Below, in pieces: positions 1 to 45,319 of a DNA stretch of 45,319 bases. The position numbers and the translations under genes are program-made. The stretch lies in contig PLBS01000092.1 of the NCBI GenBank assembly GCA_003134595.1, forward strand, positions 1-45,319, given 5' to 3'. Under the pieces are notes generated by a model that saw nothing but the letters and a program-made list of their open reading frames with translations, did no database searches and was not told the DNA's origin. Positions within the stretch are counted from its first letter, which is position 1; every line of letters starts with the position of its first letter. The DNA comes from Gallionella sp. Its GTDB lineage: Bacteria; Pseudomonadota; Gammaproteobacteria; Burkholderiales; Gallionellaceae.

Positions 1-2688
1 TTGGCTGTGGATGCGCCGGGCGTGATGCGGGAACCGCTGTCTTTCGCTACCTTGACCGGCCAGGCTGGTTGGCAGCGGGAACGCGGGGAATTGTCGATCG
101 ATGTCGATAACCTCGCATTCGCCAACGATGATTTGGCTGGCAATGTGTATGGCGGTTATCACACGCTGGCCGGCACCTTTGGTGTTCTGGATTTGACGGC
201 CAGATTGACGCGTGGCGATATCAGACGCGCTGCCCGTTACACCCCGCTGATCGCGCTGAACAAGGAAGGCAACGACTGGCTGAACGGCGCGCTGCTGGCG
301 GGACACACCGAAGATTTTCGTCTCCGTATCAAGGGAAATCTGAGCGACTTTCCGCTGGACGGTACCAAAGACACACTATTTGAAATCGGCGGACATGCGC
401 AGGACGCGGTGCTGGAATTCGATAAACATTGGCCGCGCATCGAAAACATCAACGGTGAATTATTGATACGCGGTAACAGACTGGAAGTGAAGTCACCATC
501 AGCGACCATACTCCACTCGCGCTTGCAGAACGTCACAGTCACCTTGCCGAACATGCTGAGCAAGGACTTGTCGCTGGAAATAAAGGGCGAGGCTGCTGCT
601 GCGAGCAATTCATTGTTGGAATTCGTGCAGAAGAGTCCGGTGCGCGGTTACATAGACGGTTTCACCGACGGTATCAGTGCCAGCGGCAACGGGCATCTGG
701 ATTTGTCCATGCGTATCCCGCTGCTGGGCGACCTGCCGGTAAAAGTGTCCGGAACGATTAAAGTGCAAGATAACGATATTGATCTGGGCGAAGGCGTGCC
801 GTTGTTGCGCAACACGCACGGTACTTTGTCGTTCACTGAATCGGATATGCAAGCCAACGGCGTATCGGCAGAAATACTGGGTGGAACGGCCAGTATCAAT
901 GTGCAGACCGCCGAGGGCGGTGCGGTGCATGCCACCCTTAAAGGGCGCATCAACGCCGATGTTTTGCGCAACATCGAGCCCCATCCGCTGTTGAATTATT
1001 TGCATGGCAATGCGGCCTGGGATGCCGATATCAGCGTGGTTAAAAAATCCGCAAAGATCATCATCAATTCCAATTTGCAGGGGATCAGCTCCAGTTTGCC
1101 GCAACCCTTCTCCAAACGCGCCGACGAGGTGATGACGTTGCACGTGGAAAAGAACCCTGTCCTGAACCCTTCGACTTCGTTCAGGACAGGCTTGTCGAAG
1201 CGGCCTGTCCAAGGCAAAGCCTGTCCCGAGCCTTGTCCCAAGGTGGAAGGCTCTGTCGCCAAGGGGCAGGATGTGATTACCGCTCAACTGGACAATCTAC
1301 TCAGTGTGCGACTGGCGCGCCGCGACGAAAGCGGTGCGATGGTCATCAAGCGCGGCACGGTCAATTTTGGTGCCCAGGACAAGTCGCTGGAATCAAAAAG
1401 GGTGCAGGGATTATCACGAGGCAAGGACGGCGTGTGGTTGATCGGCAGCTTGCACATATTGTCGATACAAGGCTGGGAGGGTTTGGCAGGCGGCGCGGGG
1501 GAAGCGGGTGCTGGAATATCAGGTTCGGCATTGCCAATCGCCGGAGTAAATCTGCGCATCGAAAAATTAACCGGTTATGGGCAGAGTGTCAGCGCGTTGC
1601 ATATCGTTGGCGCCAAGCGTGGCGACGGATTGGCTGCGCAGCTGTCCAGTAGCGCGCTGAACGGCGAAGTGGTATGGGAGCCGCACGGATATGAAACGGG
1701 CAGCCTGTTCCGCGCGCATTTAACTAATCTGCAATGGTTGAGTGACAAACAACCTTTGCCGTCGGCTGAACCCGTCAAACCCGCGCTGCCAGACAAAACC
1801 GAACACGCTGTCATGACGCCGCCGTCGCACCTGCACCCCGGCAATCTGCCCGCACTGGATATCTCGATTGAGAACCTGCAACTAATAGGCAAACAAATCG
1901 GGCGCTTCGAGCTGGTTGGACACCCGGATGGCAAGGACTGGCGGTTGCGCCGTCTGAACATCACCAACCCGGACGGTAGCTTGGCGGGAGATGGAGTCTG
2001 GAGGGATGCGGAAGGAAAGCTGCAAACACAGGTCAATCTGGTGCTGGATATCAGCGATGCGGGAAAGATTCTGGGGCGTTCCGGCTATCCCAATACCGTC
2101 AAGGGCGGCAGTGGCAGGCTGGTGGCTAATTTGTCATGGGCCGGCACGCCGGACGAATTCAGTTATGCTACTTTGAACGGCACGCTCAAGCTGGATACCA
2201 GCAAAGGGCGGTTCCTGAAAATGGGTTCGGGTGCCGGCAAATTGCTCAGTGTGCTCAGCCTGCAAGACTTGCCAAAGCATATCGCCCTGGGTTTTACTGA
2301 CGTGTTCAGCGAGGGCTTTCAGTTCGACAACATCAACGGCAATGCCGCAATCAAAGACGGCGTGATCGAGACCCAGGATTTTCACCTCGATGGCTCGTCT
2401 GCCAAAGTGACCATAAAAGGCAATGTTGATTTGAATAATGAAACACAGAATTTGCGCGTGCGGGTATTGCCGACACTGGGAAACAGCGTATCGCTGATCG
2501 GCGCGTTTGCTATCAGCCCGGCGGTTGGTATCGGAACGCTCATCGTCAACAAGGTATTAGGCAATCCGCTCGATAAGTTGGTGTCATTTGAATACAATGT
2601 CAGCGGAACATGGAGCGACCCCAACGTGGTCAAGATTGGCGGAGGCCAAGCAAAAGAAATTAACCCGAGCGAACAGGAAAGAAAATAA
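1..2688 (+). CDS. YhdP family / AsmA-like C-terminal domain protein (5' end truncated by window)
   Basis: Open from base 1; beta-rich AsmA-like repeats and C-terminal 'GNVDLNNETQNLRVRVLPTLGNSVSLIGAFAISPAVGIGTLIVNKVLGNPLDKLVSFEYNVSGTWSDP' typical of YhdP; ATG of the next gene overlaps the stop. Confidence 0.85.
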   Translation: MAVDAPGVMREPLSFATLTGQAGWQRERGELSIDVDNLAFANDDLAGNVYGGYHTLAGTFGVLDLTARLTRGDIRRAARYTPLIALNKEGNDWLNGALLAGHTEDFRLRIKGNLSDFPLDGTKDTLFEIGGHAQDAVLEFDKHWPRIENINGELLIRGNRLEVKSPSATILHSRLQNVTVTLPNMLSKDLSLEIKGEAAAASNSLLEFVQKSPVRGYIDGFTDGISASGNGHLDLSMRIPLLGDLPVKVSGTIKVQDNDIDLGEGVPLLRNTHGTLSFTESDMQANGVSAEILGGTASINVQTAEGGAVHATLKGRINADVLRNIEPHPLLNYLHGNAAWDADISVVKKSAKIIINSNLQGISSSLPQPFSKRADEVMTLHVEKNPVLNPSTSFRTGLSKRPVQGKACPEPCPKVEGSVAKGQDVITAQLDNLLSVRLARRDESGAMVIKRGTVNFGAQDKSLESKRVQGLSRGKDGVWLIGSLHILSIQGWEGLAGGAGEAGAGISGSALPIAGVNLRIEKLTGYGQSVSALHIVGAKRGDGLAAQLSSSALNGEVVWEPHGYETGSLFRAHLTNLQWLSDKQPLPSAEPVKPALPDKTEHAVMTPPSHLHPGNLPALDISIENLQLIGKQIGRFELVGHPDGKDWRLRRLNITNPDGSLAGDGVWRDAEGKLQTQVNLVLDISDAGKILGRSGYPNTVKGGSGRLVANLSWAGTPDEFSYATLNGTLKLDTSKGRFLKMGSGAGKLLSVLSLQDLPKHIALGFTDVFSEGFQFDNINGNAAIKDGVIETQDFHLDGSSAKVTIKGNVDLNNETQNLRVRVLPTLGNSVSLIGAFAISPAVGIGTLIVNKVLGNPLDKLVSFEYNVSGTWSDPNVVKIGGGQAKEINPSEQERK

Positions 2689-3545
2689 TGTCAGCAGGTG
2701 ATTCAACACAACAACGTATTGCCGCGCAGGTCAACGCCTTCAAGGTGGCCGCCATTCAGATGGCTTCCGGTCCGAATGTCGCGGGCAATTTGAGCGAAGC
2801 GCGGCGCCTCATCGCCAAAGCCGCTGAACAAGGCGCGCGGCTGGTGGTGCTGCCGGAATTTTTCGCCATCATGGGCATGACCGATCAAGACAAGGTCACG
2901 GTGCGCGAGCAGCTGGGACAAGGGCCTATCCAATCGTTCCTCAGCGAAACCGCCCGCCAATACAAAATCTGGCTGGTGGGCGGCTCAATCCCGCTGGCGG
3001 CCAGCACACCGGACAAGGTCAGGAATACTTGCATGGTGTTCGATGAACAGGGTGAGCAGGTGGCACGCTATGACAAGATACATTTGTTCAACCTGGAGCT
3101 GGGCAACGAAAATTATCACGAAGCGAAAACGATAGAGCCGGGCGATCAAGTGGTGGTGATAGACAGCCCGTTCGGGCGTATCGGCCTGGCGGTGTGCTAT
3201 GACCTGCGCTTTCCCGAGTTATTTCGCTCGATGAAAAATGTGGACATCATCGTGCTGCCTTCCGCGTTCACCGAGACTACCGGCAAGATGCACTGGGAAG
3301 TGCTGGTGCGCGCGCGCGCCATTGAAAATCTGGCTTATGTGATCGCCGCTGCGCAGGGTGGCTATCACGTCAACGGGCGCGAGACGCACGGCAACAGCAT
3401 GATCGTCGACCCGTGGGGGCGCGTATTGGATCGTTTGCCGCGCGGCTCCGGCGTGGTGATCGCCGATGTGAACCCATCCTATCAGGCTAGTTTGCGCACC
3501 AGCCTGCCCGCGCTGACGCATCGCATTTTATTTAGCTGCCAATAA
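2688..3545 (+). CDS. Carbon-nitrogen hydrolase (nitrilase superfamily)
   Basis: Motifs 'LVVLPEFF', 'YDKIHLFN', '[15 protein letters not shown]' (Glu-Lys-Cys triad). Confidence 0.92.
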
Positions 3546-5020
3546 TGAAAACACTACAACAAAATTCCTCTTTCGACACGCTGTTCGGCACCGCGCAACA
3601 AGCGCTGCTCGCACCTTATTCGATTGAGGCGGGTCATATCGAACAAGTGTTCGCCAGCATGATGGCGCACCGGCTTGATTACGCCGATTTGTATTTCCAA
3701 TACAGCCGCGCCGAAAGCTGGTCGCTGGAAGAAGGCATCGTCAAATCCGGCAGTTTCAATATTGATCAGGGCGTCGGCGTGCGTGCGGTAAGCGGCGAAA
3801 AAACCGCTTTCGCCTATTCCGATGACATCAGCCTGAATGCCTTGGACAGCGCGGCGCAGGCGACGCGCGCGATTGCACGGCAGGGCGGCACACAGAGTGT
3901 GGCCATTATTCCTCTTGGGCTGCATCACGGTTCGCGGCGCGAAATCTATCTGCCGCATGATCCGATTGCCAGCCTCAAGGATGCGGAAAAAGTCGCATTG
4001 CTGGAACGTCTCGAAGGCTATGCGCGCGCGCTTGATCCGCGCGTGGTGCAGGTGATGGCAGGACTGGCCGGCGAATACGAAGTGGTGATGGTGGCGCGCA
4101 GCGACGGCCTGATGAACGCCGACATCCGCCCGCTGGTGCGGCTGTCGGTAACGGTCATCATCGAAAGCAACGGCAAGCGCGAACAGGGTTCGGCGGGCGG
4201 CGGCGGACGCTTCGATTACGCTTATTTCGACGATGAAATGTTGCGCCGTTATGCCGCGCAAGCCGTGCATCAGGCGGCGACCAATCTGGATGCCGCACCT
4301 GCCCCGGCGGGCAACATGACCGTGGTGCTGGGCAATGGTTGGCCGGGTATCCTGCTGCATGAAGCCATCGGCCACGGCCTGGAAGGCGACTTCAACCGCA
4401 AAGGCAGCTCGGCGTTCTCCGGACGGGTCGGCGAGCGCGTCGCGGCGGAAGGCGTGACCGTGGTGGATGACGGCACGCTGGCAAGACGGCGCGGCTCGTT
4501 GCAGATGGACGACGAAGGCAATGCCACACAACGCACCACGCTGATCGAGAACGGCATATTGCGCGGTTATTTGCAGGATACCCTCAACGCGCGGCTGATG
4601 GGTGTGCCGGTAACAGGTAACGCGCGCCGCGAATCCTACGCGCATCTGCCGATCCCGCGCATGACCAACACCTACATGCTCAACGGCAATAAAGACCCGA
4701 AAGAAATCATTGCCTCGGTCAAATACGGCCTGTACGCGGTAAATTTCGGCGGCGGTCAAGTGGACATTACCAACGGCAAATTCGTGTTCTCCACCGCCGA
4801 AGCCTACATGATCGAGGACGGCAAAATCACCCATCCGGTAAAAGGTGCAACCCTGATCGGCAACGGCCCCGACGTGCTGACACGCATCTCCATGATCGGC
4901 AACGACATGGCACTCGATCCCGGTGTCGGCACTTGCGGCAAGGAAGGGCAGAGCGTACCGGTCGGCGTGGGGCAACCGACGGTGAGGATCGATGGGCTGA
5001 CGGTGGGCGGGACGGCCTGA
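3545..5020 (+). CDS. tldD: Metalloprotease TldD
   Basis: '[41 protein letters not shown]' (HExxxH) and C-terminal '[39 protein letters not shown]'. Confidence 0.95.
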
Positions 5021-5505
5021 TGTTTTATGTTGACCTCTTTTCCGCGCTTGCCCGCCACAAGGTGGACTACCTGCTGATTGGAGGTCTGGCTGTGTCGTTG
5101 CACGGTGTGGAACGTGCAACGATGGATGTGGACATCACCGTCGCCATGAACCCGGATAACCTGACATCCTTGATCGAGGCAGCCAAGGAACTCAAGCTTT
5201 CTCCCGTGTTGCCCGTTCCACTTGAATCGCTCCGTGATTTGGAATTGCTGCGCCAGTGGCACGTTGAACGCCACCTCGAAGCTTTCGCGCTGCGCACCGC
5301 AGATTTAGCCGGTGTCACCGTCGATGTGCTGCTGTTTCCGCCCGTTGAATTTTCCGGTATGGCATCCCGTGCCGACGTGTTTAAAGTCGCGAACACCGAC
5401 ATTCAAGTGGTGTCCATAGACGACCTGATCGCACTCAAACAGGCGGTCGGACGCCCGATAGATATTACTGACATCGAACATTTGCAACGGATCAAGACGC
5501 AATGA
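5020..5505 (+). CDS. Nucleotidyltransferase-fold protein (AbiEii/MNT-like)
   Basis: ATG overlaps tldD stop; 'YLLIGGLAVSLHGVERATMDVDITV' (GG..A..HG..R.T.D.D) nucleotidyltransferase motif. Confidence 0.75.
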   Translation: MFYVDLFSALARHKVDYLLIGGLAVSLHGVERATMDVDITVAMNPDNLTSLIEAAKELKLSPVLPVPLESLRDLELLRQWHVERHLEAFALRTADLAGVTVDVLLFPPVEFSGMASRADVFKVANTDIQVVSIDDLIALKQAVGRPIDITDIEHLQRIKTQ

Positions 5506-5675
5506 AAACAGACTTCCCGAGCGGTGACCGCACCTACTACGTCAGCGACGAACGCCTGCGCGCATTCCGGCAGCTCACCCCGGAGCAAAAGCTGCGCTGG
5601 GTAGAAGAGCTGGCGACGTTTTTGCGGATGGCGAAAATTGAGGGGAAGAATCCGCAAGAAGTTTTAAAGCGATGA
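5502..5675 (+). CDS. Small (57 aa) hypothetical partner of the nucleotidyltransferase
   Basis: ATG overlaps preceding stop by 4 nt; MKTDFPSGDRTYYVSDERLRAFRQLTPEQKLRWVEELATFLRMAKIEGKNPQEVLKR. Confidence 0.6.
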   Translation: MKTDFPSGDRTYYVSDERLRAFRQLTPEQKLRWVEELATFLRMAKIEGKNPQEVLKR

Positions 5676-5726
5676 GCCATATTTTTTTGGTAATTTGTTT
5701 TTCATTGATGTTCAGAGGAAAAAGTA

Positions 5727-5939
5727 ATGGATATAAAAGATAGCAATGGCAACGTGCTCAAAGAGGGCGATTCGGTGCAGGTCATCAAGGACTTGAAGGT
5801 GAAAGGTTCGTCCGTCACGCTGAAAAGAGGCACGGTGATTAAGAACATCCGCCTCGGCGAAGGCGATGAGGCGGTCGAGGGGAATTCCGACAAAGTCAAA
5901 GGGCTGCGGCTGAAACCGGAATTTTTGAAGAAGGTTTAA
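5727..5939 (+). CDS. YjdM/PhnA-like protein (C-terminal PhnA domain only)
   Basis: 'DSNGNVLKEGDSVQVIKDLKVKGSSVTLKRGTVIKNIRL...LKPEFLKKV' matches the PhnA/YjdM C-terminal domain pattern. Confidence 0.85.
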   Translation: MDIKDSNGNVLKEGDSVQVIKDLKVKGSSVTLKRGTVIKNIRLGEGDEAVEGNSDKVKGLRLKPEFLKKV

Positions 5940-6007
5940 TGGGGTTTAAAGCGGGGCGACTCCAGTGCCGTTCACTTATTCCAATTCCAGATCAAACGTG
6001 CATTTTT

Positions 6008-6059
6008 GTAGGGCGGGCTATGCCCGCCGGATCAAATTGTCGGGCGCAGCCCGACCTAC
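6008..6059. repeat. REP-like inverted pair (BIME-like)
   Basis: GTAGGGCGGGCTATGCCCGCC ... TCGGGCGCAGCCCGACCTAC: two GC hairpins in opposite orientation, bounded by GTAG and CTAC. Confidence 0.7.
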
Positions 6060-6189
6060 GGATTGTTTGCCAAATGGTTGGTTATAGGCTGCCAAAAGCT
6101 TTGCATAGCCATCTGACTAAGTTGGCAAACTACGCCAACTAAGTCTTGGTTAACGCCAGCCAAGTCGCCGGTTATGCGTGGGGCATTCG

Positions 6190-6225
6190 TTAATCGTCTG
6201 GATTCCCGCTTTCGCGGGAATGACG
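6190..6225. repeat. dRS3-like intergenic palindromic repeat
   Basis: GGATTCCCGCTTTCGCGGGAATGACG contains ATTCCC-N8-GGGAAT. Confidence 0.6.
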
Positions 6226-6283
6226 ATGTGGTGCGGTATCGAACCTCCGATAATCACCCGCCCCTCGGGTATAATTCGCGTCC

Positions 6284-7210
6284 ATGAAAATTCTACGCGG
6301 ACTTTATTCTCCTGATTCTCAGCCTGTCGCGCTCACCATCGGTAATTTCGACGGGGTGCATCTGGGTCATCAGGCTTTGCTGAACGAGGTGCGTGCTGCA
6401 GCGGAAACACGCGGGCTGCAAACGGCGGTGGTGATCTTCGAGCCTCATCCGCGCGAATTTTTCACGCCTCAGCAGGCTCCGGCACGGTTGACCAGCTTGC
6501 GCGAGAAACTGGAGTTTTTTTCCGCGCTGGGCATAAATCGGGTGCATGTTTGCCGCTTCAATGCGCATTTTTCGCGAATGAGCGCGGTGGATTTTATTCA
6601 TGACCTGCATGAAAAACTGCATGCCAGATACGTGCTGATCGGCGATGACTTTCGCTTCGGCAGCGGACGCGCCGGCGATTTCGCGCTGATGGAAAAAATC
6701 GGCGCGAAGCTAGGTTTTGCGGTGCATGCGGTACACAGTGTGAAGCATGACGGGGTGCGGATTTCCAGTACGGAGATACGTGCCGCATTGCTGGCTGGGA
6801 AGATGCGCGAGGCGCAACGTTATCTGGGGCGACATTACAGCATCAGCGGACGGGTGGTGCGCGGCGATGGCTTGGGCAGGAAGATCGGTTACTCCACCGC
6901 GAATATCCAGCTGAAGCACAACCGCCCGCCGCTGTCCGGCATCTTTGTGGTGCAGGTACATGCCGAAGGTCTGGGCGTGCTGCAAGGTGTGGCCAGCCTT
7001 GGTGTGCGGCCAACGGTGAAGCAAGATGCCAAGCCGGTGCTGGAAGTGCATCTGTTCGAGTTTGAGCAACAGATTTATGGCAAACATTTACGCGTGGAGT
7101 TTTTGCAAAAACTCCGCGATGAAGAAAAATATCCCGATGTGGAAACGCTGACGCGGCACATTGCGTCGGATGTAGAGCATGCAAAGAAATGGTTTGAACA
7201 ACATGACTGA
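6284..7210 (+). CDS. ribF: Bifunctional riboflavin kinase / FAD synthetase
   Basis: 'LTIGNFDGVHLGHQALL', 'IGDDFRFGSGRAGD', 'GRVVRGDGLGRKIGYSTANI'; upstream of ileS-lspA as in many proteobacteria. Confidence 0.95.
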   Translation: MKILRGLYSPDSQPVALTIGNFDGVHLGHQALLNEVRAAAETRGLQTAVVIFEPHPREFFTPQQAPARLTSLREKLEFFSALGINRVHVCRFNAHFSRMSAVDFIHDLHEKLHARYVLIGDDFRFGSGRAGDFALMEKIGAKLGFAVHAVHSVKHDGVRISSTEIRAALLAGKMREAQRYLGRHYSISGRVVRGDGLGRKIGYSTANIQLKHNRPPLSGIFVVQVHAEGLGVLQGVASLGVRPTVKQDAKPVLEVHLFEFEQQIYGKHLRVEFLQKLRDEEKYPDVETLTRHIASDVEHAKKWFEQHD

Positions 7211-7233
7211 TTACCCATGACTGATTACCCGAG

Positions 7234-10140
7234 ATGACCGATTACAAAGCTACTTTAAATCTACCCGATACTCCGTTCCCGATGCGCGGTGATCTCGCCA
7301 AGCGCGAGCCGCAGATGGTGGCGCGCTGGCAGGCACAGCAACGCTATCAAAAGATCCGCGCGGCCAAGCAGGGCAAGCCAAAATTCATTTTGCATGACGG
7401 CCCGCCCTATGCGAACGGCGATATTCACATCGGCCATGCGGTGAACAAGATACTCAAGGACATCATCGTCAAGAGCAAGACGCTGGCTGGTTTCGACGCG
7501 CCTTATGTGCCGGGCTGGGATTGTCACGGCCTGCCGATCGAATTGCAGGTGGAGAAGAAACACGGCAAGGCGATTCCGCCCGCGCAGTTTCGCGCACTGT
7601 GCCGCGCCTATGCCGCCGAGCAGATCGAGCGGCAGAAGAAAGATTTCATCCGTCTCGGCGTGCTGGGCGATTGGGATCATCCTTATCTCACAATGGACTT
7701 CAAGATCGAGGCCGACATCATGCGCGCGCTCGGCAGTATCTACGAACGCGGCTATCTATATCAAGGCTACAAACCGGTAAACTGGTGCCTGGATTGCCAG
7801 TCCGCACTGGCCGAGGCTGAAGTGGAATACGAAGACAAAACTTCACCAGCGATTGATGTTGGCTTCGAGGTAAAAGATAAAGCAGCGCTGGGCAAAGCAT
7901 TTGATGTGTCCTTGCCGGGCGATGCCAAGGTGTATGCGGTGATCTGGACCACCACGCCGTGGACATTGCCGGCGAATCAGGCGGTGTGCGTCAATCCAGA
8001 TTTTGAATATGGACTTTATAAAACAGACAAAGGGTATTTTATTGTAGCTACAGAGATGGCGCCAACAGGGAACTCTGTCTCAAACCCCATGACTGCTCAA
8101 GAGCGACAAGATATTGTGTTGACTCCATTGTTTAGAAAATATGGTGCTACTTTTTGCGCCCTAGAGGGTTTTGCACGAGGGAGGGCACTTGAAAACTTGC
8201 CGCTGCAACACCCGTTCTATGATCGTATTGTGCCCATCATTTGCGGCGAACACGTCACGCTGGAAGCGGGTACCGGACTGGTACATACCGCACCGGCGCA
8301 CGGTCTGGACGATTACTTCGTTGGACAGAAATATCATCTGCCGACCGATAATCCGGTCGGCGACGACGGCAAATTTATTGCCAGCACGCCACTGGTCGGG
8401 GGCATGTTCGTGTGGAAAGCCAACGATGTGGTGATCGATGCGCTGCAAGCCAGCGGTCATTTATTGCACTTGGAAAAAGTGCAGCACAGCTATCCGCACT
8501 GCTGGCGGCACAAGACGCCGATCATCTTCCGCTCCACGCCGCAATGGTTCATCGGCATGGATAACGTTGCTTATCCAATAGCGGCGGATATGGAAAATCT
8601 GGTGCGGGAAGGGCGCTCCCAGGCACAGCATGATGGACCGCGCTTGCGCGACCTCGCCAACCGCGCCGTCGAACACACGACCTTCTTTCCAAGCTGGGGA
8701 CGCGCCCGCCTGGAGGCGATGATCATGAATCGCCCCGACTGGTGCGTGTCGCGCCAGCGCAGTTGGGGTGTGCCGATGCCGTTCTTCGTGCACAGGGAAA
8801 CCAGCCAGTTGCACCCGCGCACGCCGGAATTGCTGGAGCAGGTGGCCCAGCTGGTCGAGCGCGATGGCATCGAGGCGTGGTTCAGCCTGAACTCGGTGGA
8901 CTTGTTGGGTGCGGAAGCAGAGCACTACAAAAAACTTACCCATACGCTGGATGTGTGGTTCGATTCGGGTGTGACGCACGCTTCTGTGTTGCAGCGCCGC
9001 GCGGAATTGCATACACCCGCCGACCTGTATCTGGAAGGCTCCGACCAGCATCGCGGCTGGTTCCAATCCTCGCTGCTGACCGGTTGTGCCATCAATGGGC
9101 ATGCGCCTTTCAAGGCTTTGCTGACGCACGGTTTTGTGGTGGATGGCAGCGGCCACAAGATGTCGAAGTCCAAAGGGAATGTGATTGCGCCACAGAAGAT
9201 TTTCGACACGCTCGGTGCCGACATTCTGCGTTTGTGGGCGGCAGCTACCGATTATTCCGGCGAGCTGACTATCTCCGATGAAATCCTGAAGCGCGTGGTG
9301 GAAAGTTACCGGCGCATCCGTAACACCTTGCGTTTCCTGCTGGCGAATACCGCCGACTATGACCATGCAAAACACGCGCTGCCGGTGGATCAGTGGCTGG
9401 AAATAGACCGTTACGCGCTGGCGCTGACACAGAAGTTACAAGACGAAGTACGTGCCGATTACGAGCGCTATGAATTCCATCTGATCGCACAAAGATTGCA
9501 GACATTCTGCTCGGAAGATTTGGGCGGGTTCTATCTCGACATTTTGAAAGACCGTTTGTATACCGCGGGAGCGAACTCCGCCGCGCGACGTTCCGCACAG
9601 AACGCGCTTTACCACATCACCAACAGCCTAGTGCGCCTGATGGCGCCGATACTCAGCTTCACTGCTGAGGAGGTGTGGGAGGTGTTGAGCGGCAAAGAGG
9701 ATGACAGCGTGTTTGCTAGCGAGTGGTATGACTTACCGATACTGGAAAATAGAGTTGAAATTTTTACGCGTTGGCAAAAGTTACGTGAAATTCGCGCCAC
9801 AGTACAAAAATTCTTAGAGACATTGAGAATGGAAGGCAAGATCGGCTCATCATTGCAGGCTGAGGTTGAAGTAGGTGTGGATGGAAGTACTTATGATGCT
9901 CTGAAAGATATTGGAAATGAGTTACGTTTTATTTTAGTTACCTCACAAACAAATTTTTATCCTAATGCTACGTTTGATGTCTCATTTAGTGACGTTTCGG
10001 CAGTTGCGTCACAACGCCAAAAGTGCGAGCGTTGCTGGCATTATCGCGCTGATGTTGGCAGTGATGCGGCGCATCCACAAATTTGCGGCCGTTGCGTGAG
10101 CAATCTGTACGGCAACGGTGAGGCGCGCAAATATGCTTAA
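7234..10140 (+). CDS. ileS: Isoleucyl-tRNA synthetase
   Basis: '[23 protein letters not shown]' (HIGH), 'KMSKSKGNV' (KMSKS), C-terminal Zn motif '[24 protein letters not shown]'. Confidence 0.98.
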
Positions 10141-10609
10141 TCGCTGGTTATCGTTGAGTGCATTGGTGATCGTGCTCGACCAATTGAGCAAGGCATGGAT
10201 CACAAACCACTTTGCCTTTGGCGAGAGTTTCACCGTGCTCAGCGTGTTCAATCTGATGCTGGCGCATAACACCGGCGCAGCGTTTAGTTTTTTGAACGAT
10301 GCGGGCGGGATGCAACGCTGGCTGTTCAGCATCATCGCGATAGTCGCTTCGGCGTGGATAGTCTGGCTGTTGCGCAAACATGCTACGCAAACGCTGTTTG
10401 CCTTCGCGTTGAGCCTGATACTCGGCGGCGCGCTGGGCAATCTGATCGATCGGCTCGCATATGGTTATGTGGTGGACTTTTTATCGTTCCATTGGGATGA
10501 GCATTTCTTCCCTGCATTTAACCTTGCCGATTCTGCCATCACCTGCGGTGCGTTCCTATTAATTTTCGACAGCTTCAAGGAGAACAAACATGGAACTGTT
10601 GCTGGCTAA
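10133..10609 (+). CDS. lspA: Lipoprotein signal peptidase
   Basis: Overlaps ileS stop; '[15 protein letters not shown]', '[20 protein letters not shown]', '[11 protein letters not shown]'. Confidence 0.97.
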
Positions 10610-11528
10610 TCCGCGCGGTTTTTGCGCCGGTGTGGATCGTGCGATTGAAATCGTGGAGCGCGCACTGGCATTGCACGGTGCGCCGATTTATGTGCGTCAT
10701 GAAGTGGTGCACAATAAATTCGTGGTGGATGGTTTGCGCCAGAAGGGCGCGATCTTCATCGAGGACTTGGCGGATGTGCCGGGCGGCAGCATCCTGATCT
10801 TCAGTGCGCACGGTGTGTCGCAAGCGGTGCGCCACGAGGCCGAAGCGCGCGGGCTGATGGTGTTCGATGCGACCTGTCCGCTGGTGACCAAAGTGCATAT
10901 CGAAGTGTCGCGTATGCGCGAGCAGGGTAAGGAGATTGTAATGATCGGTCATGCCGGACACCCCGAAGTAGAAGGCACCATGGGACAGAGCAATGGCGGA
11001 ATGTACTTGGTGGAATCGCCGGAGCAGGTTGCTGGTCTCAAGGTGAACGATGAAAAAAATCTCGCTTACGTCACGCAAACCACGCTGTCTGTGGATGATG
11101 CCAGCACGATTATCGCCGCTCTGAAGACACGTTTCCCGTTTATCACCGGCCCGAAGAAAGACGACATCTGCTATGCCACGCAAAATCGCCAGGATGCGGT
11201 AAAGATGCTGGTCAAACAATGCGACGTAGTGGTCGTGGTGGGGTCGCCGAATAGCTCGAATTCGAACCGCTTGCGCGAAGTCGCCGCGAATGTCGGGGTG
11301 CCCGCCTATCTGGTGAATGATGCCGAAGAATTGCTGCCGGAGTGGTTCGCCGGCAAAGTGCGAGTGGGTATCAGCGCAGGTGCATCTGCACCCGAGGTAT
11401 TGGTGCAAGGCGTGATTGCACGCATGGAAAAAATGGGCGGGGGGAAAGTAATCGAGTTGCAGGGCATCGTCGAGAACGTGGTGTTCCCATTGCCCAGGAC
11501 ATTGATCCCGATTGTCGCCCAACCCTGA
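10590..11528 (+). CDS. ispH: 4-hydroxy-3-methylbut-2-enyl diphosphate reductase
   Basis: '[21 protein letters not shown]', '[11 protein letters not shown]', '[11 protein letters not shown]', '[12 protein letters not shown]'. Confidence 0.97.
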
Positions 11529-11555
11529 ACTTGCAACCCTGATTTTCTTTACCAC

Positions 11556-12662
11556 ATGCAAACGGATTTCCTGATCGTCGGCGGCGGCGTGGTCGGTCTG
11601 ACCAGCGCACAAGTCCTGCTGCAAGCGGGTTATCGTGTGACGCTGGTCGAGCGCGGCACAACAGGACGGGAAGCATCCTGGGCAGGCGGCGGCATCCTCT
11701 CGCCATTATGCCCTTGGGATTATAAAGAGGCTGTCACGCGCCTTGCGCTACGCGGTATGAGCATGTTCAGTGAGGCTGCCGCCACGCTGCATGCCTCCAC
11801 CGGCATCGATCCTGAATATCAACGCAGCGGTATGTTGCTGTTGCCGCCTTACCAGGCGGAGCTTGCCACGCAATGGTGCGCGCAACATCAAGTTGCGTTG
11901 CAGCATGTCAACCCCCTTCCCAACCCTTCCCCCGGAGGGAGAAGGGCTTTGCTTCCCTCTCCCTCCGGGGGAGGGATTGAGGGAGGGGGTTTGCTGTTGC
12001 CGGAAGTCGCACAAGTGCGCAATCCGCGTTTGCTGCATGCGCTGCGTAAGCGTGTGGAAATGCTTGGCGGCATGATTCTCGAACAACATGAAGTGCAAAA
12101 GTTCGAGATTGCAGGTGAGCGTGTCGTTGCGTTACAAACCACGCAAGGAAAATTCGGTGCGGATGCCTACATAGTAGCGGCGGGCGCATGGAGTAAAACG
12201 TTGTTGGGCGAACATGCGCTCAACATGGACATCCGTCCGATACGCGGACAAATTCTATTGTTCAAGTTCGATGCTCCGCCGTTCCAGCAAATCCTGCTCA
12301 AAGAAAATCTGTATTTCATCCCGCGTCGCGATGGACATGTGCTGGTGGGCAGCACGCTGGAAGATGTCGGCTTTGACAAGTCCACCACCGTAGATGCGCG
12401 TGACGATCTTATGCGACGCATGCGCGAGATATTTCCGGGCTGGCGTGACCGGATGCCGGTGCAACATTGGGCAGGCTTCCGTCCCGGTTCACCGGATAAC
12501 ATCCCCACCATCGGACGTCATCCGCATCTCACAAACCTCTATGCCAACAGCGGACATTTCCGTTACGGGGTGACTATGTCCTTTGCCAGCGCGGCGCTGT
12601 TGCTCAATGAGATCGAAGGCAAGCCGCAACCTTTTTCGGTAGCGGAATACCGCTGGCACTAA
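11556..12662 (+). CDS. thiO: Glycine oxidase ThiO-like FAD oxidoreductase
   Basis: N-terminal 'DFLIVGGGVVGLTSAQVLLQAGYRVTLVERG', 'REASWAGGGILSPL', C-terminal 'HWAGFRPGSPDNIPTIGRHP'. Contains an in-frame palindromic insertion (11912-11990). Confidence 0.87.
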   Translation: MQTDFLIVGGGVVGLTSAQVLLQAGYRVTLVERGTTGREASWAGGGILSPLCPWDYKEAVTRLALRGMSMFSEAAATLHASTGIDPEYQRSGMLLLPPYQAELATQWCAQHQVALQHVNPLPNPSPGGRRALLPSPSGGGIEGGGLLLPEVAQVRNPRLLHALRKRVEMLGGMILEQHEVQKFEIAGERVVALQTTQGKFGADAYIVAAGAWSKTLLGEHALNMDIRPIRGQILLFKFDAPPFQQILLKENLYFIPRRDGHVLVGSTLEDVGFDKSTTVDARDDLMRRMREIFPGWRDRMPVQHWAGFRPGSPDNIPTIGRHPHLTNLYANSGHFRYGVTMSFASAALLLNEIEGKPQPFSVAEYRWH

Positions 12663-12696
12663 GCGCTGTGCGTCCTCTATAATCGCCCCCGTTTGT

Positions 12697-12772
12697 GCTG
12701 GAGTAGCTCAGTTGGTAGAGCAACGCACTCGTAACGCGTAGGTCGGAGGTTCGATTCCTCTCTCCAGCACCA
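12697..12772 (+). tRNA. tRNA-Thr (anticodon CGT), CCA encoded
   Basis: GCTGGAG acceptor / CTCCAGC, D-arm GCTCAGTTGGTAGAGC, anticodon loop CTCGTAA, T-arm GGAGGTTCGATTCCTC, 3' ACCA. Confidence 0.93.
12724..12772. repeat. attL: 49-bp direct repeat of tRNA-Thr 3' end
   Basis: CGCACTCGTAACGCGTAGGTCGGAGGTTCGATTCCTCTCTCCAGCACCA identical to 43655-43703. Confidence 0.95.
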
Positions 12773-12776
12773 TATT

Positions 12777-12812
12777 AAAGCCCGCAAATACATTGTGTTA
12801 GCGGGCTTTTTC
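12777..12812 (+). terminator. Rho-independent terminator after tRNA-Thr (supplied by the element)
   Basis: AAAGCCCGC aaatacattgtgtta GCGGGCTTTTTCTTT. Confidence 0.8.
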
Positions 12813-12867
12813 TTTGTCTAGATTTTCCCCGGTTTTCCCCGATTTATACCCATTTGCCACAGTTCAT

Positions 12868-12885
12868 TGTGGCAAAATTGTGGCA
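12868..12885. promoter_or_regulatory. Candidate integrase arm-type site, left
   Basis: TGTGGCAAAATTGTGGCA, identical 18-mer at 43566-43583 near attR. Confidence 0.55.
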
Positions 12886-13199
12886 TGACTATGGCAGTTA
12901 TTATCCTGTTGCGTATATATACAAAAAAATAGGATAATAAAAGCGAACAGACCAGGCCGCGCCATTCGCGGCAGAGGATTGAAGCCAGGACTGCCACCAC
13001 CCGCCCAGAAATGGGGCTTGCAACTTCGAAAGGAGGGGATAAACGGCCTTACGTCTCACTCACCTTTATTGGGTGAATGGCGATAAGGGTAAACGGACCT
13101 GCACCGATGTAATCTCAAACTCCCCAACCCGTACATCACAGGCGAGATGTGCATGTAAATGCGGCGCGCTTGCGCGCCCCGCAATTTGGGAGCCTGTTC

Positions 13200-13544
13200 A
13201 TGGACCAACATCATCTCGCTTTGCCGCATACAGTCGCGGCACACTTCAATTTTCTAACACAGCAATTCCCCGGAAAACTTTTAATTACGCCGGTCGAGGC
13301 GGGCGGGGTGCTGGGCTTCAGCAAACCTGCAAGCTACAAACGTGTTTGCAACGGCGGGCGACAAGACTTTCCGAAATTTGTTATTTGCAGCGGGCGCAAG
13401 ATGGTGCGTCTCATCGACCTTGCAGAGTACCTGGACCGACTAACCAATACTCCCAGCACCACACCATCCGCGCCCGCGCATGGTAAGCGAACGAGAGGCC
13501 GCCCTACAAAGGCCGAGCAGATAGCACGAGCGCAGCAGAAATGA
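13200..13544 (+). CDS. Small putative DNA-binding/regulatory protein upstream of trfA-like gene
   Basis: ATG start; 'LLITPVEAGGVLGFSKPASYKRVCNGG...FPKFVICSGRKMVRLIDLAEYLDRL' resembles AlpA/PrtN-type HTH layout; stop overlaps next start. Confidence 0.6.
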   Translation: MDQHHLALPHTVAAHFNFLTQQFPGKLLITPVEAGGVLGFSKPASYKRVCNGGRQDFPKFVICSGRKMVRLIDLAEYLDRLTNTPSTTPSAPAHGKRTRGRPTKAEQIARAQQK

Positions 13545-14455
13545 CATCCGGCCAAGGCCGAGGCGGTGCCCCGTTGAAAGCCGCCGAAGAGCTCGGCTCC
13601 GGCTTGGAGGTGTTAAATCCTCCGAACGCTGTCGCGCGTGCAACAAAACTATGGGAGGCCGAAAAATCCAGACAGCGGCATCAGAGCAAACCACTGCCGC
13701 CAACCGTGGCGCAGCTTCCGTTATGGGCCGACACGCTACGTTGCTTGCCTAACGAAATTTTCCGTTCCGCTCTGTTCAATGCCCGTAACCGCAATCAGGC
13801 CCGCGCCTACCTTAAGCAATCCGAAATCACTGTGATCGGTGAAGGCCGCATTACCTTCACTGGCGAGGAGTTGCGACAAGACGATGAAACGGTGTGGCTG
13901 CAACTGATACACATAGCGAAGGAACTCCCTCTAGGGCAGACCGTTGAGTTCACGCCTTACAGCCTTTGCAAAGCTATTCGCTGGCCTATAGATGGCAGCA
14001 GTTATACGCGCTTGCGCGGCTGTCTTGATCGGATGCAGGCAACATCCCTGGCGGTCGTTTCCAAGCGGCTAAAAGAGGGGGTGAGCATATCCATGATTCC
14101 CATATTCAAGTGGAAGGACAATGAGACAGGCCGAGCATTGCGACTCTATCGAGTTCAGGTTGCGCCGCAGCTTATGGATTTGTTCGGGGACGTGCATTAC
14201 ACCTATTTGGAGTGGGAGCAGCGCCTGGCCTTACCGGTTGGCATTGCCACGTGGTTGCATGGATATTTAGCCAGTCATCGCCAGCCCTATCCCATCAAAA
14301 TCGACACCATCAAGAACGGTGCAGGCATGACTACAGAACGAACTGCCAAGGGTCGTGAGTTAGTAGAGAAAGCGTTACACGAACTGATGATTGTGGGGTT
14401 CCTTGCCTCATGGGAGATTGTTGGCGAGCTGATCCATGTGAAGCGGAAGTTTTGA
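13541..14455 (+). CDS. TrfA-like plasmid replication initiator
   Basis: 'LPNEIFRSALFNARNRNQ', 'ITFTGEELRQDDETVWLQLIHIAKELPLGQTVEFTPYSLCKAIRWPIDGSSYTRLRGCLDRMQATSLA', 'WLHGYLASHRQPYPIKIDTIK' parallel IncP TrfA. Confidence 0.85.
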   Translation: MTSGQGRGGAPLKAAEELGSGLEVLNPPNAVARATKLWEAEKSRQRHQSKPLPPTVAQLPLWADTLRCLPNEIFRSALFNARNRNQARAYLKQSEITVIGEGRITFTGEELRQDDETVWLQLIHIAKELPLGQTVEFTPYSLCKAIRWPIDGSSYTRLRGCLDRMQATSLAVVSKRLKEGVSISMIPIFKWKDNETGRALRLYRVQVAPQLMDLFGDVHYTYLEWEQRLALPVGIATWLHGYLASHRQPYPIKIDTIKNGAGMTTERTAKGRELVEKALHELMIVGFLASWEIVGELIHVKRKF

Positions 14456-14466
14456 GAGACCATGGA

Positions 14467-14562
14467 CTATTGTGTTTAGAGGGACGGCGAAGGTGAGCGG
14501 CTATTGTGTTTAGAGGGGCGGTTTATTGTGTTTAGAAGGATGGGCTATTGTGTTTAGAGGGA
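14467..14562 (+). repeat. Four direct iteron repeats (core TATTGTGTTTAGA)
   Basis: Copies begin at 14467, 14501, 14523 and 14545 (offsets 34, 22, 22 bp), directly 3' of the trfA-like gene. Confidence 0.92.
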
Positions 14563-14655
14563 TGGCCAAAATTTGGAAACCATGCATTGACGGGGCTTGC
14601 GGGACTTTTTCAATACCTGCTAACCGTTTTTTAACCATTATTTAACCTCACGCCT

Positions 14656-14664
14656 TGTGGATAA
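14656..14664 (-). promoter_or_regulatory. DnaA box (TTATCCACA on minus strand)
   Basis: Plus strand TGTGGATAA; preceded by AT-rich TAACCGTTTTTTAACCATTATTTAACC. Confidence 0.75.
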
Positions 14665-14780
14665 CTCACCGGATTTTCCCAATGCGCGAGAAGCACGGGA
14701 CTCCCCCATAAAGACAAGCCGCCTGTGCGGCTTGGGCTATTGGGAGGTACGCCACGGACACAGGTACACGAACCGCAGCG

Positions 14781-14830
14781 CGGCAAGCCGCTTGCGTCCC
14801 CTATGCACCGTCTGCGCCTTCGGCTTGCCG
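14781..14830. repeat. 10-bp inverted repeat CGGCAAGCCG...CGGCTTGCCG
   Basis: Perfect arms 14781-14790 and 14821-14830, just upstream of the replication-relaxation-like gene. Confidence 0.7.
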
Positions 14831-14918
14831 GGGGCAAAGGGGTGTCGCTAGCGCTCCATTCGTGAGAACGATCCAGATACGCAAAACTTTTAAACCCGTC
14901 TACCAGAGAGAGACAAAC

Positions 14919-15704
14919 ATGAGTACAAAATTACACCCGGCGCTGAAAATGACCTACACGGAAAAAATTGAGCGCGCCGCTCATAAACGTGCGGTGCTGC
15001 TGGACTTCCTGGCGTCCGGCGAGGTGTTCACTACCGTTGCCATGGCGGCGGAGCTGTTGCAAATAAGTGAACAAACCGTCCAGCCGATGTTGAAGCGCCT
15101 TGTTGCCGAACAGATTTTGAGGGTGGACACGAAGGCAGTACCGTTTTCAAAACTGAAATTGTATGGCATCACTGTGCATGGCCTCGCACTGACGGAATCT
15201 GCTGATCCAAAGTGCAATGAATTCAGGGTGGGGAGAACCAATTCCAAATTTTTGGATCACCATCTTGATTGTCAATTGGTAAGAATAGTTATGCAGCAGC
15301 GCAACGGTTGGACCAACTGGGTGCCTGACAAACTCCTCAAAATGGAGAACTCCAAGCGTTTAAACACAATTCCAGACGGTCTGGCCACCATGCCGGACGG
15401 GTGTCGGGTCGCGGTGGAAATCGAGCGCAACATAAAGTCAAAACCCCGCATGACGGATATGGTAGCTGGGCATATTCACCAAATGGTGAAGGGGCATTAC
15501 TCAAAGGTCTATTTTTTCACCCCGCACCTGGCTGCGCTGAAACGGGTCTTTAAATCTGTCGAGGTGATCAAGATGGACGGCTTCTTCGTAAAAATATCAG
15601 CATATCATCGCAGCCGATTCATCCTTATGGATATCCGCATGTTGAAAAACACGGTTAAACCTGGAAACTCGGTTAGCAATGTGATAATTGATCTCTCCCT
15701 GTGA
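14919..15704 (+). CDS. Replication-relaxation-like protein (wHTH N-terminus, 'PDG...VEIER' domain)
   Basis: 'RAVLLDFLASGEVFTTVAMAAELLQISEQTVQPMLKRL' wHTH followed by 'IPDGLATMPDGCRVAVEIERNIKSKPRMTDMVAGHIHQM...YFFTP'. RBS-like GAGAGAG before ATG. Confidence 0.5.
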   Translation: MSTKLHPALKMTYTEKIERAAHKRAVLLDFLASGEVFTTVAMAAELLQISEQTVQPMLKRLVAEQILRVDTKAVPFSKLKLYGITVHGLALTESADPKCNEFRVGRTNSKFLDHHLDCQLVRIVMQQRNGWTNWVPDKLLKMENSKRLNTIPDGLATMPDGCRVAVEIERNIKSKPRMTDMVAGHIHQMVKGHYSKVYFFTPHLAALKRVFKSVEVIKMDGFFVKISAYHRSRFILMDIRMLKNTVKPGNSVSNVIIDLSL

Positions 15705-15706
15705 AT

Positions 15707-15756
15707 GATGCCGTGGGTGTTGCGAATGTTGGTATACATTCGACACCCACGGCATC
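15707..15756. repeat. Long imperfect hairpin (14-bp perfect outer stem)
   Basis: GATGCCGTGGGTGTTGCGAATGT / ACATTCGACACCCACGGCATC, loop TGGTAT; no T-tract. Confidence 0.85.
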
Positions 15757-15971
15757 TCTCCCCTCGCATCTATCCACGGCATCTCCATGCCTTGCTGCTC
15801 CCCGTTCCGAGCTGCGCTCAGCGAGGAAATCGGAAGGCATGGCATAGCGCCAAAGGCCGCGCTACACAAGCATTAAAGCATCTCTAGGGACGTGGCTGGG
15901 AAGCGCCCCTTTTCGCTGTCGCTCAACCCGAGCAAGTCAACTGCGCGGAAGTCCCCGAAAAACCGCGCTGC

Positions 15972-16418
15972 GCGCTCGGGCAACCCGATTCAGACGTCGA
16001 TTTTTCGCTGTGCTCAAAACCGCCTTGAATCAGGTTGCCCGAGCGCTCGCGGACGATGAAACTGTCCTTCGCTTCGGGAACTTCCGGGGCTTCGCCCCCA
16101 CTGGATTTTCGGTCTTGGTGCGCGATGAAGCCGCTTACAAGACGCTCAAATTCCAGCGGCTCCCCCGGATCCTTCCGCTGGCGCTACAGGAGGATTTCGC
16201 TTGTCGCTCATCCCCAATTCGCACGATGAGACTGTGCGAATCGGTGCCCCTGCGCCCTGCGGTTGCCAAAATAAAAATCCACGTCAAAACCAGAACCGGT
16301 TGGCAGACTGGGCACCTTTGCCCTATGCCTGTTTTTGACTGACGCGCTCCGCTTGTCTCCGGTGTTCAGGAAACCGGGCTGGACGATGAAACTGTCCAGT
16401 CCGTTTCCTGAAATCCGG
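15972..16418. repeat. Cluster of nested inverted repeats; three hairpins with conserved GATGARACT loop
   Basis: IR 15972-15992/16026-16046 (20/21 match); hairpins 16051-16067, 16217-16241, 16379-16399; further IRs 16153-16181, 16283-16293/16329-16339, 16365-16374/16403-16412. Confidence 0.85.
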
Positions 16419-16694
16419 TGGAACGAGCGGCTTGTTATTGGATACAAGTAATCAATTAGCAGTAAGCGGTTAGTGGTTATCCATTACATGTTTCGGAAAT
16501 GCCTTGCTTAATCCAGTAGCAACGTCAATCAAGAATGGCACGGTAAGCTACCTTATACAATTTCGGTTATTATCGAAACCCTCACCGATCCCGACTGTCA
16601 GCAGCTTCAATGGCCTCGCCGAATCTGCCTGGACGTTCGTTGGGTTGTTGCCGAATTCCAAGGTGCGTACCCGCACTACTGAAAGTTATCGTAT

Positions 16695-17765
16695 ATGAAT
16701 AAGCAAGCACCAGAGATTTTTCAACGCCCCCTCACATCGCTCGATCTGACCGGCTTGCCGCCAACCACCGACGCGGGGTTTGAGGAAGCGGTCATCATGC
16801 AGTACGCCATGCAATACGCTGCAAAGGGCTGGACTGCGGCGGTGGTCGTTAGCGACGGGATGGTGCGCGTTGTCGCGGTGCCGCAACAGGGGATTGAGCC
16901 AAAAACTTACCTGATGGGACTGCTCCATCACGGCTATATCGAAGATGCGCTACCGGGTTTGGAAGCTATGTATGGCATGGTTGATGATCCAGACATTTGC
17001 TTCAACTACGGCGTAGCCCTTTCCGAGCTTGGCCGCGTCGAGGAATCGTTGACACCATTGAACAAGTGCCTCAACCTCGATCCGAGTTACGACAACGCCG
17101 CCATCGCCATCGGGGTTTCATACTCCAAACTGGAACGCTACGACGAGGCAGAACTCGTGCTCAAGGCGGCAGCGAAAATCCAGCCGGATAATGCCCTCGT
17201 CAAACAGAACCTCGCTGCGACTTTGGCTCGGTCTGGAAAGTATGCGGAGGCGTCGCCGTATTTCCGCCAAGCCGCTTCGCTGGCGCCTGATAACCCAGCG
17301 GTGCTGATGGGGTTGGCGCACTGCCTCGACTCGATGGATGCGCACCGAAAGGAAGCGCTGAAGGTCTACAAAGACGTGGTGAAACGGTTTCCGGATTCGC
17401 AATTCGCGGAAGCGGCCAAGCAGATTTTGAATCGGGCCGGGCAGACGGATCTCCGCAAGGTCGTGGATAACGGGCATCGCCCGGATGCGGTTGAATACAT
17501 GATGGGTGCCATGAAGCGGTTCGCCGAAATTCCGCGTGAGCAAGTCGGGCGTGTGGCCATGGAGATCGCTCGGCTTGGTGAGACCGGGCTGGAAATCAAC
17601 AATCCCTTGAAGCGCTATTCGCTCACCAACCTCGACGGGGATTTTTCTGGTCTGCAACTCCTTTGCTACATGCACGTTGGCATGGCGCTATTCGATCCGA
17701 GAGTGGATTGCGGCTCCGGGTTGCAGCGTGAGTACGAGATGGCCAAGGGGATCATCGGCAAGTGA
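16695..17765 (+). CDS. Tetratricopeptide repeat protein
   Basis: 'CFNYGVALSELGRVEESLTPLNKCLNLDPSYDNAAIAIGVSYSKLERYDEAELVLKAAAKIQPDNALVKQNLAATLARSGKYAEASPYFRQAASLAPDNP'. Confidence 0.88.
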   Translation: MNKQAPEIFQRPLTSLDLTGLPPTTDAGFEEAVIMQYAMQYAAKGWTAAVVVSDGMVRVVAVPQQGIEPKTYLMGLLHHGYIEDALPGLEAMYGMVDDPDICFNYGVALSELGRVEESLTPLNKCLNLDPSYDNAAIAIGVSYSKLERYDEAELVLKAAAKIQPDNALVKQNLAATLARSGKYAEASPYFRQAASLAPDNPAVLMGLAHCLDSMDAHRKEALKVYKDVVKRFPDSQFAEAAKQILNRAGQTDLRKVVDNGHRPDAVEYMMGAMKRFAEIPREQVGRVAMEIARLGETGLEINNPLKRYSLTNLDGDFSGLQLLCYMHVGMALFDPRVDCGSGLQREYEMAKGIIGK

Positions 17766-18421
17766 CCCACACCGCCATCTTCGCCGAGCTTGAAGTTGCT
17801 GAACAGGCAGGGCCATTACTTCCAGGCTTGCCTGCCGCTTCATATCCTTCTGGTGACCTGTTGGATGAAGCAGATGAATTCGATGTGCTCTACCACCAAC
17901 GCCGCCACTACAACCGGGAATTCGGCTTCTGCCTATTTACGGCAGAATGCATTTTATCTCTGGCTGTCCTGTGCAAAGGTAAAAAGGTGATCGAAGCCGG
18001 TAGTGGTTCCGGCTGGCTTGCCGACCAGCTTGCGCGACAGGGGATAGCAATCACTGCCGCCGACTGGACGGACTATCGGCAAGCTCGCGAGACGAAGCGC
18101 GGTTATCCAATGCGATCAGTGTATCGCCTCGATCACCACGGCGATGCTGTTGCGCTGCTGCCAGGCAGTTTCGACTTGGTGCTGCTGGTCTGGCCGAACC
18201 ATGACACGCCGTTCGGCGAACAGGTCGCTCACGCGATGCGCTCAGGACAGGTTATGATTCTAGAAGGCGAAGAGAAAGGTGGCAACACTGCAACCGAAAA
18301 GTTTTTCGATGTGCTCAGCGCCGATTTCGAACGCCTCGACGCCGAGACGCTGGCGCTTAACGAATATCACCGCACGTTCCCAGGTTTGCACGACCGGTGG
18401 CAAATATTGAGGAAAAAATGA
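17762..18421 (+). CDS. SAM-dependent methyltransferase-like protein
   Basis: GTG start overlapping upstream stop; 'KKVIEAGSGSGWLADQLARQGIAITAAD' motif I. Confidence 0.72.
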   Translation: MTHTAIFAELEVAEQAGPLLPGLPAASYPSGDLLDEADEFDVLYHQRRHYNREFGFCLFTAECILSLAVLCKGKKVIEAGSGSGWLADQLARQGIAITAADWTDYRQARETKRGYPMRSVYRLDHHGDAVALLPGSFDLVLLVWPNHDTPFGEQVAHAMRSGQVMILEGEEKGGNTATEKFFDVLSADFERLDAETLALNEYHRTFPGLHDRWQILRKK

Positions 18422-18954
18422 TTGAGGCACCCATTAGTACTCCACCGCAAGCGTACATGGACATCATCAGTTCGCTGATCGACAAAGCGCGGGAACTTCT
18501 GGATGCCGGTGAAAAACTTCAGGCGTTTGCTTTCGTTGGCAATCTGACCTCCAAGCAGGTCATCCCAGTGATGATTCAGCCTGGAAGCGTCGAGGACAAA
18601 GATCAGTCTGCGCGGACGATCCAGTCAGCGGCGTTGGCATTGGAGGCTGATTTTGTGTTTGCGATCATGGAAGCATGGACGCTTCGGCCAGACAAAATGC
18701 GCCAAATGAATGCGATCCTCGACAAGTTTGGAAGCATAAGCGCCTCGCCCTATGCGATAGATACGTGCTCGCTTATGCTGGAAACGAGGCATGGGGTGTG
18801 GGCCGCACAACCGCAGATCAAGCCCAAGGGAATTTCCAAGAAGAAACGGACAATTGGGGTAGTCGAGTTCCGCTATTTCACGGAAGCCGAAGGCCGATTT
18901 GCACATCTGCTACCCAAGAAGGAAGGCGACGAGCCACCGACGATTTTACATTGA
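18418..18954 (+). CDS. Hypothetical protein, third gene of the TPR operon
   Basis: ATGA overlap with upstream stop; 178 aa; C-terminus PPTILH* recurs at 25775. Confidence 0.75.
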   Translation: MIEAPISTPPQAYMDIISSLIDKARELLDAGEKLQAFAFVGNLTSKQVIPVMIQPGSVEDKDQSARTIQSAALALEADFVFAIMEAWTLRPDKMRQMNAILDKFGSISASPYAIDTCSLMLETRHGVWAAQPQIKPKGISKKKRTIGVVEFRYFTEAEGRFAHLLPKKEGDEPPTILH

Positions 18955-19026
18955 TTCACTGCAGGATGCGCCGATGAGACTTCTTCTACATCGTTAGACA
19001 ATTCTGTCCAAGGGGAGATAATAAAA

Positions 19027-19515
19027 ATGGGTTTAATTGTTTTGCTGTTGGTTGTTGTCGTAGCTGTGGTGGTCTTTTTAGCTTTTCTCAAAGCAAAGGG
19101 GCAGGGTGGCATTGGCGATCTGGCTTGGCCCTTCTACGCAAAAAAGCCTCTCTCGCAACCTGAGCAAGTTCTCTACTTCCGACTTGTTCAAGCTCTACCA
19201 GAGCATATTATCCTTGCCCAAGTTCAGCTTTCTCGTTTGCTCGGCGTCAAAAAAGGTAACAACTATCAGGCTTGGTTTAACCGCATCAACCGCATGAGCG
19301 CTGATTTCGTAGTGTGCAATAAGGATTCGAGCATTGTCGCCGTCATCGAACTTGATGATGCAACGCACCAGAAAGAAGATCGACAGGCCGCAGATGCAAA
19401 AAAGGACAAGGCATTGGCGTCAGCCAATGTCCTTGTAATTCGCTGGCAGGCCAAGGCAATCCCAGATGTTGCCAACATCCAATCTACTTTTATGAATAAC
19501 ACTACGGTCAAGTAG
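19027..19515 (+). CDS. DUF2726-like protein with N-terminal TM segment
   Basis: 'LIVLLLVVVVAVVVFLAFL' TM; 'LSQPEQVLYFRLVQALPEHIILAQVQLSRLL...SADFVVCNKDSSIVAVIELDDATHQ' DUF2726 pattern. Confidence 0.82.
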   Translation: MGLIVLLLVVVVAVVVFLAFLKAKGQGGIGDLAWPFYAKKPLSQPEQVLYFRLVQALPEHIILAQVQLSRLLGVKKGNNYQAWFNRINRMSADFVVCNKDSSIVAVIELDDATHQKEDRQAADAKKDKALASANVLVIRWQAKAIPDVANIQSTFMNNTTVK

Positions 19516-19543
19516 GGCGCGCCACTTGAATGTTGAAGGGCAG

Positions 19544-19578
19544 CTTCTAAGAAAGCAATCAACATGAGCGGTAGGCAG
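19544..19578 (+). repeat. Scar repeat R1, copy a
   Basis: CTTCTAAGAAAGCAATCAACATGAGCGGTAGGCAG; degenerate copy at 25693-25726. Confidence 0.7.
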
Positions 19579-19663
19579 ATTGGTGTCAGGAAGAGACATT
19601 CGCACCTGTCCGTACTATGATGCACATGCGGACAGACAAAATTGAGGGGCTATCGAGGAATAT

Positions 19664-19786
19664 ATGCAAATCGATATGCATTATTACGCCACATTTGCGT
19701 TGGCTCATTCCGCTGGACTTAAATGGGATCAAGCTTGGGCAATTGCAATAACTGCTCAGTATATTGACGATCCGGATACTGGTTAG
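19664..19786 (+). pseudogene. Truncated N-terminal fragment resembling DUF6765 family
   Basis: MQIDMHYYATFALAHSAGLKWDQAWAIAITAQYIDDPDTG*: start of the 'IDMHYYGTYAMARAAGL...A.AAQ.VDD' family, stopping after 40 codons. Confidence 0.5.
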
Positions 19787-19847
19787 AAGTGCAGGGCCTT
19801 TTCAATTGACGCTGGTTCAGAAGCGAAAACCATCAAAGGACGACCGA

Positions 19848-21002
19848 ATGACCTTGACCCTGAATGATTACCAGCAGATTGCGTTCGAAACAGACGTTTT
19901 GAATAGCGATAAAAAGGACATAAATTTCCCGTTGCTTGGACTGTTTGGAGAAGCTGGTGGTCTATTAAGCGCCCTGAAAAAACATCAACGTGAAGGTGCG
20001 GCCTTTTCTAATTATGAGGCTGTTATAACTGAGGAGATGGGTGACTGTCTCTGGTACTTGGCGAATATCTGTTCACGCATAAACCTTCGCCTTAATGATC
20101 TCGGCTTTTCTGTCTCTCGCGGGAAACGACCGAAAGCGGGCGCAAAGTTACATATTTTAGATTTTGATGACTTGCAAGCCTTTGCGACCACGAACAGGAT
20201 TGCAAAAAACCTAACGGACCTAAAAGTGTTGCTGATTTTGGGAACCAATGTGGGGAAAGTGCTTGGTCTAGCAAATGACGGGAAATCAACTTCGGATCTT
20301 CGGGGGGCGCTACAGGAAGTCCTACATGCAATTGCGGCGGTAGCCGCTCAGGCAAAATTGTCATTAGCAAATGCTGCAGAAAAGAATCTTGAAAAGATAC
20401 AAAGCCGGTGGCCAAAAAAGCAGGTATACCCTCCCTTACTGGATGAAAGTGCATTACCACATGAACAACTCCCCAGAAAAATTGAAATTACGTTCATCGA
20501 ACGAAAGGCGGCCGGGAAGAAAAAATACGTTGTTCAACAATGCAAGGGTTTGAACATCGGTGACCGGCTCACCGACAACAATGTGAAAGACGATGACTAT
20601 CGATTTCATGATGTCTTCCATCTCTCGTATGCAACATTTTTAGGTTGGTCGCCGGTAATACGGGCGCTTTTCAAGGTGAAGCGAAAGAGTGAGCCTGACG
20701 TGGACGAAATTCAAGACGGCGCCCGGGCAATTTTGATTGAAGAAGGTATCTCAACGTGGATTTTCAATAGAGCACACCATGACTTAAAATTATTCCAAGG
20801 TGTTAATTCGGTCGACTATTCACTTTTAAAGACTGTTCATGACTTTACCGTCGGCTATGAAGTAGAAAATAGCTACCTTTGGCAATGGGAAAAAAGTATC
20901 CTGGAGGGATTCAGAGTCTTTCGTGAATTGAAGAAGCATCGCGGAGGAACTGTCATAGCAAATCTTGAAACACACGTATTGAAATACCGAAAGCCTATAT
21001 GA
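19848..21002 (+). CDS. MazG-like nucleotide pyrophosphohydrolase-domain protein with long C-terminal region
   Basis: 'FPLLGLFGEAGGLLSALKKHQREGAAFSNYEAVITEEMGDCLWYLANI' (E..E..EExxD helices); C-terminal 'RFHDVFHLSYATFLGWSPV...GARAILIEEGISTWIF' helical domain. Confidence 0.75.
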   Translation: MTLTLNDYQQIAFETDVLNSDKKDINFPLLGLFGEAGGLLSALKKHQREGAAFSNYEAVITEEMGDCLWYLANICSRINLRLNDLGFSVSRGKRPKAGAKLHILDFDDLQAFATTNRIAKNLTDLKVLLILGTNVGKVLGLANDGKSTSDLRGALQEVLHAIAAVAAQAKLSLANAAEKNLEKIQSRWPKKQVYPPLLDESALPHEQLPRKIEITFIERKAAGKKKYVVQQCKGLNIGDRLTDNNVKDDDYRFHDVFHLSYATFLGWSPVIRALFKVKRKSEPDVDEIQDGARAILIEEGISTWIFNRAHHDLKLFQGVNSVDYSLLKTVHDFTVGYEVENSYLWQWEKSILEGFRVFRELKKHRGGTVIANLETHVLKYRKPI

Positions 21003-21694
21003 CAGATGCTGAAATAATTGTTCGGCGGCTCAGTGCCATAGAGCTACCTAATGTTTTTAATCCATATCGTGACGTCTGCTCTGTCCATGACACACAGGCA
21101 TCTCCCGCGAAGCGTCGTCAAAATCTAATCAGCCAACTGCAAGCTACCATCACCGGGAATATCGATACGATCTGGTTTGGCAGAGACCTAGGCTACCGAG
21201 GAGGACGGAGAACAGGGGTTGCTTTAACTGACGAGGCGCATTTGCCAATTTTGGCTAAAAGATGTGGAAGTGATCGGATAGCCCGCGCGACAAAAGGCCC
21301 CGCCGTCGCAGAACGGACTGCAAATGTGATCTGGCAAGTATTATCAGAATTGCCGTCCCTTCCATTTCTATGGAACGCTTTTCCATTCCATCCCCATGAA
21401 CCGGGTGACCCAATGAGCAATCGTTGTCATTCAAAAAAAGAACTCGCCACGATTTGGCCGCTAAATCTTTACTTGCTTGAAATTTTGCAGCCTACGCGAG
21501 TGATCGCGATTGGAAACGATGCTTATGCGGCCCTAAGCTATCTCGGGCTGCAATGTGAATATGTGCGGCATCCCAGTTACGGTGGGCAATCAGATTTTTT
21601 GCGGGGAGTCCGAAAAATATACAACTTGCCGGAGCGACCAGATTTCCATAAGGCATCATCAAATCATGATCAGAAGGAGTTGGAACTCGCATAA
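20999..21694 (+). CDS. Uracil-DNA glycosylase superfamily-like protein
   Basis: 'FGRDLGYRGGRRTGVALTDEAHL', 'LWNAFPFHP', 'RVIAIGNDAYAALSYLG', 'VRHPSYGG'; ATGA overlap with MazG-like gene. Confidence 0.72.
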   Translation: MTDAEIIVRRLSAIELPNVFNPYRDVCSVHDTQASPAKRRQNLISQLQATITGNIDTIWFGRDLGYRGGRRTGVALTDEAHLPILAKRCGSDRIARATKGPAVAERTANVIWQVLSELPSLPFLWNAFPFHPHEPGDPMSNRCHSKKELATIWPLNLYLLEILQPTRVIAIGNDAYAALSYLGLQCEYVRHPSYGGQSDFLRGVRKIYNLPERPDFHKASSNHDQKELELA

Positions 21695-21751
21695 TTAGCG
21701 ATGGAGTGATTGAGGAGAGATTAAAATCTAAAAATTACCAGGGGTAAGAAA

Positions 21752-22225
21752 ATGAGCGGCGAAATACGAAATGTTTTCATCAGTCATGTACACGAAGATG
21801 ACGCAGCATTGAAGGACGTACGCGCTTTGTTGGGTACCCGGGGGTATACCATTCGTGATGGATCAATTCATAGCGGAACTCCTAACGACGCGAAGAACCA
21901 TGACTACATTAAGAATGGGATTTTAACGCCACAAATAAATTGGGCGGGTACGATGATCGTCGTGATCTCTCCTACAACTCACAAGAGTGACTGGGTAAAC
22001 TGGGAAATCGAATATGCCGAAAAACAAGGAAAGCGTATCGTCGGTGTCTGGCTGCAAGGGGCGCAAGAATCAGATATTCCTGAGGCGCTAAAACTATATG
22101 CAGATGCGGTTGTTGGTTGGCAAGCGGACCGAGTTATCGGAGCTATAGAGGGTGAAATAAATAATTGGTCAAATTCCGACGGCAGCGAACGTCCCGCGCA
22201 AACATTACCACGTTATAGCTGCTGA
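21752..22225 (+). CDS. TIR-like (DUF1863/ThsB-type) protein
   Basis: 'RNVFISHVHEDDAALKDVRALLGTRGYTIRDGSI', 'TMIVVISPTTHKSDWVNWEIEYAEKQGKRIVGVWL' with conserved Glu in WEI. Confidence 0.87.
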   Translation: MSGEIRNVFISHVHEDDAALKDVRALLGTRGYTIRDGSIHSGTPNDAKNHDYIKNGILTPQINWAGTMIVVISPTTHKSDWVNWEIEYAEKQGKRIVGVWLQGAQESDIPEALKLYADAVVGWQADRVIGAIEGEINNWSNSDGSERPAQTLPRYSC

Positions 22226-22235
22226 ACGGGCCACA

Positions 22236-22841
22236 ATGCGACTTTACTCGTATGTTGTCGCGCGTGATTATGGGTTTGCGCCGAATCCGTTTCATGGGGT
22301 ATGCACACTCGCAACTTGTAAGCCGGTAATTCGAAGATGCGCCAATGTTGGCGATTGGATTGTGGGCACTGGATCGGAATCTCACGGCCTCACAGGACAC
22401 TTGGTTTTTGTCATGCAGGTATCTGAAAAAATGACCTATAACCAGTACTGGAGCGATCCTCGCTTTCAGAACAAGCGCCCCGATCTTCACGGAAGCCTCA
22501 AACAAGCTTTTGGCGATAACATCTACTATCGTGACCAGACCACCAATGTGTGGCATCAGGCTCCGTCTCACCATAGTTATGCAGACGGAAGCGCGAACTT
22601 AGCCAATATAGAGAACGATACGCAGACGGATTTTATACTTGTGGGCGAACAATTTGCCTATTGGGGTGGAAGTGGCCCTCTGCTTCCAGCCAGATTTCGC
22701 AGGGTCGCTGGCCCGAATATATGCGCAATCCGTGGGCATAAATGCAACTTCCCGCCAGGTTTTGTTGACTCGTTTTTGGAATGGTTCGAGTCTCTAAATG
22801 TGTCTGGTTATTTATATAGACCCAAGCAGTTTAAATTGTGA
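22236..22841 (+). CDS. Nmad2-like (nucleotide modification associated domain 2) protein
   Basis: 'LYSYVVARDYGFAPNPFHGVCTLATCKPVIRRCANVGDWIVGTGS'. Confidence 0.75.
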   Translation: MRLYSYVVARDYGFAPNPFHGVCTLATCKPVIRRCANVGDWIVGTGSESHGLTGHLVFVMQVSEKMTYNQYWSDPRFQNKRPDLHGSLKQAFGDNIYYRDQTTNVWHQAPSHHSYADGSANLANIENDTQTDFILVGEQFAYWGGSGPLLPARFRRVAGPNICAIRGHKCNFPPGFVDSFLEWFESLNVSGYLYRPKQFKL

Positions 22842-22886
22842 CTGCGAGAGCCGCTTTCCGTCCAAAATGAAACTTTGAAAAATTAG

Positions 22887-23435
22887 ATGTCCAATTCTGG
22901 CCTGCTCAGTATTTTTTCGCAATCGCTCGATGTTCCCGTTAAACGCGAAATTTTCGTGAGCTACCATCACGCTGCCGATCAATCATGTTATGAAGAATTT
23001 TCTCGTGCTTTTCACGATCAATATGAGGTGGTGAATGATAGCTCGCTTGATCGAGACATTGACAGTGACAATCCAGAATACGTGATGCGGAGAATCCGCG
23101 AGAATTACATAAAGGGCACCTCATGCACTATCGTCCTGTGTGGATGGCAGACGCCTTGGCGAAAGTATGTTGATTGGGAGATCAAAGCGTCGTTGGATAT
23201 GCAGCACGGTTTAGTCGGCGTGCTATTGCCAACGAACCCGATACTGGACAACGGAGGCTCGCATAAACCGGATCGTCTGCAAGATAATGTAGATTCGGGA
23301 TACGCGGTCTGGACCAATTGGACTACTTTGTCTGGCGAGGCATTAACAACCGCGATCAATAGTGCTGTCGCGAAATCGAGTGCACTAATCATCAATAATC
23401 GTCCTTTGCTGCAACGTAACGGCGAGCACCCATAA
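22887..23435 (+). CDS. Second TIR-like (DUF1863/ThsB-type) protein
   Basis: 'KREIFVSYHHAADQSCYEEFSRAF...VRIREN..', 'CTIVLCGWQTPWRKYVDWEIKASLDMQHGLVGVLL'. Confidence 0.85.
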   Translation: MSNSGLLSIFSQSLDVPVKREIFVSYHHAADQSCYEEFSRAFHDQYEVVNDSSLDRDIDSDNPEYVMRRIRENYIKGTSCTIVLCGWQTPWRKYVDWEIKASLDMQHGLVGVLLPTNPILDNGGSHKPDRLQDNVDSGYAVWTNWTTLSGEALTTAINSAVAKSSALIINNRPLLQRNGEHP

Positions 23436-23473
23436 TATTGACCATCGAACCACACAAAATAGGGAATAACCGT

Positions 23474-24688
23474 ATGCCGAAATTAGCGCCAAAGCCATTT
23501 TTTGTACTTCACGTTATATGGCATCCAGCGTTCACCAAGGGGAAAAAATTAGCCGAGGTTTTATTCAATCACTATCAAGCGGATTGGACGAATCGTATTG
23601 GCGCAGGAATTGGTGTGCCTGTAAGACAGCATTGTGGTCCTGAGGGAACGCCGACCGTTCCGTCAAGTATTGACCTTGACGAATCTGAAACAGCTGCGAT
23701 TGTAGTACTTGTTGATGACGTGTTTGCTGCCGACCCAAAGTGGGTCGCGCTCTTTCAAGGACTCAGTAAAAAAGCGTCTAAGAAAAAATATAGTCATATC
23801 GTGTTTCCGGTTGTATTCAGCGATGAAGCTTTGCACAAGTTGCAAACTTCCACACAAGCAATACGATGGAGTGAATGGCGTAAGGATAAAAATTCAGAAA
23901 AACGCGTCAAACTTCTTGCGCATTTGACGTACCAGTTTTCTCGAATGTTACGCACCTATCTTGAAACGTTGAAACATCCTGCCGCTGATGACAAAATGTT
24001 GGAGTCGTACCTTGAGAAAGTTCGCGTTTTCCTCAGCCACTCCAAGCATGATCCGATCGGTGAAAGTCTCGCCCTTGCCATTAGAAAATACATTCAGGAT
24101 AACCTCGGAATGGCGTCTTTTTTTGATGCTATTGAAATAGCTCCTGGCCTTCAGTTTGACGAGGTGCTGTCACATTGCGTGCGGCGGAGCGCAATATTGG
24201 CGTTGCAAACTGATTCATTTTCCACGCGTGAATGGTGTCGCCGAGAAATTCTGGAAGCAAAGCTCTATGGGAAGCCAATCGTTGTAGCGAACTGCCTCGT
24301 TGACCGAGAAGAGCGTGGCTTTCCTTATCTTGGAAATGTACCAGTCATTCGAATGAACCCCTCCGAAAATAAGCGCATAGTCCATGTAATATCACGTTTA
24401 CTGGATGAAGTTTTCAAAGACTTTGTGTGGGAATGCCAGACGTTGTTGTATCGGAGAAAAAAATCAACGGTCGAATTTATCTCATCTCCACCCGAGCTAC
24501 TAACGCTTATTCGTTACACCGAGGCAGGCGCTGACGGAAAATTTCGCGCTGTACCGAAAACGATTGTTTATCCCGATCCGCCATTGTCCAAAGAGGAAGA
24601 GCTGTTGTTTGAAAAGCTTGTTCCGGGCACAGACGTGAAGTCATATCAGCAATGGCAAAGTAGTTTACTTGCGACGGCGGGAGCTTAA
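23474..24688 (+). CDS. TIR-domain protein, apparently two TIR modules
   Basis: C-terminal module 'KVRVFLSHSKHDPIGESLALAIRKYIQDNLGMASFFDAIEIAPGLQFDEVLSHCVRRSAILALQTDSFSTREWCRREILEAKLYGKPIVVAN'; N-terminal half has similar topology. Confidence 0.85.
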   Translation: MPKLAPKPFFVLHVIWHPAFTKGKKLAEVLFNHYQADWTNRIGAGIGVPVRQHCGPEGTPTVPSSIDLDESETAAIVVLVDDVFAADPKWVALFQGLSKKASKKKYSHIVFPVVFSDEALHKLQTSTQAIRWSEWRKDKNSEKRVKLLAHLTYQFSRMLRTYLETLKHPAADDKMLESYLEKVRVFLSHSKHDPIGESLALAIRKYIQDNLGMASFFDAIEIAPGLQFDEVLSHCVRRSAILALQTDSFSTREWCRREILEAKLYGKPIVVANCLVDREERGFPYLGNVPVIRMNPSENKRIVHVISRLLDEVFKDFVWECQTLLYRRKKSTVEFISSPPELLTLIRYTEAGADGKFRAVPKTIVYPDPPLSKEEELLFEKLVPGTDVKSYQQWQSSLLATAGA

Positions 24689-24689
24689 C

Positions 24690-25499
24690 ATGTTAGATGC
24701 CTCCAAATTATCTGGAAAACGGATCGCGGTGTCGGTATCCGACAGCCCAGACCTTGCTCAACTAGGATTGAGCTCGCAACATCTGCACCAGGCGATGGCT
24801 GAAATCGCTCAATATTTACTTGCGTCCGGGGCCCACTTAATTTACGGAGGAGATTTGCGAGCAAATGGGTTTACGTCAATACTCTTCGAACTTGCTGCCA
24901 GATATCAAAACAGGTCGGCAGAAAGCCGGGTAATGTTTACGAATTACTTGCCGTGGGCGACACACGTCGGGAAATCGTCTGACGAATTACTGGCAATTCA
25001 AGAAGAGGTAGAGCCATATGGAAAGTTGGTATTATTGTCTGAAGACGGGAAAGAAATGCCCATAAAAAAGAAGAAAAAGATCGCTGATGAGAAACCATCA
25101 CCTGCTGCTTGGGCGGCATGTCTTACTGCGATGCGTGACGTAACGACAGAAGTAGCTGATGCTCGCGTTCTACTCGGTGGGAGTGTCAGTGGCTTTCTGG
25201 GATCAATGCCTGGCATTGCAGAGGAAGCGCTAATTAATATCCGAAAGAAAAAGCCGACATACCTCTTGGGAGGATTTGGCGGGTGCGCCAGCGATATTGT
25301 CGAAACGATAGCCGGTTCCCGACGGCATTCGAAGCGCGTATGGGCAGGAAGGAAGAACTTCAAGGCAGTTACGGTCAAAGATCTTGTGAATGGATTGAGC
25401 CCGAAGCGAAATGAACACATGGCCACATCTCCTTTCCTTGAAGTAATTATTCCCTATTTGTTGAGCGGTCTTGATCACAAGTTAAACGGGCGCCAGTAG
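24690..25499 (+). CDS. SLOG-domain-like (Rossmannoid nucleotide-binding) protein
   Basis: 'KRIAVSVSDSPD', 'YLLASGAHLIYGGDLRANGFTSILFELAARY', 'TYLLGGFGGCASDIVETI'. Confidence 0.75.
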   Translation: MLDASKLSGKRIAVSVSDSPDLAQLGLSSQHLHQAMAEIAQYLLASGAHLIYGGDLRANGFTSILFELAARYQNRSAESRVMFTNYLPWATHVGKSSDELLAIQEEVEPYGKLVLLSEDGKEMPIKKKKKIADEKPSPAAWAACLTAMRDVTTEVADARVLLGGSVSGFLGSMPGIAEEALINIRKKKPTYLLGGFGGCASDIVETIAGSRRHSKRVWAGRKNFKAVTVKDLVNGLSPKRNEHMATSPFLEVIIPYLLSGLDHKLNGRQ

Positions 25500-25692
25500 A
25501 CTCCTAATTGAGTTGATCTGATCGAGTTCGACTGAATGGAGTGGAGGTTTGGATGTGCATAGGATTTCGGTTTGAAATGCGGCCACTTTCCGCAACGCTG
25601 AACGTCTCAAAAGTGTCGGGCACTGCATGTCGCCAGCGTCAACTATCGGGTGAGCTGATAAAATTGGCGCAAGCGCAAAGTTTCAACGACCT

Positions 25693-25726
25693 CTTCTAGA
25701 AGGCAATCAGCATAAGCGGTGGGCAG
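25693..25726 (+). repeat. Scar repeat R1, copy b
   Basis: CTTCTAGAAGGCAATCAGCATAAGCGGTGGGCAG, similar to 19544-19578. Confidence 0.7.
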
Positions 25727-25727
25727 C

Positions 25728-25775
25728 ATGCCGCCGAAGCCGGGGACGTACACGCCACCGACGATATTACATTGA
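25728..25775 (+). pseudogene. C-terminal remnant of a homologue of the 18418-18954 gene
   Basis: Encodes MPPKPGTYTPPTILH*, compare ...LLPKKEGDEPPTILH*; 23-bp block 25754-25776 matches 18933-18955 with 1 mismatch. Confidence 0.6.
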
Positions 25776-25828
25776 TGGATGCATAACCCGCAGAATGTAG
25801 GCCAAGATGCAAAACGCTAAGGGATACT

Positions 25829-28800
25829 ATGGACGTTTTTGAATTCAGAGAAAAACTGGTGACCGACTACTCCGACTTTACTCGGAGTTTTACAAGAATC
25901 AAGGCGCGAGACATCAAAGACTTTGTCGATCACGAATACGATTCCCAGAAATATTGGCCAGCACCCCTCATTCAAGTCAATCCAAATTTCAGGCAGGGTG
26001 CCACCGTTCAAAAGTTAGTTGATGCTGGCGTGCTGCATCCAGATTGTTCCAGAATTTTTCGTTACGGGAAAAGCAAAGAGTCTGCGGGAATAAGCTTGTT
26101 GTTGTTCCAGCATCAGCAAGAAGCTATTAGCTTCGCTCAAGTAGGAGCCAGTTATGTTCTAACAACTGGAACTGGTTCAGGCAAGTCACTCGCGTATTTC
26201 ATACCGATTGTTGATGCAATTCTCAAGGCTAAAGCGAGCGATCCGACTAAGCGCACACGAGCCATCATCATTTATCCGATGAATGCGCTCGCCAATAGCC
26301 AACTGGAAGAGCTTGGAAAATTCGTATCTGATTTTTCAGATGCGGATGCACCAATCACATTCGACAGATATACCGGGCAAGAGAGTGATGAAGAGCGCCA
26401 ACGCATAGCATCTAGCCCGCCGGACATTCTTCTGACCAATTTCATGATGCTTGAGTTGTTGATGACACGTCAGGACGACAAGGATAAGGCGGTTATTCGT
26501 AATTCAAAAGGGTTGCAGTTCCTCGTGTTAGACGAGCTTCACACCTATCGAGGTCGTCAGGGGGCGGATGTCGCTTTGCTGGTTAGGCGTATTCGAGAGG
26601 CGTTATCAGGCAAACTGCAATGTATCGGCACCTCGGCAACGATGGCTACAGATGGCACACAGGATGAGCGTAACACTGTTGTGGCGAACGTAGCGAGCAA
26701 GCTATTTGGAACGGAAATCAGGCCAGAGCATGTTATTACCGAAACTCTGCAACGAATTACTGATGAGAACTTAGTCGTTGAAAGTATCAAGCCTCAATTG
26801 GCATCTGCGTTGGCAGCAGGGATTGATGATCAGGCAACCTATGATGAATTGCGCAAGCATCCCTTGGCGGTCTGGGTTGAACTGACGCTCGGCCTTTCAA
26901 TGGAGGGAACCAAGTGGCGTAGAGCGCAGCCACTAACGTTGGCGGAAGCGGCAAAAAGATTGGCTGCTGATGCGGGTGTTGCTGAATCAATTGCCAGTGA
27001 CACACTAGCTAAGTTCTTGCTCATCGCTTACGGAGCAATTGACCAGAATGGGCGTAGTCTGTTTGCATTCAAGTTGCACCAGTTTATCTCCGGTGGGGGC
27101 AAGGTATTTTCTTCACTTGAGTCAGATGGGCATCGTTTTCTGACGCTCGAAGGACAGCAATATGTGCCGGGCGATAGGAATCGCAGGCTCTATGCGGTTC
27201 ACTTCTGTCGAGAGTGCGGCCAAGAATATTATCCAGTTTGGGATGAGAAACAGTCAGATTCCACTTTCCTTACACCCCGGAATATTGACGAGCGAAACAA
27301 TGAAGATGAAGAAATCAAAAACGGTTTCTTCATGCCAGATGAGACAGGAATATGGGATGACGTAATAGAAAAATATCCGGAAACCTGGTTGGAGCAGAAG
27401 GTTGATGGTGAGTTAAGACTGAAATCGTCATTCAAAAAATATCAGCCGATGTCGCTAATCATCATGCCAGATGGCGAAGTAGGAGCCTTTGGTGTTAAGG
27501 GTTGGTACATTCCCGGTGCATTTCGTTATTGCCTTAACTGCCAGACCACACACCAAACATCCGGTAAAGACTCGCTAAGACTGACATCCCTATCCGGTGA
27601 AGGGCGCAGCTCGGCTGGAACGATGCTGACCATTAGCGCGTTGCGTTACCTGTATGAAGATGATGAGCACCTCTCGGCAGACGCCAAGAAAATTCTCGGC
27701 TTTACCGACAACAGGCAGGATGCTGCACTGCAAGCCGGGCACTTTAATGACTTCATGCAGGTTTTGCTATTGCGCAGTGCCTTGCTTGCAGCAATAGAGA
27801 ACAGCCCGCAACACGCGCTGTCAGAAAACGAAATAGCATCTGCTGTGTTATCGGCATTGGGATTTGAACGGGATGACGCTGGAATTCGTGCAGAGTACAT
27901 GCAAGACCCAGATGTGAAGGGAAATGCACGTCGTCAGGTGCAAGATACTTTGCGCAACATCTTGGGCTATCGAATCTACTATGACCTCCGGCGTGGCTGG
28001 CGTTTCAATAACCCCAACTTGGAACAACTGGGGTTAACGCGAGTCACCTATCAGGACATTGAAGAAATGGCTGCGGATGAAGCCGAATGGCGTGATGCTC
28101 CACTCATCCTGTTATCTGCCAGTAGCAGTGTTCGTCAGGCGGCCTTGCAAAAGTTGTTCGATGCCATGCGTCAAGGGTTATGCCTTTCTACGCGCTATCT
28201 GGATCGTATTCAGTTGGATAAGCTCAAGACCGAAAGCTATAGCAACCTACGTGAGCCATGGGGATTTACCGAGGATGAGAAGCCGGTCACTTCCAACTGG
28301 TTCATCACCAAAAGCAAACCGCGAGATGAATACAAGCACAATACCGACTACCTGATCTCCGGAAGTCCTCGTTCCAGGTTAGGGCGAGAATTCAAAAAAC
28401 GTAGCTTATGGGGAGAAGGAAATCCTCACGCAGGCAAGATTGATGATGTTGCGTGTGAGCAAATCATCACGGCGCTGCTTAAATTAGCCAAGCGCTATGG
28501 ATTGGTTGTCGAAGAAGAAACCGAATTCGGGATTACGGGCTACCAGTTGAACGGGAGTAGTTTGCTGTGGCAACTGGGTGATGGAGAGAGTCAGGCCAAT
28601 GCCAACGACAACCGATTCTTTCGTAATCTCTATCGAAATATCTCCGGCTTATTGCACAATCCTACGCACAGATTGTTTGATTTTGAAGCGCGTGAGCATA
28701 CCGCTCAAGTCGAGCAGAGCGACCGCATGGAACGCGAGGCTCGCTTCCGCTACACCAGTAAAGATCGAGAACAATGGCTGGCGAGTACCGGCAAGCAACT

Positions 28801-31132
28801 TGAATGGCTACCCGTTTTGTTTTGTTCGCCGACCATGGAGTTGGGTGTCGATATCAGCTCACTCAACACGGTTTATTTGCGGAATGTCCCACCCACACCA
28901 GCCAACTATGCTCAGCGTAGCGGACGAGCAGGGCGGGCAGGACAACCGGCACTCGTGATTACTTATTGCGCCGCACAAAGTCCGCACGACCAGTATTTCT
29001 TTCGAGATCCCGTCAGGATGGTGCATGGGCAAGTTAATCCACCGACGCTTGACCTCGCCAACCGCGAGCTGATTCAGAGTCATCTTCATGCAGTTTGGTT
29101 GTCGGAGACAGGTCAGAAGTTGGATAACAGCATTTGCGGTTTGCTGGATATGAATCAGCCAACAACGCCAATTTTGCCGAACCTTCAGGACATCCTGGAT
29201 ATGCCAGCAGCAAAACTACGCGCCCACCAGCGCGGTGTGAGCATACTCAATATGCTGCAAGATGAGCTGACCAAGGTTAAGGCTCCGTGGTATTCAGAGC
29301 GATGGGCTGAGTCTGTATTTCAGCGCGCCTTCCAAGAATTTGACCATGCGCTCGATCGCTGGCGTGAATTGTTCCGTGCCACCACGCGCCAGATGGACAT
29401 CAATCAAAAGGTGATGAACACCCCGGCAGCTTCTGAGCGTGAGCGAAGGGATGCCAAGCAGCGCCATGACGAAGCGTTCAGGCAACGCGAAATTTTGTTG
29501 CAGCAAGGCAGCACACTGAACTCAGATTTTTACACCTATCGTTACCTTGCCAGCCAAGGCTTTTTGCCCGGTTACAACTTCCCAAGGTTGCCACTCATGG
29601 CATACATTCCCGCGCGCAGGGGCAAAATAGGCAGGGAAAATTTCTTGAGTCGACCAAGATTTTTGGCACTGTCAGAATTTGGCCCATACAGCCTGATCTA
29701 CCACGAAGGAAGTCAGTATCGGGTTACGAGGGCATTGCTCTCGGTGTCGGCAGACGACCAAGTGGCAGTCGGTGCCCAGCTTTCCACGGAATACGCCCGC
29801 ATTTGTCCTGCGTGTGGCTATGGGCACTTCCGTCAGCAAAGAGACTTTGACCGATGTGTTGCGTGTGGCACGTTGCTTGAAGGGGCGAAAGAAATTCGCG
29901 CTCTGTATCGAATCGAGAACGTTTCCACACGGCGCGCGGAACGCATTACAGCCAATGAGGAAGAGCGCGTTCGTCAGGGCTACGAAATGCAGACCACCAT
30001 GCAGTTCTCCGAAGAGGATGGAAAGCTGCAATGCGTCAAAACACTATTCAAGGACGAGCAAGGCGAGTTACTGGAATTGCAGTACGGTGCAGCGGCAACT
30101 GTTTGGCGCATGAACCTTGGTTGGAGAAGGCGCAAAGACAAGAGCATCCTCGGCTTCAATATCAATCCGGTGACAGGTCATTGGGTGGGTGGCGCGGACG
30201 AAACAGGTGAAGGTGAAGTGGATTTGCCACCGGATGTCACTCCGCCTCAGCGCATCGTTCCTTATGTTGAGGATCGTCGCAATGTATTGGTTATCCGGTC
30301 TCCCGAGGTACTCGACATCACCACCATGGCGACATTGCAATACGCCATCAAGCGCGGTATTGAAGCGATTTACCAATTGGAAGAAAGCGAACTGATGGCC
30401 GAGCCTTTGCCGGGGCGCGACCCACGCTTGTCCATCCTGCTGTATGAGTCTGCGGAAGGCGGCGCAGGAGTGCTTACGCGACTCGCTACAGAACCCGGCG
30501 CGCTGGCAGAGGTGGCGGCCAAAGCACTTGAAGTCATGCACTTCAAACGTCCTGATAACGGATTGTGGAATGCGCAGACCCTACAAGAGGATGTTGGTAC
30601 AGATGGACAATCTAATTGCGAAGCGGGTTGTTACAAGTGTTTGCTGTCCTATTACAACCAGCCCGACCATACCGTGATTGATCGCAAAGATGCGGCTAAC
30701 GATGGCAAAGTCCTTGATATTCTTTGTCGGTTGACCCGTGCAAATGGCGAAGTGGGTAGCGTGGAGAAAAGTGCAACTGAGCACAGCAATGAATTGCGCC
30801 GGATTTCCGGAAGCTCACTTGAGCACGCCTGGTTGGACTTTGTTGAACAGCATGGATACTTAAAACCAGATCGCGGGCAGGAAACGATTGAGCGTTGCCT
30901 GACATGCGCGGATTTTTACTACCATGACTGGAAAGCTGCTATCTACATTGATGGCCCCCATCACGATGAACCAGCGCAGCGCGAGAAAGATGCGACCATC
31001 AATCGGTGCCTTGATGATGCCGGATATTTGGTCATCCGTTTCCCCAAAGAACAATCCCGTTGGCAGGAGATATTTGCTGCGCACGCAGACTTGTTTGGAA
31101 CTGGAAAAATCACTGGCACTAAGAATTCATGA
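25829..31132 (+). CDS. Large DEAD/DEAH helicase with DUF1998-type region and C-terminal Vsr/PD-(D/E)XK-like domain
   Basis: '[18 protein letters not shown]', '[23 protein letters not shown]', '[41 protein letters not shown]', '[14 protein letters not shown]...[18 protein letters not shown]', C-terminal '[36 protein letters not shown]'. Confidence 0.9.
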
Positions 31133-33957
31133 ATGCACCACAAGTAAATTTTCAGCCCGGCAGTTTGGTCAGTGCGAGAAACAGAGAGTGGATCGTATTA
31201 CCGCAGTCCACCGCCGAGACTCTATATCTACGGCCATTGGGAGCGGCAGAGGAAGATGCCACCATCCTGTATTTGCCGATTGAACCCCAGCCGGTCGTGG
31301 GGGCGACTTTTGCGTGGCCTACAGTAAAGCAGGCCAGCAACCATGCGGCCAGCCAGCTATTACGCGATGCACTGCAACTGAAATTACGCTCCGGTGCAGG
31401 CCCGTTCCGTAGCCTGGGCAACATCGCAGTTGAGCCACGGGCTTATCAATTGGTGCCGCTCTTGATGGCACTGAAACTCGACGTGGTACGTTTGCTGGTA
31501 GCAGATGACGTAGGTATCGGCAAAACCATCGAGGCTGCGCTGATTGCGCGGGAGTTGCTGGATAGGGGTGAGATTCAGCGGCTGGCAGTTTTGTGTCCAC
31601 CGCACCTATGCGAACAGTGGCAGCGGGAATTGCAGGATCGTTTCCACATCAATGCTGCCGTTGTTCGAACCAGCACAGCAGGACGCTTGGAACGCGGACT
31701 GCCCGCAGGTCAATCGATCTTTGATGCCTACCCTTTCACCGTGGTCAGTCTGGATTACATCAAGTCAGATCGCCGCCGCGATGAATTCCAGCGTGCCTGT
31801 CCAGAATGCGTCATCGTTGATGAGGCGCATACCTGTACCCATAGCGGGCAAGGCAAGCAGCAACGTTATCAATTGTTGAAAGGACTCACCGAGAATCCAG
31901 ACCGACACATGATTCTGCTGACCGCCACGCCACATAGCGGCGATGAAGATGCCTTCTTTAATTTGCTCGGACTGCTCAATCCAGAATTTACTCAGCTCAA
32001 GGATCTACCTCACGAAAGTCGCTCAAAACTTCGCGAAGACCTCGCTCGCCATTTCGTGCAACGTCGCCGTCCAGACATCGAAGAATGGCAAGATAACAAA
32101 CTCTTCCCGGAACGACTCACAGCAGAAATAACCTATCAGCTCAGTGGCGCGTGGGGAAAACTGTTCGGGGACGTGCTCGACTATGCGCGTGAGCTGGTCG
32201 TGCGTGCCGAAGGGCAAGGACTACGTGAACAGCGCATGAACTGGTGGGCAGCCTTGGCACTGTTGCGCTGCATTTCTTCCTCACCGGCAGCCGCCGTCAA
32301 CGCCTTGCGTACTCGATTGTTGGGAGTGCAATCCGAACAGGGAACAGAAATCGATCTGGAAGAAATCGAGCGTCAAGCACAAGAGCGGGTCATGGATGGT
32401 ACGGATGACAGCCTCTCCACGGATGACATTGAGCCAGCTGCGCGCACAGAGGATTCCGAACTATTGAATGATCTGATTGCTGCCGCCGGAAAAATGGCTG
32501 GCAAGAGCAACGATCCCAAGCTGGCGAAGCTCATTACTCACCTCGATGAACTCATCAATGCAGGATTCCAGCCGGTCATATTTTGTCGCTACATCGCCAC
32601 CGCACATTATCTGGCCGAACACCTGCGCGCCCACTTTAAGCAATCTACCGTGAAACCCGTAACGGGTGAATTTACCCCCGGCGAACGGGAAGCCGCGGTA
32701 CAGGAACTTGGCGAATCCGAAAACCGGATACTGGTTGCGACCGATTGCCTGTCCGAAGGTGTCAATCTCCAAAACCTGTTTACTGCTGTTGTCCACTATG
32801 ATTTGTCATGGAACCCAACTCGTCATGAGCAGCGGGAAGGACGCGTGGATCGTTTCGGGCAAAAGGCACGCGAGGTGCGCACCACCATGCTGTATGGCCA
32901 AGACAACCCGGTTGATGGCGCGGTATTGCATGTCATCCTGCGCAAGGCAGAAAGCATACGCAAGGAATTGGGTGTGTTGGTTCCCATGCCGGATGACGAA
33001 GGCAAGCTGACCCAAGCCCTGCTCAATGCGGTGCTGCTGCGCAAAGGGGGTTCTGCCGCCAAATCGCCACAGCAATCTCTCGATTTCGGCCAGCCTGCGC
33101 AGGAAATAGAAACTGCTTGGCAGAGTGCACGCGACAAGGCATCAAAAAACCGTACCTTGTTCGCACAGCGTCGCTTGAAGCCTGAGGACGTGTTGCCTGA
33201 ATGGCAAAAGACCTTGGCAGTATTGGGTGGCGAAGCAGACGTTGTTCGCTTTATTTCTCGTGCTGCTTCCAAGCTGGGTGCACCACTCGAAGCATGGCGC
33301 AACCACTGGAAGCTACACGTCAACCATCTCCCGCCAACCATTCGAGAACGACTCGAAGGCGAGGGTTTATCCGGCACAATGCGCATCGACTTTCATCAGC
33401 CACCCGCACCCGGAGCTACCTTCATCCACCGTACCCATCCATTGGTTGCCTGTATTGCGGATTATTTGCTGGAACGTGCGCTGGATACAGAAGGACGACC
33501 TGAAAGTGATGAAACCGATTGGATCGCTCGTGCTGGAGCAATCTTTACCGAAGCAGTCAGCTCGCGCACAACCGTCTTGCTGCTTCGCTTGCGTCACCAG
33601 CTCACCGTGACGCGTGCGACTGGCTCACGCCTGCTGCTCTGCGAAGAAACGGTCGCCCTTGCGCTCAGTGGCGGGGATAGTTCGACACGCCTGCCGGAAG
33701 AACAAGCCCGAACCCTGCTAGATGCACAGCCAGCGCGCAACATGCCGACTGCATTACGTGACCGGCATATCCAGCAAGCCATAGATGCTTTGCCGGGATG
33801 GACTCCGTTGCTAGAAGGTATTGCCCAGGAAAGGGCACAGCAACTTCTTGAAGATCACCGTCGGGTGCGTGAAGCTTCCGATGCAAGGGGAAGTTACCAA
33901 GTTACCCCTAGCTTGCCGGTGGATGTAATGGGCGTTTTCGTCCTCGTTCCGGCATGA
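31129..33957 (+). CDS. SNF2-family helicase (DrmD-like)
   Basis: '[24 protein letters not shown]', 'VIVDEAHTC', '[21 protein letters not shown]', '[24 protein letters not shown]'; ATGA overlap with upstream gene. Confidence 0.9.
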
Positions 33958-33969
33958 GGAATTAGCAGA

Positions 33970-36900
33970 ATGGCAAAACGCTCCTCCACCGAACTTGCTT
34001 TCTCCGCCATCCGCATCGAAGGCGGCTTGCTTGCCGCCGACTTTTTGGGCCGCGTCGCGCGCTTCGATGCAACGGGTCAAGCAGAAGCGGATTATGACAT
34101 TCCCAAAGGGCTGAAACTTCGCGACGAGATTGGCCGCTACTGGAAGATCGCGCTCAATCTCTGGCAGGATTTTCAGGCGGGGCAGCAGCGCACCGATCAT
34201 GACGCGCACAGCTTCACCAGCAAGGATTTTCTTGAGCCATTTTGTCGGCATGTGTTGGGTTTTACTGATATGCAGGCGGTGGGGCAGATCACTTTGGCTG
34301 AACGGATTTTTCCAATCGGCTATCAGACACTGGCCGGGCAGGTGCCGCTGGTATTCGCCGCGCATACGCTGGGTCTGGAGCAAGCTGACGTCCGCTTTGG
34401 CGATGGACACCGCCGCCGTTCCCCCTTCTTGCTGGCTCAGGAATATCTCAATGCCGAAGACAAATGCCTATGGGCGATTGTCAGCAATGGCCTGAAGCTG
34501 CGCATCTTGCGTGACAACCCCAGCCTGACACGCCCCGCCTATATCGAAGTGGATCTCGAATCTATCTTCAACGAAGAACGCTACCCAGATTTCACCGCAT
34601 TTTGGTTGCTGGCACACGCCACCCGATTCGGCAGTCAACAAGCCGCGCACAGCGGTCATCCTGCCGACTGTCATTTGGAGCGCTGGCGCAACACCTCGCA
34701 GGAATCTGGCATTCGTGCGCGTGAACGCCTGCGCGATGGCGTGGGCGAAGCATTGCGGGCATTGGGCACCGGCTTTGTCAGCCATTCTAAAAATACCGCG
34801 CTGCGCGAACAGCTCGACAGCGGCGCTTTAACTGCCCAAGCCTATTACGAACAACTGCTGCGCCTGATTTACCGCTTCATCTTTTTGGCGACGCTGGAGG
34901 ATCGGCAAGACGAACAGCGTGGTACGCCGCTTGTGTTTGCGCCCGAAGCCGACGAAGCTGCTCAGGAACTATACCTGCGCGGCTATTCGCTCAATCGCTT
35001 GCGTGAGCACGCTGCCAAACGCCGCCACTATGATCGTTACAGCGACCTCTGGCAGGGCTTGGGCATTGCCTTCGCGGGCTTGGCTAAAGGCCAGCCCGCA
35101 CTGGGGCTGCCCGCATTGGGCGGCCTGTTCACGGCTGAACAATGCCCTCACATGGACGGCGCACAACTGGAAAACCGCTACCTGCTGCAAGCAGTGTTCG
35201 GCCTCTGCTTCTTCCGCGAAGGCGCGGCACTCACCCGCGTCAACTACCGTGACATGGGTTCCGAAGAACTCGGCAGCGTGTATGAAAGTCTGCTGGAACT
35301 GGTGCCGGTGGTCAGTGTCAGCGGCGGGAGTAGAAAGTTCGGCTTCGTCGGCGATGAAGAAAAAGCCAGCACCAAAGGTAACGCGCGCAAGCTCAGCGGC
35401 AGCTACTACACGCCGGACAGCCTAGTGCAGGAACTCATCAAGAGCGCGCTGGAACCCGTCATCGCGCAAACCTTGCAAGCCAACCCGCAGCAACCGGTCA
35501 AGGCGCTGCTTGGCCTGACGGTTTGCGACCCCGCCTGTGGCTCGGGTCACTTTTTATTGGCGGCGGCTCGTCGCATTGCCGAAGAAGTGGCGCGACTCAA
35601 TGCCAGCGAAGGCAACCCGCTGCAAGGCGATTACCGCCATGCCCTGCGCGAGGTTGTCGCCCACTGTATTTACGGCGTGGATAGAAATCCGATGGCGGTG
35701 GAACTCGCCAAGACTGCACTGTGGCTGGAGGCATACACCCCGGATAGGCCGCTCACCTTTCTCGACCATCACCTGCGTTGCGGCGATGCCCTGTTGGGTG
35801 TGCTCGATCCGGCTATATTGGAAAACGGTATCCCCGACAAAGCCTTCAATGCGTTATCCGGCGATGACAAGGAGGTGGTGAAAGTATTGAAAAAGGCCAA
35901 TAGAGAGGCGCTCAAAAGCATTGGAAAAGTGCAGCGGCAGGAGTCAATGACCAACTGGCTGGATGCCGTAAGCCCAACCGCTGCACTGGAAGCCCTGCCG
36001 GATGACACCCTCGAAGCCATCGCAGTTAAGCGCACCGCCTTTGCGCAAGTCGAAGCTCACGCCGCCCAATCCCGTGCGCGCATTGCGGCGGATTTATTTG
36101 TTGCCGCCTTTGTTTTGCCAAAAACACCTGCCAACCAGAGCTTTGTTCCGACCAGTCAGGATTTGTGGCTGGTAATGAATGGCAGCGCACCGCGACCCGG
36201 TGTGCAGGCAGCAGCGATGCAGGCTGCGCATACCGCTCAAGCCTTCCATTGGCAATTGGTATTTCCACAGATTTTCTCCCCTCGCCCGCTTGCGGGCGAG
36301 GGAGCGGGGGAGAGGGCCTCAGGCTTCGATGTGTTGCTGGGCAACCCGCCATGGGAACGCATCAAACTGCAAGAGGAAGAATTCTTCGCTACGCGCAGCC
36401 CGCTGGTGGCCGAATCCCAGCACAAGGCCGAGCGCGGGCAGCGCATCGAACTACTCAAGCAAGGCATGTTGTTGCACACGTTGTATCCAGAAATTGAAGC
36501 CGCACAAGGTTTGATGCCACCGAATCAGGCCGAGCAACAATTGTATGCCGAGTTTCTATCGGCACGACGCAGCGCAGAGGCTTCCAGTCTGTATGCGCAC
36601 GATTCCAATCGCTATCCGCTCACCGGCGTGGGCGACGTGAACACCTATGCGCTGTTTGCCGAAACATTCGCGCAATTGATGAGTGAACACGGGCGCGCTG
36701 GTTTCATTGTGCCAGCAGGTATTGCCACTGACGATACAACCAAGCGGTATTTTCAATTTTTAGCCGATGGGCGGCTTATTTTGTTTGTTGGATTCGACAA
36801 TGCCCGGCGAATATTTCCCTCTGTCCATCCAGACACACCTTTCGCACTTGTGACTATAGGACATAGCAATGTTGATTCAAAGCTTGCTCACTACATTCTT

Positions 36901-38505
36901 GGAATTGAGCATTTGGCCGACTCACGCCGAGTATTTACGCTGTCCTCAGATGAGTTTCGCCTCATCAACCCCAACACCCGCACCTGCCCGGTGTTCCGCA
37001 GCAACAAGGATGCTGAACTGACTAAAAAACTTTACCGCGCTGCACCGGTGTTGATCGAAGAAGGCGAGCTAGAAAAAAATCCGTGGGGTATTCGCTTTGT
37101 GCGGTTATTTGACATGTCTAACGATAGCAACTTGTTCTACAACGAGGCGGGCCAGAATCGCTTACCTCTATATGAAGCCAAGATGATTCACCACTTCGAC
37201 CATCGATGGGCGACTTATCAAACAGTTGCTGCCTGTAGCGGTGGAAATGTTGACGAGATGGGTAGTCGAGATGCAACGGATAATGAAAAAGCTAACTCCG
37301 ATTTCACCATGACCCCACGTTATTGGGTGGATGCCGCCGAGGTCAGTATACGGCTTGCCGATAACGGTAAGAACGTCGTTTGGTTTTTAGTGATGAGAGG
37401 TATAACGAATGCGACTAATGAGCGTTCATTCATAACGTCCGTTGTTCCCTTATCAGGGGTTGGAAACAGTGCGCCAGTAATGCTAACGGGGCGTGATATT
37501 GATGCTCCCTTGGTTGCTGCTTTGCAAGCAAATGCTGCTTCTCTTGTCGTGGATTATGTTGCTAGACAAAAAATTGGTGGCACAAATCTGAATTTTTTTA
37601 TTGTCAAACAATTCCCCATTCTCCCTCCGTTACAGTACACCGAAGCCGATCTCTCTTACATCGTTCCCCGCGTGCTGGAGCTGACCTATACCGCCCACGA
37701 TCTCAAACCCTGGGCAGAAGACTTGGGTTATGACGGCGAGCCTTTTCCGTGGGATCCTGACCGGCGTGCTGTGCTGCGCGCCGAACTGGATGCCTACTAT
37801 GCCAAGCTATACAGCCTCACTCGCGACGAGTTGCGCTATATCCTCGATCCCGCCGATGTGATGGGCGACGACTATCCATCGGAAACTTTTCGCGTACTCA
37901 AGAATAGTGAGATCAGGGAGTTTGGCGAGTACCGCACGGCACGGCTGGTTCTGCGCGAATTCGACCGTATGGCTTTGGCCGATGTGGCGCATGAACCTTA
38001 CCTGAGCCTTCTGATACCACCACCCGGTCAACTATCGTCGCCGCAGTATTCATCCATCGGCATCATTCGCGACGAGGATGATGCACGCATGGCCGGGCTG
38101 GTGCTGGCAATCATCCGACAAGCGGGCGCGTTGTCGCGCCAGAGTCTGACACTGGCTTTGACGGCGGCGCATACGTCCGGAGCGACTACAGCTCCGTTGG
38201 AGCAGGCTGAACTGGATCAGCTTGCCGCCTACCGCCAATCGCACCAGGCTATGCTGCTGCCCGCTCGTCTCGAACGGATGCAGTTGATGCTGCGGTTCTT
38301 CGAGGATGCAGGAGCGATTCGTATTGAGCAGCAAGGAGCGTGGCTTGCGGCAGCACCAGATGTGCCCCTTCCAGCCGGTGTGATCGTTGAACAGGGTACC
38401 GAAGAGATTGCGGGCATTCTGCTGCGCACTGCCCGTGCCAGCCTTGAACGGCAAACTGCCGACGATCTGGGCACCGCTTCGCAACATTCGACGAAGCGGG
38501 CATAG
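33970..38505 (+). CDS. Eco57I-like N6-adenine DNA methylase (large, 1511 aa)
   Basis: 'GSYYTPDSLVQELIKSALEPVI', motif I 'VCDPACGSGHFLLAAARRI', 'GVDRNPMAVELAKTALWLE', motif IV 'FDVLLGNPPWERIK'. Confidence 0.92.
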   Translation: MAKRSSTELAFSAIRIEGGLLAADFLGRVARFDATGQAEADYDIPKGLKLRDEIGRYWKIALNLWQDFQAGQQRTDHDAHSFTSKDFLEPFCRHVLGFTDMQAVGQITLAERIFPIGYQTLAGQVPLVFAAHTLGLEQADVRFGDGHRRRSPFLLAQEYLNAEDKCLWAIVSNGLKLRILRDNPSLTRPAYIEVDLESIFNEERYPDFTAFWLLAHATRFGSQQAAHSGHPADCHLERWRNTSQESGIRARERLRDGVGEALRALGTGFVSHSKNTALREQLDSGALTAQAYYEQLLRLIYRFIFLATLEDRQDEQRGTPLVFAPEADEAAQELYLRGYSLNRLREHAAKRRHYDRYSDLWQGLGIAFAGLAKGQPALGLPALGGLFTAEQCPHMDGAQLENRYLLQAVFGLCFFREGAALTRVNYRDMGSEELGSVYESLLELVPVVSVSGGSRKFGFVGDEEKASTKGNARKLSGSYYTPDSLVQELIKSALEPVIAQTLQANPQQPVKALLGLTVCDPACGSGHFLLAAARRIAEEVARLNASEGNPLQGDYRHALREVVAHCIYGVDRNPMAVELAKTALWLEAYTPDRPLTFLDHHLRCGDALLGVLDPAILENGIPDKAFNALSGDDKEVVKVLKKANREALKSIGKVQRQESMTNWLDAVSPTAALEALPDDTLEAIAVKRTAFAQVEAHAAQSRARIAADLFVAAFVLPKTPANQSFVPTSQDLWLVMNGSAPRPGVQAAAMQAAHTAQAFHWQLVFPQIFSPRPLAGEGAGERASGFDVLLGNPPWERIKLQEEEFFATRSPLVAESQHKAERGQRIELLKQGMLLHTLYPEIEAAQGLMPPNQAEQQLYAEFLSARRSAEASSLYAHDSNRYPLTGVGDVNTYALFAETFAQLMSEHGRAGFIVPAGIATDDTTKRYFQFLADGRLILFVGFDNARRIFPSVHPDTPFALVTIGHSNVDSKLAHYILGIEHLADSRRVFTLSSDEFRLINPNTRTCPVFRSNKDAELTKKLYRAAPVLIEEGELEKNPWGIRFVRLFDMSNDSNLFYNEAGQNRLPLYEAKMIHHFDHRWATYQTVAACSGGNVDEMGSRDATDNEKANSDFTMTPRYWVDAAEVSIRLADNGKNVVWFLVMRGITNATNERSFITSVVPLSGVGNSAPVMLTGRDIDAPLVAALQANAASLVVDYVARQKIGGTNLNFFIVKQFPILPPLQYTEADLSYIVPRVLELTYTAHDLKPWAEDLGYDGEPFPWDPDRRAVLRAELDAYYAKLYSLTRDELRYILDPADVMGDDYPSETFRVLKNSEIREFGEYRTARLVLREFDRMALADVAHEPYLSLLIPPPGQLSSPQYSSIGIIRDEDDARMAGLVLAIIRQAGALSRQSLTLALTAAHTSGATTAPLEQAELDQLAAYRQSHQAMLLPARLERMQLMLRFFEDAGAIRIEQQGAWLAAAPDVPLPAGVIVEQGTEEIAGILLRTARASLERQTADDLGTASQHSTKRA

Positions 38506-38518
38506 GGGCAAGCCGGAC

Positions 38519-40510
38519 ATGGAAGAATTGATCAAGCGCTTATCGACACAGAAGACGGCACCCCGTCTTTGGATCGAGCGCTTGTCGATTTTCAGCGAGC
38601 CAGGTATCGATCATTGCGTCCGGTCGATTTCGTTCCGGCGCGGCATCAATATTGTCTGGGCACGTGAGCCGGATGATGAGAGCGCTTATGCGGGAGTCCA
38701 CGCGGCAGGGCATGGGGTTGGCAAGACTTCGCTGTGCCTGCTGCTGCGTTACTGCCTGGGCGATAGCACCAAGTCGATTGATGAACTGCGGGAAGAGGTG
38801 CTCGGCGAATATCCCCAAGGCGGCGTTGGTGCCATCGTGCATGTTGGTAGCGAAGTCTTCGCGGTATTTCGCTTTTTCAACTCTTACCGTGAGGGTTTCG
38901 CATCTCCCAGCGACGATTTGGACGCCCTGCTGACCGATGGCAGCGCGCAGTCCTTCAAGGATTTCGAAGCGCACCTTTCCGAGGTGATGCTGTCAGGCGT
39001 GTCTCCGCGAGCGATCCCAGAAACGGGGCAGGCCATCCTGTGGCGGCATTTACTGGCGTGGATGGCGCGAGATCAAGGTGGGCGCTTCAAGAGTTTTTTC
39101 AGTTGGCGCGAAGGTGAAGGCACTGGCTTGCAGCGGCCACGGCAAGACCCGCCCATCGTGATGCGCGCCGTGCTAGGCTTGCTAGATCAAGACGAATCGA
39201 AATTGCTGATGCGCTTACGCTCTCTGGAGCGCGAACTGGAAACAGCGGAGGAGGCGACGGCTCGCCTCAGGAAAGAGCCAAGCCTGATCCGAGGCCGCAT
39301 CGAATCAGAACTTCGCGCATGGCTTCGCGTTCCCGCCGATTTGCCGATGCGCTCCGATGACATGTTCAAGGATTCCGTCGAGACGGCGATTCGTGGCGCA
39401 AAGGCTGCGACAGAGGCAACACTTTCCCGCCTGGATGGCGAGTTTGAAACGCTGACCAATCAGTTGGTCGATTTTCGCGTGGAGCATCGGCAACTGAAGA
39501 ATGAATATGATCTGGCTGACACCGATTATAAGATGGCGGACGCGGCACGTAATAATGACGAAAGTGCGTACCGGCAACTTGCCGAGAAACGCGAGAAATT
39601 GAGGTCTCTGGTTGGTTCGTGCGAGCATGGCCAGGTCACGTTTCAGGAATGCACCTATATCCAGAATGAGATTCAGAACTTTAGTTTCGCGGATGGCCGC
39701 GACAAGAATGCGCTGGCGAAAATCGGAGGCGACTGGGCAGCGCGCGCGGCGCAGTCGCTGCAACGTCGGATACAGGCCGAAAAGCCTCTGCAATTGGCGC
39801 AGCAACAGGTTACCGCGAAAGATCGGGAGAGCAAGGCACTGCGAATAAAGCGAGACTCCGCCGCGCTCGAACTTGATCGCGGGCAGCGTTTGCTGTCGGA
39901 ACTCGAAAGGTGGGAACAAGCCTCAGGGTCGCCCGAGGCCGCAGAGCAGATAGAACAGTCCGTATCGCGTTGCACTGATATTACGAAGAACACCGATGCG
40001 GCGCGAGTGGGGCTTGCGACGCTGCAGCACGAGAGATCGAGTCGCGAGCAATCCTTGGGCGAACTCACCGACCTACTTGCCCGTGCGCTGCTATCCAATG
40101 AAGCTTTTGGTAGTCTGCAAGTGAGGGACGAAATTCGTCCGTTTCAACTTTCACTCCGTGGTGGAGAGGCCTTCCGGGTACTGGAAATCCTATTGGGCGA
40201 TGTGGTGTGCATGTTAGACGCGTGCGATCCTGCAAGCGCCTTCCCCGGCTTGCTGATTCACGATTGCCCGCGAGAAGCAGACATGGGGCCGCGCCCATAC
40301 CGGGATTTTCTCCACTTGATTGAGCGCATCGAACGTGAAGCATACGGTGATCATGCTCCGTTTCAGTACATCGTTACCACAACCACGCCACCACCCGAAT
40401 CGCTCCAGCAACCACCGTTCCTGAGCCTGACACTCGACCCCAGCCACGATGAGGGATTGCTGTTCGGACGGAGATTCAAAACACAAGCGCAGGCCGGAGA
40501 TCTTCGTTAA
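38519..40510 (+). CDS. SMC/Rad50-like ATPase
   Basis: 'GHGVGKTSLCLLLRYCLG' Walker A; coiled-coil middle; 'FPGLLIHDCPREADMGPRPYRDFL' Walker B-like. Confidence 0.78.
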   Translation: MEELIKRLSTQKTAPRLWIERLSIFSEPGIDHCVRSISFRRGINIVWAREPDDESAYAGVHAAGHGVGKTSLCLLLRYCLGDSTKSIDELREEVLGEYPQGGVGAIVHVGSEVFAVFRFFNSYREGFASPSDDLDALLTDGSAQSFKDFEAHLSEVMLSGVSPRAIPETGQAILWRHLLAWMARDQGGRFKSFFSWREGEGTGLQRPRQDPPIVMRAVLGLLDQDESKLLMRLRSLERELETAEEATARLRKEPSLIRGRIESELRAWLRVPADLPMRSDDMFKDSVETAIRGAKAATEATLSRLDGEFETLTNQLVDFRVEHRQLKNEYDLADTDYKMADAARNNDESAYRQLAEKREKLRSLVGSCEHGQVTFQECTYIQNEIQNFSFADGRDKNALAKIGGDWAARAAQSLQRRIQAEKPLQLAQQQVTAKDRESKALRIKRDSAALELDRGQRLLSELERWEQASGSPEAAEQIEQSVSRCTDITKNTDAARVGLATLQHERSSREQSLGELTDLLARALLSNEAFGSLQVRDEIRPFQLSLRGGEAFRVLEILLGDVVCMLDACDPASAFPGLLIHDCPREADMGPRPYRDFLHLIERIEREAYGDHAPFQYIVTTTTPPPESLQQPPFLSLTLDPSHDEGLLFGRRFKTQAQAGDLR

Positions 40511-40524
40511 GTAGAAGGACAAAC

Positions 40525-40791
40525 ATGACTCTATTTCAAACGAAATACCAACAGTTGACTCCAAGAGACGGCTTTCTGAAAGACATGGTTGTGCTGGCGC
40601 AGGCGTGGAAGAAAACTCACACGGCAATTCGTCGACATAACTGGTATGCCGATGTGTTGGGTGCAGATTGTTCCTCGGAAGTTTTACGCGTGCTTAAGAA
40701 TAGCGAGCTGCGCCAATTCGGCGAATACCGCACCCGCCGTCTGGTGCTGGAGGCTTGGGATCAACTGGCGGGCAATGGAGTTTCTCTATGA
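40525..40791 (+). CDS. Small chimeric ORF; C-terminal half duplicates a segment of the methylase
   Basis: 'SSEVLRVLKNSELRQFGEYRTRRLVLEAWDQLA' vs methylase 'PSETFRVLKNSEIREFGEYRTARLVLREFDRMA'. Confidence 0.6.
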   Translation: MTLFQTKYQQLTPRDGFLKDMVVLAQAWKKTHTAIRRHNWYADVLGADCSSEVLRVLKNSELRQFGEYRTRRLVLEAWDQLAGNGVSL

Positions 40792-41576
40792 CACAAGCGA
40801 CAGGTGACGTGAAACTTTCGCCGTTGCAGATCGCTCAGTTGGCAAAAGCCGCGACCGACCAAGGGTTTGACCTCTCGCCCGTGGAAGAGGGGGGCTGGTT
40901 GTTCTGCCGATCCACCCAGTTCCCGGAACGGGTGTGGCTCACCAATGCGGATGGCGGCTATCAACTGGCGTGTGATTCACAACGACTGTTGGATGAATTG
41001 GCGCGCGAGGGGCTGAGCGTGGATCAGGGGGCATCGCTGCCAACGAATGCCAAGGGCACTGTGCATCTGGCCGAGTATGGCGAGCTGTATCAGTTGTTGG
41101 GTCGCGTAGCTGTTCTCGCGAAAATCGCGCCGGATAGACTGGTCGAAGAGTTCGTTGCCGCAACCCAATCCCTGCCCGAATCCACCGAAGTCGAACGGCT
41201 GGTGAAGCAGCGCGTGGGGCAGGATATTTTTCGCAACGCGCTTATTGCCTTCTGGCAAGGCCGCTGCGCCGTGACTGGCTTGGCAGTAGTTCCATTGCTG
41301 AGAGCCTCTCACATCAAGCCGTGGGCGGATTGCGAGAATAATCAGGAACGCTTAAATGTGTTCAACGGGCTGCTGCTCGCCCCGCATCTGGACGCGCTGT
41401 TTGATGGTGGGTGGATCACCTTCGACGATGCAGGCAGGCTGGTGAAATCGCCCTTACTGGATGATGTCGCCGTGCAGCTGCTGGGCGTGACCAGCGAAAT
41501 GAAGCTCAATCATCTTGCAGAAGATCATCGTCCGTATCTTGATTACCATCGGCAGCATGTTTTAAAAATAGCATAA
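40788..41576 (+). CDS. HNH endonuclease (HNH_2-type)
   Basis: 'CAVTGLAVVPLLRASHIKPWADCENNQERLNVFNGLLLAPHLDALFDGGWITFDD'; ATGA overlap with preceding ORF. Confidence 0.92.
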   Translation: MTQATGDVKLSPLQIAQLAKAATDQGFDLSPVEEGGWLFCRSTQFPERVWLTNADGGYQLACDSQRLLDELAREGLSVDQGASLPTNAKGTVHLAEYGELYQLLGRVAVLAKIAPDRLVEEFVAATQSLPESTEVERLVKQRVGQDIFRNALIAFWQGRCAVTGLAVVPLLRASHIKPWADCENNQERLNVFNGLLLAPHLDALFDGGWITFDDAGRLVKSPLLDDVAVQLLGVTSEMKLNHLAEDHRPYLDYHRQHVLKIA

Positions 41577-41691
41577 CGCGACATTCTTTATTAGGATGAG
41601 GAGGTACGCCTCCAGGCGGTCAATAACACTTCCTGATGTTCTGCCACTATTTCCCACGCTTGCCGTACTTCCTGTTTTGTTAGTCCGTTTG

Positions 41692-42093
41692 CTACACCCA
41701 GTTCTCCAAGATCAGGGGCGCGGCGATCCGTTCGTAATGGCGGCTGTTGTTGGTGACCAGCACAGCACCGGCAGACAACGAGTGTGCCGCAATCATCATG
41801 TCCAGTTCGCCAATCGGTTGTCCTGTGCTGACGAGCTGGTGGCGGATTTCGGCGTACCAGTCCGCTGCCTCGGCATCCCACGGCAAGATGCGGATAATCT
41901 TGAGAAACTGGCGTACTGCCAGATGCAGCCGATGGTCGGCTGGCAAGCGTTTCAGGCCATATTGCAACTCCGCCCGCGTCATTGCCGAGATGCAGACCAT
42001 TGATGGCACAAGGGCTTCCAGTTTGGCTTTTATCGCGGGCGATTTCCCTTTGATGAGGTAGCTTGCCGTGTCGGTATCCAGCATGTGCAGCAT
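41692..42093 (-). CDS. vapC: VapC-type PIN-domain toxin
   Basis: 'MLDTDTASYLIKG', 'ISAMTRAELQYGL', 'IGELDMMIAAHSLSAGAVLVTNNSRHYERI'. Confidence 0.93.
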   Translation of the reverse strand: MLHMLDTDTASYLIKGKSPAIKAKLEALVPSMVCISAMTRAELQYGLKRLPADHRLHLAVRQFLKIIRILPWDAEAADWYAEIRHQLVSTGQPIGELDMMIAAHSLSAGAVLVTNNSRHYERIAAPLILENWV

Positions 42094-42095
42094 CG

Positions 42096-42392
42096 CTAGC
42101 GACCTAGCTTGCCGTGAGTAGAAAGTTCATCATCAAAGATGCCCTTTTCTTGCGGCAATACATTCAGCGGGCGCTTCGCCATGAAATCGGCAGGTACATC
42201 GACTTCCTGCAGCAACTCGAAGAACTCGCCCCAGGTTTTGGCCCCCGGTCGGTTCGATAGCACCACATCGCCAGTCGCATCGTCGCGCGTGACATACACC
42301 TTGTCGCCTTCGAAGCGGAAGCCTGCGGGGAGGCGAACCGCCTGACTGGCGCCGTTCTTGAACAGCTTGGCAACACGAGTCTCGTTCATCAT
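42096..42392 (-). CDS. vapB: VapB-type (AbrB/SpoVT fold) antitoxin
   Basis: 'RVAKLFKNGASQAVRLPAGFRFEGDKVYVTRD'; immediately upstream of vapC. Confidence 0.92.
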   Translation of the reverse strand: MMNETRVAKLFKNGASQAVRLPAGFRFEGDKVYVTRDDATGDVVLSNRPGAKTWGEFFELLQEVDVPADFMAKRPLNVLPQEKGIFDDELSTHGKLGR

Positions 42393-42421
42393 GGATCACC
42401 TTATTGAAGTAAATAATATAT

Positions 42422-42463
42422 GCGGCAGTATATACAACTTCTGCATATTGGCAATACTGCCGC
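42422..42463. promoter_or_regulatory. Inverted repeat upstream of vapB, likely TA operator
   Basis: GCGGCAGTAT (42422-42431) / ATACTGCCGC (42454-42463), 32-bp start-to-start. Confidence 0.65.
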
Positions 42464-42555
42464 GCACAATCGTTAAGCTATTTTGTTTGTGCTGCCATGC
42501 GGTCAATGTCCACCAGCAGGCAGTGTTAGCATGGGTAGTTCGGTTGGTTCGGAAA

Positions 42556-43548
42556 CTAACCCAACTTCTTTGCCAAGTCCTCGGCTCTTGGATGGTAGTA
42601 CCGCGCCAGCATCTTGGTGTCCTTATGGCCGGTGACTTTCATCAGCTCGTGCAGTGCCAGCTTCTCGGCTAGCCGGCTGGTTGCCTCGTGTCGCAAGTCG
42701 TGGAAGGTCAAGCCTTCAATGTCAGCACGCTTACAAGCCCTCGTCCATGACTGCACTACAGCACTTTGAGTTGTACTGAATACCTTGTCCCCAATGGAGC
42801 GGGGCAGGGCGTTCAGGACAGCTTTTGCGCGATTTGAGAGCGGTACATCGCGCGATGTACCGTTCTTTGTGTCTGATAAATGGATGTGTGATTTTTTTAA
42901 GTCCACGTCCGCCCATTCTATTTGCAGTAACTCGCCCTGGCGCATTGCCGTTTCGATAGCCATAGCCACAAGCGGGTGCATCCAGTGGTTAGCAAGATCG
43001 CCCTTGCCACTATCGGAAAGTGCGGCTAGCAATCTTTCCTCTTCATCACCATCAAGACGACGTTCGCGCGCATTGCGAACAGAAGGCATCCGAATATTTT
43101 CAATCGGGTTCTGTACGTTAATGCCCCATTCTTTCCGGCAGATCGTAAAGAGGTGCGAGATCACAGACAGATCACGCCGTGCCGTTGCCGGAGCGACTGT
43201 CTTAAGCCTCTTGTCGCGCCACTTTGCAAAATCTGAACCCTTTAGGGATGCCAGCGACCTATTCGCTAATGGATCGTTCAACCACCACCTGAACCGCACT
43301 AGCTCTGCCTTGATTCCCTTTTTGCTACTGGATACTTCGGTCATGTATCTTTCGATTGACTCGCGCAGTGTTGTAGTTTCTGCTTCTGCTCGATTCTCGA
43401 ACACGCCGCGCCCCATTTCGCTTTCTGTGGTTTTGGCCCATAATTCAGCATCGCCGCGCGTAGTGAAAGTTTTTTGAACGGGCGCAAATCCTTTTTTCCT
43501 GATTTGAGCTTCCCACTGCAAATCACCTCTTTTCCGGATTGTGGCCAT
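42556..43548 (-). CDS. Tyrosine recombinase / phage-type integrase
   Basis: 'ETAMRQGELLQIEWADVD', 'LTFHDLRHEATSRLAEK', 'VTGHKDTKMLARYYHPR'; MATIRKRG start at 43548. Confidence 0.94.
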   Translation of the reverse strand: MATIRKRGDLQWEAQIRKKGFAPVQKTFTTRGDAELWAKTTESEMGRGVFENRAEAETTTLRESIERYMTEVSSSKKGIKAELVRFRWWLNDPLANRSLASLKGSDFAKWRDKRLKTVAPATARRDLSVISHLFTICRKEWGINVQNPIENIRMPSVRNARERRLDGDEEERLLAALSDSGKGDLANHWMHPLVAMAIETAMRQGELLQIEWADVDLKKSHIHLSDTKNGTSRDVPLSNRAKAVLNALPRSIGDKVFSTTQSAVVQSWTRACKRADIEGLTFHDLRHEATSRLAEKLALHELMKVTGHKDTKMLARYYHPRAEDLAKKLG

Positions 43549-43565
43549 CGATATTCCCTTTCCAC

Positions 43566-43583
43566 TGTGGCAAAATTGTGGCA
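43566..43583. promoter_or_regulatory. Candidate integrase arm-type site, right
   Basis: TGTGGCAAAATTGTGGCA, identical 18-mer at 12868-12885 near attL. Confidence 0.55.
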
Positions 43584-43654
43584 AATAATAGATTTGAGCA
43601 TATTTAAACGCTGCAACCTATTATGAACTAAAGAGATTATGTATTCAAGAAAAG

Positions 43655-43703
43655 CGCACTCGTAACGCGTAGGTCGGAGGTTCGATTCCTCTCTCCAGCA
43701 CCA
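43655..43703. repeat. attR: 49-bp direct repeat of tRNA-Thr 3' end
   Basis: Identical to 12724-12772; no upstream tRNA half present here. Confidence 0.95.
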
Positions 43704-43747
43704 ATAAAAGTTTTATTTTGTTCCACATTCTTTCCTCGAATATATCC

Positions 43748-44698
43748 ATGACACAACCTCTTGCTACAGATAGCCTGAAACATTCACACCGATTCGATGA
43801 AGGAAACCCGCTCGCCGAGAAAAACACTCTGCGTGTAGCCGTTCTTACCGCAGTGATGATGGTGATCGAGATCACCGGCGGCTGGTATTACAACTCGATG
43901 GCGTTGCTGGCGGATGGCTGGCACATGAGTTCGCATACGGTCGCCTTGGGGCTGTCCGTGCTGGCTTATGTCTGTGCCAGAAGATTCGCCCACGATCCGC
44001 GTTTTTCTTTTGGCACCTGGAAGATCGAGGTGTTGGGCGGCTATACCAGTGCGATCTTTCTGGTGATGGTGGCAGGATTGATGATTTATCAATCCGTCGA
44101 AAGGCTGGTCGCACCGAGCCCGATTCACTATAACCAGGCGATTGCGATCGCAATCGTTGGCCTGCTGGTCAACCTCGTTTCCGCGTGGTTGCTCAAGGCC
44201 GGGCATCACCATCATCACGATCATGCGCACGGGCATGATGACCATGTTCACCATGGCCATCATGATTTGAACTTGCGCTCGGCCTATATGCATGTGCTTG
44301 CCGATGCGGCGACATCGGTGTTGGCCATCATCGCGTTATTTGGCGGCAAGTTGTGGGGGGCAAATTGGCTGGACCCGGTGATGGGCCTGGTCGGCGCGGT
44401 ACTGGTTTCCGTATGGGCCTATGGTTTGCTGCGTGACACCGGGCGTGTGCTGTTGGATGCCGAGATGAATGTTCCCGTGGTGGACGAGATACGAGAAGTC
44501 ATTGCTGCCTCACCGGTCAAAGCGCAAATTTGCGACTTGCATGTGTGGCGCGTAGGGAAAGGCAAGTTTGCTTGCATTCTCAGCCTCGCGACGGATAAGG
44601 ATGTGTCGCCGGAATACTTCAAGAAACAATTAAGCATCCACGAAGAGCTGGTGCATATCAGTATCGAGATAAACCAGGGTGGTGGGTATGCCGCATAA
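43748..44698 (+). CDS. Cation diffusion facilitator (CDF) metal transporter, DmeF/CzcD-like
   Basis: 'EITGGWYYNSMALLADGWHMSSHTVALGLSVLAYVCARR', His-rich loop 'HHHHHDHAHGHDDHVHHGHHDLNLRSAYMHVLADAATSVLAI'. Confidence 0.92.
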   Translation: MTQPLATDSLKHSHRFDEGNPLAEKNTLRVAVLTAVMMVIEITGGWYYNSMALLADGWHMSSHTVALGLSVLAYVCARRFAHDPRFSFGTWKIEVLGGYTSAIFLVMVAGLMIYQSVERLVAPSPIHYNQAIAIAIVGLLVNLVSAWLLKAGHHHHHDHAHGHDDHVHHGHHDLNLRSAYMHVLADAATSVLAIIALFGGKLWGANWLDPVMGLVGAVLVSVWAYGLLRDTGRVLLDAEMNVPVVDEIREVIAASPVKAQICDLHVWRVGKGKFACILSLATDKDVSPEYFKKQLSIHEELVHISIEINQGGGYAA

Positions 44699-44806
44699 GC
44701 GATGGCCATCACTTCCCGGCAATAGAATAAACGATATACCATGCTTTTTTGTGTCGAAGGAACTGCGGTCTTGTATTTTCAAAAGTGAATTCTGTAAGGA
44801 ACTTGT

Positions 44807-45319
44807 ATGACTTTTTCCTGGCACGACAAACTTAATACTCATATTCGCTACTTGCCGTGGCTGGCGGGGTTGGTGCTGCTGGCTATTGCGGCCTGGTACT
44901 TCACGCGCCCCGCGCCGCTACATGTGCAACTGGTCAAGGCAGAACGCGGGCTGGTGGAAGCGACCGTGAGCAACACGCGCGCGGGAACGGTCAAGGCGTG
45001 TCGTCGCGCCAAGCTGGCCCCGCCGGCGGGAGGCCAGATCGCGCATTTGCTGGTGAAAAAGGGGCAGCGCGTCAAGGCCGATCAGGTGTTGCTGGAGTTG
45101 TGGAACGACGATTTGCAGGCGCAGGCGCAATTGGCGCAGGAACAACTCGGCACGGCACAGACGCAGGCGCAACAGGCCTGTATGCAGGCCGACCTGGCTG
45201 AGAAGGAAGCCGAGCGCGCGCAACAGTTGAAAGAAAAGGGGTTTATTTCTGCCGAAGGCGTAGATCAAAAAGCCTCCGCCGCCAAGGTGAGCCGCGCCGG
45301 GTGTGAGGCCGCGCGCAGT
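44807..45319 (+). CDS. HlyD-family efflux periplasmic adaptor (3' end truncated by window)
   Basis: N-terminal TM then 'VSNTRAGTVKACRRAKLAPPAGGQIAHLLVKKGQRVKADQVLLELWNDDLQAQAQLAQ'. Confidence 0.88.
   Translation, partial: MTFSWHDKLNTHIRYLPWLAGLVLLAIAAWYFTRPAPLHVQLVKAERGLVEATVSNTRAGTVKACRRAKLAPPAGGQIAHLLVKKGQRVKADQVLLELWNDDLQAQAQLAQEQLGTAQTQAQQACMQADLAEKEAERAQQLKEKGFISAEGVDQKASAAKVSRAGCEAARS

Follow-up and report, generated by a model that had tools for sequence, protein, structure and literature searches.

A Thoeris-like TIR–SLOG operon with a candidate modified-base cassette in a Gallionella integrative element

A 45,319-nucleotide contig of Gallionella sp. (PLBS01000092.1, assembly GCA_003134595.1; 'the window', analysed over its whole length) carries a seven-gene operon that probably encodes a Thoeris-like abortive-infection system, a sister of Thoeris type III operating by the full signalling scheme that follows. 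We infer each biochemical step, the signalling order and the trigger: TIR1 and TIR2 would sense infection and turn NAD+ into an ADP-ribose-type messenger, which would be bound in the Arg156/Glu186 pocket of a SLOG protein of the LD_cluster2 family; the messenger-bound SLOG would switch on the second, catalytic domain of its double-TIR neighbour, and the activated domain would destroy NAD+, stopping the infected cell by abortive infection. TIR1 would be partnered by Nmad2, whose putative fold is of a type that reads modified bases, by a MazG–MazG_C protein and by a base-acting enzyme, a slot held by a UDG-like protein in the operon and by a 5-hmdU-DNA-kinase relative at other loci. The most likely role of this cassette is in detecting or processing atypical pyrimidines of phage DNA, as nucleotides or as bases. 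The sequence itself shows the genes present, their conservation and fusion, their catalytic residues, the swapping of the cassette and the mobility of the island. The seven open reading frames of the operon (19848-25499) lie on the + strand inside a 31-kb integrative element at tRNA-Thr:

12724..12772, + strand: attL, 49 bp at the 3′ end of tRNA-Thr(CGT) (12697-12772); exact 49-bp direct repeat, ARAGORN
19848..21002, + strand: MazG nucleotide pyrophosphohydrolase with MazG_C domain, 384 aa; Pfam MazG_C 2.2e-77, MazG 2.6e-5
20999..21694, + strand: putative UDG-superfamily-like DNA base glycosylase, 231 aa; motifs and homologue annotation, Pfam UDG 0.19
21752..22225, + strand: TIR1, ThsB-type TIR, 157 aa, catalytic E85, C-terminal Cys; Pfam ThsB_TIR 1.9e-22
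22236..22841, + strand: Nmad2, putative PUA/ASCH/EVE/YTH-like fold, 201 aa; Pfam Nmad2 3.6e-66
22887..23435, + strand: TIR2, ThsB-type TIR, 182 aa, catalytic E98; Pfam ThsB_TIR 2.1e-22
23438..24688, + strand: double TIR (degenerate TIR plus catalytic TIR, E270), 416 aa, TTG start; Pfam TIR_2 1.6e-6
24690..25499, + strand: stand-alone SLOG (LD_cluster2), 269 aa from ATG 24690; Pfam LD_cluster2 1.1e-68
42556..43584, − strand: tyrosine integrase of the element; Pfam Phage_integrase 6e-26
43655..43703, + strand: attR, second copy of the 49-bp repeat; direct repeat

Checks of open reading frames and Pfam domains bear out the first-pass annotation, which had placed seven same-strand genes of these families at these positions. 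Intergenic gaps are −4, 57, 10, 45, 2 and 1 bp when SLOG is counted from ATG 24690, and the TTG start listed for SLOG at 24669 gives a 20-bp overlap with the preceding gene. Among 398 genomes sampled from the phylum, each family occurs in only 1-2%, yet the families are found together repeatedly across many phyla, which rules out chance clustering of the seven genes. The neighbourhood is conserved. Double TIR is adjacent or fused to SLOG in 86 of 92 LD_cluster2 loci, fused in 23 of these, and Nmad2 directly follows TIR1 in 45/45 cases. The MazG–MazG_C partner is UDG at 21 loci and a 5-hmdU-DNA-kinase-family protein at 26, with both present at 0. Against the scheme, in 27/92 SLOG loci all five other genes are missing within 7 kb, in some of them owing to truncated contigs.

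The TIR1–Nmad2–MazG–UDG cassette is also a neighbour of a genuine type III ThcA/ThcB4 pair, of a type I ThsA (6.8e-182) and of a SLOG–patatin fusion on one Cupriavidus plasmid. There might be two side-by-side systems, MazG–UDG–TIR1–Nmad2 and TIR2–double TIR–SLOG, with a promoter or island alone in common, and the loci offer some grounds for this: the cassette is found without LD_cluster2 SLOG, the SLOG–double TIR pair is found without the cassette, and cassette order and orientation differ between loci. We nevertheless regard a mere juxtaposition as unlikely. The operon genes are consecutive, on the same strand and separated by short gaps, and their co-occurrence far exceeds the background frequency of each family; loci that lack cluster2 SLOG often hold ThsA or ThcA, SLOG effectors of another kind, and a ThsB-type TIR alone would be left without a reader.

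Analysis of the TIR proteins partly sustains the catalytic glutamates assigned to them by the first-pass annotation, which hold for TIR1, for TIR2 and, in the double TIR, for the second domain but not for the first. TIR1 matches PADLOC ThsB over its full length (3.5e-63), retains E85 in 44/45 homologues and has a Cys at or near the C terminus in 45/45. E98 of TIR2 is kept in 56/56 homologues and catalytic E270 of the double TIR in 51/51, and the homologue alignment contains no conserved Glu at the catalytic position of the first TIR. In the double-TIR protein the Pfam TIR_2 match covers the C-terminal domain, and the nearest structural match to this catalytic TIR, from a Foldseek search with a fused protein, is the SARM1 TIR NADase.

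The SLOG protein scores 232.2 bits against Pfam PF18163 (LD_cluster2; cut-off 25.3), placing it in the SLOG superfamily. Scanning genomes with the single SLOG sequence returned no matches, and the SLOG alignment was used as query instead. R156 and E186 (numbering from 24669) are invariant in 62/62 homologues and align, via a ThsA homologue, with BcThsA R371/E403; the SLOG–ThsA alignment on its own has low probability (2.5%, single sequence). In BcThsA, R371 and E403 coordinate 3′cADPR (PMC10022894). For K388, the third 3′cADPR ligand in ThsA, SLOG offers no conserved equivalent. LOG enzymes use the same Arg/Glu pair for catalysis, so its conservation is no proof of a sensor role. The SLOG could be both enzyme and effector, with its LOG-type Arg/Glu hydrolysing a nucleotide, for example to produce a toxic base or to trim what the TIR makes; the double TIR would then be the signal producer. 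We give this arrangement little likelihood: R156 and the GG, PG and EE motifs fit the LOG phosphoribohydrolase catalytic layout and the catalytic TIR retains its Glu, but the equivalent ThsA residues bind signal, and a related SLOG domain elsewhere is fused to a patatin phospholipase (hhalign 98.4%, E 4.4e-15), an obvious effector enzyme, which fits a regulatory SLOG.

A signal made by TIR and read by SLOG, as the first-pass annotation had suggested, is supported by the 23 fused loci, the invariant R371/E403 counterparts and the presence of the cassette beside other SLOG effectors. Searching the PDB by sequence yielded nothing useful for either SLOG or Nmad2, and the top Foldseek rows for the fused double TIR–SLOG protein were mainly TIR and generic Rossmann-like entries that provide no independent structural confirmation of the SLOG fold. 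Neighbouring patatins bear the label 'CBASS cGAMP-activated phospholipase'; this label comes from the C-terminal lipase domain, the N terminus being SLOG, and a CBASS assignment was rejected.

Among named systems, Thoeris type III (NCBIfam NF058525 ThcA and NF058526 ThcB4, June 2026) comes closest. Its ThcB4 and the double TIR share homology over both halves (hhalign 94.8%, E 5.6e-8), and the operon SLOG and ThcA families have in common an MR...GG...G(I/V)xxE layout. In both systems a two-part TIR gene is immediately followed by the SLOG gene, several ThsB-like TIR genes surround the pair, and the TIR1–Nmad2–MazG–UDG cassette accompanies LD_cluster2 loci and Thoeris type III genes alike. By contrast, the SLOG families differ (LD_cluster2 in the operon, LD_cluster3 in type III), and double TIR–SLOG fusion is frequent in LD_cluster2 loci, unlike in type III. 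The double TIR reaches 29.6 bits against NF058526, below its cut-off of 220, and the window SLOG has no NCBIfam match, NF058525 included; because its proteins fail both models, the operon classifies, by sequence comparison, as a sister variant of Thoeris type III and not as a member. The earlier description of the gene set as undescribed therefore does not stand as worded, since NCBIfam already names a parallel TIR and SLOG pair. The LD_cluster2 SLOG is itself a family outside 2023 PADLOC and 2026 NCBIfam detection.

The operon resembles Thoeris type I in that TIR1 is a PADLOC ThsB with its catalytic Glu and the SLOG is a putative sensor with R371/E403 equivalents, and elsewhere the cassette lies next to a true ThsA. 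It differs in having no SIR2, a TIR as proposed effector and SLOG as a separate gene of another SLOG family. Pfam analysis of the seven proteins agrees with the first-pass annotation that SIR2, macro and ThsA proteins are absent: it found no type I ThsA with SIR2 and STALD, no macro domain as in the TM-macro ThsA of type II, and no protease domain corresponding to the caspase-like effector of type IV. A genome-wide STALD search, run without a positive control, also returned none. In Thoeris types II and IV a TIR-made ADP-ribose signal passes to a separate effector (PMC12847820), a feature that these systems share with the proposed operon model.

Within the cassette, MazG residues E63/E90/E91/D94 (numbering from 19764) and a D-x-YRFHDxFH motif are invariant or nearly so in 31 homologues, as are the RDLGYRGGRRTG and HPSYGG motifs of the UDG-like protein in 22. 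The UDG-like protein falls below the Pfam UDG threshold (0.19) and matches PDB UDG chains at E 0.1-0.6; homologues in the same position are annotated as uracil-DNA glycosylase. The AlphaFold model of Nmad2 (pLDDT 92) has many top Foldseek matches to ASCH, EVE, YTH, THYN1 or McrB-N proteins, all weak (best E 0.07), and ASCH and EVE proteins are again among the matches in a viral library; these weak but consistent structural matches suggest a PUA/ASCH/EVE/YTH-like fold. The Nmad2 fold and the UDG/5-hmdU-kinase slot strengthen, without settling, the first-pass proposal that the system targets modified bases. A Thoeris branch keyed to modified pyrimidines, in which Nmad2 would be the base reader, MazG would remove odd dNTPs and the UDG-type enzyme or 5-hmdU-kinase relative would act on the modified base, is a tentative and still doubtful elaboration.

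The cassette might, instead of sensing phage, make a modified nucleotide or mark self DNA, with the TIRs either responding to loss of the mark or taking the modified base as acceptor in a base-exchange signal. Base exchange is possible for TIR proteins (PMC11204291), and the neighbours of TIR1–Nmad2 at other loci include a homologue of thymidylate synthase, a methyltransferase of the TylF type, a radical-SAM protein and a relative of 5-hmdU DNA kinase; the window cassette, however, holds hydrolytic or excising enzymes only (MazG, UDG) and no synthesising one. We consider this reading very unlikely. As single domains these components are not new to defence: MazG, MazG-C, NMAD, UDG and 5-hmdU DNA kinase were earlier flagged as defensive (Burroughs 2015, cited in PMC13092281; DefensePredictor 2026), which further limits the novelty first claimed. 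Among the validated systems described there, some carry the labels thymidylate synthase, dNMP kinase, 5-hmdU kinase and NMAD (PMC13092281; DefensePredictor 2026), and TIR and SLOG go unmentioned in the main text (PMC13092281). Brig1 is a UDG-superfamily glycosylase directed against modified phage bases and encoded near Thoeris-like genes, but it acts alone (PMC11078745).

Thoeris triggers are known in few cases only, such as phage capsid proteins (PMC12578639). The conserved cassette couples a Thoeris TIR with base-modification proteins, and the SLOG effectors that it accompanies number at least three (SLOG-gated TIR, SIR2–SLOG and ThcA/ThcB4). If the proposed scheme is correct, nucleotide-based alarm signalling would be linked to the recognition of modified phage DNA, a target that often escapes restriction enzymes, and if modified pyrimidines are indeed read, phages that hypermodify their DNA against restriction would set off NAD+-depleting suicide. 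The operon points to new TIR signals and would widen Thoeris by one further SLOG family, LD_cluster2. An origin in phage-encoded genes is unsupported, because the phage collection contains no relatives of SLOG or Nmad2. TIR2, double TIR and SLOG occur together on one IMG/VR contig.

The seven open reading frames at 19848-25499 all lie on the plus strand with intergenic gaps of -4, 57, 10, 45, 2 and 1 bp, bearing out the close same-strand arrangement described in the first-pass annotation. Pfam identifies MazG and MazG_C domains, two ThsB_TIR proteins (TIR1 and TIR2), Nmad2, a TIR domain in the double TIR and a stand-alone LD_cluster2 SLOG protein (SLOG cluster2; 1.1e-68); the UDG-like protein falls below threshold. 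The PADLOC comparison proposed earlier recognizes TIR1 as ThsB (3.5e-63) and offers no model that covers the SLOG, Nmad2, MazG or UDG proteins. Beyond the operon, the genome contained no further ThsB-type TIR gene, and a genome search for a STALD domain, run without a positive control, returned none. In MazG_C (20433-20993), a strongly conserved D-x-YRFHDxFH...KRKS...D-x-x-DGxRA...EE pattern suggests a second active site.

The expected conservation of this neighbourhood holds across genomes. A SLOG-alignment scan over one genome per species recovered 79 loci from Pseudomonadota, Cyanobacteriota, Myxococcota, Planctomycetota, Chloroflexota, Actinomycetota, others and an archaeal bin. With plasmid and genome-survey loci added, a double TIR is adjacent to or fused with SLOG at 86/92 loci, 23 of the 92 being natural fusions, and three of the six exceptions end at contig edges. 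ThsB-type TIR, Nmad2 and MazG genes lie near SLOG at 63, 35 and 26 of the 92 loci, and Nmad2 directly follows TIR1 in 45/45 cases. Among 398 genomes sampled from the phylum, counting that of the window, background occurrence is 7 for SLOG, 6 for Nmad2 and 4 for MazG_C, which puts this clustering far beyond chance. Not all loci are independent, with 62 aligned SLOG proteins forming 43 clusters at a 70% identity cut. Four loci (L017, L019, L085 and L125) each carry two TIR1-Nmad2 pairs, which in L019 and L125 fall on distant Nmad2 tree branches, and L012 has a second SLOG gene.

Catalytic glutamates are retained in TIR1 (E85, 44/45), TIR2 (E98, 56/56) and the double TIR (E270, 51/51), in whose first TIR no Glu is conserved. 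One natural double TIR-SLOG fusion, modelled with AlphaFold (pLDDT 80.7, pTM 0.86), finds its best match in the SARM1 TIR. TIR1 proteins have Cys at or near the C-terminus (45/45; window 22223-22225) and TIR2 proteins frequently end in R-N-G/S/A, conservation that suggests a functional tail. LOG enzymes use an Arg/Glu catalytic pair, and the same pair, R156 and E186, is invariant in 62/62 SLOG proteins. Bridged by a ThsA homologue, these residues align with R371 and E403 of BcThsA, two of the three that coordinate 3'cADPR (PMC10022894). The profile match to a single ThsA homologue is weak (2.5%). Conservation of the pair thus supports ligand binding without favouring sensor over enzyme, because of this weak link and the catalytic role in LOG enzymes. 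We infer every biochemical step of the route that we consider reasonably probable, in which a TIR signal would be read by SLOG and relayed to a TIR effector.

NCBIfam names LD_cluster3 SLOG proteins 'Thoeris type III ThcA' and their TIR partner 'ThcB4'. Over both of its halves, the double TIR of the window shows homology to ThcB4 (94.8%, E 5.6e-8), and LD_cluster2 and LD_cluster3 SLOGs, though weakly alignable (31%, E 5e-4), share an MR...GG...E layout; the window proteins fall below both NCBIfam models. Hence the operon appears to work like Thoeris type III without being a member by the available definition. The collection of papers searched yielded no publication on Thoeris type III.

The slot accompanying MazG-MazG_C holds a UDG-like protein at 21 loci, a Pfam HMUDK_hel (5-hmdU DNA kinase) protein at 26 and both at 0, against a chance overlap of 9.75 (P about 1e-8, assuming independent loci). 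On the Nmad2 tree this label takes 6 changes, of which well-supported branches force at least 2; one enzyme has thus replaced the other repeatedly. Both families act on uracil-type bases in DNA, chemistry that fits a modified-pyrimidine theme, and elsewhere TIR1-Nmad2 is accompanied by this 5-hmdU kinase as well as by a thymidylate synthase homologue, a TylF-like methyltransferase and a radical-SAM protein. The AlphaFold model of Nmad2 is confident (pLDDT 92), and its Foldseek neighbours are mostly ASCH, EVE, YTH, THYN1 and McrB N-terminal domains, several solved with modified DNA or RNA; because E-values are 0.07 or worse, membership of this fold is likely but not proven. That a modified base triggers the system is a tentative proposal, and in our view one less likely than not. 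DefensePredictor (PMC13092281) predicts systems containing MazG, MazG-C, NMAD and UDG to be defensive, unvalidated there, and validates others labelled thymidylate synthase, 5-hmdU kinase and NMAD; it credits Burroughs 2015 for several of these domains, and its main text does not mention TIR or SLOG. Part of the operon may already be drawn in Burroughs 2015.

The effector beside the TIR1-Nmad2-MazG-UDG cassette is swappable as well. On a Cupriavidus plasmid the cassette adjoins ThsA (SIR2-STALD, 6.8e-182), a TIR + LD_cluster3 SLOG pair and a SLOG-patatin fusion, and on further plasmids the TIR + LD_cluster3 pair alone. Patatin phospholipases with N-terminal SLOG (L127:7941-9617, L128:7929-9623, L118:2055-3677, L116:9696-11312) come from enterobacterial and Cupriavidus plasmids (L116 from a genome), where their neighbourhoods are multi-TIR clusters that include ThcA and ThcB4. 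They carry the annotation 'CBASS cGAMP-activated phospholipase' but are probably lipases gated by a TIR signal rather than part of CBASS.

Operon GC is 46.6%, versus 55.7% in the left flank. An exact 49-bp repeat with an integrase beside it places the operon within a ~31-kb integrative element at tRNA-Thr(CGT), window 12724-43703:

12724-12772, last 49 bp of tRNA-Thr(CGT), one att repeat copy
13541-14455, TrfA-like replication initiator, inside the element
25829-41576, second defence-like cluster, downstream of the operon
42556-43584, tyrosine integrase, right end of the element
43655-43703, exact second att repeat copy, adjoining the integrase

No single named system among those compared fits the gene mixture at 25829-41576, which comprises a 1767-aa helicase with MZB and DUF559 (DruE1-like, 2.1e-96), an SNF2 protein matching DpdE (2.3e-220), an Eco57I/DrmMI-like methyltransferase, an LmuB-like coiled-coil protein and an HNH nuclease.
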